The notes under the pieces are model-generated. The model made no database searches and had not been told where the DNA came from. It worked only from the letters and a program-made list of their open reading frames with translations. Shown piece after piece: positions 1-64,000 of a stretch of DNA of 64,000 bases. Within the stretch, counting starts at the first letter, position 1; every line of letters starts with the position of its first letter. Source of the stretch: an uncultured Gammaproteobacteria bacterium (GTDB lineage: Bacteria > Pseudomonadota > Gammaproteobacteria > HK1); assembly GCA_958295835.1 (NCBI GenBank), contig OY282378.1, forward strand, positions 1,071,001-1,135,000. Direction: 5' to 3'. The position numbers were made by a program, and so were the translations under genes.

Positions 1-22
1 CAATCACGAATTCGTTCGACAT
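1..22 (-). CDS. 5' end of an unidentified gene running off the left edge
   Basis: Only seven codons are visible (M-S-N-E-F-V-I). A strong ribosome binding site (GGAGGAG, about 5 bases before the ATG on the minus strand) marks this as a real start. The product cannot be identified from this fragment. Confidence 0.5.
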
Positions 23-334
23 GGTTTCTCCTCCGGCTTCCGATTGTGGGGCAAACGAGTATCCGGGCAGGATCGGACGCGGTCAATTCGAGTCCCGCCG
101 TCGTGCCGAGCCCGGCTGTCGCCGGGGCGGCATGTGAGGTGGACCCCATCGGTTGGATGCAGCCCTTCCTTTCTCCCGGTGACTCAACGACTGGAATCTC
201 CGGGAAATCCGGGGCGATTCACTCGCGGAGGTCGAAGCCCTGCTGCCCACCCGGCTCGACTCCGCTACCCTGACTCGACACTCGCTCCAAGACCCCCTTA
301 TCAGTCCGCGTCAATAGCGCTGTTCCCGGGGCGC
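23..334. other. Intergenic, no gene recognised
   Basis: Apart from the ribosome binding site of the leftmost gene, no coding frame here resembles a known protein and no RNA gene was seen. It presumably carries the promoter of the minus-strand gene at the window edge. Confidence 0.5.
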
Positions 335-477
335 TTATCGCGCCAGTATACTGAACGCCGCGACGAGGACATCGTCGGCGATCCCCTGTTTGAAGGGGAC
401 GGAGAGCAGGAAAGCCAAGGGGAGGAGTCCGATGACCGAGGGCAGGGCGCCCCTCGCGACGCCGATGAGGACCACCG
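335..477 (-). pseudogene. Internal fragment of an MscS-type channel gene (degraded duplicate)
   Basis: On the minus strand this reads VARGALPSVIGLLPLAFLLS and onward, closely matching an internal transmembrane stretch of the intact MscS channel at 10627-13083 (ARGALPSLIGLVPLAFLLS). The DNA around 12240-12366 is clearly homologous, with scattered substitutions. Everything before and after in the channel gene is missing, so this is a non-functional scrap. It abuts a second scrap copied from the start of the methyltransferase gene at 13232. In the intact locus the two source segments lie about 850 bp apart, so an internal deletion must have fused them in this copy. Confidence 0.7.
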
Positions 478-479
478 CT

Positions 480-530
480 GATCGACGGGACGCAATTCCT
501 GTGAAACCGTTCGCCCTCCGGTACAAGAGG
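480..530 (+). pseudogene. Start-codon region of a DUF938-type methyltransferase gene (degraded duplicate)
   Basis: The sequence around 487-522 matches the start of the methyltransferase gene at 13232, including GTGAAACCGTTCGC. The translation here begins IPVKPFAL against IPVKPFAP in the intact gene and then diverges. It lies directly beside the MscS fragment and keeps the same divergent arrangement as the intact locus. It cannot encode an enzyme. Confidence 0.55.
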
Positions 531-1005
531 AGAAGGCTGGCTGTAGTTCGTGCCGTACTGGCGCTCGGCAACATTGCCGCTGCGTCGCAGTCATCGACGA
601 TGTGCGCCGTTGCCGGAATTCGCCTACGTGGCCTATTCGGAACGGCGCGACGGCTTCGGCCATCTTGATTCGTTCGCCGACGATGGCGCCGCGCGTCAGC
701 ATCAAGCTGCAGCCCAGGGGCAGAGGGGATCCATGCCTCGCGCAAACAAACAAGCTCGGCAGTGGCCGTTCAGAAATGAGCCCCGATCCCAGCAGTAGAG
801 ACTGGCATCGTACCCTGATACGCTGGCGGCCGACTCGGAGCCGGTGATGTCCGGCGGTCGGGCATCAAGGACTGACGCAACTCTGTTGACGGGAGGGGCT
901 TAATGGACATCGGCGTCGTATCGCAGACCTCCCTTCGCCACGTATGGCCGGTGCCGAGATGAATTGCGGCGATGACTGGCTATGGCGAATTTCCCCCCAT
1001 AACGT
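531..1005. other. Intergenic, no gene recognised
   Basis: No convincing coding frame. The stretch separates the degraded duplicate from the large ATPase gene and presumably holds that gene's promoter near its right end, though no clear -35/-10 pair was resolved. Confidence 0.4.
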
Positions 1006-1019
1006 ATACCTACAGGTAT
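1006..1019. promoter_or_regulatory. Perfect 6-2-6 palindrome overlapping the ATPase start region
   Basis: ATACCT-AC-AGGTAT is a perfect inverted repeat with a 2-base centre. It covers the likely Shine-Dalgarno bases (AGG at 1014-1016) and the first of two possible ATG codons (1018 and 1024). This could be an operator or an RNA hairpin that controls translation; its position is seen, its role is inferred. Confidence 0.4.
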
Positions 1020-1023
1020 GACC

Positions 1024-4000
1024 ATGTCCGCTACCACATCCGGTCTTCCGACCTCTCTCACACCTGACGTACTCGCGCAGGTTCTTCGCTATGAACCACG
1101 CCACTGGAAAGCGATCACGCCTCGTCTTGTGAGGGAGTGCCCGGATGTTTGGGAACATATCCAGCTATCGGACGACGATTTCTATACGAAGCTCCACACG
1201 CTTCTTAAAGATCCGTTGAATCGACGAGCACTTGAAATCGCAGCACAAAAAGGAAACACCAGAAATCGTTCTCTCACGCTTTGTGGAGCAATCCACAAAT
1301 ACTATTTCAAGTCGTTGCGAAGTGATCCGTCCCTGGCAGATCGATTGTCCGAGAGATTCGATCCGAAAGAGATTATTGATGTCCTGGCGAGCTGCGACGA
1401 TGATGATCGTCTTGCGAATGTTGTTTGGACGTTTGCCGAAAGTGGGGAATTGACGTACGCCGATCTTTCGGATATCACTAACAAATATCCCGGAGTTCGT
1501 ACGCGCTTGGCAGGTACCGTGATAGGCGTCGAAGTGGCCGCACCAGTAGGGATTCGATGGTCGGCGTGTCTTTCCCGGATGAGAGACGCACTCAAGAGAG
1601 CCGAGAAACACGGACCGGATTCGAAGGTTCTCGAATTTCTTGCAGGTTGCAACAACGAGCTTCGAGAGATCGCCCGCGAATCCGAACACTTCTCGAAAAT
1701 CATTGCCTTGCTTAAGAATCTGAGAGATGAACATCAAAACGTATTTTCCGACCACGAATCGCTGGCGCCATATGTTCGTATGGTGGATGAAGGAACACCC
1801 CTCAGCATATTTCCCCCAAATGCCGGTGATTTGGTGGAGGAGATCGGTCAATGCCTTGGTGAACTGACCCAAGTCACTGCCGATTTTCATCAGATATCCT
1901 TCGCGAATGCAAATGCAGATCAGAGAATTCGATTGAGGGAAGATATAAAGAATCTTGATAAGAAAGAGACGGATATCCATACCCGAGTAAAACAATTATT
2001 TATGGAGTTATTTCCAGGGAATGAGCTTGACGTCAAACCACCAACGACTCAGGTAGACGTGGTGGAATCTCCCAATTCTGGAAAGTGCGAAGATCTCGAT
2101 GATCCTGCGGTCGTGAAGGAAACCTTCGAGTCACCTGTATCCGTTGATTTGGACGGGGATGCAGCAAACATGCCGCGACATGCAGACGAGGAGGTTGTTC
2201 CGCTTCAATCCGCGTTGAGCGGTACCGAGGGCGCTACCGTACCGCCGTCGGCAGATGCCGCGCACCCGGGGGCAGACCGTAGCACCGAAGGGGCAGAATT
2301 GCTGCACGAAGAGACCACGGTGGTACCCGTTTCTACTCCGACAAAGAGCGACCACCAAACTGGCACCGAACGAAAAGCAGACCAGGGTTCCCTTACGGCC
2401 GCGAATGTGGACAACGGGAACTTGGAGTCATCCTCCCATCGAACAATGCCCCCAAAGGCTGATTCGATTTCTTCTGATTCCGTTTCTGATGGTGACTTGC
2501 GCCGAGATACCCCCCCGTTTGACACAGCAGATGTTATCGATGCGATGCTGAGTTCCGGTCGGTTCGCACGGGCATATTGGCTGGCTTATGCTGACGATTC
2601 CTTCGGCGATCCCATACTTCTGGGTGCGCTTTGCGAAGGTGCTCGCATCGGGCCGGGGGATTCGTGTCCCGGTGTACTGATCCAGTTCTTCGAAGCTCTT
2701 GTGGAGAAAGACGAGTGGACCGACGACGAGCGGCTGCTGCTTTGCGCGGCAATAATAGGTCCTAGCCTCTTCGCGGATCCACTGCCACAGGGAATCTATC
2801 AATTGATCGGTCAGCTATCGGTTGAGAGTTCATCGCTTGGAACAATGATGCAGAAAATTCGAGATCTATGTGTTTATCAGAATATGAAAATTCATCCCGA
2901 GGATCTCGGGGTTGAATCGGTCGATAGATCCAGTGGAGCCCGGCTTGACGAACTCGCGAACGATGCACAGGCATTTCTCGATCGCGTTCCTCACATTCGT
3001 TTCGCGTATGCTCCCGCCAACCGAGCTCTCCAGTCTCTCTACCGCGCCGATTCCGATTGGCATCGACTCCACACCATAGTCGGCAAAAATCAGATCAATC
3101 GCATCAAGGAAGCGCTTCTTCTCCTAAAGAATCTTGACCCGGCAAACACAGTCACATCTCTCCATGAAGAGGCAGGGATCGTTAAACAACCTCTTGAAGG
3201 AAGAGCCCGTGACAAGCTGGTCCGTCATCTGCACGACACCATCGGCCTTGCCGGAGAGTGGATCCGGCTCACCGGTACCAGCATTGGTAGTCGCAGACAC
3301 ACAAACGAAAATCGGGTCGAAGAACTCCGTCGCTCACTTCAGGTTTTGCTCCCACAAGCCCGGAAAGCGCTGAAGCCTGCCAAGGGCCGCGGTCCAACCG
3401 ATGCGCTCGACGGTGTGCTTGAAGATGTGGAGGCACGTATTAATGGAATGCAGGTCACAGACCGACCATCTCTTGTCGGTGACCTTCTTCTCCTGCCGGC
3501 CCTGCCACTCGAAGACGATCTTGAGCCGACAGATAGCGACCTTAGTCAGTTGCGTCGTGCCGTTCTGGATGCCGTGTATACGGAACCGGAACCGAGAGTC
3601 ACCTTGGACGAATGCCTCAACCGTCAAGAGTATCGACGCGCACGAGAGATCATCCATCGTTGTCAGCTCGGCAAGCAATCACGTGATGACTATGATAGGG
3701 CAGTAGCGGACAAACGGTCGAGCTTAGAGACCATTCTGAAGGAACTGGAAATCGAGATCGAGGACGCATTCCTTCTAGGGGAGCTACGCCAGCACACTAC
3801 AGAGCAAGAGTCCGACGACAACTCGAACCGCAACGCCCTTGAGCGTAGTCAGTTGCTCAGCGTCGTGAGGGAAGCTAGAGCCAAGCTCGACAAAACCAAC
3901 GAACTGGAGGCGGACGGACTCAGGGGGATCACACGAGACGTTGGTGAAGTATCAAGTAAGATAAAAGATATGACGTCGGAACGGCGGGATCTGTTACATC

Positions 4001-6207
4001 GCGAATTTCGGCGCATCATGGATCAATTTCCCAAGACCGAACAGGGCCGAGCAGACAGGGATTATCTCAACGAAGCATTCAAGGAATGCTTCAGTAACAA
4101 TGACGATGTCGCCGCTTTCGAACTTCTCGATCGGGGGCGGCAGGCGATCCAGACTATCGAACCGGTCGCACGCGCATTGATCGGCAGCAGTGAGAACCTT
4201 GAACGATTCCTGAAACGAGCAGACGAATATCGAGAGGTACTCACGGGAAGACGTTGGCTTCCTCAGATTCAGGAAAAGATCCGTGAAGGAGATACAGTAG
4301 CGGGCATCCCATTCGGCCAACTGGACAACGCGCGTCGGGACGAGGCTGCCAGCAGCCTGAAGGCTTGGCACTCTTTGGCTTCTCTTCGACTCTCGAGCGC
4401 TCACGGTGAATTGAAGCACCTGATGGACGTGCTCCTCCGATTTGTTGGCCTGCCCTTGGTAACGAATGGAGTCGATGTGGCGGATACCACGGAGGACGGA
4501 TTCGCCCACGTTCGCGTAAAGCTCGCCAGACCGATAGTGTCTTCTCCACTGCCTGCATTCGGATCTGCATGTAGTAACCGTTATGAAGTCGTCGTCAGCC
4601 AGAGGCGCATGGAACCGCAGCAAATCGCAGAGTATATTCGCGGGCGCAGACTCGCCGATAAATCCGTTCTTGTGTACCTCCTGCCACCGGAAAGCCTGCA
4701 ATATCGTCTGCGTTGGCAGCGCCATTGCGTCCGCTCGCGGCTCACTGCACTTCCCCTGGACCTCACCTTGTTCCTTCATCTGTGCGGAGTACGTGATCGT
4801 TTTCCTGTTCTTCTTGGGATCGGCCTCCCTTTCACATGGTCGTGTCCATACATCACCAAAGGGGAAAATGTTGCTTCGGAAATGTTCGTGGGTAGAAGCG
4901 ACGAGGCGGATACCTTGATGGCTCAGACGGGAAGCTGCATTGTCTTCGGTGGGCGGCAACTCGGAAAATCCGCTCTCCTTCGGCATGTGCACCGCGAGAA
5001 CCACGACCCTGGCACATCGATCTATATTACTTACCTTGATGTGGACGACCTCGGAAGCGATTCACAGGACCATGATGCGATGATGGCCGTGTTTTGGCGG
5101 CGCGTCTACGATGAGCTCCATCGGGACGGTGCGATTCCAGATCAACCACGGAAGGTCCTTGATCGAGGGAACCGGCTGATCGAGGAAGTGCAGAACAGCA
5201 TTCGTACCTGCCTGGAGGAGAACGTGAGCATGCGAATCGTGCTGCTCCTCGACGAGTCGGACGACCTGCTCGACTGTGATTCTGGTCGGGATTTTACACT
5301 TGTGCGCCGACTCCGTGCCCTCATGGCAAGTACCGAACGCCGATTCAAAGTGGTTTTCGCAGGGCTTCAAAGCGTTCAAAGGTACAATAGCTGGAAGAAT
5401 CATCCGTTCGCCCAGCTCGGATCGGAACTAGTCGTGAACCCACTATCTCCGGTTGCAGCACAGGATCTCATCATTCGACCGTTGCGAGCGCTTGGCTTCT
5501 CCTTCGGGCGAGCCGGATTGATCCTCAGAATACTTTCCCAGACGAACTACCACCCAGGTCTTATCCAGATCATTTGTTACCGGTTGTTGGAGAATCTATA
5601 CGAGAAGCTGATACGGCGAGAGCAAGATGGCCCGATACGACAAATTACGGACGATGACATTCTCGCAGTCGAGCGCGATGCGGCAGTTATGGAGGACATC
5701 CGAAACCGGTTCGATTGGACGTTGGATCTGGACGATCGCTATAAAGTTTTGACATACGCACTTGTTCTTACTCCAGATCCCTCCGCTCCACATCTCGAAT
5801 CCGAGTTCATGAGCATCGGTGGAGACTGGTGGCCTGCTGTCTTTGAACCAATGGATGCTCAGAGCCTGCGCGCTGTCCTGGACGAAATGGTGGGGCTTGG
5901 TGTGCTCTTGAGAGAGGATGAAGATGAAAGCGGCCGCCGTCGATATCGTCTCAGGAGTCCGAATTTATTGCGTTTACTGGGGCCACGGGAGGCGATTGAC
6001 GACGAGCTCGAAAGGATTATTTCGCGCGACCAAGTAAGCCGATCCAATCCGAGGAATTTTCATCCGATAGTCGATCGAAACCTGCCAGTTGCATTAAATT
6101 TCTACCCATACATGCGTTCACTGCACGAAATACGGGGTTTTCAGGCCGAAGCAGCGTGCGGCTCAAGTTCACTGCCAGTGAGGATAAGCCACATGCGATA
6201 TTCTTGA
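1024..6207 (+). CDS. Giant multidomain AAA+ ATPase, 5' part of an IS-interrupted gene
   Basis: As it stands the frame encodes about 1727 residues; authentic sequence ends at 6080, where an IS1380-type element enters, and the last 42 residues are IS-derived. The N-terminal ~370 residues are alpha-helical with no recognised family. A low-complexity acidic linker follows (about 370-510), then a long helical/coiled-coil middle. An AAA+ module starts at about residue 1288 (MFVGRSDEAD) with Walker A GGRQLGKSALL (~1310), Walker B VLLLDESDD (~1405) and a winged-helix-like tail (RRYRLRSPNLLRLLG, ~1645). The ATG at 1024 is preferred over 1018 because AGG lies 7 bases before it. GC is lower than in the flanks, suggesting transfer. 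The 3' part is at 7746-8790, and an HEPN-like partner follows at 8795. Probable conflict-system ATPase; the exact family was not recognised. Confidence 0.8.
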   Translation: MSATTSGLPTSLTPDVLAQVLRYEPRHWKAITPRLVRECPDVWEHIQLSDDDFYTKLHTLLKDPLNRRALEIAAQKGNTRNRSLTLCGAIHKYYFKSLRSDPSLADRLSERFDPKEIIDVLASCDDDDRLANVVWTFAESGELTYADLSDITNKYPGVRTRLAGTVIGVEVAAPVGIRWSACLSRMRDALKRAEKHGPDSKVLEFLAGCNNELREIARESEHFSKIIALLKNLRDEHQNVFSDHESLAPYVRMVDEGTPLSIFPPNAGDLVEEIGQCLGELTQVTADFHQISFANANADQRIRLREDIKNLDKKETDIHTRVKQLFMELFPGNELDVKPPTTQVDVVESPNSGKCEDLDDPAVVKETFESPVSVDLDGDAANMPRHADEEVVPLQSALSGTEGATVPPSADAAHPGADRSTEGAELLHEETTVVPVSTPTKSDHQTGTERKADQGSLTAANVDNGNLESSSHRTMPPKADSISSDSVSDGDLRRDTPPFDTADVIDAMLSSGRFARAYWLAYADDSFGDPILLGALCEGARIGPGDSCPGVLIQFFEALVEKDEWTDDERLLLCAAIIGPSLFADPLPQGIYQLIGQLSVESSSLGTMMQKIRDLCVYQNMKIHPEDLGVESVDRSSGARLDELANDAQAFLDRVPHIRFAYAPANRALQSLYRADSDWHRLHTIVGKNQINRIKEALLLLKNLDPANTVTSLHEEAGIVKQPLEGRARDKLVRHLHDTIGLAGEWIRLTGTSIGSRRHTNENRVEELRRSLQVLLPQARKALKPAKGRGPTDALDGVLEDVEARINGMQVTDRPSLVGDLLLLPALPLEDDLEPTDSDLSQLRRAVLDAVYTEPEPRVTLDECLNRQEYRRAREIIHRCQLGKQSRDDYDRAVADKRSSLETILKELEIEIEDAFLLGELRQHTTEQESDDNSNRNALERSQLLSVVREARAKLDKTNELEADGLRGITRDVGEVSSKIKDMTSERRDLLHREFRRIMDQFPKTEQGRADRDYLNEAFKECFSNNDDVAAFELLDRGRQAIQTIEPVARALIGSSENLERFLKRADEYREVLTGRRWLPQIQEKIREGDTVAGIPFGQLDNARRDEAASSLKAWHSLASLRLSSAHGELKHLMDVLLRFVGLPLVTNGVDVADTTEDGFAHVRVKLARPIVSSPLPAFGSACSNRYEVVVSQRRMEPQQIAEYIRGRRLADKSVLVYLLPPESLQYRLRWQRHCVRSRLTALPLDLTLFLHLCGVRDRFPVLLGIGLPFTWSCPYITKGENVASEMFVGRSDEADTLMAQTGSCIVFGGRQLGKSALLRHVHRENHDPGTSIYITYLDVDDLGSDSQDHDAMMAVFWRRVYDELHRDGAIPDQPRKVLDRGNRLIEEVQNSIRTCLEENVSMRIVLLLDESDDLLDCDSGRDFTLVRRLRALMASTERRFKVVFAGLQSVQRYNSWKNHPFAQLGSELVVNPLSPVAAQDLIIRPLRALGFSFGRAGLILRILSQTNYHPGLIQIICYRLLENLYEKLIRREQDGPIRQITDDDILAVERDAAVMEDIRNRFDWTLDLDDRYKVLTYALVLTPDPSAPHLESEFMSIGGDWWPAVFEPMDAQSLRAVLDEMVGLGVLLREDEDESGRRRYRLRSPNLLRLLGPREAIDDELERIISRDQVSRSNPRNFHPIVDRNLPVALNFYPYMRSLHEIRGFQAEAACGSSSLPVRISHMRYS

Positions 6208-6261
6208 ATCTTGTGCAAGGTCGTACGGAGTCATTTGTGAAACGAATGTAATAGAGAGAAA

Positions 6262-6328
6262 CGTGGTCTCCGAAGCTGGTACAATAGTTGTCTCTCAAAA
6301 CAACGTACCAAACGAAACGGAGACCACG
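6262..6328 (+). promoter_or_regulatory. Long hairpin just upstream of the transposase start
   Basis: CGTGGTCTCCG (6262-6272) and CGGAGACCACG (6318-6328) are perfect inverted repeats, and the inner part adds GGTAC/GTACC and GTTGT/ACAAC pairs. The structure ends 3 bases before the transposase ATG at 6332. Such hairpins commonly shield transposase translation from read-through transcripts; that role is inferred. Confidence 0.5.
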
Positions 6329-6331
6329 AAG

Positions 6332-7708
6332 ATGAAACATAGCAGAGCCGACGTTCGAGGTAAAGCTACGCTGGGCCTCGACATCCGATTCGAATCGCAG
6401 AGCCTGACATCGTATTCGGGACTCATCGTCTTTCAACACCTCTTCTCTCTCATCGGCATCAAAGAACGGTTGTGGCGATGTTTCCGCCACCTGAAGGGTA
6501 GTCCGATTTACGGTCATCACGTGGTCATGATGCTGCTGGTCGTGCACCTGATTATCGGACACCGGCGGCTGCGCGACGTGGACTACTACCGTGATGACGA
6601 GATGGTCAAACGGATTCTCGGTCTGAAGCGGTTGCCGGACGTGTCCACGCTCAGCCGGTCGCTCGCCAGTGCGGATGAACAAAGTGTCGCCAAAGTACGA
6701 AGTGAATCGAGACATCTGGTCATGGAGCGTTTGGTGGTCGAGGGGTTTCCGAGAGTGACGCTCGATTACGACGGGTCGGTGTTGAGCACCGGGCGACATG
6801 CCGAAGGAACCGCAGTGGGTTTCAACAAGAAAAAGAAGGGCGCGCGCAGCTACTACCCCCTCTTTTGCACCGTCGCCCAGACCGACCAGGTCCTCGACGT
6901 TCACCATCGTCCTGGAAACGTACACGACTCCAACGGGGCCGACACCTTCATCGGCCACTGTATCAGCCATGTGCGCTCGTGCCTTCCCCACACAAAGGTA
7001 GAGACTCGCATCGACAGCGCATTTTTCAACGAAACCATCGCTGAACGACTGCATTCGTCGGGGGTCGAATTCACCATCTCGGTGCCTTTCGAGCGCTTTG
7101 CCGCCCTCAAGGAACTGGTCGAAGGCAGAAAACGATGGCGACGCATGGCGGTCGGGCTCGATTACTTCGAGACCCGCTGGAAGCCGAAGTCGTGGAACGC
7201 CCGCTATCGCTTCATCTTCATCAAAAATCAGGTCAGATGCCAACACAAGCTGCCGATCCAACTCGACCTGTTCCAGCCCACCGAATACGGGTACGAATTC
7301 AAGGTCATCGTCACCAACAAACGAATGGCCCCACGCAAGGTCGTCGCCTTCCACGAAGGCCGCGGTTCGCAGGAGGGTATCTTCGCCGAACTCAAGACGC
7401 ATTGCCAGATGGATTACATACCGGTCAAGACCCGGGTCGGCAACCAACTGTACATGTTCGCCGGCATTGTTGCTCACAACCTTACCCGCGAGTTGCAGAT
7501 CCAACTCAATCCTCGCGCCCGTGGCACCACCGCAAAGCGCGCCGCGCTGTGGTGTTTCCGGGAGATTGGGACCCTTCGCCGTACCCTCATCCAACGCGCC
7601 GGGCGCATGATCCGCCCCGCCGGCAAATTGGTCCTCTCCATGAACAGCAACGAAAGGCTCGAAAGAGAACTCCGGCAGGCTCTTGCAACACTGAACGCCG
7701 TCGCTTGA
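6332..7708 (+). CDS. IS1380-family DDE transposase
   Basis: This 458-residue protein has the layout of IS1380/DDE group transposases: an N-terminal helical region, the first catalytic Asp in VTLDYDGSVLS, an Arg-Ile-Asp-Ser-Ala-Phe-Phe segment (second Asp) and the acidic residue in HEGRGSQEGIFAELK. It catalyses cut-and-paste movement of its own element. The ATG at 6332 is preferred to upstream GTG codons because they lie inside the hairpin. The frame is intact, so the element may still be active. Confidence 0.9.
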   Translation: MKHSRADVRGKATLGLDIRFESQSLTSYSGLIVFQHLFSLIGIKERLWRCFRHLKGSPIYGHHVVMMLLVVHLIIGHRRLRDVDYYRDDEMVKRILGLKRLPDVSTLSRSLASADEQSVAKVRSESRHLVMERLVVEGFPRVTLDYDGSVLSTGRHAEGTAVGFNKKKKGARSYYPLFCTVAQTDQVLDVHHRPGNVHDSNGADTFIGHCISHVRSCLPHTKVETRIDSAFFNETIAERLHSSGVEFTISVPFERFAALKELVEGRKRWRRMAVGLDYFETRWKPKSWNARYRFIFIKNQVRCQHKLPIQLDLFQPTEYGYEFKVIVTNKRMAPRKVVAFHEGRGSQEGIFAELKTHCQMDYIPVKTRVGNQLYMFAGIVAHNLTRELQIQLNPRARGTTAKRAALWCFREIGTLRRTLIQRAGRMIRPAGKLVLSMNSNERLERELRQALATLNAVA

Positions 7709-7745
7709 CTATATTTGTCGCACGTTTATGCAACAATCGGGGAAA

Positions 7746-8790
7746 GTCCCTTATTTTTGGACCTCTGACCAACGAACAACAGGGTCGGATCAGTGGCCAT
7801 TCAAGGCCGTTTCATTTATCTATCATTTCGGGTAGCGAAGCGCTTGGGCTCGGTCAAGTCGAGCGACAATTCGATTGGTTGCTGTCGCGCAACAGAGACG
7901 ATGGGGATCAAATGAATCCGATCGACTCCAGATCGAAACCCAATAATTCGACTGATCATGGCCATTGGAAGAAGATTAAACTCAACGAACGAATGCAGGA
8001 AGATGCGTTCATCAAGGAACTTCAGGATGCATTCCGTCCAAGGCGAAGGAACCATCGATACGCTGTCGTCCGATTGGGGGAGATCGAGTTCGCAGGAGAG
8101 CTCTCCGCCCTGTTCGATCGGCTCATAGGAGCTTTCGGACAATTTTGTACGAACGAGTCCCAAGGCCATCTCGTAGTGCTGTTGAATCCATATGAAACTT
8201 GGTTGTGGCTGTGCGACCGGTGTCGGGAACGTGTACTTGCGCAATCAAGGGTGACAGGATTGGAGCTTCGGAGATGGAGCGATGGCGCAATCGCGAATGC
8301 GTTCGACCAAATCGGTGCACGGACCGGAAGCAAGTTTGCAGCCGACGAAGTATTCGCGAGAACTTCCGGATTTCACTGGCTTGTAGACGAGGGTTTGCGC
8401 CGGACCAAACCGCGGCAGAGCGCAAACGCGGAGAATCTTGTCAAAGACTGGGACGAGTTGTGTAGCGCAGCACTCGCCGAAGACAGTATCGAGGCTGCTC
8501 TGACGGCCCTTGGCCTGCGCGGATCGGATGAAACACTCGAAAGGAGCGTCTTTGAAGTCCTGCGACTCACGGAACCAAGAGATGGGAACTTCATACTTGT
8601 GGAGGAAAGTTTCGATCTCGCGGCGGAGGAGCTTGGTAACCAGGGCCGTACCTTTTTGGACAAGAACATTGTACAGATCAGGGAATGGATGTGTGCCATG
8701 GATCTTGCTCGGCCTGGCAACATGAGTGACGATAGCTCGATGTTCGTAGCAACTTGGGTGCGGGATTTGTTGAAATCCGCAGGAGCCTGA
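7746..8790 (+). pseudogene. 3' part of the IS-interrupted giant ATPase gene
   Basis: This frame carries the last ~347 codons of the ATPase begun at 1024. Directly after the IS the translation reads SLIFGPLTNEQQGRISGHSR, a natural continuation of the winged-helix tail, in the same frame as the 5' part. It ends with RDLLKSAGA and a stop 4 bases before the next gene. There is no recognised domain; the region around 8040-8300 looks like a compact alpha/beta segment (YAVVRLGEIEFAGEL, LVVLLNPYETWLW). Without the 5' part it has no obvious start, although an internal ATG at 7912 could give a C-terminal polypeptide. Confidence 0.75.
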
Positions 8791-8794
8791 CGCT

Positions 8795-10000
8795 TTGCTT
8801 AATCCATCGGAGCTTCCGGGAATTCGGAGGCTTGCATCGGAAGTGTTCGCTGGGCTCGGTGAAGGATCGCTGGTGTCGGTCAGTGTTCCCTGTGGGCCAG
8901 GCGGAACGCGTTGGCTTGCGTGGTTCATGGAAGCCATTCGCCGTCTAGCTCGGGAGCATGGGGAACCGTTACCAATCGAAGGATCCGTACTGCCTGGTTC
9001 GGCCAAGGACCCGCTTGCGGAACTAGCTTCGATCGTCGGCGCCGGTCAACTCCGGAATCTCGATGAATTGCTGGAGTACTATCCGGATGACGGTGCATTG
9101 GTTGTCGTGATCGAATGTGAACAGTCCCTCGGAGGACAGTGGAAGAATTTCTTCGACGCTGTGCGCCGTGCCTGCCGCGCGGCCGGTTCCCGTATGCTTC
9201 GACCTGTACTGGCGATAATTGTCGGTTCGCGGGAATTCCCGCCGATCACTCATGATGTCGGCAGCAAAGTGTTTGCCCTGTGGAACACCGTGCGATGGGA
9301 AGAACTGAGACTTCTTGCGGATGCTGTGCTGCCACAAGGCGAGAACGCTCTTGTCCGTGCTTGGCGAATGGCGACGTACGCGGGCGCCGCGAACGGCGAC
9401 CCGGAGGTCCTTGTTCGCCTCTGTCGAGAGTCTCCCGATCACCTGGATCGAGTAGTTGCGTTGGGATTCGACGAAGCAGGTCCAAAGATCGAGTTCGACT
9501 TGGCGATACGCACTATGCCGGAACGGCGATGGAGTATCCCACAGACTGCTATCGAACCTTGGGCAGTAGGTAATTTGCTTGGATACACAGTTGAACGTGG
9601 TCCAATCCTGACCACTAACGGGATGACGACGGAAAGCGGAAGTCGCTACCTCCGTGCTGCGATTTGGCGGGAACAGCTCACGGGTCTGTTTCCCGTGACG
9701 GTTGAACTTGGGTTCAATGCCGCTGCAGCGATTAACTCGGCTATGGGGATGCGTTGGCAACAGGCGATCCCTCCTGGGCGGAAGATCTCTGACAACGATT
9801 TTCGACTTGATCCGAAGGAAGTCATGGAGATTTTCGCTACCGGACGATTCGGACGGGTTCCTCAATCGATCTGGAGTTTCCTTGATTTGCTTCGGCGAAC
9901 CCGCAATGATCTCGCACACATGTCTCCCGTGGATCTACAGAGAATGCGACAGATATGGCAGGGGCACGATCTGATAAGCAGACGGTTCGGCAAAGCGTGA
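8795..10000 (+). CDS. Uncharacterised protein with C-terminal HEPN-like motif, ATPase partner
   Basis: A 401-residue protein starting at TTG 8795, 4 bases after the ATPase stop, with AGGAG about 10 bases upstream, so it is almost certainly in the same operon. The N-terminal two-thirds reads like a P-loop-type alpha/beta fold without a clear Walker A (strands ALVVVIECE and RPVLAIIVGSRE). The C-terminal ~110 residues include LLRRTRNDLAH at about 364-374, which fits the R-x4-H catalytic motif of HEPN ribonucleases and follows the amphipathic helix expected there. In known conflict systems HEPN proteins are RNA-cleaving effectors or their sensors. Inference: effector or adaptor activated by the upstream ATPase. 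The family was not recognised. Confidence 0.7.
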   Translation: MLNPSELPGIRRLASEVFAGLGEGSLVSVSVPCGPGGTRWLAWFMEAIRRLAREHGEPLPIEGSVLPGSAKDPLAELASIVGAGQLRNLDELLEYYPDDGALVVVIECEQSLGGQWKNFFDAVRRACRAAGSRMLRPVLAIIVGSREFPPITHDVGSKVFALWNTVRWEELRLLADAVLPQGENALVRAWRMATYAGAANGDPEVLVRLCRESPDHLDRVVALGFDEAGPKIEFDLAIRTMPERRWSIPQTAIEPWAVGNLLGYTVERGPILTTNGMTTESGSRYLRAAIWREQLTGLFPVTVELGFNAAAAINSAMGMRWQQAIPPGRKISDNDFRLDPKEVMEIFATGRFGRVPQSIWSFLDLLRRTRNDLAHMSPVDLQRMRQIWQGHDLISRRFGKA

Positions 10001-10287
10001 TCTGATATACGGAGTTTTCTTGCTGACCCGTAATCGAAAAATACTCCAATCCAGCATAGCAGGAAACAAGAGCCTGTTGTGAATCTGGGTGCGCAGATGT
10101 CACGGAATCAAACATAGGCAGCGAACGAATCTCCGCTATTTTGCTGAAGATTTTGTGGGCAAGAATTACGATTACATGGAGGACTGCGACTCGTATGGAC
10201 GGACAGCCCGCGGAGCCTCCGGGTTGCATTGCTCACAGATTCACGGCGGCTGGCGTAAGCGCGCCTGAAGGCCAATGACCGAAAAGA
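10001..10287. other. Intergenic, no gene recognised
   Basis: No coding frame of interest. It separates the ATPase/HEPN module from the transposase remnant and marks the approximate right border of the lower-GC island. Confidence 0.4.
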
Positions 10288-10608
10288 CGGTACCACGTTG
10301 TCCGGTATGTTGACTTCTCGCCGGTAGGCGCCTGACAACAACTCCCATGCCGAGTCGAAACGTCCACTTAGCATGAGCGCACGAAGGGTCAGGATGGCTT
10401 GTCCGCCGGCGTGACGCCAGCGCATCCCCGAACGCTTCAGCCGCTGGGTCACCAGTGTCTTGCACGCCGCCTCCACCCTTCGCGTTCCCCTCGACATGCG
10501 CCTTCCATTCACCCACTTCCCAACTCGGCCTACCGCTCCTTCCGCCTCCCTCTTCAGGCTCATCTTCATATCGGATAAAGACCTGCCGACACGCTGCAAC
10601 TCGCTCAT
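10288..10608 (-). pseudogene. C-terminal fragment of a transposase (ISKra4-like)
   Basis: The minus-strand frame contains RVEAACKTLVTQRLKRSGMR, then GGQAILTLRAL and a tail ending NIPDNVVP, a pattern I recognise from the C-terminus of ISKra4-type transposases. The first ~45 residues do not match, and the catalytic core is absent. It is a relic next to the defence island border, adjacent to the mscS 3' end. Confidence 0.6.
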
Positions 10609-10626
10609 TTGAGTTCGTCCGCGCAA

Positions 10627-13083
10627 CTATTCGGCTCCTGACGGCTCTCGACCGCTTCCGCCATCGGGACCATCCGCCCGCCCCGCCGCGGCCAACACAT
10701 CCACTCCCCGCAAATGCAGATCGCGTTGCGGGAACGGGATCTCGATGCTTCGTTCCCGGAACAACCGCACGATCTCGAACCGTATCTCGGTGCCGATGCG
10801 GAACACCTTGTCGGCCTGCGGGACGAAGCAACGCAGCTCGAAGTCGAGCGAGCTGTCGCCGAACGCCGTGAACAGCACGAAGGGCTCCGGATCGCGCGTG
10901 ATCTCGGGATGTGACGTGGCGACCTCGAGGAGGGTGTCGCGCACGAGGTCGACGTCGGAAGCGTAGGAGACCCCCACCAGGACGTCGATCCGGGCCACCG
11001 CGTCCTTGTGGGTCCAGTTGACCAGAGCCGACGAGAGCAGCTCGGAATTGGGGATGATCACCGACGATCGATGGAAGGTCTGGATCTCGGTGGCGCGGAC
11101 GTTGATCCGCTGGACATAGCCCTGATGCTCGCCGATGACGATCCAGTCGCCGACCTTGACCGGACGCTCGACGAGCAGGATCAGCCCGGAGACGAAGTTG
11201 TTGACGACGTTCTGGAGCCCGAACCCGATGCCCACCGAGAGCGCGCCGGCGATGATCGCGAGGTTCGAGAGGTCGATGCCGGCGGTCGAGATGCCCGCCG
11301 CCACCGCGACGAGGAGCCCGGCGTATCCCACCGTCGTCTTCAGCGAGTTGCGTAGCCCGGCGTCGAGACGGGTCTGGGGAAAGACCCGGGTTTCGAGGAC
11401 GCGCTGCAGCCAGCGGGTCGCCACGAGGAGGGCGGCGAAGACGATGGCGGCGAACAGCAGGTCGGTGATGGAGAACCGGAACGAGCCGATGCGCACCCCT
11501 TCCGCCGCGTCCGCGAGCCATCCCCGGAGGTCGGCCCAGGCAAGGCCCCAGCTCATCAGCAGGGCCGCCGCCACGACCAGCGCGAGCGCCATGTCGGTCG
11601 CGGCAACGAGCCAGAACCTCAGCCTCGTGTCGCTGTCGGGCAACGGCCCGCCCTCGGTGCCCGCGCCACGCCCGGCGAGCGCGAGGGTGATGGTGTCGCG
11701 CGCGACGCCGTGCACGATCACGGCGAGACCGAGCACGACGACGGACTTGACGAGGCTGGTCACCAGGTAGTTCGCGAGCGCGTCGAACCCGGCGAGCGAC
11801 AGGAAGGGGATCGAGACCGCGGCGAGCGCGGCCATCGTCCGCAGCACCTTCCCCGGCCGCGACGGACCCCGGCGACCGGACGCCGGGCCGGCCGGAGGGC
11901 CGGACGGTGCGTGCCCGGGACTGTGCATGGGCGCGTGCGATGCCTCGCGGCGGCGCCACAGGCGCCCCGGCAGCAGCAGGAGGATGAATCCGGCCCCCGC
12001 GCAGTGCGCGAGCATGCGGTAGAACAGCACGAGCTCCGGGGGCACCTCCAGATGGCGCGCGCTCGCGTACTCGATGAAGAGCAGCCCTCCGACCAGAAAC
12101 GCGAGTGCGAGGGTGCGGTGGTAGAGGCCGCGCGCGCCCTCGCGGGTGAGCGGGGCGAGCCGCCAGCCGTCCGGCGAGTACGGTGCGAAGGCAGCGCGCG
12201 CGAGTCCGGCGGTGAGGAAGAGCCCCGCCAGTACGCTGAACGTTGCGACGAGGACGTCGCCGGCGATTCCCCGCTCGAAGGGGACGGAGAGCAGGAACGC
12301 CAGGGGGACGAGCCCGATGAGCGAGGGCAGGGCGCCCCTCGCGACGGCGACGAGGACCGCGGCCCGGACCCGGTGCGCGAAGAAGGGTGCCTCGACGTCC
12401 CGGTCGCGGACGTAGCGCCGCAGCATCCAGCGCCGGGCCGGGACCACGAGCACGATCGTCAGTACGAGGGCGGGGAGGAACAGAACCCGCGGGTCGGTCC
12501 AGCGCTCGCCGCCGGAGGTCGGGAACCACTTGTCGAACGGCGCGGCCGCCAGCTTCCGGACGATGCCGAGTGCATGCGGCCCGGCGTTCATGAGCACCGT
12601 CCACGACAGTGGCGACGGACCGCGTTCCAGGAGGCGCCGCGCGGAGCGCTCGCGTCGTGCCTCGGCGATGCGGGCCAGCATCTGTCGGGCTCGGAGCGAA
12701 ATCAGTTCCGCCTGCTTGACGTGCCCCTCCCGTTCGGCGAGGCGCTCATCGAGGGTCGCGCGCTCCGCCGCGACGGCCGCCGGCTCGGGCGGCCCGTCGT
12801 CGGCCGGCGGCGGGCCCAGGGCGCCGAGAAGCTGCCGCACCGCCTCGGCGTCGGTCGCCGCCGCGACGGCCGCATCTGCGGCCTCGCGCTGGAGCTTTTC
12901 GACCTGCGGGCGGAGCGCCTCGATGACGGCGTGGTTGATCTCCGGCTTGTCGAGCTCGCCGGTGACGAGGTCGAGCAGCAGGCTCCAGTGGGCGGACCGG
13001 CTCTCGACATCGGGCGCCGTGCCCGGGGTCTGTGCGGGCGCGCATACCGAGAACACGGCGCCAAGGAGCAGCGCGGCCGACAT
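10627..13083 (-). CDS. MscS-family mechanosensitive ion channel (DUF3772-type, large)
   Basis: An 818-residue inner-membrane channel that would open under membrane tension to release solutes during hypo-osmotic shock. A signal peptide (MSAALLLGAVFSV...) is followed by a ~150-residue periplasmic helical domain, then about ten transmembrane segments. The C-terminal MscS core is clear: pore helix region SVGIGFGLQNVVNNFVSGLI, beta domain with ERPVKVGDWIVIG, and a soluble C-terminal alpha/beta domain. ATG 13083 gives a clean signal sequence; longer in-frame starts upstream run over the divergent methyltransferase gene. It is divergent from that gene, so the ~150 bp between them hold both promoters. 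A degraded copy of an internal piece lies at 335-477. Confidence 0.9.
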   Translation of the reverse strand: MSAALLLGAVFSVCAPAQTPGTAPDVESRSAHWSLLLDLVTGELDKPEINHAVIEALRPQVEKLQREAADAAVAAATDAEAVRQLLGALGPPPADDGPPEPAAVAAERATLDERLAEREGHVKQAELISLRARQMLARIAEARRERSARRLLERGPSPLSWTVLMNAGPHALGIVRKLAAAPFDKWFPTSGGERWTDPRVLFLPALVLTIVLVVPARRWMLRRYVRDRDVEAPFFAHRVRAAVLVAVARGALPSLIGLVPLAFLLSVPFERGIAGDVLVATFSVLAGLFLTAGLARAAFAPYSPDGWRLAPLTREGARGLYHRTLALAFLVGGLLFIEYASARHLEVPPELVLFYRMLAHCAGAGFILLLLPGRLWRRREASHAPMHSPGHAPSGPPAGPASGRRGPSRPGKVLRTMAALAAVSIPFLSLAGFDALANYLVTSLVKSVVVLGLAVIVHGVARDTITLALAGRGAGTEGGPLPDSDTRLRFWLVAATDMALALVVAAALLMSWGLAWADLRGWLADAAEGVRIGSFRFSITDLLFAAIVFAALLVATRWLQRVLETRVFPQTRLDAGLRNSLKTTVGYAGLLVAVAAGISTAGIDLSNLAIIAGALSVGIGFGLQNVVNNFVSGLILLVERPVKVGDWIVIGEHQGYVQRINVRATEIQTFHRSSVIIPNSELLSSALVNWTHKDAVARIDVLVGVSYASDVDLVRDTLLEVATSHPEITRDPEPFVLFTAFGDSSLDFELRCFVPQADKVFRIGTEIRFEIVRLFRERSIEIPFPQRDLHLRGVDVLAAAGRADGPDGGSGREPSGAE

Positions 13084-13231
13084 GACCACGCACGCGGCGC
13101 CCGGATGTACGGGGAGGCGGGTTCTCGGTGCGGCCAATGAAGTCACTCGCCGGTCGGCCGGGCGCGTTGACGCGCCTGCACCGCGCTCTCGACAATACGT
13201 GATTGTACCGCCGAAGGAGGGCGCCATTCCC

Positions 13232-13885
13232 GTGAAACCGTTCGCTCCCGCCTGCGAGAGGAACAAGGGCCCGATCCTGGAAGTGCTGCGCCGGGTGTTC
13301 GGCGATGCGGGCGACGTGATCGAGATCGGCAGCGGCACCGGCCAGCACGCGGTGTGGCTCGCGGCGGGGCTGCCGCATCTCGTGTGGCGGACGAGCGACC
13401 TGCCGGAGAGCCACGCCGGCATCAACGCCTGGATCGACGAGGCAGGACTCGACAACGTGGAGCGCCCGCTCGTCCTCGACGTCGCGCGCCGTCCCTGGCC
13501 GCTCGCGAGCGCCGGGGGCGCCTTCAGCGCGAACACCGCGCACATCATGCACTGGCCGGAGGTCGAGGCGATGTTCGGCGGTCTCGCCGAGGTGCTGTCT
13601 CCCGGCGCGCGCTTCGCCCTGTACGGTCCCTTCGCCTGCGAAGGCCGTCACGTCAGCGCGAGCAATGCCACATTCGATCGATCGCTGCGGAGGCAGGATC
13701 CGGGAATGGGGGTGCGCGACGTGCGTGACCTGGAGCGCCTTGCGGCCGGTGGGGCGATGATGCTGGACGACACCGTCCCGATGCCCGCGAACAACCACAT
13801 CCTGGTATGGAGGAAGGCAGCAGGCCGCTCGCGGGCAGGGTTCCCGCTCCAGTCCCAGGCAGGGCCGGAACCAGGAGATTGTTGA
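13232..13885 (+). CDS. Class I SAM-dependent methyltransferase (DUF938 type)
   Basis: A 217-residue protein. Motif I of the SAM pocket is VIEIGSGTGQHAVWL (about residues 29-43), then an acidic loop (RTSDLPESH) and the characteristic SANTAHIMHWPEVEAMF segment of the DUF938 family; the substrate of this family is unknown. The start is GTG 13232, with GAAGGAGGG upstream. The stop overlaps the start of the next gene (TGATG), so the methyltransferase and the helicase are translationally coupled and probably act together or share regulation. Confidence 0.85.
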   Translation: MKPFAPACERNKGPILEVLRRVFGDAGDVIEIGSGTGQHAVWLAAGLPHLVWRTSDLPESHAGINAWIDEAGLDNVERPLVLDVARRPWPLASAGGAFSANTAHIMHWPEVEAMFGGLAEVLSPGARFALYGPFACEGRHVSASNATFDRSLRRQDPGMGVRDVRDLERLAAGGAMMLDDTVPMPANNHILVWRKAAGRSRAGFPLQSQAGPEPGDC

Positions 13886-16713
13886 TGCAGGTTCTCCTTT
13901 ACCACAAGCTCGACGCCGATCGGATTCCGAACTTCGCCAAGGTGAAGGCCGCCCTCGAGAATGGCGATTTTCGTTCGGCCGACGTGAAGAAGATCACGGA
14001 CGACATCTACCGCGCGCGCCTGGACCGCAGCAACCGCATCCTGTTCAAGTTCGCCCGCCACGAGGGCGAGGTTTACATCCTGGTGCTGGAGCTCATCGAA
14101 CGCCATGCCTACGAATCGTCCCGTTTCCTGCGGCGCGGCGTGACGGTGGACGAGGACAAGCTGCCCGCGTTGGCGCCCGGGACGACGCCGGACGACGCCG
14201 GCCAGCTCGCCTACCTGAATCCGCTGAGTCGGACGTTCAACGTCCTGGACAAGGTGATTTCCTTCGACGACGCCCAGCGGGCGGTCTATGCGGTGTCGCC
14301 TCCGCTCATCGTCGTCGGCAGCGCCGGCAGCGGCAAGACGGTGCTGACCCTGGAGAAGATGAAAGAGGCCAGCGGCAACGTGCTGTACGTCACGCGGTCG
14401 CCGTATCTGGCCGACAACTCCCGCGAGCTTTACTACGGCATGAGCTACGAGAACGGCGATCAGGAGGTGAGCTTCCTGTCCTTCGCCGAGTTCCTGGACA
14501 GCATCCGCGTACCGGAAACCAGCGAGGTGCCTTTCTCCGAGTTCACCCGCTGGTTCGCGCGCCATCGGCAGGCGGCGGGAATCAGGGACGCCTATCAATT
14601 CTACGAGGAGGTGAACGGTGTCATCACCGGCTCCTCGGCCGACCACGCATGGATTCCCAGGGAGGACTATCTCGCGCTTGGAGTTCGCCAGTCCATCTAC
14701 GGCGCGGACGAACGCGCCAGGGTGCATGACCTGTTCCGCAAGTACGTTGACCACCTCGATGCGTCGGGCCGCCACGATGTCAACATGCTGAGCTTCGAGT
14801 ACCGGAAGCTGGCGCGGCCGGTGTGGGACTTCGTGGTCGTGGATGAAGTGCAGGACTTCACCAACGTTCAGCTACACCTGGTGCTGAGCACGCTCGTCGA
14901 TCCGACGCGGTTCATCCTGTGCGGCGACTCAAACCAGATCGTGCATCCGAACTTCTTCTCCTGGGCGGGCCTCAAACGGCATTTCTACGGCCGGGAGTTT
15001 TCGACCGGAGGCGCCAGCCAGAGCCGCGTCGAGGCGGCCGACGTGATGCGCGTCCTCACCACCAACTATCGCAGCTCGAAGCAGGTGACGGAGCTGGCCA
15101 ACCGCATCCTGCGCTTGAAGACGGCGCGCTTTCGCTCGGTGGATCGGGAAAGCAGCTATCTGGTCACCAGCAACGCCGAAGAAGGCGGCAAGGTCGCGCT
15201 GCTGCCGGACGATCCGGCACTCGTTGGCGAGCTCGACGCGCAAACCCGCAACTCCACGCGTTTCGCCGTGATCGTCATGCATGCGGAACACAAGCAGAAG
15301 GCCGGGACGCGGTTCGGCACGCCGCTTGTCTTTTCCATTCAGGAAGCGAAGGGCCTGGAGTACGACAACATCATCCTTTACGACTTCGTCTCCTCGGCGG
15401 AAGACCGCTTCCGCGAAATCTGCCGCGACGTGGATCCGGAGCAGGTGCAGGCCGGTGAGCTTCGCTTCGCGCGCAGCCGCGACAAGAGCGACAAGTCCCT
15501 GGAGATCTTCAAGTTCCACATCAACGCCCTCTACGTGGCCGCCACGCGTGCGGTCGCCAACGTCTATCTGGTGGAATCCGCACCGCGACAACGGTTGTTC
15601 GACCTGCTCGGGATAGAGGCCGTCAAGGGCGATCTGGGTCTGGTGGAGCAGAAGTCCAGCCTTGCGGATTGGCAGCGGGAGGCGCGCAAGCTCGAACGGC
15701 AAGGCAAGCAGGAGCAAGCGGACGCGGTGCGCACACGCATTCTCGGCATTCGGGAAACGCCGTGGAAGCCGCTGACCCGGGGCGCGGTGCGGGAATTGTC
15801 GAAGCGGGCGTTCAATGGCGGCGGCAAGAAGCAGCAGTTGCAACTGTTCGAGTACGCCTTGCTGAGCCGCGACGAGGGCCGCTTCTCGAAGCTGAAGCGC
15901 GCCGGCTTCCGCCCCGCGCGCCGTCCGCGCGACATCGGCGAGCGCGTGCTGGAGAGCAAGCATTTCATGGCGTACTCGCTCAAGCGCGTGGACGGCGTGC
16001 GCACCCTGGTGGAGAAGTACGGGGTGGACCATCGCGATACGTTCGGGTTCACGCCGCTCATGCTGGCAGCCCGCTTCGCCAATGAAGTGGTGACGGCGAT
16101 GCTCACGAGGGAGATGGCGGCGAACGTGGAGATCGTCAACAACGCCGGCCTCAACGCCTTCCAGATCATGCTGCAGGAAACGGCGGAGACCCCCCGCTAC
16201 GCCCAGCGCTTCACGCCCGCGGTGTACCAGCGGCTCTCGCCGACGACGGTGACGGTGATGGTTGGCGGCGGTCTGCGCAAGATCGACAACCACACCGGCG
16301 AGTTTCTGCTGTACAACTTGATGATGGCGATGTTCCAGACTCGCCTGGAGCGCAGGATGAACCGCCAGGCGCGGCCGGGGCTGTCGGCGGCGGACCTGGA
16401 GGAGGTTCTCCGCATCCTGCCGCCCGCCGCGGTACCGGGATATCGAACGAAGAGGGCCTACATCAGCGGCCTCCTGGCCCGCAACGAGGTGGACCGGGAC
16501 ACACCCTCCAACCGGCGTCTGTTCAAGCGCATGCGGCGCGGCTACTACATCCTGAACCCGCAATTGCGGGTCCGCATCGGCGGCGCCTGGACCGAGGTCT
16601 ACGACTTGCTGGACGCCGAGGCGCTATCGAGCGGCCACGCGGACTCCCTGGAGGAGGTACGCGAGGCACGAGCGCTCATCACCGGCGCCGGCCGGCAGCC
16701 CCCCGCCGGGTGA
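13885..16713 (+). CDS. UvrD-like helicase with N-terminal ParE/RelE-like domain and ankyrin repeats
   Basis: A 942-residue superfamily 1 helicase. Residues 1-85 resemble the RelE/ParE toxin fold (LYHKLDADRIPNF, DDIYRARLDRSNRILFKF, VLELIERH). The helicase motifs follow: Walker A GSAGSGKT (~147), Walker B VVVDEVQDF (~315), LTTNYRSSKQ (~392), FSIQEAKGLEYDNIIL (~485) and YVAATRA (~551). Residues ~700-770 carry ankyrin-type repeats (DTFGFTPLMLAARFANEVV, NNAGLNAFQIML). The C-terminal ~170 residues are unassigned. It probably unwinds nucleic acid with ATP; the ParE-like domain may bind a partner or RNA. The start ATG overlaps the methyltransferase stop. Confidence 0.85.
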   Translation: MQVLLYHKLDADRIPNFAKVKAALENGDFRSADVKKITDDIYRARLDRSNRILFKFARHEGEVYILVLELIERHAYESSRFLRRGVTVDEDKLPALAPGTTPDDAGQLAYLNPLSRTFNVLDKVISFDDAQRAVYAVSPPLIVVGSAGSGKTVLTLEKMKEASGNVLYVTRSPYLADNSRELYYGMSYENGDQEVSFLSFAEFLDSIRVPETSEVPFSEFTRWFARHRQAAGIRDAYQFYEEVNGVITGSSADHAWIPREDYLALGVRQSIYGADERARVHDLFRKYVDHLDASGRHDVNMLSFEYRKLARPVWDFVVVDEVQDFTNVQLHLVLSTLVDPTRFILCGDSNQIVHPNFFSWAGLKRHFYGREFSTGGASQSRVEAADVMRVLTTNYRSSKQVTELANRILRLKTARFRSVDRESSYLVTSNAEEGGKVALLPDDPALVGELDAQTRNSTRFAVIVMHAEHKQKAGTRFGTPLVFSIQEAKGLEYDNIILYDFVSSAEDRFREICRDVDPEQVQAGELRFARSRDKSDKSLEIFKFHINALYVAATRAVANVYLVESAPRQRLFDLLGIEAVKGDLGLVEQKSSLADWQREARKLERQGKQEQADAVRTRILGIRETPWKPLTRGAVRELSKRAFNGGGKKQQLQLFEYALLSRDEGRFSKLKRAGFRPARRPRDIGERVLESKHFMAYSLKRVDGVRTLVEKYGVDHRDTFGFTPLMLAARFANEVVTAMLTREMAANVEIVNNAGLNAFQIMLQETAETPRYAQRFTPAVYQRLSPTTVTVMVGGGLRKIDNHTGEFLLYNLMMAMFQTRLERRMNRQARPGLSAADLEEVLRILPPAAVPGYRTKRAYISGLLARNEVDRDTPSNRRLFKRMRRGYYILNPQLRVRIGGAWTEVYDLLDAEALSSGHADSLEEVREARALITGAGRQPPAG

Positions 16714-16825
16714 AGCCCGGTCGCAATCGCCTTGTCGAGCCGTTGACGCCGGCAGAGCAGGCCTGCGACACCGGGCCGCGACCGACGGACCTCGGTGAAC
16801 GCTTTCCTGCCCTCGAGGACACGCC

Positions 16826-18064
16826 ATGAAGCTCCAGGACGTCAGCACCTGGGTGACCGTCCCGACGGATGGTATCGGCGGATCGTTCTGGGTCATCGTG
16901 AAGGTGACGACCGACGACGGCATCGAAGGGATCGGGGAGTGCTACGGCATCCCCTTCTCCGGCGACGTCGCATGCAGGATGGTCGAGGACACGTTCGAGC
17001 GCTTCATCGCGGGGGAAGACCCGCATGACGTCGAGACCCTGTTCCGGCGCGTGTACTCCGCGGGCTTCACCCAGCGGCCGGACGTCTCGATGATGGGCGT
17101 GTTCAGCGGGATCGAGATCGCGGTGTGGGACATTCTCGGCAAGGCGTCGGGGCAGCCGGTGTACAAGCTCGTCGGTGGGAAGTTCCACGACCGCATCCGC
17201 ACGTATACCTATCTCTACCCCAAGTCCGTCTCTCCGGACGGCGCCCCGAGGGAGGATTCGGGTGACGTCTACCACGACGGGGACGCGGCCGCCGAGCGCG
17301 CCCTCGACTACCTCGAGATGGGCTTCACCGCGATCAAGCAGGACCCCGCCGGCCCCTACAGCTTCCAGGGCGGGCGCGAGCTGTCGCTGCACGAGCTCGC
17401 ACGCAGCGAATACTCCGTCAGACGCATCCGCGAAGCGGTCGGGGATCGGGCCGACATCCTGCTCGGCACCCACGGGCAGATGACCACCTCCTCCGCCATC
17501 CGCCTCGCCCGGCGCCTGGAGCCCTACGACCCGTTGTGGTTCGAGGAGCCCTGTCCTCCGGACCAGATGGAGGCGATCGGCAAGGTGGCGCGAGCCACCT
17601 CGATCCCGGTGGCCACCGGCGAGCGCCTCACGACGAAGATGGAATTCCACCAGGCGCTGAAGGCAGGGGTGTCGATCCTGCAACCGGACGTCGGAAGAAG
17701 CGGCGGCATCTGGGAGACCCGGAAGATCGCCATCGTCGCCGAGCTCTACAACGCGCAGATCGCGCCACACATCTACTGCGGGCCGATCGCCCACGCGGCG
17801 GCGGCGCACGTCTCCTTCAGCAGCCCGAGCTTCCTGATCCTGGAGACCATCCGGAGCAGGTTCCACGATGCGATCCTGAAGAAGCCGCTGCGCTGGGAGC
17901 AGGGCTACCTGATCGCCCCCACCGAGCCGGGGCTGGGCATCGAGCTCGACGAGCAGGCCGTACTCGATCACCCCTACACGACCGGCGGGCGCCTGCACCT
18001 GGAGATGTGCCAGACGCCGCTCGGCTCGGACAACACGAAGATCATCACCGAGCTCGACCGCTGA
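16826..18064 (+). CDS. Enolase-superfamily dehydratase (mandelate racemase/galactonate dehydratase type)
   Basis: A 412-residue protein with the two-domain enolase superfamily plan: an N-terminal capping domain (residues 1-120, with IGECYG and GIEIAVWDILGKASG) and a TIM-barrel domain. Metal-binding acids are visible in WFEEPCPP and TGERLT, and the barrel-end residues in QPDVGRSGGI and APHIYCGPI fit the galactonate/rhamnonate dehydratase subgroup. It would abstract a proton alpha to a carboxylate and remove water from an acid sugar. It is followed by a class III aminotransferase in the same direction, suggesting one catabolic unit. The exact substrate is not determined. Confidence 0.85.
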   Translation: MKLQDVSTWVTVPTDGIGGSFWVIVKVTTDDGIEGIGECYGIPFSGDVACRMVEDTFERFIAGEDPHDVETLFRRVYSAGFTQRPDVSMMGVFSGIEIAVWDILGKASGQPVYKLVGGKFHDRIRTYTYLYPKSVSPDGAPREDSGDVYHDGDAAAERALDYLEMGFTAIKQDPAGPYSFQGGRELSLHELARSEYSVRRIREAVGDRADILLGTHGQMTTSSAIRLARRLEPYDPLWFEEPCPPDQMEAIGKVARATSIPVATGERLTTKMEFHQALKAGVSILQPDVGRSGGIWETRKIAIVAELYNAQIAPHIYCGPIAHAAAAHVSFSSPSFLILETIRSRFHDAILKKPLRWEQGYLIAPTEPGLGIELDEQAVLDHPYTTGGRLHLEMCQTPLGSDNTKIITELDR

Positions 18065-18311
18065 AGGCGCGTTGCAAGCCGGAACCCTGAAGCGTGCAAT
18101 CCTGGCCGCCCGGCTGCCTCGTCCCCAAGGTCATTCCTTGAAGGGAAAGATCATGCCGGCGTGGAAGCCGGCTCCGGTCCGGAAGGAGACGCCGGCAATT
18201 GCCGACGTTTTCCGATCATCCGGGGGCGCCGTGGCTGCGTTGCGCTCGCGGGCGGGGTGATCGATAGTCGCGCCCCATGTATCCCGATCGCCGCCGGTGG
18301 AGGATTTCCCC

Positions 18312-19649
18312 ATGGCCTCGAGCTATCCCGACCCGCACTCCCACTCCGCCGCGCTCTACCGGCGCGCGAGCGAGGTGCTCGCGGGCGGCAGCACCCGACT
18401 CACCACGTTCTTCTCGCCGTATCCGATCTACGCGGTCTCGGGAAGCGGCAGCAAGGTCACCGACGCGGACGGGGTGGAGCGGGTCGACTGCCTCAATAAC
18501 TACATGACCCTCATCCACGGGCACGCGCACCCCGAGGTCGTCGAGGCGGCCATCGGGCAGATCCGTCGCGGGAGCTGCTTCGCGATGCCGACCGAGCGCG
18601 AGATCGAGCTCGCCGAGATCCTCACCGAGCGGGTCGAGTCGGTGGAGACGATGCGGTTCTGCAACTCCGGAAGCGAGGCGGTGCTCGTCGCGATCAAGGC
18701 GGCGCGCGCCCACACCGGCCGGCCGATGGTCGCCAAGTGCGAGGGCGCCTATCACGGCTGCTACGACCCGGTCGAGGTCAGCCTGAGCTCCTCGCCGGAG
18801 AGCTGGGGCGACAGCGACGAACCGGCAAAGGTGCCGTATACCGTCGGCCTGCCCGACAAGGTCATGGAAGACGTGGTGGTGCTGCCCTACAACGAGGTCG
18901 AGGCGAGCCGTGCGCTCATCGAGCGGCACGCGGATCGCCTCGCGGCCATCGTCGTCGATCCGGTTCCGACGAGGGTCGGATGCGTACCCATGCGCAGGGA
19001 GTACGCGCAGATGGTGCGCGAGGCCGCCACCCGGCACGGCATCGTGCTCGTCTTCGACGAGGTCGCGTCGTTCCGGGTGCGTTATCGCGGCGCGCAGTCG
19101 ATGGTCGGGGTGACCCCGGATCTCACCACCTTCGGCAAGATCATCGGCGGCGGCCTGCCGGTCGGCGCGGTGGGCGGCCGGCGCGAGGTGATGGCGGTGT
19201 TCGATGCGTCGAAGGGCAAGCCCCGCGCATCGCACGGGGGGACGTTCAACGCGAATCCGGCGACGATGGCGGCGGGCGCCGCCGCGATGCGACTCCTCAC
19301 CGAAGAGGCCGTCGATACCCTCAACGCGCGTGGCGACCGTGCCCGGGAACGCATCGACGCCGCCTTCGAGGCGGCCGGGGTCGCCGGGCAGGCGACCGGC
19401 GCGGGCTCGCTGGTGATGATTCACTTCAACCGCCGGGACCTCGGCAGCTACCGGGACGTGTTTCAGGATGCGAGCGAATCCCGGCGCACCTCCGCGCTGC
19501 ACAAGGCGTTGCTGAACCGCGGCTTCATCGTCGGCTCGGGCGGCCTCGCGGCGATCTCCACCGCGAACACCGACCGGGAGATCGACGATCTCGGCGGCGC
19601 AATCGAGGACAGCCTGCGCGAGATGCGGCTGAACGACCCGGGGGGCTGA
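18312..19649 (+). CDS. Class III PLP aminotransferase (glutamate-1-semialdehyde aminomutase-like)
   Basis: A 445-residue fold type I PLP enzyme. The cofactor-binding features are NSGSEAVLVAIKAAR, the Asp of VFDEVASFR and the Schiff-base lysine in FGKIIGGGLPVGAVGG. The overall layout matches glutamate-1-semialdehyde 2,1-aminomutase and related beta-amino acid aminotransferases. Because the neighbour is a sugar-acid dehydratase rather than a haem gene, a catabolic transaminase is more likely than HemL. ATG 18312 is chosen because GGAGG lies 9 bases upstream; the GTG at 18297 overlaps that site. Confidence 0.85.
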   Translation: MASSYPDPHSHSAALYRRASEVLAGGSTRLTTFFSPYPIYAVSGSGSKVTDADGVERVDCLNNYMTLIHGHAHPEVVEAAIGQIRRGSCFAMPTEREIELAEILTERVESVETMRFCNSGSEAVLVAIKAARAHTGRPMVAKCEGAYHGCYDPVEVSLSSSPESWGDSDEPAKVPYTVGLPDKVMEDVVVLPYNEVEASRALIERHADRLAAIVVDPVPTRVGCVPMRREYAQMVREAATRHGIVLVFDEVASFRVRYRGAQSMVGVTPDLTTFGKIIGGGLPVGAVGGRREVMAVFDASKGKPRASHGGTFNANPATMAAGAAAMRLLTEEAVDTLNARGDRARERIDAAFEAAGVAGQATGAGSLVMIHFNRRDLGSYRDVFQDASESRRTSALHKALLNRGFIVGSGGLAAISTANTDREIDDLGGAIEDSLREMRLNDPGG

Positions 19650-19723
19650 TTCATGCACGGGCCTGCCGGGAGGCTCGCCGGTCGTTCACGGGGTGCGGGT
19701 TCGCAAACGTATGTCCCCCACCG

Positions 19724-20794
19724 CTACACCGGCTCGGGCGGGGCCGGCGCTCCCGGCGGCCACGCCTTCAGCACCGCCTGCACCACGGTCGCGAGGGGAA
19801 TTGCGAAGAAGATGCCCCAGAATCCCCACAGCCCGCCGAAGACGAGCACCGCGGTGATGATCGCGATCGGGTGCAGGTTCACGACCTCGGAGAACAGCAG
19901 CGGCACCAGCACGTTGCCGTCCAGCGCCTGAACGATTGCATACGCGATCATGATGTACGCGAAGTCGCTCGTGAATCCCCATTGAAAGTAGGCGATGACG
20001 GCGACCGGAAACGTGACCGTCACCGCCCCGACGTAGGGAATCACCACCGACAGCCCGACCAGCACGCCGAGCAGCATCGAGAACTGGAGACCCATCAGCG
20101 CGAACGTCACGTAGGTGATGATCCACACGATCACGATCTCGATGAACTTCCCGCGAACGTAGTTCCCGATCTGCACGTCGACGTCCGCCCAGACCTGGCC
20201 CGCCAGACGCCGATCTTCCGGCAGAAAATGCGTCACCCACCTGACGATGGTGGTCTTGTCCTTGAGAAAGAAGAACACCATCAGGGGCATGAGGATCAGG
20301 TAGACGAGCAGGGTGAGGATTCCGAGCACGGACGACAGCGACGCCTGGACCACGTTCTGGCCGATGGTGACCGCCTCGGCGCGGATCTGGTGGATGAGGT
20401 CGACGACCTGCTGCTCGGAGAACAGATCCGGGTACATATTCGGCAACGCGAGCAACAGATCCTGTCCGCGGCCGAGCATCGTCGGAAGCTGCTGCAGCAG
20501 TTGCGTCGTCTGGCGCGAGAGCAACGGAAGCAAACCGAACATCACGAAGATGAGAGTCGTCATGAATACGACGAAGACCACGAGCACCGCCGCGAGACGT
20601 GGCACGCGCTTGCGTTCGAGCAATCCGACCAGCCCTTCGAGGAGGTACGCGATGACGACGCTCGCGATGACGGGAGTGAGCATCTCCCCGGCGAGATAGA
20701 TGATCGCGAAGCCGCCGATGAGCACGGCCGCAAGCCCCATCACCTGGGGGTCGGAGAAATGGCGCTCGAACCACGCGCTGATCGCGTTGGCCAT
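19724..20794 (-). CDS. AI-2E family transporter (PerM/YdiK-type permease)
   Basis: A 356-residue integral inner-membrane protein with about eight hydrophobic segments (e.g. VLIGGFAIIYLAGEMLTPVI, LTLLVYLILMPLMVFFFL) and the family signature PYVGAVTVTFP followed by QALDGNVLVPLL. Members include exporters of autoinducer-2 and Na+/H+ antiporter-like proteins, so the cargo cannot be fixed. It lies downstream of cpoB with 84 bp between, in the same direction as the Tol-Pal operon, and may be co-transcribed with it. Confidence 0.85.
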   Translation of the reverse strand: MANAISAWFERHFSDPQVMGLAAVLIGGFAIIYLAGEMLTPVIASVVIAYLLEGLVGLLERKRVPRLAAVLVVFVVFMTTLIFVMFGLLPLLSRQTTQLLQQLPTMLGRGQDLLLALPNMYPDLFSEQQVVDLIHQIRAEAVTIGQNVVQASLSSVLGILTLLVYLILMPLMVFFFLKDKTTIVRWVTHFLPEDRRLAGQVWADVDVQIGNYVRGKFIEIVIVWIITYVTFALMGLQFSMLLGVLVGLSVVIPYVGAVTVTFPVAVIAYFQWGFTSDFAYIMIAYAIVQALDGNVLVPLLFSEVVNLHPIAIITAVLVFGGLWGFWGIFFAIPLATVVQAVLKAWPPGAPAPPEPV

Positions 20795-20878
20795 GGATCA
20801 ATCGTGCGCGCCGAATCGACGCTTCCGATGTTGCGCCGCCCTCTGAAACCCGGGCGGCAGCCTTTCCGGAGGCATCGG

Positions 20879-21679
20879 CTACCGGCCGATGCTCAGGAGT
20901 CGCTTTCGTGCAAGGCCGGCCGCGGCCGACTGTGGATGGCGTTCTATGAGCTCACCCAGTACCCGCTCGGCCTCCGCCTTGTTTCCGAGCTCGTCATGGG
21001 CGTATCCGATTTTCAGCATGGCATGCGTGAGCTTCCCGCTGGTCGGGTGCATCGAGACGAGGCGCTCGAACTCCTGTACCGCCTGCTCGAACCGGCGCGT
21101 GATGTAGTACGTCTCGCCGAGCCAGTACTGCGCGTTGTCCATGTAGCTCCCCGCCGGATATTCGGCGATGAATTGCCGAAACGCGGCCGCGGCATCTTCG
21201 TAGCGCGCGGACTTGAGGAGATCGAAGGCACTCTGGTACGCCTGCTGCTCCGCGAACGGGTCGACCCCGACGGCGGCGGAGGGCGCGGGGGTCGATGGAG
21301 TCGTTACCGGCGCGGGAGTGGGCTGGACAGCCGGGGCCGGCTGCGGTGACGGGCCCGCGGTCTGAGTCGGTGCTCCGGATTCGATGCGCTGAAGCCGCTG
21401 GTCGGTGTCGAGATAGAGCTCGCGCTGGCGCTCCTTGAGTTGATTGATCGTATGCGACATCACCTCCAGTTGACCGCGCAGCTCCCGGACCTCGGTTCCC
21501 AGGGATTCCACTTCGTCGAACAGCTTGAGCAGACTCTCCGAGCCAAGAAGCCGCTCGATCCGTTTCAGCCGCTCGTCCAGCTCACGCGCATCGACGATCG
21601 GCGCTTGCGCGAATGCACCGGAGGCGTGTACGAGACACACCGCAAACGCGAGAAACGCCGCTGGTCGCCGCAAGCTCAT
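20879..21679 (-). CDS. cpoB: Cell division coordinator CpoB (YbgF)
   Basis: A 266-residue periplasmic protein: signal peptide (cleavage after ASGAFA), an N-terminal trimerising coiled coil (ELDERLKRIERLL to about residue 95), a Pro/Ala-rich linker, and a C-terminal TPR domain of three repeats (AFDLLKSARYEDAAAAFRQF, AQYWLGETYY, AMLKIGYAHDELGNKAEAE). It couples peptidoglycan synthesis by PBP1B to Tol-Pal-driven outer-membrane constriction. Its start overlaps the pal stop (ATGA), so it is translated with pal. Confidence 0.95.
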   Translation of the reverse strand: MSLRRPAAFLAFAVCLVHASGAFAQAPIVDARELDERLKRIERLLGSESLLKLFDEVESLGTEVRELRGQLEVMSHTINQLKERQRELYLDTDQRLQRIESGAPTQTAGPSPQPAPAVQPTPAPVTTPSTPAPSAAVGVDPFAEQQAYQSAFDLLKSARYEDAAAAFRQFIAEYPAGSYMDNAQYWLGETYYITRRFEQAVQEFERLVSMHPTSGKLTHAMLKIGYAHDELGNKAEAERVLGELIERHPQSAAAGLARKRLLSIGR

Positions 21680-22263
21680 TCACGGACCCGATAGACGATC
21701 TCGACCCGGCGATTGAGCCGCCACGCGGACTCATCATGCCCGCTTGCCGCGGGCCGCTCTTCGCCGTAGCTGACTGCGCGAATTTGCGGGTTGGCTGCGC
21801 CGAGCAGGGTCATGAGCTGGCGAACCGCGCCCGCACGCTGCTCGCCCAATGCAATGTTGTACTCGCGGGACCCGCGCTCGTCGGCGTGACCCTCCAGGGT
21901 GACCAATGCGCCGGAATGCCGCGAGAGATAGCGTGCGTGCGCCTCGATCGTGGGCCGCTCCGACGCCGGCACTTCACTCGAATCGAACTCGAAGTAGATG
22001 GTGCGGGCCGCCAGCATACCCGCGGGATCGTCGAGCGGGTGTCCCTGAAGGCTGCCGGGTGTCGTACCGGCTCCGGTCGTGGTGGTCGTGTCGGCGCTCG
22101 ATACCGAGTCGTCGCCGGTGCCGCTCGTGGATGCAGAGTCGCTCGATGACGCCGAGCCGGACCGGGTATCGGTATCGTCCACGGTGCCTACCGTGCTCGT
22201 GCCCTGACATGCAGCGAGCCCAACGGCGCTGGCGAGAACGAGTGCGAGCCGGAACAGGTGCAT
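21676..22263 (-). CDS. pal: Peptidoglycan-associated lipoprotein Pal
   Basis: A 195-residue outer-membrane lipoprotein. The signal peptide ends in the lipobox LAAC (Cys at ~19), followed by an unusually long Ser/Thr/Asp/Gly-rich linker (about residues 20-75) and then the OmpA-like peptidoglycan-binding domain (IYFEFDSSEVP, LEGHADERGSREYN, RRVEIVYRV). It anchors the outer membrane to peptidoglycan and is the target of TolB. It sits 129 bp downstream of tolB. Confidence 0.97.
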   Translation of the reverse strand: MHLFRLALVLASAVGLAACQGTSTVGTVDDTDTRSGSASSSDSASTSGTGDDSVSSADTTTTTGAGTTPGSLQGHPLDDPAGMLAARTIYFEFDSSEVPASERPTIEAHARYLSRHSGALVTLEGHADERGSREYNIALGEQRAGAVRQLMTLLGAANPQIRAVSYGEERPAASGHDESAWRLNRRVEIVYRVRE

Positions 22264-22392
22264 TTCTTGTCTCCCTGAGAGCCATGGTGCCCGGAAACAA
22301 AGTTCAGGTTGATCGCGAGTACCAATGAGCGGCAGGTGGGTGCAAGGTCATTCGGTGGGATTCGATCGTTGCGGGATCGTCGCGAACCGGCA

Positions 22393-23691
22393 TCACTTCC
22401 GAAACGGGGACCAGGCGGGCTCCCGGACACCTCCCGTCTGTACGGCCAGACGCTGGTGCATCCGCCCGTCCGGAGAGACCGCTGCAAGCACCGGACCGGT
22501 ACCGTCCATCGTAGCATACAGGATCATGCTGCCGTTCGGCGCGAAGCTGGGCGACTCGTCGAGCTCGGACTCCGTCAGCACCTGGAGCGCGCCGTTCTCC
22601 AGATCGAGAAGCCCGATGCGGTACCGGCCTTCGTCGCGATGCACGAGCGCGAGCTTGGTGCCGTCGGGCGAATAGACGGCGCGAGCATTGTAGCTGCCTT
22701 CGAAAGTGATGCGCTCCGGACGCCCTCCCTCCACCGCGGTCCGATAGATTTGCGGCTTGCCGCCGCGATCCGACGTGAACACCAGGGATTGTCCATCCGG
22801 TGACCATGACGGCTCGGTATCGATCGCGACGTTGCGCGTGACCCGGCGAAGACGCCTGGTCCGGAGATGCATGACGTAGATCTCGGGATTGCCGTCCTTG
22901 GAGAGGGTCATCGCGAGGTGGTGCCCGTCGGGGGAGAACGCCGGGGCGCCGTTGATGCCCGGGAAGGACGCGATTCGTTCACGTTCGCCGGTCGCGATAT
23001 CCTGAATGAAGATGCGCGGCTGATCGGATTCGAACGAGACGTACGCGAGCTTCTTTCCGTCCGGTGACCACGACGGCGACATGACGGGCCGCGCCGAATC
23101 GAGGATGGCGCTTTCGTTGTGCCCGTCGACGTCGGCGACGCTCAACGCATAGCGTGCTTCGCCATCGGCGTTGCGCACCTCGGTGACGTAGGCGACCTTC
23201 GTATCGAACGCGCCGCGGACCCCGGTGAGCTTCATGTAGATCTGATCCGCGATCTTGTGCGCAACCCTGCGCATCGCCTGGCTGGACGAGGTCAATTGAA
23301 AACCGACGACCTGTTTGCTCCGCAGCACGTCGTAGAGCTGGAACTCGACCACGTACCCTCCGTTGACGGAGGGGGTGACGTTGCCGATGACCAGATTGCC
23401 GGGACCGAGCAGGCGCCAGTCCTTGAAATTGATTTGGTCGTGCCGAAACGGCCGGCTCGGCAAGCTCTCGAACGGTATCGGCTCGAACAGGCCGGTGCGG
23501 GCGAGGTCACCGGCAACGATCGCCGCGACGTCGACAGGCAGGGGCTCGCCGCCGTGCTGCCACCCGAACGGAACGATCGCAATCCGCTGCTTCGCCTCGG
23601 TGCTCCTGGTGATCCTGAATTCGATGACCGCGTTCGCGGCATTCATGAGGAAGGCCGCGAGGAGGACCGCGATGATGATGCGTCCAGTCAA
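22393..23691 (-). CDS. tolB: Tol-Pal system beta-propeller protein TolB
   Basis: A 432-residue periplasmic protein: signal peptide (IIIAVLLAAFLMNAANA), N-terminal alpha/beta domain, then a six-bladed beta-propeller built from repeats such as MSPSWSPDGKKLAYVSFES, PAFSPDGHHLAMTLS and PSWSPDGQSLVFTSDRGG. It links TolA to Pal during outer-membrane constriction. The start is TTG at 23691, 3 bases after the tolA stop; no ATG or GTG would preserve the signal peptide. Confidence 0.96.
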   Translation of the reverse strand: MTGRIIIAVLLAAFLMNAANAVIEFRITRSTEAKQRIAIVPFGWQHGGEPLPVDVAAIVAGDLARTGLFEPIPFESLPSRPFRHDQINFKDWRLLGPGNLVIGNVTPSVNGGYVVEFQLYDVLRSKQVVGFQLTSSSQAMRRVAHKIADQIYMKLTGVRGAFDTKVAYVTEVRNADGEARYALSVADVDGHNESAILDSARPVMSPSWSPDGKKLAYVSFESDQPRIFIQDIATGERERIASFPGINGAPAFSPDGHHLAMTLSKDGNPEIYVMHLRTRRLRRVTRNVAIDTEPSWSPDGQSLVFTSDRGGKPQIYRTAVEGGRPERITFEGSYNARAVYSPDGTKLALVHRDEGRYRIGLLDLENGALQVLTESELDESPSFAPNGSMILYATMDGTGPVLAAVSPDGRMHQRLAVQTGGVREPAWSPFRK

Positions 23692-23694
23692 CCT

Positions 23695-24903
23695 TTATTC
23701 CTCGGGTTCGAATGTGATCACGATGTGACGATCGAATAGCGACGGATCCTTGGGTACGGGAAGTGGCGAGGAGCGCAGGACCGCCTCTTCCACCGACCGG
23801 TCGAATACGATGTTGCCGCTGCTGGTACGAATCTCCGCGTTCACGACTTCACCTCCCGGGATCTGCGATACGCGCACTACGCATTTGAGTCCCAACGCGG
23901 TGCCGGGCGGGCGTAACCAATTGCGTTCGATCTTGTCTTTGATCTGCGCAATATATTCCATGCGCCCGGCGTCGAGCAACGCCAAGTGTTCCTGTTCGAG
24001 CTGCCGGGCCTCCCGTGCAATTGCTTCCTGAAGAGCACGCTCCGCCTCCTTGCGACGAGCTTCCTCGGCCCGCTTGCGTTCCGCCTCAGCCTTCTTCTTT
24101 TCAGCCTCGACGCGCTTGCGTTCCGCCTCGGCCTTCTTCTTTTCAGCCTCGACGCGCTTGCGCTCCGCCTCGGCCTTCTTCTTTTCAGCCTCGATGCGCT
24201 TGCGCTCCGCCTCGGCCTTCTTCTTCTCCGCCTCGACGCGCTTGCGCTCCGCCTCGGCCTTCTTCTTCTCCGCCTCGGCCCGCTCGCGTTCCGCCTCGGC
24301 CTTTCGGCGCGCTTCCTCGGCGCGCTTCTGCTCCACCCTGGCGGCCTGCGCCTGCTCCTCGATCCGGCGTTTCCGCTCCGCCTCCTCACGGCGCTGCCGC
24401 TCGATCAGCGCGAGCTGCTTCTGCTCCTCGGCCCGCCGTTCCGTCAGCGCTGCCTTCTCCTTCTCCAACGCATCGACCCGCTTTGCCTCCTCCTCACGTT
24501 TTCGGGTGAGCTCCGCGAGGCGTTTCGCCTCCTTGCGTTCACGTTCACGTTCGGCCGCGACGTATTCCCGCTGGCGCTCGCGTTGCAGCCGTTCGAGCTC
24601 GAGCAGCCGACGCTCCTCCTCGGTCCGGCGGCGGCGCGCAGACTCGGCCTCCTCTTCGAGATGTTCGATTCGTTCACGTTCCTTCTTGCGCCGGTGCTCA
24701 TCCTGTTCACGCAGACGTTCGAGCTCTTCGGTGATCTGCTTCTCGTCGATCACCACGGCCTCCACCGGCTCGACCCGAGGACCGGCCGCCACGGGCGCCG
24801 ACGTGTCCCCGAGCCTGAAGACGAGCACCGTCACGACAACGACATGAAGCAGCAGCGCGTATACGATGGGCAGCAGGCGATCGGGCAGGGGTTCCCTGCT
24901 CAT
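23695..24903 (-). CDS. tolA: Cell envelope integrity protein TolA
   Basis: A 402-residue inner-membrane protein with one N-terminal transmembrane helix (LLPIVYALLLHVVVVTVLVF), a very long charged alpha-helical rod (about residues 60-300), and a C-terminal globular TolA/TonB-like domain (YIAQIKDKIERNWLRPPG to the end). The rod contains about five copies of a 14-residue unit (VEAEKKKAEAERKR), encoded by near-identical 42-bp DNA repeats at roughly 24070-24290. It transmits proton-motive-force energy from TolQR to TolB/Pal. The start overlaps the tolR stop (ATGA). Confidence 0.96.
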   Translation of the reverse strand: MSREPLPDRLLPIVYALLLHVVVVTVLVFRLGDTSAPVAAGPRVEPVEAVVIDEKQITEELERLREQDEHRRKKERERIEHLEEEAESARRRRTEEERRLLELERLQRERQREYVAAERERERKEAKRLAELTRKREEEAKRVDALEKEKAALTERRAEEQKQLALIERQRREEAERKRRIEEQAQAARVEQKRAEEARRKAEAERERAEAEKKKAEAERKRVEAEKKKAEAERKRIEAEKKKAEAERKRVEAEKKKAEAERKRVEAEKKKAEAERKRAEEARRKEAERALQEAIAREARQLEQEHLALLDAGRMEYIAQIKDKIERNWLRPPGTALGLKCVVRVSQIPGGEVVNAEIRTSSGNIVFDRSVEEAVLRSSPLPVPKDPSLFDRHIVITFEPEE

Positions 24904-25337
24904 TGCGCTATCTCCCGCGGCGTTTCGGTCATCAGCCCGACGCTGGGCGCCCCGGCGCGCTGCAGGATCGTCATCAGGATGACCACGTCCCCGTAGGGCA
25001 CGTTCTCGTCGCCACGCACCACGACAGCCAATCCCGGCCGATGGCGCAGCAGCGCCCCGACCCGGGCCGCGAGAGCTCGCGGCTCGACCGGCGCCCCCTG
25101 ATTCTCACCGTAGTTCACGTAGTAGTCGCCGGCGGCGTCGATCGTGACCACGAGCGGCTCCTGCGTCTCCACGTCGAGGGGCTCCGCTTCGGCCTGCGGC
25201 AAGTCGACCTTGACACCCTGGGTCAGCAGTGGCGTGGTAATCACGAAGATCACGAGGAGCACCAGCATGACGTCGATGTAGGGGACGACGTTGATCTCCG
25301 ACATCGGTCGCCTGCGCACTCGGTGCCTGGCCCGCAT
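24900..25337 (-). CDS. tolR: TolR, ExbD-family proton-channel subunit
   Basis: A 145-residue protein with a single transmembrane helix carrying the essential aspartate (VVPYIDVMLVLLVIFVITTP) and a periplasmic domain that binds peptidoglycan. With TolQ it forms the inner-membrane proton channel that powers TolA. It is separated from tolQ by 144 bp, unusual for genes that often overlap or nearly touch. Confidence 0.95.
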   Translation of the reverse strand: MRARHRVRRRPMSEINVVPYIDVMLVLLVIFVITTPLLTQGVKVDLPQAEAEPLDVETQEPLVVTIDAAGDYYVNYGENQGAPVEPRALAARVGALLRHRPGLAVVVRGDENVPYGDVVILMTILQRAGAPSVGLMTETPREIAQ

Positions 25338-25481
25338 TGCTCACCGCCTCCCGGCTGCGGACGCGCGGTAGCGCGTCGGTGGGAAATGCGGGCTAGCCAT
25401 GGCGCGTACCCGGACCGGGATCCACCGGTGCCCCTTCGTTCAGATCAACGAATGCGCAACACACCGGATGCCAGACGGCGT

Positions 25482-26156
25482 TCATTGATGGGCCTGGCGC
25501 TGCAGAATGGTCGAGAACTCGTCGACGAACGCGTCGTATCGGTTGTGCAGCCGCTCGACGTCGTGCGCGAAGTGGTTGTAGGCGATGACCGCGGGGATTG
25601 CCGCGAACAGGCCCATCGCCGTCGCAATCAACGCCTCGGCGATTCCCGGCGCCACCATCGAGATGGTGGCCTGCTGCACGTTCCCCAGCGCCCGGAACGA
25701 ATTCATGATCCCCCACACGGTGCCGAACAGCCCGATGTAGGGACTCGTCGAGCCGACGGTGGCGAGAAACGAGAGATTGATCTCCAGGTACTCGACCTCC
25801 CGGCCCAACGCGATTCGCATTGCCCGCTCGGTACCGGTCAGTATGTCCCGGGCTTCGGCGACCTTCTGCCCGCGCAGTCGTGCGAATTCCTTGAACCCCG
25901 CATGGAAGATACGTTCCATCCCGGCCGCTCCGGACCGTCGCACGTCGATCCGGTTGAAGACCTCGACGAGATCGATTCCCGACCAGAACTGGTCCTCGAA
26001 AACGTTGGCGGCACGGGTGGCGCGCCCGATCGCGAAGTGTTTCCTGAAAATCATCGTCCACGAGACGAGGGAGGCCAGGCCCAGGATGGCCATGACGAGC
26101 TGAACCAGAAGGCTTGCGTTCAGCACCAGGGCGAGGAGAGAGAGGTCAGTGCTCAA
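25482..26156 (-). CDS. tolQ: TolQ, MotA/ExbB-family proton-channel subunit
   Basis: A 224-residue inner-membrane protein with three transmembrane segments: N-terminal LLVQLVMAILGLASLVSW, then VGSTSPYIGLFGTVWGIM and IAEALIATAMGLFAAIPAVI, which contain the conserved Thr/Gly/Pro residues of the MotA/TolQ/ExbB proton-channel domain. The start is set at TTG 26156, which overlaps the ybgC 3' end and gives the standard N-terminus (STDLSLLALVLNASLL); upstream ATG codons would add ybgC-overlapping sequence unlike TolQ. Confidence 0.95.
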   Translation of the reverse strand: MSTDLSLLALVLNASLLVQLVMAILGLASLVSWTMIFRKHFAIGRATRAANVFEDQFWSGIDLVEVFNRIDVRRSGAAGMERIFHAGFKEFARLRGQKVAEARDILTGTERAMRIALGREVEYLEINLSFLATVGSTSPYIGLFGTVWGIMNSFRALGNVQQATISMVAPGIAEALIATAMGLFAAIPAVIAYNHFAHDVERLHNRYDAFVDEFSTILQRQAHQ

Positions 26157-26583
26157 GTTCGAGCTCCTGCAACAATGAGTTGGGGATGCCGCGAGGCCGA
26201 AACGTCTCCATGTCGACACAGCCGACTCTGATTCGGGCATGACAGAGCGGCTCGCGGCTCGCGCTTCGCAAGTGTTGCGCCAGCTCGACCGACGCGCGGC
26301 GCAATTTCAGTATCCGGACGTCGACTTCGAGCCGGTCGTCGAGCCGGGCGGGGCGCCGGAACTCCACGCTGGCCCGGGCGACCACGAGCTGGACGCGGTC
26401 CCGCACCCGCATGAGGGCCTGATCGCAGCCAAGCGCGCGTAGCCATTCGGTTCGTGCCCGTTCCATGAACTTCAGATAGTTCGCGTAGTAGACGATGCCG
26501 CCGGCATCGGTGTCCTCCCAGTACACGCGCACCGGCCAGACGAACGCACGACCGGACGGCGAATCGAGGGAGGTGGCCGGCAT
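26146..26583 (-). CDS. ybgC: Acyl-CoA thioesterase YbgC (hot-dog fold)
   Basis: A 145-residue hot-dog thioesterase. The active-site motif YWEDTDAGGIVYYANYLKFME (catalytic Asp and backbone Gly) is intact. Members hydrolyse short-chain acyl-CoA or acyl-ACP thioesters in the cytoplasm. It is the usual first gene of the tol-pal operon, 15 bp after ruvB, and overlaps tolQ by 11 bases. Confidence 0.95.
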   Translation of the reverse strand: MPATSLDSPSGRAFVWPVRVYWEDTDAGGIVYYANYLKFMERARTEWLRALGCDQALMRVRDRVQLVVARASVEFRRPARLDDRLEVDVRILKLRRASVELAQHLRSASREPLCHARIRVGCVDMETFRPRGIPNSLLQELELEH

Positions 26584-26598
26584 TGCGGACGGCCCGGC

Positions 26599-27645
26599 TC
26601 AGGCGACCCCTTCGAACAGATCGGGCGCAGTGGACGCAGAGCGGTCCGGCGGGGGTTTCAGACCAAAATGCGTCCAGGCGGTTCGGGTCGCCGTGCGGCC
26701 CCGCGGCGTGCGCATGAGGAACCCCTGCTGGATGAGATACGGCTCGAGCACGTCCTCGATGGTATCGCGTTCCTCGCTGATCGCGGCGGCGAGGTTGTCG
26801 ATGCCGACGGGTCCGCCGTCGAACTTTTCGATGACCGCGAGCAGCAGCTTGCGGTCCATCAGGTCGAAGCCGTGCGCGTCGACATCGAGCAGGTCGAGGG
26901 CGCGGTTCGCGATCTCCACCGTGACCCGGCCATCCCCCTTGACCTCCGCGTAGTCGCGCACCCTGCGCAGGAGGCGGTTCGCGATGCGGGGCGTCCCGCG
27001 CGAGCGGGCCGCGATCTCGCCGGCCCCGTCCCCGGTGGTATCGACGCCGAGGATGGCGGCCGAGCGCGCGACGATGCGCGCGAGGTCGGCGACGCTGTAG
27101 AACTCCAGCCGCTGGACGATGCCGAACCGGTCGCGGAGCGGGGAGGTCAGCATCCCGGCGCGGGTCGTCGCGCCCACGAGGGTGAACGGCGGGAGATCGA
27201 GCTTGATCGAGCGCGCGGCCGGGCCTTCGCCGATCACGATGTCGAGCTGGTAGTCCTCCATCGCCGGATAGAGGATCTCCTCCACCGCGGGATTCAGCCG
27301 ATGCATCTCGTCGATGAAGAGCACGTCGCGCGGCTCCAGGTTGGTGAGCAGCGCCGCGAGATCGCCCGAACGTTCGAGGACGGGGCCGGCGGTCTGGCGC
27401 AGGTTGACCTCCATCTCGTTCGCGACGACGTGGGCCAGGGTGGTCTTGCCGAGGCCCGGCGGGCCGAAGATGAGGAGGTGATCGAGTGCCTCGCCTCGCC
27501 GCCGGGCCGCCTCGATGAAGATCTCCATCTGCTCCAGCACCGCCGGCTGGCCCACGTAGTCCGCGAGCCGCCTGGGGCGAATGGCGCGGTCGAGAGCCTG
27601 ATCCTCGACTCTCGCCTGCCCGGTCACGAGGCGCTCTGTCTCCAT
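26599..27645 (-). CDS. ruvB: Holliday junction branch migration helicase RuvB
   Basis: A 348-residue AAA+ motor: N-terminal [12 protein letters not shown], Walker [13 protein letters not shown] (~60-71), Walker [11 protein letters not shown], sensor [18 protein letters not shown], and a winged-helix DNA-binding tail ([17 protein letters not shown]). It drives branch migration of Holliday junctions with RuvA. ruvA and ruvC, usually just upstream, are missing; the DNA upstream is accessory, so the ruv cluster is broken at 27.65 kb. Confidence 0.97.
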
Positions 27646-27973
27646 AGGGTCCTGCCGGCTGGTGTGGCGGTATTCCGCGGAACGGTCCCACGAGGCGGTC
27701 CCGCCGGACGCCCGGATTCAACGATCCATGCCCGTGCCCGAACGCGGCCCTCGAACGGGCTGGATCACCGCCGTTCCCGGCGCGGACGCTCGCTGCCGCG
27801 TCGTTGCTTCAATCGTACCGCTCCGATTGCCGCGTCACCAGAAGCGCGCCGCGCCCGGAGTGCCACCTTGCACGGGGCCGGAAAGCGCAGATTCCGACGA
27901 GCCGGTGTCTCGGGCGACTCACGGACGATTCAGGCAAGCAGACCCGGCGCGTTTGCCTTGGTGACCAGCTCCA
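27646..27973. other. Intergenic upstream of ruvB, no gene recognised
   Basis: No coding frame resembles a known protein. It should contain the promoter of the ruvB-tol-pal unit. It also marks the border between conserved and accessory DNA, because ruvA is absent where it would be expected. Confidence 0.4.
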
Positions 27974-28493
27974 CTTGCAGATGGCGCCGCAGGGCGTATC
28001 GGGATGGATCTCCTTCCAGGGTGAAGTCGAGATCTTCCGAGTAGCGCGGCGGGGCGAATGGCATGGGCGAAGGCCAGGGCCGAGAGGCCGCTGACGCAGG
28101 AGTCCGGTGCGAGCCGGTTCGCCACCAGGAAGGGATGGGGGATGCGTTTTCGCCAGGGCGGCGCCAGGGCTTACAGGCCACGGCGGAGCTGCTGCACCCG
28201 TCCGGCGCTCACCCAACGAGAGAGCTGGCGCCGGACGTGGGCGGGATCGCCCGGGCCGGCCAGGAGCAAGCCCGTCTCGAACACCGGCTCCTCGGCGACG
28301 ATGGCGATCAGATCCTGGAATTTCATCGCGGCAATTTGCCAGAGATGGCGAGTTGCTGCGACATTCAGGCGCTTGTGTATCCTCCCCGAGGCGCAGACCG
28401 CGATGCTCCATCGCTGCCGGGAGAGGTTGCGGATCGACGGCATCCGGTGCCTGCCGGCTCAGGACTTCCTGCGCCGGATCGGGGTATGTTGGC
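27974..28493 (-). pseudogene. Collapsed copy of an AbiEi/AbiEii locus
   Basis: This is near-identical to parts of 33541-34583. The AbiEi-like frame starts at 28326 (MKFQDLIAIVAEEPVFETGL) but hits a stop codon at 28171, after 51 residues, where the other copy reads TAT-GCT. The frame then continues to FAHAI, where an internal deletion of about 0.5 kb joins it to the middle of the AbiEii frame (RYSEDLDFTLEGDPSRYAL). It ends in unrelated sequence after RRHLQ. It encodes neither a complete antitoxin nor a complete toxin. Confidence 0.85.
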
Positions 28494-28547
28494 CAGCGTG
28501 CGCATTCCGGTGGAGTCGATCACCCATTCCGGGTTGAAGCCGATCAC

Positions 28548-28607
28548 CGAATCCGAGCGGTGGATGGGGCCGGACTGCGCGACGGCGACGACGAGACAGC
28601 GGGACAT
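28548..28607 (-). pseudogene. Possible N-terminal scrap of a nitrilase-family gene
   Basis: A start at ATG 28607, with GAGGAGC about 9 bases upstream, encodes MSRCLVVAVAQSGPIHRSDS, resembling the N-terminus of carbon-nitrogen hydrolases (typically ...VAVAQ.GPI.R..S). The similarity stops after about 20 residues, at the AbiE block border. Weak; based on pattern memory only. Confidence 0.25.
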
Positions 28608-28756
28608 GGCAGCGCTCCTCGAAGTGGGGATGACGGTTCGCCGTATCGAATCGGATTCGGGTTTGGGTTCGGGGTAAACCCGCATCTGCTCGCCCATGAA
28701 CACGGATCCCGTGTTACGTTGATGCCGTGTCCGGACAAGGGCGGACATCTCTGGGG

Positions 28757-28877
28757 CGGGAGGTCAACGTCGGCGCGGGCGCCATCACCTGCAACTACGA
28801 CGGCGCGAACAAGCACCGCACGGTGATCGGCGACCGTGCCTTCGTCGGTTCCGGCGTCGAGCTGGTGGCCCCGCTAG
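28757..28877 (+). pseudogene. glmU: glmU 3' remnant, first piece (before the IS)
   Basis: The frame reads [20 protein letters not shown] and on to [12 protein letters not shown], the left-handed beta-helix acetyltransferase end of GlmU (N-acetylglucosamine-1-phosphate uridyltransferase). All upstream GlmU sequence, including the uridyltransferase domain, is missing. The frame is cut at CTAG (28874-28877) by an IS1634-like element and resumes at 30947. The working glmU must lie elsewhere, since the enzyme is essential. Confidence 0.85.
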
Positions 28878-30942
28878 CCCATCTTTACCACCCCACCCCA
28901 CAATATCTCATTGCATCATACAGTTACGATGTTCGAGGTCGGCGAGTGGCACTACAATCGTGTGCCCGAGGGTCGTTCAGACGAGGGTTTTGCAGATCCC
29001 TCCGGGTGCGTGGTCGATGCCCAGGGCCTCGTAGATGGCCTGTTGGGAGGGTTCGGCACGGGTGGCTTTGCGCACGTGCAGGGTGCGCCCGTCGGCGCGT
29101 CGGAAGGTGGCGGTGATGCGCTGCTGCCCTTCGAGGATTCGGCGAAGGGTGGTCCAACGGGCGCACTGGCCGGTTTGGCGCAGGCGCCGGCGAATCACCT
29201 GGACGAGTTGATAGGCGATGACGGTGATGAACAGATGGCCCTCGGCGCGGATGGGCTTGTGGTGATAGATGGGGCGCAGGCCGAGTTCGGATTTCAACGA
29301 GCGGAACACGGCCTCGATGTCGGTGAGGGTGAAGTAGGTGCGCCACAGGGTGGATTCGTCCCAATCGGTTTGATTGGTGCGCAGGCAGTACACGCCGGGG
29401 TGGGTCAGCATGGAGCCGGGGAGCGGGCGGCGGGTGAAGCGCACGGCGGTGACGCGCTCGCCGGTCTCGTCGGTGTCGAGTTCGATGTCGTAGTGTTGGG
29501 CGACGCCGCGGCTTGTCTCTTTGAGCCGCCCGATGCGCTGCCAGACTTGGTCGGTGCGTTTGTGGGTGCGGGGTTTGGACAGCCCGTCGGAGAGCCGGGT
29601 GAGGGCGGCCTCGAAGCGTTGGGCGAAGCGCTCGACGATGGCGCGCTCCTTGGCGGCGCGCGCTTCGGAGAAGCAATACAGGCGCACTTCCTGGCCGTCG
29701 TCGCTGAGGACCTTGTGCAGATGCACGCGGTGATGGGAGGCGGTCTCGATGGACAGCGCCGCGTCGGCGTCGAAGTGGCGGGTGCGTTCGCGGCTGACCA
29801 CCAGGTAGCGGTATTGGTGCTCGCGCAGCCAGCGCACGCGGTCTTCGGTGGCGATGCCGCGGTCCATGACCACCAGGGCGCCGCGCGGGGCGTTGAGGGC
29901 GTCGAGCATCTGGGCGAGGGTGTGATGTTCGCGCACGTTGCCGGCGAAGACTTGGGAGCGGCGCACGAAGCCGCTGGCGTCGAGCACCAGTCCCAAGGTG
30001 AGCAGCGGGCAGTCGGTGCGTTTGTCCTTGGAGTGTCCGCGCCGGGCCTTGGGTTGTCCGCTCGCCTCGCCCTCGAAGTAGGTATTGGTCAGGTCGTAGA
30101 GGGTGACGGTGGGGTGGAGGTCGAACAGGTCCATCGCCCGGTCGAAGAGGTGGTGCTCGATGGCTTCGCGGTGCGCCATCAGCGCATCGGAGGCGCGGTA
30201 CAGTCGCATCGGCCCCATCATCTCGAAGTCCACGCCCAGGAGTTCGCCCAGGGCGCTGCGCTCGCCCAGCCAGCGCCGGGTGGCGCGCTCGGAGCCTGGC
30301 CGGGCCATGCGCGCGATGATGGAGCCGATGGCGGCGGAGCGTACCGACGCCCCGATGCCCAGTGCTTCGAGCCGCGTGCGCAGGCCGAGCTGGTCCATCG
30401 CCCACAGGGCGGCGTGCTCCACGCCGACCGAGCGGGGGCGAATCAGTTCCAGGGAGTCGACGTCGACGGGTTGGAAGTCGTGCCTCTGGCTCGCCGGCGA
30501 GGATGCAGCGCCGATGCGCTCACCGGCGAGCAGCAGCGCGGTGATGCGTTGGGCGTGTGATTCGAGCGCCGGGGGGCCATCGGGTGGCAGTGGTAGCTGA
30601 CCGGCGAGGAGTTCGTCGATGCGCCGGCACAGCACCGGCCACTCGCTTGGTGCGATGTCGAAGTGCCGTCCCAGGTTGAGCAGGGTGCGTTGGCGCACCT
30701 TCGAGCCGGTGCGCTCGGAGCGCACGAGGCGGAAGGTGAAGTGCTCGCCGATGCTGCGGGTACGGGTGCGGCGGATGAACATGGACGCAGGGTAGCGGCG
30801 GGCGGGATGTGGTGCAACAGAGAGAATTCATTTTATGGCACTACATCTGCCTCTCCGACGACACATCAATCACCTACACGCGAAAATCGGCGAAATCGCG
30901 ACGAATCCCCACCCAATTGCGGCTCGCAGTGGTAAAGATGGG
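28878..30942 (-). mobile_element. IS1634-family insertion sequence, 2065 bp
   Basis: The ends are exact inverted repeats: CCCATCTTTACCAC at 28878-28891 and its complement at 30929-30942. Both are flanked by CTAG (28874-28877 and 30943-30946), the apparent target duplication. Removing the element and one CTAG restores the glmU frame (VAPL-VVGEGA). CTAG is itself palindromic, so the duplication could be read one base longer or shorter. Confidence 0.9.
28977..30782 (-). CDS. IS1634-family transposase
   Basis: A 601-residue DDE transposase (IS4-like superfamily). Recognisable parts are [11 protein letters not shown] (first Asp region), [36 protein letters not shown] (second Asp) and the C-terminal [20 protein letters not shown] segment with the catalytic Glu. 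The frame is intact with ATG at 30782, so the element could still move. Confidence 0.92.
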
Positions 30943-30946
30943 CTAG

Positions 30947-31077
30947 TGGTCGGCGAGGGAGCGAACATCGGCGCGGGCTCCACCGTCACGAAGGACGCGC
31001 CGGCCGGCCGGCTCACGGTGGCACGGGTGCGCCAGACCGTCGTATCCGGCTGGAAACGCCCTGCCCGGAAGCCCTGA
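30947..31077 (+). pseudogene. glmU: glmU 3' remnant, second piece (after the IS)
   Basis: Continues the GlmU acetyltransferase domain: [19 protein letters not shown], then [20 protein letters not shown] and a TGA stop, the normal GlmU C-terminus. It joins in frame to 28877 once the IS and one CTAG are removed. Confidence 0.85.
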
Positions 31078-31241
31078 TCGAGCGATCCGGAGCGCCGGGT
31101 CACCCTTTGCCGATCACGCTCCCCGATTCCTTCGGAAGGGGATTCCGGCGGCGGAGGGACCCGGGCGAAGCGACCACGACACCCTCCGGAAGCGCCCCCG
31201 AGCTTTCCGGAACATATACTCGTCGCGAGGAGGGAACGGCG

Positions 31242-32465
31242 ATGGCGACATTCAACGGTGGTCCCGAGCTGACCCGAGAGGAACTCGAATCGATCCGCGC
31301 CCCGGTCGAGGAGGCGCTGACCCTGCCCGCGCGGGCCTTCACTTCGGATGCGTTCTTCGATCTCGAGGTGAAGCGGATCTTTCACCGCCACTGGATGGCG
31401 CTCTGTTTCGAGGCGACCCTGCCCAACCCCGGGGACATGCGTCCGATCGAGTTGTTCGGCCAGCCGCTGGTGCTGGTCCGTGGCGACGACGGAACCCTGC
31501 GGGCCTTTCACAACATCTGTCCCTACGACGGCTGCCTCGCGGTGCGCACAGAGCAGCAGGCGGCGACGGGGATCGAGGTCTACTACCACGGCTGGCGCTA
31601 CGATCTGCGCGGTCGCCTCCGCGCCATTCCCTACTGGGACGGCACGCCGGCGGGACGACTTGCCGCACTCGGCGGACGCAACGCCGATCTCTCGGAGATC
31701 CCTTCCGAATGCCGGCTCGGCATGCTGTTCGTGGACCTTGGGGGGGAGGCGGGACGGCTCGACGACCACTTGACGCCGCTCTACCGCTTGCTCGACGAGT
31801 ACGATCTCGACCACGCGGTCCCGGTCGAGGACGACGACACCCTGGCCCGCACCGGGCGCATCGTCGAGGGCAATTGGAAGACCTACATCGAGAACGCCGC
31901 GATCAACATCCTGCACGAAGGCTTCACCCACGAGGCCTACCGCCGTTCACCCGACGTGCCGCGGGCGCGCGAGGGCGAGAAGACCTTCTTCACCGTGCGC
32001 GAAGGCGCGCTCCTCGCCTTCGGATTCCAGATGCGCGACGTGGCGAGCACTTATGCGTCCGGCGGCGGCACCCCGCACCTCGGCCGCTCGCGCACCCGCC
32101 CCCCGGCCAAGGGATTCTTCGTCACCCTGTACCCGAACGTCGCGATGCCGATCCGGGTGAACATGTTCCGCCTCGGGATCTGTCTGCCGGAAGCGCCCGG
32201 CCGCAGCCGGATCTTGCAGTGCAGCAACTTCCATCGCGACGCGCCCGCGCACTCCGACTTCCCCGCCTACCACCGCGGGCTCGCCGAGCGCTACGAACGG
32301 GTCTACGAAGAAGACCGGATCGCGATCGAGGCGGTACAGCGCGCGCGGAGCTCGCCGGTGTGGCAGCGGCACTTCTATTCCCCGTTCTGGGACGAGCTCC
32401 ACCACAGGCTCGACAACCTGGTGGCCGACGACCTCTCGCCACCCCCGGATACCGCGAGGAGGTAA
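31242..32465 (+). CDS. Rieske-type non-haem iron oxygenase alpha subunit with degenerate cluster motif
   Basis: A 407-residue protein with the ring-hydroxylating oxygenase alpha-subunit plan. The N-terminal Rieske region (about 50-150) contains NICPYDGC and VYYHGWRYDLRG. The usual C-x-H and C-x2-H ligands are only half present: the first His is Tyr and the second Cys is Val. The catalytic domain keeps the mononuclear iron motif NILHEGFTH (His-x4-His) after NWKTYIENA. It may be a divergent oxygenase without a normal [2Fe-2S] centre. ATG 31242 has a strong GAGGAGGGA site upstream. No ferredoxin or reductase gene is adjacent. Confidence 0.75.
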   Translation: MATFNGGPELTREELESIRAPVEEALTLPARAFTSDAFFDLEVKRIFHRHWMALCFEATLPNPGDMRPIELFGQPLVLVRGDDGTLRAFHNICPYDGCLAVRTEQQAATGIEVYYHGWRYDLRGRLRAIPYWDGTPAGRLAALGGRNADLSEIPSECRLGMLFVDLGGEAGRLDDHLTPLYRLLDEYDLDHAVPVEDDDTLARTGRIVEGNWKTYIENAAINILHEGFTHEAYRRSPDVPRAREGEKTFFTVREGALLAFGFQMRDVASTYASGGGTPHLGRSRTRPPAKGFFVTLYPNVAMPIRVNMFRLGICLPEAPGRSRILQCSNFHRDAPAHSDFPAYHRGLAERYERVYEEDRIAIEAVQRARSSPVWQRHFYSPFWDELHHRLDNLVADDLSPPPDTARR

Positions 32466-32533
32466 CGACCAGGACAGATACTCAATCACCCCAGAGTCCT
32501 ATCTATTTACAATACATCAGGGGTTTGAACTAC

Positions 32534-32815
32534 ATGGAAACCTATCCGATTCATCCTGGAGAGCATCTGGCGGAGATCCTCGAAGAGCTCGGGATCAGCC
32601 AGTACCGCTTGGCGAAGGCGATTGGCGTGCCTCCGCGCCGCATCAACGAGATCGTCCATGGTCGCCGATCCGTCACCGCGGACAGCGCGGTACGAATTGG
32701 GCAGGCTCTCGGCATGACCCCCGAGTTCTGGATCAACCTGCAAGGTCTGTACGACCTCGATCTCGTTCGCGCATCGACCGACGTCGGCAGCATCGAGCCG
32801 CTTGTTGCGGCGTAG
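32534..32815 (+). CDS. HigA-family antitoxin (XRE DNA-binding), orphan
   Basis: A 93-residue protein of the HigA/VapI type: PIHPGEHLAEILEELGISQY, helix-turn-helix (YRLAKAIGVPPRRINEIVHG) and the typical tail (ALGMTPEFWINLQGLYDL). It would bind and neutralise a RelE-like HigB toxin and repress its own promoter. No higB is found upstream, where it usually lies; the preceding gene is the Rieske oxygenase. A TACAAT hexamer at about 32509 could serve as a -10 element. Confidence 0.85.
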   Translation: METYPIHPGEHLAEILEELGISQYRLAKAIGVPPRRINEIVHGRRSVTADSAVRIGQALGMTPEFWINLQGLYDLDLVRASTDVGSIEPLVAA

Positions 32816-32938
32816 CTGGCGCCCCGGCGGCCGGGCGCAGCCCGAGGGCCAGAGTCGGCGGCATCGCGGCACTCGCTACCGCGTAGCCAGCTTCCGGCTG
32901 GCACTCCCGGCGGCCGGGCGCGGCCCGAAGGACGAATC

Positions 32939-33135
32939 TCGCCTGTGGTCCGTCCAGGCCCGTGCCATCCGCAACCTCGAACGTTCGTTCGCCAACGCCG
33001 GTCCCCGTGCCCTCATCCCGATGGCCACCGGCTCCGGCAGACCTTCACCGCCGTCAACGTCGTCTGCCGCCTGTTCAGACAAGCCGGGGCCGGGCGCATC
33101 CTGTTCCTGTTGGACCGCGCCAACCTCGCCCGGGG
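32939..33135 (+). pseudogene. Fragment of a type I restriction enzyme HsdR, frameshifted
   Basis: The first frame gives RLWSVQARAIRNLERSF and RALIPMATGSG, then one base is missing and the next frame gives TFTAVNVVCRLFRQAG and RILFLLDRANLAR. Together these are the Walker A region of an HsdR-type DEAD helicase; the lost base lies inside the GSGK(T) motif. The nuclease domain and the rest of the motor are absent. Confidence 0.7.
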
Positions 33136-33208
33136 GTTCCGTAGCAAATCGAGCCGGGGGATGGTCGGCGATCGTCCGAAGAACGCTTCGAGTCGGTGGC
33201 GGTTGAGA

Positions 33209-33784
33209 TCATCCACGGGCGCGGCAAGGACGGGCGCTTCGTCGAATACGTACTCGCGGCCTCGCTGCTGGAGCAGTCGGACGAGTTCCGGGGACCTGAG
33301 GTCCCGTTTCGTGGACCGGAGTGGCGCTCCGGATCAGACTACCCCCGATGGTTGCATGAGTCAGAGACCTGTCATTCCCCCACTTTCCGGGGCAGGCTCC
33401 GCGAAAGCGGGTCAACTCCAGAGACAGACCAAGCTCGTGCAGCAGGCCGGGGAAACGCACCACCGCGCTGTGCACCGCACGATGTTCCCGGACGCGCAAC
33501 TCGACCCGGTACTGCTCGGCCAAGAGCTCCGTGCGAACGGCTTGCAGATGGCGCCGCAGGGCGTATCGGGATGGATCTCCTTCCAGGGTGAAGTCGAGAT
33601 CTTCCGAGTAGCGCAGCAGGGCGAAGAGAAAGCGCAGGCAGGTGCCGCCCTGAAACGCCAGCGAGGTCATCGCGCCGGCGCGTTGCAGCGCGCCGAGGAT
33701 GCGCGCCTGCAAGTACTCGCGGACCACGTTCCGCCCCCGCAGGGGTTCGCACCCCCGAACCAGCGCCCGGAGATGATCCTTCAC
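33209..33784 (-). pseudogene. AbiEii-type toxin (nucleotidyltransferase), C-terminally broken
   Basis: Starts at GTG 33784, overlapping the stop of the AbiEi gene (GTGA). The first ~115 residues match the AbiEii/MenT nucleotidyltransferase family: VREYLQARILGALQRAGA, FQGGTCLRFLFALLRYSEDL with the GG(T) and SEDLDF catalytic motif, and TLEGDPSRYALRRHL. After about residue 118 (LGLSLELTRFRG) the frame becomes unrelated low-complexity sequence and ends at 33209 (191 codons), whereas family members are about 250-300 residues. It is probably inactive as a toxin. Confidence 0.7.
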
Positions 33785-34416
33785 AGCGTCTCGTACTCCG
33801 GCAGGCGATCGGCCAGATCGCGGACGTGTCGGGCCGCCCGCGCAAGCTTCGGCGTCGCGCACCTTGCCGCGAACGCGCCCAGGGTGTCCATGCACAGAGC
33901 GTCGAAGTCGAGGCGCAATTCCCGCAGATACGCCTCGTCGTCGCCGCCGGGTTGCAGATGGACGGCATCCAGCAACGCCTTCTCCGGAGCCGCCACGAAC
34001 GCCTGCTGGTCTTCGCCCAGGTCCACCTGCCGGTAGCCGAACAGAAGTCCGGCTTTCAGATGGCGGAACGAATAGCGTCCCAGGGGCAGCTTGCGGACGT
34101 GCGGCCGCCGGGCGGTGACGCTGATCACCTCGGCGACGTACTTGGGAATGGCATGGGCGAAGGCCAGGGCCGAAAGGCCGCTGACATAGGAGTCCGGCGC
34201 GAGCCGGTTCGCCACCAGGAAGGGATGGGGGATGTGTTTTCGCCAGGGCGGCGCCAGAGCATAGAGGCCACGGCGGAGCTGCTGCACCCGTCCGGCGCGC
34301 ACCCAACGAGAGAGCTGGCGCCGGACGTGGGCAGGGTCGCCCGGGCCGGCCAGGAGCAAGCCCGTCTCGAACACCGGCTCCTCGACGACGATGGCGATCA
34401 GATCCTGAAATTTCAT
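33781..34416 (-). CDS. AbiEi-family antitoxin
   Basis: A 211-residue protein starting MKFQDLIAIVVEEPVFETGL: an N-terminal winged-helix domain (VRRQLSRWVRAGRVQQLRRG) and a C-terminal AbiEi domain (PHPFLVANRLAPDSYVSGLSALAFAHAI; ALLDAVHLQPGG). AbiEi represses the abiE promoter and counters the AbiEii nucleotidyltransferase toxin in type IV toxin-antitoxin/abortive infection systems. Here its partner toxin is truncated. A damaged copy of the same locus lies 5.6 kb to the left. Confidence 0.85.
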   Translation of the reverse strand: MKFQDLIAIVVEEPVFETGLLLAGPGDPAHVRRQLSRWVRAGRVQQLRRGLYALAPPWRKHIPHPFLVANRLAPDSYVSGLSALAFAHAIPKYVAEVISVTARRPHVRKLPLGRYSFRHLKAGLLFGYRQVDLGEDQQAFVAAPEKALLDAVHLQPGGDDEAYLRELRLDFDALCMDTLGAFAARCATPKLARAARHVRDLADRLPEYETL

Positions 34417-34745
34417 CGCGGTAATTTGCCAGAGATGGCGAGTTGTCGCGACATTCAGGCGCTTGTGTATCCTCTCCGAGGCGAAGACCGCGATGCTCCA
34501 TCGCTGCCGGGAGGGGTTGCGGATCGACGGCATCCGGCGCCTGGCGGCTCAGGACTTCCTGCGCCGGATCGGGGTCTGTTGGTTTGCGTTGCGGCGTTGA
34601 CGGTCCCGTTCCCGAATGAGATCGGCATCGCGTCCGCCACGCCATCCTGGACGTCCATGCATGGTGGCGTAGCGCACAGGCAGGCTTGACGCTGCCCGAA
34701 TCCTTGCTCCAGAATCTGACCAAATTGGTCACATGTTCGATCGAG

Positions 34746-35036
34746 ATGGCAGAGTCTCCTTCACGTCACACGGCCCACCCTCCCCTCCCCCGCTGGAAGC
34801 TGGGAGAAGCCAAGGCACGGTTCAGCGAGGTCGTCCGTCTCGCCGCCGCAGGCCAGCCGCAACGGGTAACGGTGCATGGCCGCGACGCAGTAGTCGTCGT
34901 TGGGGCGGATGAATTCGACCGCCATCGCGCTCCGACGGAATCCAGCTTGCATGAACTCTTGTCCCGCTCTCCGCTGAATCGATTGGACTTCTCAGGCGAA
35001 TCCGTCCGGAGCCCGGTCCGCGAGGTCGACTTTTGA
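34746..35036 (+). CDS. Phd/YefM-family antitoxin
   Basis: A 96-residue protein with the Phd fold: WKLGEAKARFSEVVRLAAAG, then QRVTVHGRDAVVVVGADEFD, and a C-terminal toxin-binding tail (SLHELLSRSPLNRLDF). It overlaps the following PIN toxin by four bases (TTGA), the standard toxin-antitoxin arrangement, and is expected to autoregulate the operon. Confidence 0.88.
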   Translation: MAESPSRHTAHPPLPRWKLGEAKARFSEVVRLAAAGQPQRVTVHGRDAVVVVGADEFDRHRAPTESSLHELLSRSPLNRLDFSGESVRSPVREVDF

Positions 35037-35458
35037 GCAGATGGCTGCTCGACACCAACGTCGTATCCGAGCTGCGCAAGACCAATCCCAACCGTCGGGT
35101 GAAGGCGTGGGCGGATGCGCAGATCCCGGCCGCCCTTTTCCTGAGCACGGTGACGCTCGCCGAAATTCGGTATGGGATCGAAGGCCATCCGGACCATCGG
35201 TTTCAGGCGGAACTCGCCACATGGCTCGATCAGGTACTGAGGCCGTGGTTCGCGGGCCGTATCTTCGCCGTAGACGAGGAAGTGATCCTGGAGTGGCGGC
35301 GCATGGTGGCTCATGGCCGGAAACAGGGCATCACCTTCAGCCAGCCGGATCTGTTCATCGCGGCCACCGCGCAGGTCCACGACCTGACCATCTGCACCCG
35401 AGACGAGAACGACTTCCGAAAGGCGGGAGTCGCCGTCTTCAATCCGTGGACGGAATAA
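35033..35458 (+). CDS. PIN-domain toxin (VapC/FitB type)
   Basis: A 141-residue PIN nuclease with all acidic positions visible: LLDTNVVSELRK (Asp 7), TLAEIRYGIE, and the C-terminal pair in FSQPDLFIAATAQVHDLTIC plus TRDENDF. It probably cleaves tRNA or rRNA when free. The start is TTG 35033, overlapping the antitoxin stop. The pair appears intact, unlike its neighbours. Confidence 0.9.
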   Translation: MSRWLLDTNVVSELRKTNPNRRVKAWADAQIPAALFLSTVTLAEIRYGIEGHPDHRFQAELATWLDQVLRPWFAGRIFAVDEEVILEWRRMVAHGRKQGITFSQPDLFIAATAQVHDLTICTRDENDFRKAGVAVFNPWTE

Positions 35459-35873
35459 GCGCCGCTGCGGAGCATCGCTGCGCCGGATGGCGCCGGTCCT
35501 CGAAGCCGAGGGCGATCGTACTTCTCATGGCTCCACTCCGTTCCGCCTCAGCCGTCCGCAAATGCTCGCCACGCCGCCCTTGTCCGTACCGGGTCCCGGG
35601 TGGGGGCGGTGAAAGACGCGCCGGTACGTCGAACAGACGTACGCCGATGCGGGAACCTTTTCGCTCGCTGATTTACGCCCCCCAACCCGCCCCCGACTTG
35701 ATGAGTAACGCCTCGACATCCCTCCACGGGATGTTGCCGCCGGCCGGATGAATGAAGATGGAGGCGAGGGTTCTTGCGTGACGACGTTTCATGGTGAAAC
35801 AGCACCACAAAACGATACCAATTCAATCGAGCGAGATGTTTCCGGACGCCCGTGTATCGCGGCGCATCGCCGA
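35459..35873. other. Intergenic between toxin-antitoxin loci, no gene recognised
   Basis: No frame resembles a known protein. It separates the intact Phd/PIN pair from the damaged vapBC pair and likely contains the promoter of the latter. Confidence 0.4.
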
Positions 35874-36139
35874 ATGCGAAGCACGGTGCGTATCGACGAC
35901 GATCTCATGGCCGAATTGAGGGCGCGCGCCCGTGCCGAGCGGCTGTCCATGACACGCCTGCTCAATCGGATGCTCCGGGCCGGTCTTGCGGTATCAAGCC
36001 AACCCGGTGGGGAACACGAACGGTACGAGGAAATGACCGTCCGGATGGGACCCCCCGGGTCGAGATCGACAAGGCGCTGTCTCTCGCAGCCGAGTTCGAT
36101 GACGAGGAAGTCCGGCGCAAGATGTCGTTGCGTCAATGA
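35874..36139 (+). pseudogene. VapB-like ribbon-helix-helix antitoxin, frameshifted
   Basis: The frame from 35874 reads MRSTVRIDDDLMAELRARAR and RLSMTRLLNRMLRAGL, a ribbon-helix-helix DNA-binding domain. At the run of six C near 36050 the expected VRMG.P.VEIDKALSLA tail shifts into another frame, where it reads VEIDKALSLAAEFDDEEVRR and stops at 36139. A single-base change thus separates the DNA-binding and toxin-binding parts. The tail frame stop overlaps the start of the toxin gene (ATGA). Confidence 0.8.
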
Positions 36140-36402
36140 AAGTCGTTGACGTCAACGTGCTCCTCTACGAGGTCAACGAGGACGCGGATCGGCACGTGGT
36201 ACTCCGCCAGTGGTGGGAGGATGCGCTGAACGGAGACGAATCGGTGAGGCTGCCATGGATCGTCGTGTCGGGATTCCTGCGCATTTCGACGAATTCGAAG
36301 GTGGACTTGAAGCCCATGGTGATTGTTGAGTGGCAGATGGAGCACATAAACGCGGTTCAGAAGTCATGCATCTCGTCGCCTAGGGTCAGCCGCAATAGGT
36401 GA
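36136..36402 (+). pseudogene. VapC-like PIN toxin, truncated
   Basis: Begins MKVVDVNVLLYEVNEDADRH, the PIN N-terminus with the first catalytic Asp, and stays PIN-like to about ISTNSKV (36300). The later acidic residues are missing and the frame ends after 88 codons in unrelated sequence, so the nuclease cannot be active. It was the partner of the frameshifted VapB. Confidence 0.8.
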
Positions 36403-36530
36403 CCGTGCATGGCCACGACGCAGTGGTAGTCGTCAGCGCAGATGAATTCGACTGCCTTCGCGCAGCGACGAAGATTAGCTTGTATGAGTTATTGCTTAAT
36501 TCGACGATAGATGTACTTAACATTCATAAA
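36384..36530 (+). pseudogene. Second Phd antitoxin remnant
   Basis: The sequence matches the Phd gene at 34850-34960: VTVHGHDAVVVVSADEFDCL and ISLYELLLNST against VTVHGRDAVVVVGADEFDRH and SSLHELLSRSP. The preceding codon has become TAG. It is a duplicate scrap, attached directly to the 3' end of the TIR-STAND gene. Confidence 0.7.
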
Positions 36531-38751
36531 ATCGCTGCTCGATCTTCCTCTCGCTATTATGTGTATTCATATAAAACTGGGTCCGCATAGCCGCAACTCT
36601 GCGAATGAACAAATCGTTCCTGTTCTTCCATAATTCCTTAAGATCAGACAAGATTTTCGTATTCAATTGATTGGCATTGTCGAGTTCCGAGAAGTAGTAT
36701 ATGAGATCATATGCAGGGTTATCTTTTTCACGTACAACTTCTTTCAAAATGGGACGGACCTCGCCTTTATTGACGGCGTCTACAACCATCTCGATGTTAG
36801 TCATTGTCCAAAGGAAAGAGAGCCAAATTAGCTCTCTCTTTATTTTTTTTGAATTGGCCCGTGGATATTTCGCTTCAACCCACCGGGCGAGGGCGTCTAT
36901 TTCATCCACATTACTCAGGATGGCATTAACAACACGGAGGCCGCCATCAGTTATGGCTTCTATGAGATCCTTCAGAGCACGTCTTTCTATATTTCCATGA
37001 CGAATTCGAAGAACTTGGCCAAGAATCCGGTTATTCTTGAGTACCTTTAAAATTTCATCGGCTTCGTACTCTAAATTGGAATCTTCAGAAAAATCCTTAT
37101 GATCAGAATTATTGTCTCGTGATTCCCGTCTCTGCTCTTCAACACTGCTATCAGTAAGTACATTACTTTTCAATGATGCAATCAGCCTTTGGAAACGATC
37201 GGTTTCAGATCGAGAAAGCGTAGCTGGGCGAACATTCTCCAAAGAACACATCGTATTCAAGATAATGCTTTCCAGAATCTCATGATCGTCGGCGTGATGG
37301 ATGACAAACAACAAGGTGAGATGATATCTCTCAACTTCGCTTCGCTGGCACATTTTCTGTAAGGTCAACGCCTCTTTTATACTATTTCGAGCAAGAAAAC
37401 ACCCAAGAAAATAGAATTCCATATAACGGACTCTGAATCCATCTGATTCCTGAAGGATTCCATACCGAGGATGGCACATTCTTTGTATCTGTTCGTCAGA
37501 TATGACAAAGTTTTCTTTATAGGATTGAGTGAATTGATCAAACCAAGTAATGTCAGGCGATCTACCTTGTTCTCGTCTGTCGAATATAGCTTTAGCTAGG
37601 TACTCTGAAAAATTTAGACAAGCGTTTATACTACCATCATCTTTCTCAATACCAGCCTTCATCAATCGACCGAGGATGAAAATATAATAGCAATGTGCAT
37701 GCGAAGTGATATTGGTATCCTGAGGCATGAAAGCTTGTAATGTCTGAATGACAGAAAGAACATAGAATGGATATCTTGGAATAATACGTGTATCCACAAT
37801 TTCATCTATTTTTCTTTCGATTATATCTACCTCTCCATCAGATATATCACGCCCTGTTGTTTGCTTCAAAGTTTTTCGGATCATTTCCTCTTGGTGCCAG
37901 CGATTGATCTCCCGAAGTTGCATCTCTGTATAAGAATAGATTCTTTGGTCAGCATGGTAATAAGTGCGATAAATATCGGTGTCCATAGTAATAATTACAC
38001 GTTGTAAGACAGATCTTTGGGCTTCAAGGAATTTGACTGCGTCTTTGTTCTCAGAAAGACCGTCTATAACAACAAGTTTGTCTGTTTTCCTCAACCAATG
38101 ATCCCAGGATCCAAAGAACTGATCGTGAAAGGTGCGCTTAAATTCTATCAAATTCCATCTACTATTATGTTTTTTAGCATCTATGTACAAGACGGGTTTG
38201 TCTTTTTCTATCTGCCTGATGCAAAGCATTTTAGCAAGAGCAGTCTTACCACTCATGGGTTCTCCGTGAATAACTACCGTATCCCGATCCAAGATCTTAT
38301 CTATGCCAGGAATTTGGCCTTCGAGACTACCTAAATCGGCAGAGCCTGTTCGATCGTAGGATCTCACTCTACCGAAGACATAGCTCGAACTCAGACTAAC
38401 CTCACGATCACCTATAATCTCCGTTTGCTCCAGGAATTGGCGGAAGGTGGATCGAATTGTACAAATTGTTTCGAGATCAGAAACAACATTTTTTATTTTT
38501 TCATATATTTCTGTCCAAGCCTCATCTGTGTTGTGATAAGACAAAAGAGTGGTGGCATCTTTAGGTATGACAAGCAAATCCTCATCCTTTAGAAGATCCC
38601 ACCACGGACAATCGTTAATCAGTAAAGGAATACGCCTTCTTTCAAGACCGGATTCTGTCTCACTTTTGGCTAGCTCGTGTCTGCCAGAAAACCCCCACTT
38701 CCACACGAGCTCTGCGACGCTCCGCCATACTGTCGGCGAGGTTTCAGCCAC
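36517..38751 (-). CDS. STAND NTPase with C-terminal remnant of a TIR domain
   Basis: The frame has 744 codons. Residues ~24-90 (ELAKSETESGLERRRIPLLI, DLLVIPKDA, NTDEAWTEIYEKIK) match the last third of a TIR domain of the kind fused to NACHT/STAND proteins; the NAD-binding first two-thirds are absent. The P-loop module follows: Walker A VIHGEPMSGKTALAKML (~162), Walker B KLVVIDGLSE (~228). The C-terminal ~400 residues are helical and unassigned. The first ~23 residues look like foreign sequence, so the true gene seems to have been cut about 60 bp after the window's apparent start. The DNA is strikingly AT-rich against its neighbours, indicating transfer. Intact relatives act in anti-phage NAD depletion; this copy is probably dead or a decoupled regulator. 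Confidence 0.75.
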   Translation of the reverse strand: MAETSPTVWRSVAELVWKWGFSGRHELAKSETESGLERRRIPLLINDCPWWDLLKDEDLLVIPKDATTLLSYHNTDEAWTEIYEKIKNVVSDLETICTIRSTFRQFLEQTEIIGDREVSLSSSYVFGRVRSYDRTGSADLGSLEGQIPGIDKILDRDTVVIHGEPMSGKTALAKMLCIRQIEKDKPVLYIDAKKHNSRWNLIEFKRTFHDQFFGSWDHWLRKTDKLVVIDGLSENKDAVKFLEAQRSVLQRVIITMDTDIYRTYYHADQRIYSYTEMQLREINRWHQEEMIRKTLKQTTGRDISDGEVDIIERKIDEIVDTRIIPRYPFYVLSVIQTLQAFMPQDTNITSHAHCYYIFILGRLMKAGIEKDDGSINACLNFSEYLAKAIFDRREQGRSPDITWFDQFTQSYKENFVISDEQIQRMCHPRYGILQESDGFRVRYMEFYFLGCFLARNSIKEALTLQKMCQRSEVERYHLTLLFVIHHADDHEILESIILNTMCSLENVRPATLSRSETDRFQRLIASLKSNVLTDSSVEEQRRESRDNNSDHKDFSEDSNLEYEADEILKVLKNNRILGQVLRIRHGNIERRALKDLIEAITDGGLRVVNAILSNVDEIDALARWVEAKYPRANSKKIKRELIWLSFLWTMTNIEMVVDAVNKGEVRPILKEVVREKDNPAYDLIYYFSELDNANQLNTKILSDLKELWKNRNDLFIRRVAAMRTQFYMNTHNSERKIEQRFYEC

Positions 38752-38886
38752 GGAGCCGGCCGCACCGACACCACTGAAGGGCGCTCGGCGTCAAACCGGA
38801 CCCCATCCCCGATGTCCGGGCACCGAAGGCCGTGCCCGTCTCCGTGTGCCGGACCGGGGGGCGACATCCGCAGGTGAAGGCCGCGG

Positions 38887-40311
38887 TCAGGCAGCGCGGC
38901 GCCTTCGCCGTCGTTCGGCGTCACGCACGCGCTGTCGCACAAGCACACCGATGCGGTGCACGTTGGCGGCCAGTATCGACAATGCAACGGTGTGTGCAAA
39001 CCCATCGGCGCCGCGGGAGCGAACCCGGTCGAGACCACGATGCTCAAGGTGGTTGATGGCCGATTCGACCGCCGGGTGCTGGCGCCTGGCCTCGGCGAAT
39101 GCTTGTGCTTCCTCGCGCTCGCGCTCGGCCACACAAAGCCGACCCTTGCGCGGCAGTGCATTGAGGTCGAGCATTGCGTCGAGCCGCACCCGGTTGTCGG
39201 GACTGTGGAACCCACGGTCGAAGCTGCACACCCGCAGGTCGGGATACAGTGCCTGCGTCTCCTCGATGATCGGCACTGCACTCTCCGTGTCGCTCCCCTC
39301 CCACATTATCTTGTGGTGAAGGATGAACTGGAATTGGTCTTCCACCACGCACACGGGAACTCCGAGCTCCACCGCACAGCCAGCCTTGCCCTTCGAGACC
39401 CAGCGGGTGTGTTCCTCGAAGATCGAAAACACCTTCTCATCGTGCGCGACCGTCTCGCCTTTGAGAAGACGCCGGTCGACCTGGTCGATTTGCCGCCGAG
39501 CATGGGCAATCAGTGACTGGACCATGCCCGATTGCGCCACATCTGCCTGTTCCAGCCCCTTGAGACTCTCCTCGGCTCGGTCGGCCAAGTGACGGCAACG
39601 TTCGATATACGCTTCGACCCGGTCCGGTCGGCTCTTCGCGCGACGTGTCGAGCGCACCTTGTTGAAACACCTCTTCACCTCTTTGGTGAGATGGCGCCAC
39701 TGGCGCCAGCCCACGATGTTGGACTTCTTCGCCGCATGGCCCAACTCCCGGAGCAAACACCGCATCGCGTCCCACAGCAGGTTGACATCGGTCGGGTAGT
39801 GCACATCGGTCTCGACCACAAACGAATCACAGCGCCCGCGCAACGGCTCGCCAGGCTTTTTTCTTGCGACCGCGTGGCCGCTCTCCACAACCAACCGCCC
39901 AATCTCTGACAGAAGCTCAGGGGTCAACAGATATACATTGTCGATGATCGTCTGCAACTCGTAGGTATCGCCTTGCGAGAACGCACCGTGGCCCAGGAAC
40001 TCGCGGACCGTTCGATGTTGGTTCACAAGCTCATGGAGACGGTCGAAGTCACAACCAAGACCCTGTTTGAGGACACCCATCACCAGGACCCGCCACAACT
40101 CCATCCCCGGGCGTCCCACGTTGCGATTGGTGCCCGGCAGAATGTGTTCCTCCAACAGCGAGAAGAGCTTCTCGCGGGTCTGCTTGTGCGAATACAGATG
40201 CTGGAGACCCAGGAGAACCGCTGGAATGTCATCGCGGGACTTGTGGTCCAGCTTGATATCCTCGATCCGTGCTTCACCGAGTGCGAGCTGCGATTTCCGT
40301 GTCTGTCTCAT
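38887..40311 (-). CDS. ISNCY-family transposase
   Basis: A 474-residue protein starting MRQTRKSQLALGEARIEDI, with the family landmarks SRDDIPAVLLGLQHLYS, GRPGMELWRVLVMGVLKQGL, VVETDVHYPTDVNLLWDAMR and FDRGFHSPDNRVRLD. The frame is intact. The terminal inverted repeats could not be resolved, so the element limits are not given. It lies just upstream of the truncated TIR-STAND gene and may have caused that truncation. Confidence 0.88.
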   Translation of the reverse strand: MRQTRKSQLALGEARIEDIKLDHKSRDDIPAVLLGLQHLYSHKQTREKLFSLLEEHILPGTNRNVGRPGMELWRVLVMGVLKQGLGCDFDRLHELVNQHRTVREFLGHGAFSQGDTYELQTIIDNVYLLTPELLSEIGRLVVESGHAVARKKPGEPLRGRCDSFVVETDVHYPTDVNLLWDAMRCLLRELGHAAKKSNIVGWRQWRHLTKEVKRCFNKVRSTRRAKSRPDRVEAYIERCRHLADRAEESLKGLEQADVAQSGMVQSLIAHARRQIDQVDRRLLKGETVAHDEKVFSIFEEHTRWVSKGKAGCAVELGVPVCVVEDQFQFILHHKIMWEGSDTESAVPIIEETQALYPDLRVCSFDRGFHSPDNRVRLDAMLDLNALPRKGRLCVAEREREEAQAFAEARRQHPAVESAINHLEHRGLDRVRSRGADGFAHTVALSILAANVHRIGVLVRQRVRDAERRRRRRAA

Positions 40312-40786
40312 GGATGTCCGTCGTGCGAAGATTGCTGACAATGGGCGGATTGGGGAGGAAATTCCTGCATAAGCTACCTGACATGGAAAATCTTCGCAAC
40401 CTCGAATCGCCATTTATTCTTTGGATTCAAATAGATATCTATTTTCTGGCAAGCACTAGTTACGGAAAATCGGCACAGTTCTCATGTCGATAGCATCGGC
40501 CAATCCGCCACGGCAACGGAACCCGCACCTTGACGGCCCGGACCCTGCCATCGGCGCTTCGTCCGGATGCCGCTCGAACCTGCATCCCAGAGTCCGTCAA
40601 GGGCGTCTGGCGACAAGGTGACACCATACTGTCCCGGCTGACTCCGTTCAACGGGACGCTCGCCGGAACGCGGCAACTCCAAACGTTCACCTCGCCCGGG
40701 TCGAGCTCGACCACGAAATCCATTTGCAAATGACGCTACCATAGCGGCTCGACAACGCAACCGCGCCGCCGCGCGCCTTCCCGGCC
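40312..40786. other. Intergenic, no gene recognised
   Basis: Contains the presumed 5' end of the ISNCY element and a short AT-rich stretch (about 40410-40475). A minus-strand frame over 40460-40729 has no recognisable features. It likely holds the promoter of the ligase gene at 40787. Confidence 0.4.
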
Positions 40787-41920
40787 ATGCAAGAGCCGAG
40801 CTTCACCATCGGGATCGAAGAGGAGTATCTGCTCGTCGATGCGGGCACGCGCGACCTCATCCACGCGGCGCCTCCGACGATGCTGTCGGAGTGCGAGGCG
40901 TTGCTCGAAGGGCAGGTCACTCCGGAGTTCCTGCAGTGCCAGATCGAGGTCGGCACCCGGGTGTGCTCCACCATCGGCGAGGCCCGCTCCGATCTGCAGC
41001 GACTGCGCAGCACCGTCGCGTCGGTGGCCCGCTCCCATGGACTGCGGCTCCTCGCGTCGTCGACCCATCCGTTCGCGGTGTGGGGCGAGCAACGGCGCAC
41101 CCAGAAGGAGCGTTACCAGACGATCGAGCACGATCTCCAGGAAGTCGTGCGCCGTCTCGTGATCTGCGGCATGCACGTCCACGTCGGCATCGACGACGAC
41201 GAGCTGCGCATCGATCTCATGAACCAGGCGAGCTACGTGCTCCCGCACCTTCTCGCACTCGGCACCTCGTCCCCGTTCTGGCAGGGACGCGAAACGGGGC
41301 TCAAGTCCTACCGGATCTCGGTGTGGGACGAGATGCCGCGCACCGGAATACCGGAGCAGTTCGAGAGCCATGGAGAATTTCAGCGCTTTCTCGACGTGCT
41401 CATCCGCGCGGGGATGATCGAGGACGGGACGAAGATCTGGTGGGACGTCCGCCCGAGCGTGCGGTTTCCGACCCTGGAGATGCGGATCAGCGACATCTGC
41501 ACGCGGCTCGAGGACACCGTATGCGTTGCAGCGCTGTACGCATGCTGGCTGCGCATGCTCTACCGGTTGCGCGCCAGGAACCAGCGATGGCGGCGCTACC
41601 CGCGCATGTTCGTGGCCGAGAACCGGTGGCGCGCCCAGCGGTACGGCATCGACCAGGGGCTCGTGGATTTCGGCCGCGGTACCGTCGTCGATTACCCGGA
41701 GCTCCTCGAAGAGATGATCGAGCTCTGCGCGGAAGACGCGGAGGCGCTCGGCTGCACTGCGGAGGTCGAGCATGCCCGCGGGATCATCGCGCGAGGCACG
41801 AGCGCGCACTGGCAGGTCCGTACCTACCGCGACGCCATTGCCGCAGGTGCGAGTGAACGCGAGGCGCTCGAAGCGGTGGTGGACATGCTCATCGAGGAGA
41901 CGATGCACGGCATCGAATGA
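40787..41920 (+). CDS. ybdK: YbdK-family carboxylate-amine ligase (GCS2)
   Basis: A 377-residue ATP-grasp-like ligase of the glutamate-cysteine ligase 2 family: FTIGIEEEYLLVDAGTRDL (metal/ATP-binding Glu triad), GLRLLASSTHPFA, VICGMHVHVGIDD and WWDVRPSVRFPTLEMRISD. YbdK members show weak glutamate-cysteine ligase activity, but their physiological substrate is unsettled. It stands alone upstream of the peroxidase gene. Confidence 0.9.
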   Translation: MQEPSFTIGIEEEYLLVDAGTRDLIHAAPPTMLSECEALLEGQVTPEFLQCQIEVGTRVCSTIGEARSDLQRLRSTVASVARSHGLRLLASSTHPFAVWGEQRRTQKERYQTIEHDLQEVVRRLVICGMHVHVGIDDDELRIDLMNQASYVLPHLLALGTSSPFWQGRETGLKSYRISVWDEMPRTGIPEQFESHGEFQRFLDVLIRAGMIEDGTKIWWDVRPSVRFPTLEMRISDICTRLEDTVCVAALYACWLRMLYRLRARNQRWRRYPRMFVAENRWRAQRYGIDQGLVDFGRGTVVDYPELLEEMIELCAEDAEALGCTAEVEHARGIIARGTSAHWQVRTYRDAIAAGASEREALEAVVDMLIEETMHGIE

Positions 41921-42034
41921 ACCGAGGAGGCCGGCGACGCCGAGAAGGGCGGTAAATGCCCTTGCCGCGTGAAGGTCGGAGCCGGTCGGACACCCCCCCT
42001 GCATTGCGAATCTCGACCCCGAGGACGCCCCCCG

Positions 42035-43024
42035 ATGCTCGCCGACACCCCCCAGCGCGCCATCTTCGACGAATCCGCGCGCTACCACCGATTCCTGGAA
42101 TACCGCGTCGCCGGCGAGCCCGAACCCGGACGCGCGGCCCGCGCCGTCGTTTCGGCGTTGCAGGCGGCGCGGAGCAGCGTCGGTCGGCCGGCCCGGATCG
42201 TGGTCGCGTTCGGGCGCCGTCTCTGGTCCGTGCTGGCGCCGGATTCGGTCCCTTCCGATCTGCGCGATTTCGAGACCGTACGCGGGGTCCACGGCCACGT
42301 CGCTCCAGCCACCCAATGCGACCTCTGGATCTGGCTCCAGGGAGATGGAGAGGACGAGAACGTCGCGCGCACCCTCGCGCTCCACGCGGCGCTGCGCAAC
42401 GACTTCGCGCTGCAGATCGAGCAGCCCGGATTCACCTACTTCGAATCGCGCGACCTCATCGACTTCGAGGACGGCACCGCGAACCCCAAGGACGACGCGG
42501 CGCGCACCGAAGCCGCGGTGGTCCCTGCCGGGTCGGGCGCCGGAGGCAGCATCGTGCTCACCCAGCGCTGGGTCCACGATCTCGACAAGTTCGCGGCGCT
42601 CGACGTGACCGCCCAGGAGGCGGTCATCGGCCGCACCAGGGCCGAGAGCATCGAGCTCGAAGGCGAGGCGCTCGCCCCCGACTCGCACGTCGCCCGCACC
42701 GACGTCACGAAGGACGGTGTCGCGATGAAGATCTACCGGCGCAGCGCGCCGTACGCGACGCTGGCCAAGCACGGGCTGTACTTTCTCGCCTTCGCTTGTG
42801 CGCGGGAACGCCACCGGATCCAGCTCGATCGCATGTACGGCGTCTCCGGGGACGGGCTCCACGACCGCCTCATCGAATTCTCCCGCGCCGACACCGGGAG
42901 CTACCTGTTCGCGCCCGGCGAGCGTGCGCTCGCCGAGGCCCTCGGTTCCGAGGCTTGCGGACCCGGCGGCGGCTCCGATGCCGCCGGATCGGGGTCTCCC
43001 GGATCGGGGCTCGCCCGCTCGTGA
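42035..43024 (+). CDS. Dye-decolourising (DyP)-type haem peroxidase
   Basis: A 329-residue protein with the DyP signature (LIDFEDGTANPKDD, the GxxDG-type distal aspartate loop), a ferredoxin-like beta-sheet core (ARIVVAFGRRLWSVL, YFLAFACARERHRIQLDRM) and conserved GLHDRLIEFSRADTGSYLF near the C-terminus. It oxidises phenols or dyes with hydrogen peroxide; there is no Tat signal, so it is cytoplasmic. The stop overlaps the GTG of the following glyoxalase-fold gene (GTGA). Confidence 0.9.
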   Translation: MLADTPQRAIFDESARYHRFLEYRVAGEPEPGRAARAVVSALQAARSSVGRPARIVVAFGRRLWSVLAPDSVPSDLRDFETVRGVHGHVAPATQCDLWIWLQGDGEDENVARTLALHAALRNDFALQIEQPGFTYFESRDLIDFEDGTANPKDDAARTEAAVVPAGSGAGGSIVLTQRWVHDLDKFAALDVTAQEAVIGRTRAESIELEGEALAPDSHVARTDVTKDGVAMKIYRRSAPYATLAKHGLYFLAFACARERHRIQLDRMYGVSGDGLHDRLIEFSRADTGSYLFAPGERALAEALGSEACGPGGGSDAAGSGSPGSGLARS

Positions 43025-43431
43025 ACGACACGGCCCTCCCCGGGATCAGCGTGGTGACGCTCGGCGTCGCCGACGTCGAACGTTCGGAACGCTTCTACAT
43101 GGACGGTCTCGGGCTCCGGCACGCCCGCCCGCCGAAGGGGATCGTCTACTTCGAGCTCGCGGGAGCCCGGCTCGCACTCTTTCCGCGCGATGATCTCGCC
43201 CGCTACGCCGGGGTCGAGCCCACCCCGCCGGACGGCTTCACCGGCACGACGCTCTCGTGCAACGTCGGATCCCGTTCCGAGGTCGATGCGCTCACCGCCC
43301 GCGCCGAGGCGGCGGGCGCGGCGGTGGTCAAGGCCCCGGAGACCGTGAGCTGGGGCGGTTACTGCGCGTGGATCGCCGACCCCGACGGTCATCTGTGGGA
43401 GATCGTGTGGAATCCGAAGTGGGACGGATGA
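43021..43431 (+). CDS. VOC/glyoxalase-fold protein
   Basis: A 136-residue vicinal oxygen chelate protein: ISVVTLGVADVERSERFYMD, GIVYFELAGARLALFPRDDL, and the C-terminal metal-site segment WIADPDGHLWEIVWNP. It could be a metal-dependent lyase, dioxygenase or resistance protein; the substrate is unknown. It starts at GTG 43021, overlapping the DyP peroxidase stop, so the two are co-translated. Confidence 0.88.
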   Translation: MNDTALPGISVVTLGVADVERSERFYMDGLGLRHARPPKGIVYFELAGARLALFPRDDLARYAGVEPTPPDGFTGTTLSCNVGSRSEVDALTARAEAAGAAVVKAPETVSWGGYCAWIADPDGHLWEIVWNPKWDG

Positions 43432-43593
43432 CGCCGCGCCCGCGGCGGCTCGCCCGGCCCGGCCGACCCTCGCCACATGGCGGAATCGCAGGCGCCCCCG
43501 GCCAACGCCGCGGGCAGGCGGCGACGCCGTGGACGAGCGGGTCCGGATCATCGACGGGTGTCGCCTCCGGCCTGCCGGGCGATAATGCCGCAC

Positions 43594-43917
43594 ATGCGCA
43601 AGGTCTACGCTTCGGACGACAGCGTCTTCATCGGGCACGTGCGCCAGGTGCTCGAGAACCACGCCATCCCCTGCATCGTCCGCAACGACTTCCTGGCCGG
43701 CGGCGCGGGCGAGCTCCCCGTCAACGAAACCTGGCCGGAGATCTGGGTCACGGACGATCGAGACTTCGATCGCGCCCGCGTTCTCGTCGATGCCACCGTG
43801 GCGACGGCGCACGTATCCGAGCCATCGTGGCGTTGCGCGTCGTGCAGTGAGCGGATGGAAGGCCAGTTCACCGATTGCTGGCGCTGCGGCGCGTCGCGTC
43901 CGGAGCCCGGCGGCTGA
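43594..43917 (+). CDS. DUF2007 protein with C-terminal zinc ribbon
   Basis: A 107-residue protein. Residues ~5-70 match DUF2007 putative signal-transducing proteins (VFIGHVRQVLENHAIPCIVR, ITV-like strand EIWVTDDRDFDRAR). The tail CASCSERMEGQFTDCWRCG is a four-cysteine zinc ribbon. Function unknown. Either ATG at 43585 or 43594 could start it. Confidence 0.8.
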   Translation: MRKVYASDDSVFIGHVRQVLENHAIPCIVRNDFLAGGAGELPVNETWPEIWVTDDRDFDRARVLVDATVATAHVSEPSWRCASCSERMEGQFTDCWRCGASRPEPGG

Positions 43918-44023
43918 CGGCCTCGAACCGCCACCGCGGCAGCCAGCGCAAGCGCATCGGACCCGCACGCCGCGATGGCATAATCCGCCGTAGCGCCAGA
44001 TGACCTTCCCGGAGACTTCCCTC

Positions 44024-44527
44024 ATGGAATACACCCTCGAACAGCTCGCCGACGACTGCCGCACCGCGCTTCGCGAGCAGGAAACGACGGCCGCGCGCGA
44101 GACCATCCGGGCGTGTTGCAGCCGGGCCTGCAACGACGACGGGTTCGTCGCGACCCACTTCGGGCCGGACAACACCTCGGCGCGCAAGATCCTCTACGAA
44201 GATCCGGATCTCCGATTCTGCATCCTCTCCCATGTGCAGGAAGGTACCGGCGACAGCCGCCCGCACGACCACGGACCGAGCTGGGCGGTCTACGCGCAGG
44301 TCGAAGGTCGCACGGAAATGACGGATTGGCGCGCGATCAGGGCAGGCGACGGCGATACGCCCGGGGTGGTCGAGGCGGTGCGCACCTACACCCTCCACCG
44401 GGGGAACGCACACGTCTACCACGAGGGCGACATCCACTCGCCACGCCGCGACGGCTCCACAAAGCTCATCCGCATCGAGGGCATGAAGCTGGACGGCATG
44501 CCGCGCGGCTACTTCGATCCGGCCTGA
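44024..44527 (+). CDS. Cupin-fold metal enzyme (cysteine dioxygenase-like)
   Basis: A 167-residue double-stranded beta-helix protein. The first cupin motif is [21 protein letters not shown] (two His and one Glu) and the second includes [13 protein letters not shown] (His). It resembles predicted cysteine-dioxygenase-like metal-dependent enzymes; the substrate is unknown. Start ATG 44024 ([12 protein letters not shown]) is preferred over 44000. It precedes gcdH by 23 bp in the same direction. Confidence 0.75.
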
Positions 44528-44550
44528 CCCCAAGACCGCGAGAGCCGACC

Positions 44551-45759
<1,209 letters not shown>

Positions 45760-45834
45760 GCCCGTCCTTCGCCCGGGCCGTGGGGGGACACGGCCGCGGA
45801 GTGACGTCGGCGTCCACTTCCGTCGAGCTGCCGT

Positions 45835-46347
45835 TCATTCGCCGAGGCGGCGCAATGCGAGCTCCACCGGAAGCGCCGAGCGCAGATCGTCGAGCACCGG
45901 ACAATGCTCGTTGACGGAGCGGCGAAGCCGATCGAGGTCTTCGTCGCTCGCCGGGCTGTCCACCACGATTTCGCCGTGGATTTGCCGGTAGCCGGCACGG
46001 ATGGGCGGATCCTGGTCCGGGCCGAGAAAGCCGCGGGCGTCGGAGATGCCGGAAACGTTCACCGCAATCGAATCGAGCGGGATCCCCAGATAGTCCGCGT
46101 AGAGGCGGTACGTGATCTCGTGGCAGGCGGCGAGCGCCGCGAGCACCAGCTCGCCGGGTCGCGGCCCGGCGTCCTCGCTGTCGAATCCGCCTGGCATATC
46201 GACGATGATCTCGAAGCCGCGGGCCTTGACGACGCTCTTCAGGCCGCCGACCTGCCGGCTGCTCACGCCCACCTCGACCTCGGCCTTGTCGGGCCTTTTG
46301 GCGAGGATGTCGCGCTTGTGCTCCAGCACCGCCTTGTAGCGATTCAT
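45835..46347 (-). CDS. OsmC/Ohr-family protein
   Basis: A 170-residue OsmC-fold protein: GFEIIVDMPGGFDSEDAGPR, PGELVLAALAACHEITYRL (the conserved cysteine site ACHE) and NEHCPVLDDLRSAL (second cysteine). Members reduce organic hydroperoxides with a cysteine pair. The start is ATG 46347 (MNRYKAVLEHKRD). Confidence 0.88.
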   Translation of the reverse strand: MNRYKAVLEHKRDILAKRPDKAEVEVGVSSRQVGGLKSVVKARGFEIIVDMPGGFDSEDAGPRPGELVLAALAACHEITYRLYADYLGIPLDSIAVNVSGISDARGFLGPDQDPPIRAGYRQIHGEIVVDSPASDEDLDRLRRSVNEHCPVLDDLRSALPVELALRRLGE

Positions 46348-46499
46348 TCGGGCGCACCCACCATCGCATGCGTACCAAGCCGATGTTATCGTCATCCGAA
46401 CGGCAACCCAACGCCCACTTCCCAGTCGATCCGCCCGTGGGATTCGTCGAAGATTCGAGCGGCAAGAACCTCTTGACCGAGCTGCATTCCGTCACCGTC

Positions 46500-46826
46500 A
46501 TGCGCTGCCCGCGGTGCGGAGCGGTCGATGCGGGCACGGCCGCCCGCTGCCGGAGCTGCGGCAACGACGCGCTCGACCGGACCGAGGCGCCCGGCCGCGG
46601 CCGGCTCGTCTCCTGGACGGTGGTGCGCCGCCCGGCCGGCGCCTTCGCCCACCGCGACGCCTTCGCGGTGGCGCTGGTCGATCTCGACGCCGGGCCGCGC
46701 CTGACCGGGAACCTCGAAGGCTGGGAGCACGAGCCGCCGCTGGGCGCCGCCGTCCGCGTCACCGGCGAGATCGACGGCATCCCCCTGTTCGCGGTGGAGG
46801 ATTCATCGGAGGTCCCATCCCCATGA
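46500..46826 (+). CDS. DUF35-type zinc-ribbon/OB-fold protein
   Basis: At least 108 residues: a four-cysteine zinc ribbon (CPRCGAVDAGTAARCRSCGN) followed by an OB-fold (RLVSWTVVRRPAGAF, FAVALVDLDAGPRLTGNLEG). Such proteins accompany thiolases or acyl-CoA enzymes and may bind acyl-CoA. ATG 46500 is the most conservative start; an in-frame ATG at 46383 would add 39 residues. The stop overlaps the enoyl-CoA hydratase start (ATGA), indicating joint translation. Confidence 0.8.
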   Translation: MRCPRCGAVDAGTAARCRSCGNDALDRTEAPGRGRLVSWTVVRRPAGAFAHRDAFAVALVDLDAGPRLTGNLEGWEHEPPLGAAVRVTGEIDGIPLFAVEDSSEVPSP

Positions 46827-47620
46827 GCGACGACATCCTCTACGAGGCGCACGGCCACGTGCGCCTCGTCACCCTGAACCGGCCGGCGAAGATGAATTCG
46901 CTGGACTTCGAGGCGAACGATGCGCTGGTCGAGCGATGGAGGGAGTTCGACGCCGACCCTGAAGCCAGGGTGGCGGTCGTCACCGGTGCGGGGACCAAGG
47001 CGTTCTGCGCGGGCGCGGACCTGAAGACCTATACGATGGCTTTCGCCCGAACCCCGGCGCCCGAGTTCCAGCGCAAGTACACCAACGGCCCCGGCTTCGG
47101 TGGCATCACCCGCACCCTCGACGTCTTCAAGCCCGTCGTCGCCGCGGTGAACGGCTACGCGGTCTCCGGCGGCCTGGAGCTGGCCCTGGCCTGCGACGTC
47201 CGCTTCTGCTCCCCGAACGCGGAGTTCGGGCTGCAGGACGTGAAGTGGGGTTTCCACGCCTGCGACGGTGGCCTCGTCAGGCTCAAGGAGATCGTGGGCC
47301 TCGGCAACGCGATGGAGATGGTGCTCTCCGGCGATCTGTTCGACGCCGGGCACGCGCACCGGATCGGGCTCGTCAACCGCATCGTGGCGCAGGAACGGCT
47401 GCTCGACGAGACTCTCGCCTACGCCGAAAAGCTCGCCTCGCGCGCCCCGCTGGCGCAGCAGCTCGCGAAGGAGATCGTGCGCCGCGTCCACGGAATGCCG
47501 ATGGACGAGGCGCTCAGGCTCGAATCGGCGTCGTTCCGCAACCTCGCGCACTCCGAGGATCTGGCGGAGGGAAACGCGGCGTTCCGGGAGCGCAGGCAGG
47601 CCCGGTTCAGGTCGCGCTGA
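46823..47620 (+). CDS. Enoyl-CoA hydratase/isomerase family protein
   Basis: A 265-residue crotonase. The oxyanion-hole and CoA motifs are VVTGAGTKAFCAGADLKTY and KPVVAAVNGYAVSGGLELAL; the latter carries the second Gly-Gly oxyanion hole. The first catalytic Glu position is ANGYAVSGGLEL-linked and the second lies near FGLQDVKWGF, where the usual Glu is Gln/Asp, so the exact reaction (hydration, isomerisation or hydrolysis) is uncertain. It is coupled to the DUF35 gene upstream and may act with gcdH. Confidence 0.87.
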   Translation: MSDDILYEAHGHVRLVTLNRPAKMNSLDFEANDALVERWREFDADPEARVAVVTGAGTKAFCAGADLKTYTMAFARTPAPEFQRKYTNGPGFGGITRTLDVFKPVVAAVNGYAVSGGLELALACDVRFCSPNAEFGLQDVKWGFHACDGGLVRLKEIVGLGNAMEMVLSGDLFDAGHAHRIGLVNRIVAQERLLDETLAYAEKLASRAPLAQQLAKEIVRRVHGMPMDEALRLESASFRNLAHSEDLAEGNAAFRERRQARFRSR

Positions 47621-47656
47621 ATATCTCGCCGCGGCCGGGACGCGGACCCGGGCGGC

Positions 47657-48205
47657 TCAGGCGGCCTCCCTCCGGCGCGAGTCGATCACCCGCACCTGTT
47701 GCGGCGCGTCGATCGTGCGCACGATGTCGAGACCGTTGTACGACTGCACGTCGAAGAACCGGAGGACGTAGTCGAGCGCTTTCTCGGGGTCGAAGTCCTT
47801 GCACGAGTAGGCGTCGAAGGAGAAGAAGTTCTCCTCGGTCCAGGTATGGATGGCGGCGTGCGATTCGAGCCACACCGTCATCCCGGAGATGCCGGCTTCC
47901 TCGTTCTGCCGCCTCGCCAGGAGCTGCTCCATTGCGTAGACCGCGTTGGCCTGGATCCCCTCGGCCTTGAGCGATTCGACGAAGCGGCTCAGCTCGTTCG
48001 CCGCGAACGGGAACCGGGCGACGATCGGCGGATAGACCAGGGTCATGTCGAGGGCGTTCGAGAGACCTTCGAGCAGGTGGTGGACCGCGGTGGTCTCGGT
48101 GATCCCGCGCGGAGTCGAGGTCTGGACGTCGAGGAGGAGGTGGCGGCCGACGAACCCCTCGGTGCAGGCAGGGTCCTGGACCGTGCTGACGATTTCGATG
48201 CTCAT
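47657..48205 (-). CDS. speD: S-adenosylmethionine decarboxylase proenzyme
   Basis: A 182-residue pyruvoyl enzyme precursor. The self-cleavage site is in WLESHAAIHTWTEENFFSFD, where the Ser after Glu becomes the pyruvoyl group; the catalytic Cys is in AYSCKDFDPEKA. It makes decarboxylated SAM for spermidine synthesis. The sequence is closer to the longer bacterial class than to the ~120-residue archaeal-type SpeH. No spermidine synthase gene is adjacent. It is convergent with the hydratase gene. Confidence 0.9.
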   Translation of the reverse strand: MSIEIVSTVQDPACTEGFVGRHLLLDVQTSTPRGITETTAVHHLLEGLSNALDMTLVYPPIVARFPFAANELSRFVESLKAEGIQANAVYAMEQLLARRQNEEAGISGMTVWLESHAAIHTWTEENFFSFDAYSCKDFDPEKALDYVLRFFDVQSYNGLDIVRTIDAPQQVRVIDSRRREAA

Positions 48206-48377
48206 CGGACGTCTCCGCGCCGGGGCGCTCCTGGCATGTATGGAACCGAGAGGTTCGCGAGGCCGGGAAGCGATCGCACCCGCGGTTGCCGTTCTCCGGC
48301 GCGGCGGCTCCGCCCGCGTCCTTCGTGCACCTCGGCGCTGTCTCCATCCCCCCGAATCAGGTCCCGCAGCTTCTCTC

Positions 48378-48510
48378 GTCCACCCGGTCCAGCGGCGGGA
48401 TGGCGTAGTGGTCGTCCGGGCGCACCGGCCCTTCGGTGTTGAAGAAGCGCATGGGCTGATTATGGCACCTGCCGCGCGCCCGTTGGGCCAGGGACACGGT
48501 CATCACCGGT
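48378..48510 (-). pseudogene. 5' remnant of a third AAA-ATPase/nuclease gene
   Basis: From ATG 48452 the minus strand reads MRFFNTEGPVRPDDHYAIPP and LDRVD, identical in type to the starts of the two intact genes at 50851 and 52613. The ~60 bp upstream (through 48510) also match their upstream sequence. Similarity ends after about 25 codons at 48378, and the rest of the gene is absent. It shows that the family was once at least three copies here. Confidence 0.8.
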
Positions 48511-48627
48511 GAGGGAGAGCGTCAGCGTGGCCGTGGTGTTGCCGTCGGCCCGATCGGCCGGAGCAAGGCGCGGGTCAGGTCCTCCAGTGTGGTGTTCCCG
48601 TAGTCGGGGCGCTTCGGATGGGCATGG

Positions 48628-49020
48628 CTACCTCCCTTCGGCCTTCACCTGAGCTTCCTGCAGCTCCCTCTTGAGCCGGAACGGATCATCTATGGTCGGC
48701 AGCTCGATGTCGCCCGCTCCGGTTCCCCTGCAGACCACCTTGCCATAGCCGAGCAGCCTGCCGAAAACCCCTTGCTCCAGGTTGACCTCTTCGATCCGGT
48801 TGAGGTTCATCTCGTCCGTCTTTCGAGCGATCCAGCCGCGCTTGTAGATCAGCCGGCGGTTCGTAACGGCGATCTCCGTAGTCCAGATACGGATCAGCAT
48901 GATCAGCCCTGGCAATACGAGACAAAGCCATAGAACGGCGGCCAGCTTGGAGGTCCAATGGAAATGGCCCTCATGTACGATGTGCTCGCCGGTTACGAGT
49001 GATTTTTCGACATAGCTCAC
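48628..49020 (-). CDS. Bacterial PH-domain membrane protein (YdbS/DUF304-like)
   Basis: A 130-residue protein. Two hydrophobic segments (LAAVLWLCLVLPGLIMLIRI) are followed by a bacterial PH domain: EIAVTNRRLIYKRGWIARKT, RIEEVNLEQGVFGRLLGYGK and VVCRGTGAGDIELPTIDDP. It is anchored at the inner membrane; its partner is unknown. GTG 49020 (V-S-Y-V-E-K) gives a standard N-terminus. Confidence 0.85.
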   Translation of the reverse strand: MSYVEKSLVTGEHIVHEGHFHWTSKLAAVLWLCLVLPGLIMLIRIWTTEIAVTNRRLIYKRGWIARKTDEMNLNRIEEVNLEQGVFGRLLGYGKVVCRGTGAGDIELPTIDDPFRLKRELQEAQVKAEGR

Positions 49021-49213
49021 GCGCGCCTCTCCCGTATGGGTGGTGATACGAATAGACAGAAACCAACATGATGACGGTTGACCGGCGGTATGTCCTGGAG
49101 CTTCCTCCGCTTTCGTTGGCACGAGCTCCGGTCGGTGGGGCAGGGTGCGAAGTGGTGTGCCGTTCGGCGATGTACAGTCTGTCGCGATTGGCCTTGCCAT
49201 GCTGGACGATGCG

Positions 49214-50851
49214 CTACAGCGTCCAGACGACCACCTTGCGGCCGTCCTGCCGGCGCTCCTCGCTTCCACCCGCCTCGCCCTCGCTGCCCTGACGGTCCTC
49301 CGTGCCCTCGCTACGCCGGCGTTCCTCGCTACGGCGGTCGATCACCACCAGATGTCCTTCCTCCGCACCGCACTTCGCCATGTACCCCAACGTCTGCTTC
49401 AAGCCCTCCTCGACTGTCCACTCCAGGCTCTTGCGGGCCGAATCCCGCAGCACCTTGCACTCGACCACGAACCGCTCCCACAGGTCCGACGGCTGACCCG
49501 CCTCACGCGGCCACAGCACCAGCAGGTCCGTCCGACCTCGCCCCAACCCGTACTCCCGCTCGATGCGACCGCCCCCGTTCACCACCCGCTGCAAGTACGC
49601 CTGCAAGATAAGCTGCGGTCCCGCCTCGGGGTAGTCGGAGAAGCGCCCCAGCCAGTGCTCGGAATGCTCCCCGAAGAAGGTGCGGAACGCCGTCAGCAGT
49701 TTGGTCATGTTCAAGCCGCCGTCGTCGTCCACGTACCACGCCGGGTTCTGGTCCAAGCTGCTCTGCAAGATGTAGCCCAACTCCCGCGGCACCACCTCCC
49801 GGTAGATCGGGTTCGCGATGCGCGGCGGCTGGTTCCCGTCAATCAGGCCCAAGTCGCGCACGTACTCCAGGTCGCGAATTTCGTGCCGCGCCTCCCCGCC
49901 GCTTAGAATCGGCTCGACGACGCGCCGCACCCGCGCCTCCTCCAGCTTGTGCGCCAACTGGTCCAGATGCGTGCGCCGCGACAGGATGAGCTCCTCCCGC
50001 GCCGCGTAGACGTCGTCCACTTCGATGGTCCGAGAGCGGTCCCGCCCGGCCTTGTTGTCGAAGCACGCCCCCGCGCACAGTGCGTTCACCAGCCACGGCT
50101 GGCCTCGTGTCTGCGTCCACACCGAATCCAGCGCTGCCGGCGAGAAGCGCTGGCCGGTTTCCTCGGTGTGCTGCGCCATCAGCGTGCGCGTCTCGGCTTC
50201 CGTGAAGTCGCCCATGCGTAGCGACTTCGCCGCGACGTTGAACGGACTGCCGCCGGCGATGACCTCGCCGGTGCTCGACCGGATGCGGTAGTCGCGGATG
50301 TCGCGCACCCCGCACAGCACCACGCTCTGCGGGAAACCTTCGGGGCGCTGTTCGTAACCGGCGCGGAGCTGGCGCAGCACCGAGAGCAGGGTGTCGCCGA
50401 CCAGCGAGTCGATCTCGTCCACCAGCAACACCAGCGGCACAGGGTTCGCCACGCACCAGTTGGACAGCAGATCGCCCAGTGCATCGTCCGGCCCCGATGC
50501 TTCCAGCACAGCGCGCCACGACTCGTGCGGAAAGTTGTCGTGCAACAGCCGCGCGCGCATGGCCAGCCGGCTCAGGATGGCGCGGATGCCACGCGCGGTG
50601 TCGTCGCGCGCCACCTGGCCAACCTCCACGTTGGTATGCACGCACCGGAAATTGCCGACCTTGCCGCGGTTGAGCAGGTCGCGCAGGGCGATGAGCGCGG
50701 AGGTCTTGCCGGTCTGGCGCGGCGCGTGCAGCACGAAGTACTGCTTGGCCCGAATCAGGCTCAGGAGTTCATCGACGTCCATCCGGTCCAGCGGCGGGAT
50801 GGCGTAGTGCTCGTCCGGGCGCATCGGCCCTGCGGTGTTGAAGAAGCGCAT
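49214..50851 (-). CDS. AAA-ATPase with C-terminal PD-(D/E)XK nuclease-like domain, copy A
   Basis: A 545-residue protein. The N-terminal ATPase has Walker A APRQTGKTSALIAL (~43-56) and Walker B PLVLLVDEIDSL (~140). A winged-helix/helical region follows to about residue 400 (RRVVEPILSGGEARHEIRDL). The C-terminal domain carries a PD-(D/E)XK core: GRGRTDLLVLW (Asp) and ERFVVECKVLRD (Glu-x-Lys). This is the AAA-ATPase-like/PDDEXK_9 architecture, often present in several copies per genome and of unknown function. The last ~35 residues are a charged Glu/Arg/Ser/Gly-rich tail ending VVVWTL. Confidence 0.88.
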   Translation of the reverse strand: MRFFNTAGPMRPDEHYAIPPLDRMDVDELLSLIRAKQYFVLHAPRQTGKTSALIALRDLLNRGKVGNFRCVHTNVEVGQVARDDTARGIRAILSRLAMRARLLHDNFPHESWRAVLEASGPDDALGDLLSNWCVANPVPLVLLVDEIDSLVGDTLLSVLRQLRAGYEQRPEGFPQSVVLCGVRDIRDYRIRSSTGEVIAGGSPFNVAAKSLRMGDFTEAETRTLMAQHTEETGQRFSPAALDSVWTQTRGQPWLVNALCAGACFDNKAGRDRSRTIEVDDVYAAREELILSRRTHLDQLAHKLEEARVRRVVEPILSGGEARHEIRDLEYVRDLGLIDGNQPPRIANPIYREVVPRELGYILQSSLDQNPAWYVDDDGGLNMTKLLTAFRTFFGEHSEHWLGRFSDYPEAGPQLILQAYLQRVVNGGGRIEREYGLGRGRTDLLVLWPREAGQPSDLWERFVVECKVLRDSARKSLEWTVEEGLKQTLGYMAKCGAEEGHLVVIDRRSEERRRSEGTEDRQGSEGEAGGSEERRQDGRKVVVWTL

Positions 50852-50996
50852 GGGCCGATTATGGCACCTGCCGCGCGCCCGTTGGGCCAGGGGACACGGT
50901 CATCCCTGAACCGGAACGGACCATCCATGGGCTGAAATACCGGTGCCGACCAGCCAAAAGCGGAGGAAACAGGCCCTTGCCATGCTGGACGATGCG

Positions 50997-52613
50997 CTAC
51001 AGCGTCCAGATGACTACCCCGCACCCGTCCTGCCGGCGCTCCTCGCTTCCACCCGTTTCGCCCTCGCTACGCCGGCGCTCCTCCGTGCCGCTACGGCGGT
51101 CGATCACCACCAGATGCCCTTCCTCCGCTCCGCACTTCGCCATGTAGCCCAACGTCTGCTTAACGCCCCGCTCGACCGTCCATTCCAGGCTCTTGCGGTC
51201 CGAGTCGCGCAGCACCTTGCACTCGACCACGAACCGCTCCCACAGGTCCGACGGCTGCCCAGGCTCCCGCGGCCACAGCACCAGCAGGTCCGTCCGGCCC
51301 CGTCCCAACCCGTACTCCCGCTCGATGCGACCGCCCCCGTTCACCACCCGCTGCAAGTACGCCTGCAAGATGAGCTGCGGACCGGCCTCGGGGTAGTCGC
51401 CGAAGCGCCCCAACCAGTGCTCGGAATGCTCCCCGAAGAACGTGCGGAACGCCGTCAGCAACTTCGTCATGTTCAAGCCGCCGTCGTCGTCCATGTACCA
51501 CGCCGGGTTCTGGTCCAGGCTGCTCTGCAAGATGTAGCCCAGCTCCCGCGGCACCACCTCCCGGTAAATCGGGTTCGCGATGCGCGGCGGCTGGTTCCCG
51601 TCAATCAGGCCCAAGTCGCGCACGTACTCCAGGTCCCGAATTTCGTGCCGCGCCTCCCCGCCGCTCAGAATCGGCTCGACCACCCGCCGCACCCGCGCCT
51701 CCTCCAGCTTGTGCGCCAACTGGTCCAGATGCGTGCGCCGCGAGAGAATCAACTCCTCCCGCGCTGCGTAGACGTCGTCCACTTCGATGGCGCGCGAGCG
51801 GTCCCGCCCCGCCTTGTTGTCGAAGCACGCCCCCGCGCACAGCGCGTTCACCAGCCACGGCTGGCCCCGGGTCTGCGTCCACACCGAATCCAGCGCCGAC
51901 GACGAGAACCGCTGGCCGGTCTCCTCCGTGTGCTGTGCCATCAGCGCCCGCGTCTCCGCTTCGGTGAAGTCGCCCATGCGCAGCGACTTCGCCGCGACGT
52001 TGAACGGACTGCCGCCGGCGATGACCTCGCCGGTGCTCGACCGGATGCGGTAGTCGCGGATGTCGCGTACCCCGCACAGCACCACGCTCTGCGGGAAGCC
52101 TTCGGGGCGTTGCTCGTAGCCGGCGCGGAGTTGGCGCAGCACCGAGAGCAGGGTGTCGCCGACCAGCGAGTCGATCTCGTCCACCAACAGCACCAGCGGC
52201 ACAGGGTTCGCTTCGCACCAGCGAGCGAGCAGCTCCTTGAGAGCGTCTTCCGGCCCCGCCTTCGCCAGGACATCCGGCCAAACCTCGTCCGGGTAGCCGT
52301 CGCCCAGCCGCCGTGCGTTCATGGCCAGGCCACTGAGGACGGCGCGAATGCCCCGCGCCACATCATCGCGCGCCACCTGGGCGGGTTCGACGTTCACGTT
52401 CACGCACCGGAAGTGGCCCACTTCGCCGCGGTTGAGCAGGTCGCGCAGGGCGATGAGCGCGGAGGTCTTGCCGGTCTGGCGCGGTGCGTGCAGCACGAAG
52501 TAGCGCTTGGCCCGAATCAGAGCCAGAAGTTCATCGACGTCCATCCGGTCCAGGGGCTGGATGGCGTAGTGGTCGTCCGGGCGCATCGGCCCTTCGGTGT
52601 TGAAGAAACGCAT
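50997..52613 (-). CDS. AAA-ATPase with C-terminal PD-(D/E)XK nuclease-like domain, copy B
   Basis: A 538-residue paralogue of copy A in direct tandem. It has the same Walker A (APRQTGKTSALIAL), Walker B (PLVLLVDEIDSL) and nuclease core (GRTDLLVLW, FVVECKVLRDSDRK). It differs mainly in residues ~75-135 (NVEPAQVARDDVARGIRAVL against NVEVGQVARDDTARGIRAIL, then a divergent patch) and in the charged tail. ATG 52613 (MRFFNTEGPMRPDDH) is chosen by identity with the other two copies; an in-frame start further upstream lies in repeated non-coding sequence. Confidence 0.88.
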   Translation of the reverse strand: MRFFNTEGPMRPDDHYAIQPLDRMDVDELLALIRAKRYFVLHAPRQTGKTSALIALRDLLNRGEVGHFRCVNVNVEPAQVARDDVARGIRAVLSGLAMNARRLGDGYPDEVWPDVLAKAGPEDALKELLARWCEANPVPLVLLVDEIDSLVGDTLLSVLRQLRAGYEQRPEGFPQSVVLCGVRDIRDYRIRSSTGEVIAGGSPFNVAAKSLRMGDFTEAETRALMAQHTEETGQRFSSSALDSVWTQTRGQPWLVNALCAGACFDNKAGRDRSRAIEVDDVYAAREELILSRRTHLDQLAHKLEEARVRRVVEPILSGGEARHEIRDLEYVRDLGLIDGNQPPRIANPIYREVVPRELGYILQSSLDQNPAWYMDDDGGLNMTKLLTAFRTFFGEHSEHWLGRFGDYPEAGPQLILQAYLQRVVNGGGRIEREYGLGRGRTDLLVLWPREPGQPSDLWERFVVECKVLRDSDRKSLEWTVERGVKQTLGYMAKCGAEEGHLVVIDRRSGTEERRRSEGETGGSEERRQDGCGVVIWTL

Positions 52614-52697
52614 GGGCCGATTATGGCGCCTGCCGCGCGCCCGTTGGGCCAGGGACACGGTCATCCCTGAACCGGAACGGACTGTCCATGGTCCGTA

Positions 52698-53012
52698 TCA
52701 CCGCCTGCGCCAAGCCTGGGTGCGGCGTTGGAGGAACTTCGCCACGAAGAAATGCACGAGGCGCACCGAGGCCGCGGTGTAGAAGATCATCATGCCCATG
52801 GCCGCGGCGGGGGCGATGTCCCCCGCGTCGTCCATGTTCAGCACCGCGACGGAGGCCAGCGTCGTGTCCGGGCCGTAGAGGAACACCACCGCGGACACCG
52901 TGGTCATCGCGTTCACGAACAGGTAGATCACGATGTCGAGGATCGCGGGCAGGCACACCGGCACCGTCACTCCGCCCTCGTCATCCTCCCAACCCGGCAT
53001 AGCCGGGACCAA
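52698..53012 (-). pseudogene. C-terminal fragment of a phosphonate-type ABC permease (PhnV-like)
   Basis: The frame reads PVCLPAILDIVIYLFVNAMT and SAVVFLYGPDTTLASVAVLN, ending FLQRRTQAWRRR. This is the last two transmembrane segments of a 2-aminoethylphosphonate-type ABC permease. The first ~480 residues are missing: similarity stops at about 52965, followed by a short perfect hairpin (CCCGGC-ATA-GCCGGG, 52993-53007) and then the CRISPR array. The gene appears to have been cut by the arrival of the CRISPR-cas locus or by a later deletion. Confidence 0.7.
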
Positions 53013-53065
53013 ATACCGGTTGGCGGAAGAATCTTTGTCGTTTTGTCGAAGACTTCACGGGTAAG

Positions 53066-54702
53066 AGACTAACCCCTCATGGGGAACGATTACCGGCCCT
53101 GCGGCTCACCGAGCACAAGCGCGCGATCGTCTCCTAACCCCTCATGGGGAACGATTACGCTCACGGGATCAACCATGCCTTCTCCGTTGCAGTCCTCCTA
53201 ACCCCTCATGGGGAACGATTACCAGGACATGATGCGGAAATACAAAATCATGAATCTCCTCCTAACCCCTCATGGGGAACGATTACCGCCAAAGGTGCGT
53301 CCGCGCACTTGGCGCCGGACGACTCCTAACCCCTCATGGGGAACGATTACGGCGCCCTCCCATTCGTCGCTCGCCGAGTCGATGATCTCCTAACCCCTCA
53401 TGGGGAACGATTACGGCAGTTCTATCGCCAGATTCGGGCCGGCGAGAACGACTCCTAACCCCTCATGGGGAACGATTACCTCCGGGCGCGCCTCGGCTCG
53501 GAGCCCAAGGGGGGCACTCCTAACCCCTCATGGGGAACGATTACCGCCAGGAAGCTTAAGCAGGGGCCGCAAGTACGGGAGGCTCCTAACCCCTCATGGG
53601 GAACGATTACGACTTCTGGCGAAAAAACTTCATTGAGAAATACCACCTCCTAACCCCTCATGGGGAACGATTACACGCCGATTCTGCGGGGATGTCCCGT
53701 CCGCGAAGCTCTCCTAACCCCTCATGGGGAACGATTACCCGCCCGGAGCTCGATGATTTCCACTGGCTTGTTCATCTCCTAACCCCTCATGGGGAACGAT
53801 TACCACGTATCCGGTCGCGATAACGGGCAGGCCGCAGCGCTCCTAACCCCTCATGGGGAACGATTACGAGCACCTCCAGCGCTTCCGGCGCACAGTCACT
53901 GAGCTCCTAACCCCTCATGGGGAACGATTACCGTAGCAGTGGCTCCCGTCCGATGCGAGTCGCCATTCTCCTAACCCCTCATGGGGAACGATTACCGTCG
54001 CGACCATTGTCCGCCACGACTTCGCCGGCCTCCTCCTAACCCCTCATGGGGAACGATTACACGGCAGGGCCGGCTGCAGGCGTCCATGTACAACCACTCC
54101 TAACCCCTCATGGGGAACGATTACATCTAAATTCCGTTGCCAACACTCGTCTATGCTCTCCTCCTAACCCCTCATGGGGAACGATTACCGCTTCGTGCCG
54201 GGCCGTGGCTACGTGTTCGATGCCCTCCTAACCCCTCATGGGGAACGATTACCCAATACCGCACGGCGACCAACGCCTTGAAGTGCAACTCCTAACCCCT
54301 CATGGGGAACGATTACCCGCGCGCTGCGCCGCCGCATCCGCCCGGAGACGGCCTCCTAACCCCTCATGGGGAACGATTACATGGACCAAACTTCGCGCCG
54401 CTGTCGGTCAGAACGGCTCCTAACCCCTCATGGGGAACGATTACAAACGACGATTCTTTGCGGCGCAGATATGCGGACGTCTCCTAACCCCTCATGGGGA
54501 ACGATTACCTGGATGCCCCTGTACACCCGCATATGCTCGAGCAACTCCTAACCCCTCATGGGGAACGATTACGCCAACCGCGCCCGAATGGTCCGGGCTG
54601 GATACACTCCTCCTAACCCCTCATGGGGAACGATTACAGTGCGCGCCATTCCGGGTCATGATCGAGATTGCGAGCTCCTAACCCCTCATGGGGAACGATT
54701 AC
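53066..54702 (-). CRISPR. Type I-D CRISPR array, 26 repeats and 25 spacers
   Basis: Repeats are 28 bp and spacers 36-38 bp. On the plus strand the repeat is CTCCTAACCC-CTCATGGGGA-ACGATTAC; the core CCCC-TCAT-GGGG can form a 4-bp stem with a 4-base loop. All repeats are identical except the leftmost (53066-53093), whose first bases are AGACT instead of CTCCT. A degenerate repeat usually marks the leader-distal end, and in minus-strand sense the change sits at its 3' end, as expected. This implies transcription from the cas2 side. Cas6 cleavage at the stem base would leave an 8-base handle, GTTAGGAG. Confidence 0.97.
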
Positions 54703-54831
54703 CCTCCGAAAAGCAACATCATACAGACAGAACAACTTGCTGAATTCGATGATCATGGTGGGATCCGGGGGATATTTGGCTACGCGCTCCCAGCGATTCT
54801 GCACCACCAAGGCGGGTAGTAACATCAGAGC
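54703..54831 (-). promoter_or_regulatory. Putative CRISPR leader between cas2 and the array
   Basis: 129 bp separate the cas2 stop from the last repeat. On the minus strand the segment includes TATGAT about 15 bases before the first repeat, a possible -10 element. There is no long AT-rich tract, so the leader is short and may begin inside cas2. Assignment rests on array polarity and gene position. Confidence 0.5.
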
Positions 54832-55131
54832 TCAAAGAACATCTGCTCCGTGCAAATGGTGCGCGTGGTCCTCCACTTCCAGAACGCCATTGGATTCATT
54901 CTTTCGCAGTATGGATACCGATATGTTATGACGATTCTCGGAAATGACTTCCATGAGTCTGTCATCGGCCATTGCGACTTTGGAAATCTCTCCGCGCAGT
55001 CTTTTGAGTTCAGACATGGGCAAATCACCGGCGAAGACGGAATTCTGCTCGTGAATCAGGTACTTGGACAGAATCTTTCTGAATTTTTCTGTTCTCTCCG
55101 CCTGTACGTCGTAAGCGATAAGTACATACAT
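54832..55131 (-). CDS. cas2: CRISPR-associated endoribonuclease-fold protein Cas2
   Basis: A 99-residue ferredoxin-fold protein: MYVLIAYDVQAERTEKFRKI with the conserved Asp at the end of the first strand, then SVFAGDLPMSELKRLRGEIS. With Cas1 it forms the spacer integration complex. The start at 55131 is 2 bases after the cas1 stop; the longer in-frame extension overlaps cas1 and does not resemble Cas2. Confidence 0.93.
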   Translation of the reverse strand: MYVLIAYDVQAERTEKFRKILSKYLIHEQNSVFAGDLPMSELKRLRGEISKVAMADDRLMEVISENRHNISVSILRKNESNGVLEVEDHAHHLHGADVL

Positions 55132-55133
55132 GA

Positions 55134-56108
55134 TTACACCTTGCGCAACCATGGCCGGTATGGCGCCAGGGAGAGCATGTGGCGTTCGAGTGCGAACGCT
55201 TGCTCGAAAATCGATGATCTCATGGAATCTTTGCCGTTCGCACGCGTTTCCGTCTTCGATACCCATGCTTGCAGGGTCGCCTGTCTTCCTGCCTGTGAAA
55301 GGCGGCAAACGCCGTTCTCTTGATGAAACCAGTCTTCCCGGAGTCTATTGCGAAGCACAGTCTCGAAGATCAATGTGTCGCATATTGCCGGCTTGAAGAT
55401 TTCGGACAAATCCAGCGCAAGGGAATGACGTGCCTCCCTTGGCGAGTGCAGAAAAGAGATGCTGTCATCCAGATGCGTCTTTGCTATTTCATTTCGAGTC
55501 ATCGTGTACGCCAGACCGTTAAACCAGGATATGAGACAGTTGATTCTGTTGTTGGGTGGTCTCCGCTTGCGAAGTCCGAACTCCAACCTGGTATCGATTA
55601 CGGGCCATGCCATGTAGTACCAACCCTTGGCACTGCCTTCGAATCCCATCAACTCGTTTATAGATTGCGCCCTTGAAAGGTCTTTCCTGATTTTCTGAAT
55701 CTTGTCGATGAACGAATCGACTTCCGTATTGCCACGGTAGGAACGATAGCGCAGATTGACGATCATATTGCCGAGAGCACCCTCGACAAATGAGCGCGCC
55801 AGGAACATCGCTTTTTCCGGATCCAGTGCATGTTCTGCCTGCGCGAGACGCACGCGGCCGGCAGCAGGGGAACGCACCGGCTCGAAGGTTCCGGAAACGT
55901 TGCCGTACCAATCCAGAACTGTGACGCGAACGCCGCTTTTCCCGAAAAGACTGAGGAGTCGCGTCGTCAGTCCAGCCTCACCTGTAACCACTACGTGCCT
56001 GAGACCGGATACTGGAATGCGTCGCTTCGGTGTGTCCGGGATTCGTACGAGAAGCGTGGATCCCTCTCTCGCCAGCTTGGCGTCCTTGGTGAGGTACAGT
56101 GTTTCCAT
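55134..56108 (-). CDS. cas1: CRISPR-associated integrase Cas1
   Basis: A 324-residue protein starting METLYLTKDAKLAREG. The N-terminal beta domain (RRIPVSGLRHVVVTGEAGLT) is followed by the helical catalytic domain with the metal-binding residues Glu in ELMGFEGSAKGWYY, His in SFLHSPREARHSLALDL and Asp/Glu in LDLSEIFKPAICD. It integrates new spacers with Cas2. The start overlaps the cas4 stop (TGATG). Confidence 0.95.
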   Translation of the reverse strand: METLYLTKDAKLAREGSTLLVRIPDTPKRRIPVSGLRHVVVTGEAGLTTRLLSLFGKSGVRVTVLDWYGNVSGTFEPVRSPAAGRVRLAQAEHALDPEKAMFLARSFVEGALGNMIVNLRYRSYRGNTEVDSFIDKIQKIRKDLSRAQSINELMGFEGSAKGWYYMAWPVIDTRLEFGLRKRRPPNNRINCLISWFNGLAYTMTRNEIAKTHLDDSISFLHSPREARHSLALDLSEIFKPAICDTLIFETVLRNRLREDWFHQENGVCRLSQAGRQATLQAWVSKTETRANGKDSMRSSIFEQAFALERHMLSLAPYRPWLRKV

Positions 56109-56692
56109 CAAGTCATCCCGCACAAGAATCGATACGAACAGGACGTGCACAGTTTTTTCCGTTTCGCTGGCGGCGGGTCGGACCGTCTGTTCAGCGTCGC
56201 GAGTTTGCGCGCCAGATCGAGCATTTCATCAACAACTTCCGGATCGATGACGACCGGTCGGCTACGGCGCTCCTCGATGATGTCGTTTTGGGCTCGCCAC
56301 GGCTGTCCGGTGGAGGCCCAAAGCAGCAAGGCGTAGAACGCCGTCTGCCGGGAGACGGCTGTTTTTGCGCCGGAGCGGGCCTTCGCCTCCACGACGATCC
56401 GATTTTGCCAGTCGATTCGATCCGGTGCGAGTCCTATCAAGCCTTCGACGGATCGATCTCGTGGTCTGCTCGTCTCATGCATGACCGTACCGTTGGCCAT
56501 GCGTTCGTCAAGATGCGCGTAGTCGATCCGGTTCAGATGGAACCATGCCCTTCTCGTACATAATGAGATGTGTTGAAAATTCAATCCGTGCAGTCCTTCC
56601 GTTTCCACCAAGCGGGAGAATTCAATGATCTCCGAGGGTATTGCATCCGACTGTTCCATGCAGTTGCCGTATCTCTCGTCGCTCATCTTCAT
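56108..56692 (-). CDS. cas4: CRISPR-associated exonuclease Cas4
   Basis: A 194-residue PD-(D/E)XK nuclease with an iron-sulphur cluster: the first Cys in HISLCTRRAWFHL and three more in LCTSCSYRFLC. The nuclease core has RMANGTVMHETS, an Asp near LIGLAPDRIDW and IVVEAKARSGAKT (Glu-x-Lys). It trims prespacers and selects PAMs. ATG 56692 has AGGA 8-11 bases upstream; a TTG at 56713 overlapping the cas3 stop is the alternative. Confidence 0.92.
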   Translation of the reverse strand: MKMSDERYGNCMEQSDAIPSEIIEFSRLVETEGLHGLNFQHISLCTRRAWFHLNRIDYAHLDERMANGTVMHETSRPRDRSVEGLIGLAPDRIDWQNRIVVEAKARSGAKTAVSRQTAFYALLLWASTGQPWRAQNDIIEERRSRPVVIDPEVVDEMLDLARKLATLNRRSDPPPAKRKKLCTSCSYRFLCGMT

Positions 56693-56709
56693 CGGGTGTT
56701 TCCTGCAAC

Positions 56710-58689
56710 TCAAAGGATGACGGTTTCACCTGCCGCTCCTGCATTCCCAGCGTCGTCAAGCGGGACGATCCTCGATAATCGAACCAGAACGCAAGCGGCC
56801 TCAAGGGCTCTCTGTTGCTTGGCGCTGAGTGGCGATCTCAGAGCCACCTTCGCAACTCGAAGCCATGCGTTGCCTTGTTCTTTATCGTCGATCCGGACGA
56901 CTTGGTGTTCGTGAGGGAACAACGCCTCCACGTGTCGACTCCACCGTGTCGTCTCGCTGGTTCGCACCACTTCGTCGAGTCTTCGATCGAGTCGTAGTTC
57001 GATATCTCCATTGTCTTTCATGACGAAAGGTGCGTTACGCAGATCAACGTGCGATGCGTACATGTTCCATGGCACGGAACGACGGTTTCCGGTGGCATCC
57101 ACTACCTTGATCCTCGGAAGGATGATTCGAAAACGTAGCGCTTCGTGCAGGAAGGACTTCGTCCATTTTCCGGCTGATTCGAGTCCCGATTCGTCTATTT
57201 CGCTGAGGCGCGCCAGTATGTACTTGGCTTTGGGCGGTGAGAAACTCCCCAAGGTTCTCCGCTGGCCCAGGCGCAGATGACCTGCTCTCTCCAGCGCGGC
57301 CCAGAAGACGGCAGCACACCAGACTGCCCTTTGTGGCATGGATCTGAAGGTTCTTGGAGGATCGTCCGAGAAATCGTCTCCCGAACAGTTGAATTTCTTT
57401 CGATCAGAGGTCAGAACAATCTTCGTGAAGTGGCCGATCTCGATGGATGAACCATCATCGGGAAGTTCTTCCATCAACGTTTTCAGCCAAGGCGCCCGAT
57501 CGACGCTTCGTGCGTTAATGCGGACGATGACTTCTCCCGGCTGATCTCCTCGTGCCACACGGCCTGCCCGTTGCATGAACGAGGCGGCGTCATGGCCCGG
57601 ATCCATGACCATCAATCCGGCGTGGAATGTGACGCCCATCTCCACCGCCGATGTCGCAAGCAATATCTTGTAGCTCATCGGATCACGCTGTATGCCGATG
57701 TCGAAGAGGTCGTCGTCACCTGTCGCGGTGGAATCGTCGATTGAATTGAGCGCAAGGCGCTCGGATCGGGGTACGCCCATCGCCTCGCACCACTCGGCGA
57801 GGTCCTGTTTTTCCCGATTGAGATCCCCCAAGGAGTCGAAGACGATGACGACCTGCCGCTCGCCGTCCAGACAGGCGCGCACAGCACGTTCGTTCGTGCG
57901 CAACGTACCCAACATCGTTCCGCTTTCGACGAATCGGTAATCGACGTCGCCGTGAACTGCGCGTGCGTCGCCCGTGGCGGTTTCGTCTCCGGTGACGACT
58001 TGCTCGGAGGCGGCTTGAATGCACTCGACAGGAATGCCGAAGGCGACAAGCGGCCTCCTGATGTCGATCGGTGTGGCGCTGAGAAACGTCACGTGCGCGC
58101 TGCCGCAAACCCTCGCGGCAACCTGGACGATCGCCGCGGCGAGGCCCAGGCCCCGCGCTCCAATCGTGTGGAATTCGTCGAAGACGACATGGTCGAAACG
58201 GACAAGATCGGACAGATCGATCGCCGGGGCGCCACGCGGACGATACGACGGATGCAAAAGCATCCAGGCAACCGATTCCGGTGTTGCGATGATCATGCAA
58301 CCGCCTTCCGGCAATTCCAGACCTCGTATCTGCCGGAAGCGCAGCCTGCCAGCGTTCATCTCCGGATTCTCCGCCTTGAGGCGCGCCTGTTCGTCGGAAG
58401 TCCATACAACGACCCTCCGCATCGCTTCATCCGTCGGTTGTCCCGGATCTTCGATCAAGGATCGCGCCAGATTCTGGGCGAGCCGTCGCGTAGGCACCAC
58501 GAACAGTACGCGTTTACCGTATTGGACGACGGCTCGCTGGAACGCGTAGCTTTTACCGGCTCCGGTAGGGGCGGAGAAGATCCTCACCGGGGACGGATCG
58601 CGAAGGATTCTTTCCTGAAGCGGCGACAGGCCTTCCGGTCCGCTTGGAACGCAGTGTCGCGCTACGCGAAATGCCGGGAGTGTGCTCAC
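56710..58689 (-). CDS. cas3: Type I-D helicase Cas3 (Cas3', no HD domain)
   Basis: A 659-residue superfamily 2 helicase. Motif I APTGAGKSYAFQ (~40), motif Ia VVPTRRLAQNLA, motif II VVFDEFHTIGARG (DEFH, ~170), motif III FLSATP, and motif VI FMQRAGRVARGDQPGE are all present. No HD nuclease is fused, which is normal for type I-D, where the HD domain sits on Cas10d. It translocates on the displaced strand during interference. The start is GTG 58689, 9 bases after the csc1 stop. Confidence 0.93.
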   Translation of the reverse strand: MSTLPAFRVARHCVPSGPEGLSPLQERILRDPSPVRIFSAPTGAGKSYAFQRAVVQYGKRVLFVVPTRRLAQNLARSLIEDPGQPTDEAMRRVVVWTSDEQARLKAENPEMNAGRLRFRQIRGLELPEGGCMIIATPESVAWMLLHPSYRPRGAPAIDLSDLVRFDHVVFDEFHTIGARGLGLAAAIVQVAARVCGSAHVTFLSATPIDIRRPLVAFGIPVECIQAASEQVVTGDETATGDARAVHGDVDYRFVESGTMLGTLRTNERAVRACLDGERQVVIVFDSLGDLNREKQDLAEWCEAMGVPRSERLALNSIDDSTATGDDDLFDIGIQRDPMSYKILLATSAVEMGVTFHAGLMVMDPGHDAASFMQRAGRVARGDQPGEVIVRINARSVDRAPWLKTLMEELPDDGSSIEIGHFTKIVLTSDRKKFNCSGDDFSDDPPRTFRSMPQRAVWCAAVFWAALERAGHLRLGQRRTLGSFSPPKAKYILARLSEIDESGLESAGKWTKSFLHEALRFRIILPRIKVVDATGNRRSVPWNMYASHVDLRNAPFVMKDNGDIELRLDRRLDEVVRTSETTRWSRHVEALFPHEHQVVRIDDKEQGNAWLRVAKVALRSPLSAKQQRALEAACVLVRLSRIVPLDDAGNAGAAGETVIL

Positions 58690-58698
58690 GGCTCTCTT

Positions 58699-59388
58699 TC
58701 AACGACCCAGCTCGCGCCAAGCGCCGACTCTCTCGGCAGCGGCGCTCAACGGCATCGGAGCAGTGATCTGGATATCGTGCAAGGCGTAGACGTCGACGCT
58801 CATCAACGGATCGTTGTCCACGTCGTACCCTGCCAAATCCGCGGTCCATGCGTTGAGCCGCACCTTGTCGTTGTCATCGGACTCGCAACGGTCCAGGGCC
58901 AGTATTCCTCCGAGATGGCGACCGATACGAACGACGATCCGTCCCACGTCGCGATTCTCGATTCCTCCCGCCAGCAGGAAGGGATCGGGGCCGAAAATCG
59001 CGCCGTGATAGACCGTACCGGGCGGGACTTCCTGAATGAAAAACCACGTTTTCAGATTGCCGGTGCCGGTCGCGTCATGGATTCGTTTCTGATACCCGCC
59101 TTCGGCATCAAGGTTCAACCGTTTGCCGAGCGGGCGCATGAGTCGTGGCGCACGGGCCTCGAAAATCGACGCCAGCCAGGGAAAGGCGCGGAGGTCGCGC
59201 AGGTAGTTCTTTTTCGGCAAGGCGGGCGAAGCTGCGAGAGCGCCCATGGCGGAGGCGAGTGCGTAGCTCATCGCACGATCCGCCAGATACGGGGCCAGTG
59301 TTGCCGTGCCTGAAGGCACGGCCAGGCTGTGATAGTGAAAGGGCGTGAGAGTCGTCGCCCGGATACGAGTCGCGGTGTTGGCCTCCAT
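58699..59388 (-). CDS. csc1: Type I-D Cascade subunit Csc1 (Cas5)
   Basis: A 229-residue RAMP-fold protein starting MEANTATRIRATTLTPFHYH, with LADRAMSYALASAMGALA and KTWFFIQEVPPGTVYHGAIF typical of Csc1/Cas5d. It caps the 5' handle of the crRNA in the effector complex. Its ATG overlaps the csc2 stop (TAATG). Confidence 0.88.
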   Translation of the reverse strand: MEANTATRIRATTLTPFHYHSLAVPSGTATLAPYLADRAMSYALASAMGALAASPALPKKNYLRDLRAFPWLASIFEARAPRLMRPLGKRLNLDAEGGYQKRIHDATGTGNLKTWFFIQEVPPGTVYHGAIFGPDPFLLAGGIENRDVGRIVVRIGRHLGGILALDRCESDDNDKVRLNAWTADLAGYDVDNDPLMSVDVYALHDIQITAPMPLSAAAERVGAWRELGR

Positions 59389-60401
59389 TATTTCGATCCG
59401 AACCCTGCAAACCAGTGATCGAAGAATTCGCCGATCCTGCCTTGGGCTTCGGTATAGCGCTGGCGCATTTCAGCGTCGTTGCTTTCAAGCGCCTCGATCA
59501 TCTGCATCTGAAGCTGATGTACTTCCCCCCCGGAGACGTGTATTGGCATGGCATCGGAAAAAGCTCCGGTCAGAGCCGTTCGCACGTCTTCCAGAGCCGG
59601 CCTGTCGCCTGTACGCTCCCGCACCTTGCGTAGCACGACGTATGGGCTTGCAACATCCCGCTCGAAACGGGTGGCGTAGATACCGCCGACGTGGTTGCGG
59701 ACGTTCACGCCATAGACGGATGTCTGGCCTCCGTATGCGCCCGCCAAGCCAACGGCAAGCAACAGATGCTCAATCGCGATCGGTGGTGCCGTTCGGCCAT
59801 TGAAAGAAATTGTCTGAACGAGCAGCGTTCCCGGGAGCAGGACATGTCGCTCGAAGATGTTCGAACTGTTCCTCTTGGCTTCGGCGTCGAACAGCGTCCC
59901 GTCTTCGGCCGCCCGGTTGTGGAAGGAGGTATCGACGCAGTCGGTGTACGGCTGGATTGAGACTGCATCGGAATACTGTGCCGCTGCCTTGACGGGAAGG
60001 ACGCGATTACCATGATTCGCACTGTCGCCGAATACGATCGTGTTGAGATCGTAGGCGACGCTGGGGCGATCCCCACTCGCAAACGCGGTCCTGTTTTGAG
60101 GCATCGATCCGCCGGCGCGGAAGTAACGAAGCACCTGGAGTCCTCGCGATCGCTCGCCATACTTGAACTTGTTGGCCACGGCACGCACCCGCCGGATGCC
60201 GTCGAGATCCAGGATATCCGTGATCTCCGGGTCGGCGTTCCGAAACGATGCCGGCGCGATGACCTCGCGAATCAAGGGGATGGCCACGGAGCCGAGATTC
60301 TTGAGCGCCGGTTGAACGTACTCCTTTCCCTTGTCGCCCCTGGCGGTACTCAACAGCTTGTCAATGCTGCCGAGGTAGGGCTTGATGGTGTCAAGAGTCA
60401 T
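59388..60401 (-). CDS. csc2: Type I-D Cascade backbone subunit Csc2 (Cas7)
   Basis: A 337-residue Cas7-family protein starting MTLDTIKPYLGSIDKLLSTA. Internal signatures are RVRAVANKFKYGERSRGLQV, SSNIFERHVLLPGTLLVQTI and AYGGQTSVYGVNVRNHVGGI. Several copies polymerise along the crRNA spacer. ATG 60401 overlaps the cas10d 3' end by 11 bases. Confidence 0.93.
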   Translation of the reverse strand: MTLDTIKPYLGSIDKLLSTARGDKGKEYVQPALKNLGSVAIPLIREVIAPASFRNADPEITDILDLDGIRRVRAVANKFKYGERSRGLQVLRYFRAGGSMPQNRTAFASGDRPSVAYDLNTIVFGDSANHGNRVLPVKAAAQYSDAVSIQPYTDCVDTSFHNRAAEDGTLFDAEAKRNSSNIFERHVLLPGTLLVQTISFNGRTAPPIAIEHLLLAVGLAGAYGGQTSVYGVNVRNHVGGIYATRFERDVASPYVVLRKVRERTGDRPALEDVRTALTGAFSDAMPIHVSGGEVHQLQMQMIEALESNDAEMRQRYTEAQGRIGEFFDHWFAGFGSK

Positions 60402-63303
60402 GATGGGTTTCCTCATTCGGTTCATCGTTGGCGCCGCGCGCCGCACGTGCGGCGCGTTCGAAACTCATGCGATAGATCGCCAATGCGATCCGGCGCTGTC
60501 GAGAAGGGGGTGATGTATTGCCGAAGGCTTTCGGCCAAACGTCGTCAACAAAAATTTCGGCTGCGGCCAGGAGCGACGACTCCAGCGTGGCCTCTTTCCG
60601 TGTCGTTTTGCTCGAAAAGAGGTTTTTTCGGGCCAATTCCTTGTCGAGCGAACCCATGACCGCATGGATCAGGCTGTCGCGTGAAATCTGCCCCAATTGT
60701 CCGGCAGCTTCGACGGCGGCGAGTGCTTCCCGGAGCCCCATCTCCGGAACGGTATCTCCGTCCGAGCGTATCGGCGCGCGCTGCACATGGGACATCGATT
60801 CCGCGAAGCGGACGATGACGTTGTCACTTTCCGTGCTCATGGTTGCCTTGTCCTCCAATAAATTCAGTAGCGAGTGCCGGAGAAAGCTCCTGGCATTCGC
60901 CTTTCCTTCGTCCATCCGATCGATTCGCATGATCGCGTCGCACGCGGCAGCGAAGCGGGTCTCGGGATCGGCGATGCGGGCAGCCAGCTCAAGCCCCATG
61001 CCGGCGATCGAAGCGATCTCTTCGACGACGCGGAGCAGATGGATCCTGGACGGGAGCTGCTCGATCCGGAACGACGTTCCCCCCAGTGCGGCGACGAGGT
61101 GCTCGGGCAGGAAATCGAAGCTGACATATCCGGGCTCCGGCCTGGGCAAGCCTCGGAAGACGTGTATCGGCCTGCCGATTCGTTGGGCGGTTTCGAAGAC
61201 CATCTTGACAAAGGTGATGATGCCGATGTCTCGATCACGTGATGCCATCCGGCTCGGTAACGATTCGTAACGGCCAATTCGGTAACGGCGAAAGTAATTA
61301 TCCACATCGCGAAATACGAGTTTGTCGGGTTTCCTGTTTTCGGTACGCAAGGCATCGAACAATGAAAACTCCGGTGGAAGATCGTTGTGGACGTAAACCA
61401 GGCTTGCGAACAGGCCGGCGCTCGTCGGCGACGAAATCAGTATCGGTACGTCCGGTTGCCCGCCCGGGCGCCTCACTCGAATCGAGCGCAATCTGTGTTC
61501 TGCGAGAGCAAGTGGAGAGACGAGTGTTTCTCGTTTCGGGCTGTTGAATGACTCCCAACGTCCTTCACGTCCCGAGAAGGCGCTGACCTTGACTCCGTAC
61601 AAACCAGTGGACAGCTCGACAGGGCGGTTGCGCGGAACCGGCGCGTTGGTGAAATGGCAGCGACCTTCGGCATCCTCCTCCTCTGCGCGCAGCAGACAAC
61701 CGTGGGCGGCTGCACGAAACCACCCCTGTGCGGCAGCGGCCATGTGCAGGCCCGGGTTGTCTATTTTGTCGAGAAGACCTTGGCGGTTCCCGCATCCCCT
61801 CAGCCAGAGGTTGACGAGTCCGTCGTCTCCGAGGAGTGCTTCACGGAGCACACCATCGTTGATCCCGGCCGCGGCGGCCAGCGCGGAAAGAAGATTCCGC
61901 CGGCTGATGTCATGTGTCATGTCGAGCAACCATACGGGAACCGGGATGCCGCTTTGCTTCAGCAGCTTGACGAGTTCCTGCTCTCTTGCTCTGGCATCAG
62001 GGACGTTCAGCTTTCGCGCCGGTAGTGGCGCCTTGCAGGCCAGGGCGACGGCGACCGTTGCAGCGTCCAGCAAAAAGGCACTCCTCTCGTCATCATCTTC
62101 ATGGTGTGCGGGCCACGGCGAGACCAGACGCGCCGAATATCTGTCGAGATCAGGCCATACAGGCGCGATTCCGAAAGACGTGAAGAGATCGTCGATCAGG
62201 GATTTGACGGTCGTTGCACCAGCCACTGGATGGACGAGGTCCACCGAGATCCGTAGCGCCTTGCTGGCAGTGCGGACGTTTTCCTCAAGATGTTCCCGAA
62301 GGTCGCACAGGTCACGTCCACCATCGAGAATATCGGGCATACCACGAGCGCTGATGTTTACGCGCGGATCCAGATCGAAAGCCTTGGCGAGGTTATCGAT
62401 GGCCTTGTCGAAAACGTCATCGAATTCCTTCGATGGAGCTACGAGCAGCAACTCGCCGTCGTGATGCACTTCAATCAGCGGCGGATGGCCGTGACGGTCC
62501 TTGCAGGCAATGGAGAAATGTCCCTGGAACTCGTCGAGCAGGAACGGCGTATGCGGAGAGACGATCCTCAACGCCCGCCAGTCCCCGAGTGCATCGCCGC
62601 GTAAATTGTCGTCCTTGAACGCTTCCAGCTCCCTGACTACACAATCGCCTCCTTTCCGCGTGTCCAGATAGGTGCCGTCGAGCCGGTCGGCGAGCGTGAC
62701 ATAGGCGCAGTCCCGGACTTCCTGCAAGGAAAGGATCGGTGCTCCCGGACGCATCCGGTTTGCGCGCGTCGTCTCGACCTGATCGATCAGCGACGTCATC
62801 CGTTGCGCGTCGAGCGACTGCCCGAATTTCGCCAGAAACCGGACGATACCGTAGTCGCGCATGAGACCCTCGACATCGGCAGGCCGGATTTCCATCTGAC
62901 GATCGCGCTGCAACATCTTGTCTGCATCGTGCAGGAAGGCTACTGCCGCGATTCTCGCGAGCCGCGCCGGCAGCTCGCTCTCCGGGACACCGGCGGCACG
63001 GAGATCGATTTCTCCGAAGACCAGCGCGCCCCGAACCACACTGACAAGATGATCGATCAATGTGACGTTCTTGAAGAGCTTGCGCCGGTCAAACTCGGGG
63101 CCACGGATCCAGCCACCTTTTCCCGACACGGTGGCGAGGAAGGGCGTCCGAACGTCGATGCGGTCCCCCTTGTCGATCGCGTGTTTCGCCTTGTCTCCAA
63201 GAGGCCGACCGGCCCCGCGGGTTCGCTGCTCATCGGAGAACACCCGCTCCCTGACGACATCTGTCAGGAAGTTCCCGTAAACGGATCTGGATGTCTCAAT
63301 CAT
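60391..63303 (-). CDS. cas10d: Type I-D large subunit Cas10d (Csc3) with HD nuclease domain
   Basis: A 970-residue protein. The N-terminal HD nuclease is seen in LIDHLVSVVRGALVFGEID and VAFLHDADKMLQRD (His-Asp). The large middle holds degenerate palm/zinc regions without a GGDD motif, consistent with Cas10d; the C-terminal ~150 residues are helical (small-subunit-like). It recognises the PAM and cleaves target DNA, replacing the nuclease that other type I systems carry on Cas3. ATG 63303 lies 13 bases after the cas6 stop. Confidence 0.93.
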   Translation of the reverse strand: MIETSRSVYGNFLTDVVRERVFSDEQRTRGAGRPLGDKAKHAIDKGDRIDVRTPFLATVSGKGGWIRGPEFDRRKLFKNVTLIDHLVSVVRGALVFGEIDLRAAGVPESELPARLARIAAVAFLHDADKMLQRDRQMEIRPADVEGLMRDYGIVRFLAKFGQSLDAQRMTSLIDQVETTRANRMRPGAPILSLQEVRDCAYVTLADRLDGTYLDTRKGGDCVVRELEAFKDDNLRGDALGDWRALRIVSPHTPFLLDEFQGHFSIACKDRHGHPPLIEVHHDGELLLVAPSKEFDDVFDKAIDNLAKAFDLDPRVNISARGMPDILDGGRDLCDLREHLEENVRTASKALRISVDLVHPVAGATTVKSLIDDLFTSFGIAPVWPDLDRYSARLVSPWPAHHEDDDERSAFLLDAATVAVALACKAPLPARKLNVPDARAREQELVKLLKQSGIPVPVWLLDMTHDISRRNLLSALAAAAGINDGVLREALLGDDGLVNLWLRGCGNRQGLLDKIDNPGLHMAAAAQGWFRAAAHGCLLRAEEEDAEGRCHFTNAPVPRNRPVELSTGLYGVKVSAFSGREGRWESFNSPKRETLVSPLALAEHRLRSIRVRRPGGQPDVPILISSPTSAGLFASLVYVHNDLPPEFSLFDALRTENRKPDKLVFRDVDNYFRRYRIGRYESLPSRMASRDRDIGIITFVKMVFETAQRIGRPIHVFRGLPRPEPGYVSFDFLPEHLVAALGGTSFRIEQLPSRIHLLRVVEEIASIAGMGLELAARIADPETRFAAACDAIMRIDRMDEGKANARSFLRHSLLNLLEDKATMSTESDNVIVRFAESMSHVQRAPIRSDGDTVPEMGLREALAAVEAAGQLGQISRDSLIHAVMGSLDKELARKNLFSSKTTRKEATLESSLLAAAEIFVDDVWPKAFGNTSPPSRQRRIALAIYRMSFERAARAARGANDEPNEETHHDS

Positions 63304-63316
63304 GGGGTCTCGCCGA

Positions 63317-63997
63317 TTACTGAAGCATCACGGGGCAACCGAAGCCGCCACGGGTTTTGGCGCCGATGCCCGCGAAGTAGGCGAACCGGATGTCTTCCGG
63401 CCGGCCGCGCATCGTCAAGGGCATCGAGAACGCCGGTATCAGGATGCGCCGGTTCCTGACGAAACGTGTCGAGACGAGCCGGCGGCGTCCATTGACGGCA
63501 AGTGTCAGCGGGTCGACGTGGAACTCAAGGTCCACCTCCCGGCCCGCTCGTGCCGATACGCTCGCACGAAGCGCGGCGGAAAGGTCAACGCTACCGAGGT
63601 CGTCATGAAACCGGGTCTTCGAACGTCCCGTCTTCGGCTTCATGACGGCAAAGGGGCTTCCGAAGGCGACCGCCAGTTCCGAGACCTCCTCGTGGGGCAA
63701 GCGGAGCTCTGCGCTGACGTCCGCTCCGGCGAAGTCGAGCTCATCGCCGTTGGACGACCTTGCCCGCGTCGCTGCCGGATCGAGCCCCGCAAGGGCGCGG
63801 GCGATCTCCGCGTCCGCGGTCGAGATGGTCAGGCCGGACATGACGGTAACGCCACCACGTTTCGAGAAGCCTCCGACGGCGAACGTCCACGGCCCGGCTT
63901 CACGCCCGGTGACCTTCTCCGAAGGGACCCCGGCCTCCGTCAATCCCGCCACGACAGCCGCATTGACCGAATCCAGGAAGCGGAATTGTGGCCGCAT
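63317..63997 (-). CDS. cas6: CRISPR RNA endoribonuclease Cas6 (type I-D), possibly cut by window edge
   Basis: At least 226 residues. Two RAMP ferredoxin folds end in the Gly-rich loop FAGIGAKTRGGFGCPVML, the Cas6 hallmark; the strand IPAFSMPLTMRGRPEDIRFA precedes it. It would cut the repeat at the stem base. ATG 63997 is only three bases from the window end, so an upstream start cannot be excluded. It is the first visible gene of the cas operon. Confidence 0.88.
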   Translation of the reverse strand: MRPQFRFLDSVNAAVVAGLTEAGVPSEKVTGREAGPWTFAVGGFSKRGGVTVMSGLTISTADAEIARALAGLDPAATRARSSNGDELDFAGADVSAELRLPHEEVSELAVAFGSPFAVMKPKTGRSKTRFHDDLGSVDLSAALRASVSARAGREVDLEFHVDPLTLAVNGRRRLVSTRFVRNRRILIPAFSMPLTMRGRPEDIRFAYFAGIGAKTRGGFGCPVMLQ

Positions 63998-64000
63998 GTA

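Follow-up and report, generated by a model that had tools for sequence, protein, structure and literature searches.

What did the sequence on either side of an intact IS1380 element encode before the element arrived, one gene or two, and what would the product have done? The element lies near the left end of the window (the whole 64-kb stretch of DNA analysed here, positions 1,071,001–1,135,000 of a single-contig 5.73-Mb genome with a contamination estimate of 5.5%). An insertion of this kind is ordinary in itself, and annotation pipelines would give two hypothetical fragments here; the rejoined halves lead to a family of giant ATPases. Our preferred reading, to which we give a probability of about 0.62, is that an IS1380 element jumped recently into a linker of a giant STAND/ORC-type gene, and that the intact two-gene module to which this gene belongs is most likely an anti-invader system. 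The features of the interrupted gene are as follows.

1024–6080, + strand: giant ATPase gene, 5′ part, with a long helical/coiled N-terminal region, a low-complexity linker, an alpha/beta domain, a predicted active AAA+ domain and a winged helix; open frame of 1685 codons from the ATG at 1024, aligning end to end with homologues L004 and L005
6077–6080: GAAA target-site duplication (4 bp), left copy; duplication of the same size at six of seven full IS copies
6081–7741, + strand: IS1380-family insertion sequence, 1661 bp, with imperfect terminal inverted repeats; seven full-length copies in the genome, one of them 100% identical
6263–7708, + strand: IS1380 transposase, intact, 481 aa (NCBIfam NF033539, 231.5 bits against a cut-off of 180; Pfam DDE_Tnp_1_4, E=2.9e-40)
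7742–7745: GAAA target-site duplication, right copy, read in the sequence
7746–8790, + strand: giant ATPase gene, 3′ part, with a conserved PLTxxQ block, a second P-loop-like domain lacking Walker A, and C-terminal alpha/beta and helical elements; 57% identical to the L004 C-terminus

An IS1380 element within one reading frame

A search of the genome against itself finds the 1661-bp unit in seven full-length copies, six of which are flanked by exact 4-bp duplications, each different (GAAA, TACG, TAAA, TTGC, TTTG and TTAC); with several copies of the same length each carrying its own duplication, the boundaries are exact and do not reflect a chance match. An independent demonstration of the 4-bp duplication comes from one copy nested within an older, 93–96% identical copy (genome G000:C1 4828727–4832054; L012, L015 and L016). 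The first-pass annotation had bounded the 1661-bp element by the GAAA pair at 6077–6080 and 7742–7745, which is present and with which the other copies agree, and had described its 14-bp ends as matching; inverted repeats are indeed there but they are imperfect, with 10 of the first 14 bases and 12 of 17 bases matched, so that this description is slightly overstated. A DDE transposase, terminal inverted repeats and the 4-bp target duplication together place the element in the IS1380 family. The copy at genome position 644474 is identical to that in the window over all 1661 bases and has TACG as its duplication. This identical sister copy, and the fact that both halves of the gene are still open, support a recent insertion, as had been proposed from the sequence alone. 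It had also been called reversible, which is true of the in-frame rejoining in silico; there is no sign that the element excises precisely.

The element and one GAAA copy amount to 1665 bp and the frame is kept: flanks joined by script form one stop-free frame of 2033 codons from the ATG at 1024, which is the start used by the homologues (2035 codons from the ATG at 1018). The length and same-frame join originally claimed therefore hold, counted from ATG 1024. As the locus now stands, the frame of the 5′ part runs on into the element for 42 residues and meets a stop at 6207, and the 3′ part (7746–8790), which has neither a stop nor a frameshift relative to L004, is cut off from its start. The two halves have the same GC content, 53%, against 62% for the window.

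Two genomes of the same family carry the gene uninterrupted, as whole-length alignments show (L004, 57% identity; L005, 55%). Both read NPRNFHPIIDRKPVAFGPLTNEQ at the junction, where the window reads NPRNFHPIVDR / KSLIFGPLTNEQ, and the residues DRK/PLTNEQ are closely matched between them and the window across the insertion point. In a profile search over 80 further loci, 81 of 83 homologous reading frames span the junction, and no frame has a start of its own at the 3′ half. Of the two exceptions, one stops at a contig end (L066) and the other at a frameshift upstream of the junction (L109). We considered L109 (6179–12300, from Paraburkholderia graminis) as a natural split and rejected it, as the frame runs on through the junction; the upstream frameshift is either a mutation or a sequencing error. 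It had been set out beforehand that uninterrupted homologues should be sought over the junction, and that a 5′ half ending naturally, or an independent 3′ half, would speak against a single gene: the first are abundant, and neither of the others occurs among the 83 frames. The insertion point itself falls in the variable linker that joins the winged helix to the near-invariant PLTxxQ block, and the earlier placement of the end of the 5′ half just after the AAA winged helix agrees with the AlphaFold model of an intact homologue (see below).

The giant ATPase and its HEPN-type partner

Three further features bear on what the gene and its downstream neighbour would encode.

4927–5379, + strand: AAA+ (STAND/ORC-type) ATPase core, Walker A GGRQLGKS, Walker B LLLDES (Pfam AAA_22, E=1.9e-5, residues 1304–1454 counted from the ATG at 1018)
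8795–10000, + strand: partner gene, intact, 401 aa, with an inactive ORC/STAND-like AAA N-terminal domain and a C-terminal HEPN-type domain, as modelled by AlphaFold and at a conserved adjacent position
9902–9919, + strand: RNDLAH, the R-x4-H HEPN active-site motif (partner residues 370–375), with R370 and H375 identical in 47 of 47 partners

Pfam returns only a weak AAA_22/AAA_16 match for the giant. When 23 homologues drawn from many phyla are aligned, the Walker A GGRxLGK, the Walker B DE and a KVVFAGL block are invariant in all 23; the intact Walker A and Walker B motifs are those of a STAND/ORC-type AAA+ protein. The second P-loop-like domain, in the half severed by the element, lacks Walker A in every one of the 23. 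An AlphaFold model of residues 1140–2021 of the intact homologue L004, built using only proteins from the fetched loci (pLDDT 85.4), has an AAA core followed by a lid and a winged helix. Over about 320 residues, its first half matches the archaeal STAND-like ATPases 2qen (Z 20.9) and 2fna (19.8) and the A. pernix ORC2 (19.8), and also NLR resistosomes and CED-4 at Z about 17–18, in a structural search that covered mainly model residues 95–534; Avs3 is among the Foldseek matches. On this model, the giant is an active STAND/ORC-type AAA+ ATPase with a winged helix, followed by an inactive second P-loop-like domain. Profile searches of the PDB returned no sequence relative for either the giant or its partner. 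A weak match to DzbA (Dazbog), with E=0.0037, in the coiled stretch of the window protein is repeated in no homologue and was set aside as a coiled-coil chance match, and matches to MzaA and sigma-70 in single giants of the alignment look like individual fusions or mis-joined frames.

The partner gene begins 5 nt after the giant ATPase stop, and the partner is likewise adjacent to the giant in L004 and L005. Only three columns are invariant among 47 partners (W291, R370 and H375); the R370–H375 segment reads R-N-x-L-A-H, the residue after the arginine being N, D, H or R in the 47, and the rest of the sequence is only about 22% conserved. A C-terminal helical domain with R-x4-6-H and a polar residue after the arginine is characteristic of HEPN proteins. 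Pfam HEPN_Swt1 matches nine of the 47 (best E-value 1.8e-5), although not that in the window, which on its own has no Pfam match. In the AlphaFold model of the partner (pLDDT 83.7, pTM 0.84) the N-terminal domain is AAA-like and the C-terminal one helical. In a search covering mainly model residues 1–296, the N-terminal domain resembles ORC, RFC and CED-4 (Foldseek ORC1, E=5.7e-6), and the GK[ST] Walker A motif is missing in 44 of the 47. By its motif the partner is a HEPN-type protein, and it is a predicted RNase.

The pairing recurs across the family. A partner, about 400 residues long in the family, lies downstream of the giant in about 55 of 82 loci, a figure made up of 51 counted automatically, two of which sit at a distance from the giant, and four hidden by a longer overlapping frame. 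About a third of the giants have no HEPN partner, some of these absences being contig ends, so the pairing is common and not obligatory.

Distribution and gene neighbourhoods

Relatives of the giant were collected by scanning a genome collection with two peptide patterns, which gave 118, of which the best 80 were read; frequencies are consequently rough. They come from Proteobacteria, Cyanobacteria, Acidobacteria, Chloroflexi, Actinobacteria, Armatimonadetes, Verrucomicrobia, Planctomycetes and others. Closer to the window the gene is scarce, being present in three of 143 near relatives and absent from same-genus genomes. Judged by its occurrence in so few near relatives but many phyla, and by its 53% GC in a 62% GC window, the distribution is apparently that of a sporadic, horizontally spread gene. 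No relative was found in viral contigs in two scans (with the AAA core alone and by whole-protein alignment), or in phage records. Plasmid records label the giants ‘hypothetical protein’, ‘ATP-binding protein’ or ‘AAA family ATPase’.

A giant with a HEPN partner is the majority neighbour type among the loci read, although there are several other arrangements. DruE-class helicases are upstream neighbours in 13 of 31 cases. In Rhodobacter-group genomes (L110–L112) a complete DruH–DruE pair lies directly upstream of the giant–HEPN pair, a row that is possibly an extended Druantia III, and in other Alphaproteobacteria DruE and the giant occur together without HEPN. Cyanobacteria have an HKD-Snf2 helicase beside the giant, mostly without HEPN, and Actinobacteria a distinct two-gene set upstream of it. 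In Azospirillum and Microvirga, plasmid-borne giants follow the X, MID and RNaseH domains of pPIWI_RE within one fused protein, and the partner protein there is HEPN-type with an extra C-terminal kinase-like AAA_33 domain (L115 and L117); Bradyrhizobium plasmids have the same arrangement by annotation and profile. The giant AAA core in these plasmids lies within proteins of 3,100–3,400 aa (L115 702–10472, L117 3–10187 and L120 13024–22326), with the pPIWI_RE fusion recognised by Pfam in L115 and L117 and the same annotation in L120. Two single loci are also of note. In L024 (genome G521) an integrase-type transposase-like gene (10753–11634) lies 350 nt downstream of the giant at the expected position of the partner, a possible second IS disruption in the family, and in L005 the intact homologue has a PLD-family gene (11682–13031, − strand; Pfam PLDc_2, with a weak match to DrmC) about 450 nt upstream of it.

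The window pair has an MscS-like fragment upstream and an mscS gene downstream. A 133-bp piece of the neighbouring mscS-type gene is repeated across the low-GC island (341–473 and 12226–12358), in direct orientation and with 87% identity, so that the island has a complete mscS gene on one side and a decayed fragment of it on the other. Further along are a CRISPR array (53066–54702) of 26 repeats (CTCCTAACCCCTCATGGGGAACGATTAC) with a spacing of about 64–66, a nearby Cas2 gene (54832–55308, − strand) and Cas3-like helicase gene (56710–58689, − strand), and, in a pocket of 39–50% GC, an nSTAND3 NTPase gene (36517–38751, − strand) that is probably another acquired defence-type gene.

Proposed function, and relation to known systems

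The insertion, the uninterrupted homologues, the motifs of each domain, the recurrent pairing, the gene neighbourhoods and the exchange of adjacent helicase and nuclease modules are all seen directly; from them we infer complex formation, RNase activity, a phage trigger and the loss of function. A defence role for the giant–partner module is suggested by its domains and gene context, though neighbouring defence genes can simply share a defence island. The giant would serve as both sensor and scaffold, switched by nucleotides: ATP would bind at its one active AAA domain, the winged helix would contact DNA and the long variable N-terminal part would recognise the invader. It would then engage the downstream partner and license it, the inactive AAA-like domain of the partner docking to the giant, and cleavage of RNA by the HEPN domain would arrest or kill an infected cell. 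Elsewhere in the family effectors may be swapped or added, such as the DruE helicase, the HKD-Snf2 helicase or pPIWI_RE. In the window the element has parted the active AAA+/winged-helix half from the inactive second half, duplicating GAAA and ending the protein 42 residues on. Since the element separates these two, loss of function is expected with the effector gene left behind, and the insertion is presumably a recent knock-out of one giant ATPase gene, leaving a broken switch, an intact effector gene and, presumably, an inactive system.

Two alternative functions seem to us unlikely, and about equally so. In the first, the giant is an ORC-like DNA-maintenance ATPase acting in replication or segregation, with a structural partner whose R-x4-H is non-catalytic. 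The winged helix after the AAA domain and the presence of ORC/Cdc6 and RFC among the best structural relatives would fit, but a housekeeping gene is not expected in so few of the close relatives and in none of the same genus, nor beside defence helicases and nucleases, and a non-catalytic motif accords poorly with an arginine and a histidine held invariant in all 47 partners while so little else is conserved. In the second, the HEPN partner is a constitutive toxin neutralised by the giant, as the tight two-gene operon might suggest, and disruption by the IS should free the toxin. The cell with the broken giant and intact HEPN gene was nevertheless viable enough to be sequenced, and antitoxins are usually small. 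A promoter scan for an outward promoter at the right end of the element gave nothing above shuffles, so that the separated HEPN gene has no promoter-like site above chance, though it may simply be unexpressed. HEPN toxins are common in toxin–antitoxin pairs (PMC3710099, PMC7641770), which we count in favour of this second alternative.

We give very little weight to the idea that the element is an on/off switch whose precise excision restores the giant gene: the exact 4-bp duplication, the kept frame, the open halves and the identical sister copy would accompany any fresh insertion just as well, the window locus was seen in no intact allele, and there is no hallmark of directed inversion or excision. 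Misassembly at a repeated element, or two naturally separate genes, is hardly credible in spite of the several near-identical IS copies and the contamination estimate, and is contradicted by the duplicated target site, which is GAAA on both sides where the identical copy has TACG, and by the uninterrupted homologues, the halves aligning consecutively to single proteins in 81 of 83 frames and sharing their composition.

We return to the anti-invader reading. Whether the giant is the core of an undescribed multi-phylum immune class, with a STAND/ORC-type switch and interchangeable effectors (HEPN RNase, DruE, HKD-Snf2, Druantia III or fused pPIWI_RE) and a window copy just inactivated by the IS, we consider an even bet. 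The invariant R-x4-H of the partner, and the recurring links to DruE, HKD-Snf2 and pPIWI_RE, make the family testable as a defence system. PADLOC has no model for the giant, and our literature search found neither a name nor a description for the family, nor a phage-resistance experiment on any member.

Several described systems are similar in part. BREX has BrxC, an ORC/Cdc6 ATPase, together with the inactive STAND domains of BrxB and PglW (PMC12839542), and shares with the giants, in a defence locus, a large AAA+ core of ORC/STAND type that has a winged helix after it and works with inactive STAND-like domains. The giants differ in their length (1,750–2,450 residues across the family) and long N-terminal region; no PglZ, BrxX or methyltransferase was noted beside the window gene, and the 23 giants gave no PADLOC BREX match, including to the BrxC/PglY-type ATPase profile, at E≤0.001. 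The DUF499 ATPases and HmaC (Hma, type-1 BR systems) combine an AAA+ ATPase with a Swt1/Abi2-type HEPN, as here. In DUF499 the HEPN is fused to the N-terminus (PMC12839542, PMC3710099), whereas in the giant system a separate downstream gene encodes it together with an inactive AAA domain, and the giants match no DUF499 or HmaC profile in Pfam or PADLOC. Druantia type III (DruH–DruE; PMC13192584, PMC13316683) is the system that directly precedes the giant–HEPN pair in the Rhodobacter group; neither DruE nor DruH lies beside the window pair, and no PADLOC Druantia model recognises the giant. Avs and other STAND NTPase sensors have the STAND-type AAA core and giant size in common with this family, but the effector of the giant system is in a separate protein and there is no PADLOC Avs match. 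The giant–HEPN combination was not found described in the literature searched; that a STAND-type protein can control a separate effector is, as a kind of mechanism, known. Lastly, the three-gene pPIWI_RE systems (PMC3702460) supply the X, MID and RNaseH domains fused to some giants, the RNaseH and MID domains being absent from the window protein and present as fusions in its relatives. The pPIWI_RE operons, in the parts of their description consulted, carry an REase and a DinG helicase, with mention of neither AAA nor HEPN (PMC3702460), and the fusion would place an Argonaute-like protein and a STAND-type switch on a single polypeptide.
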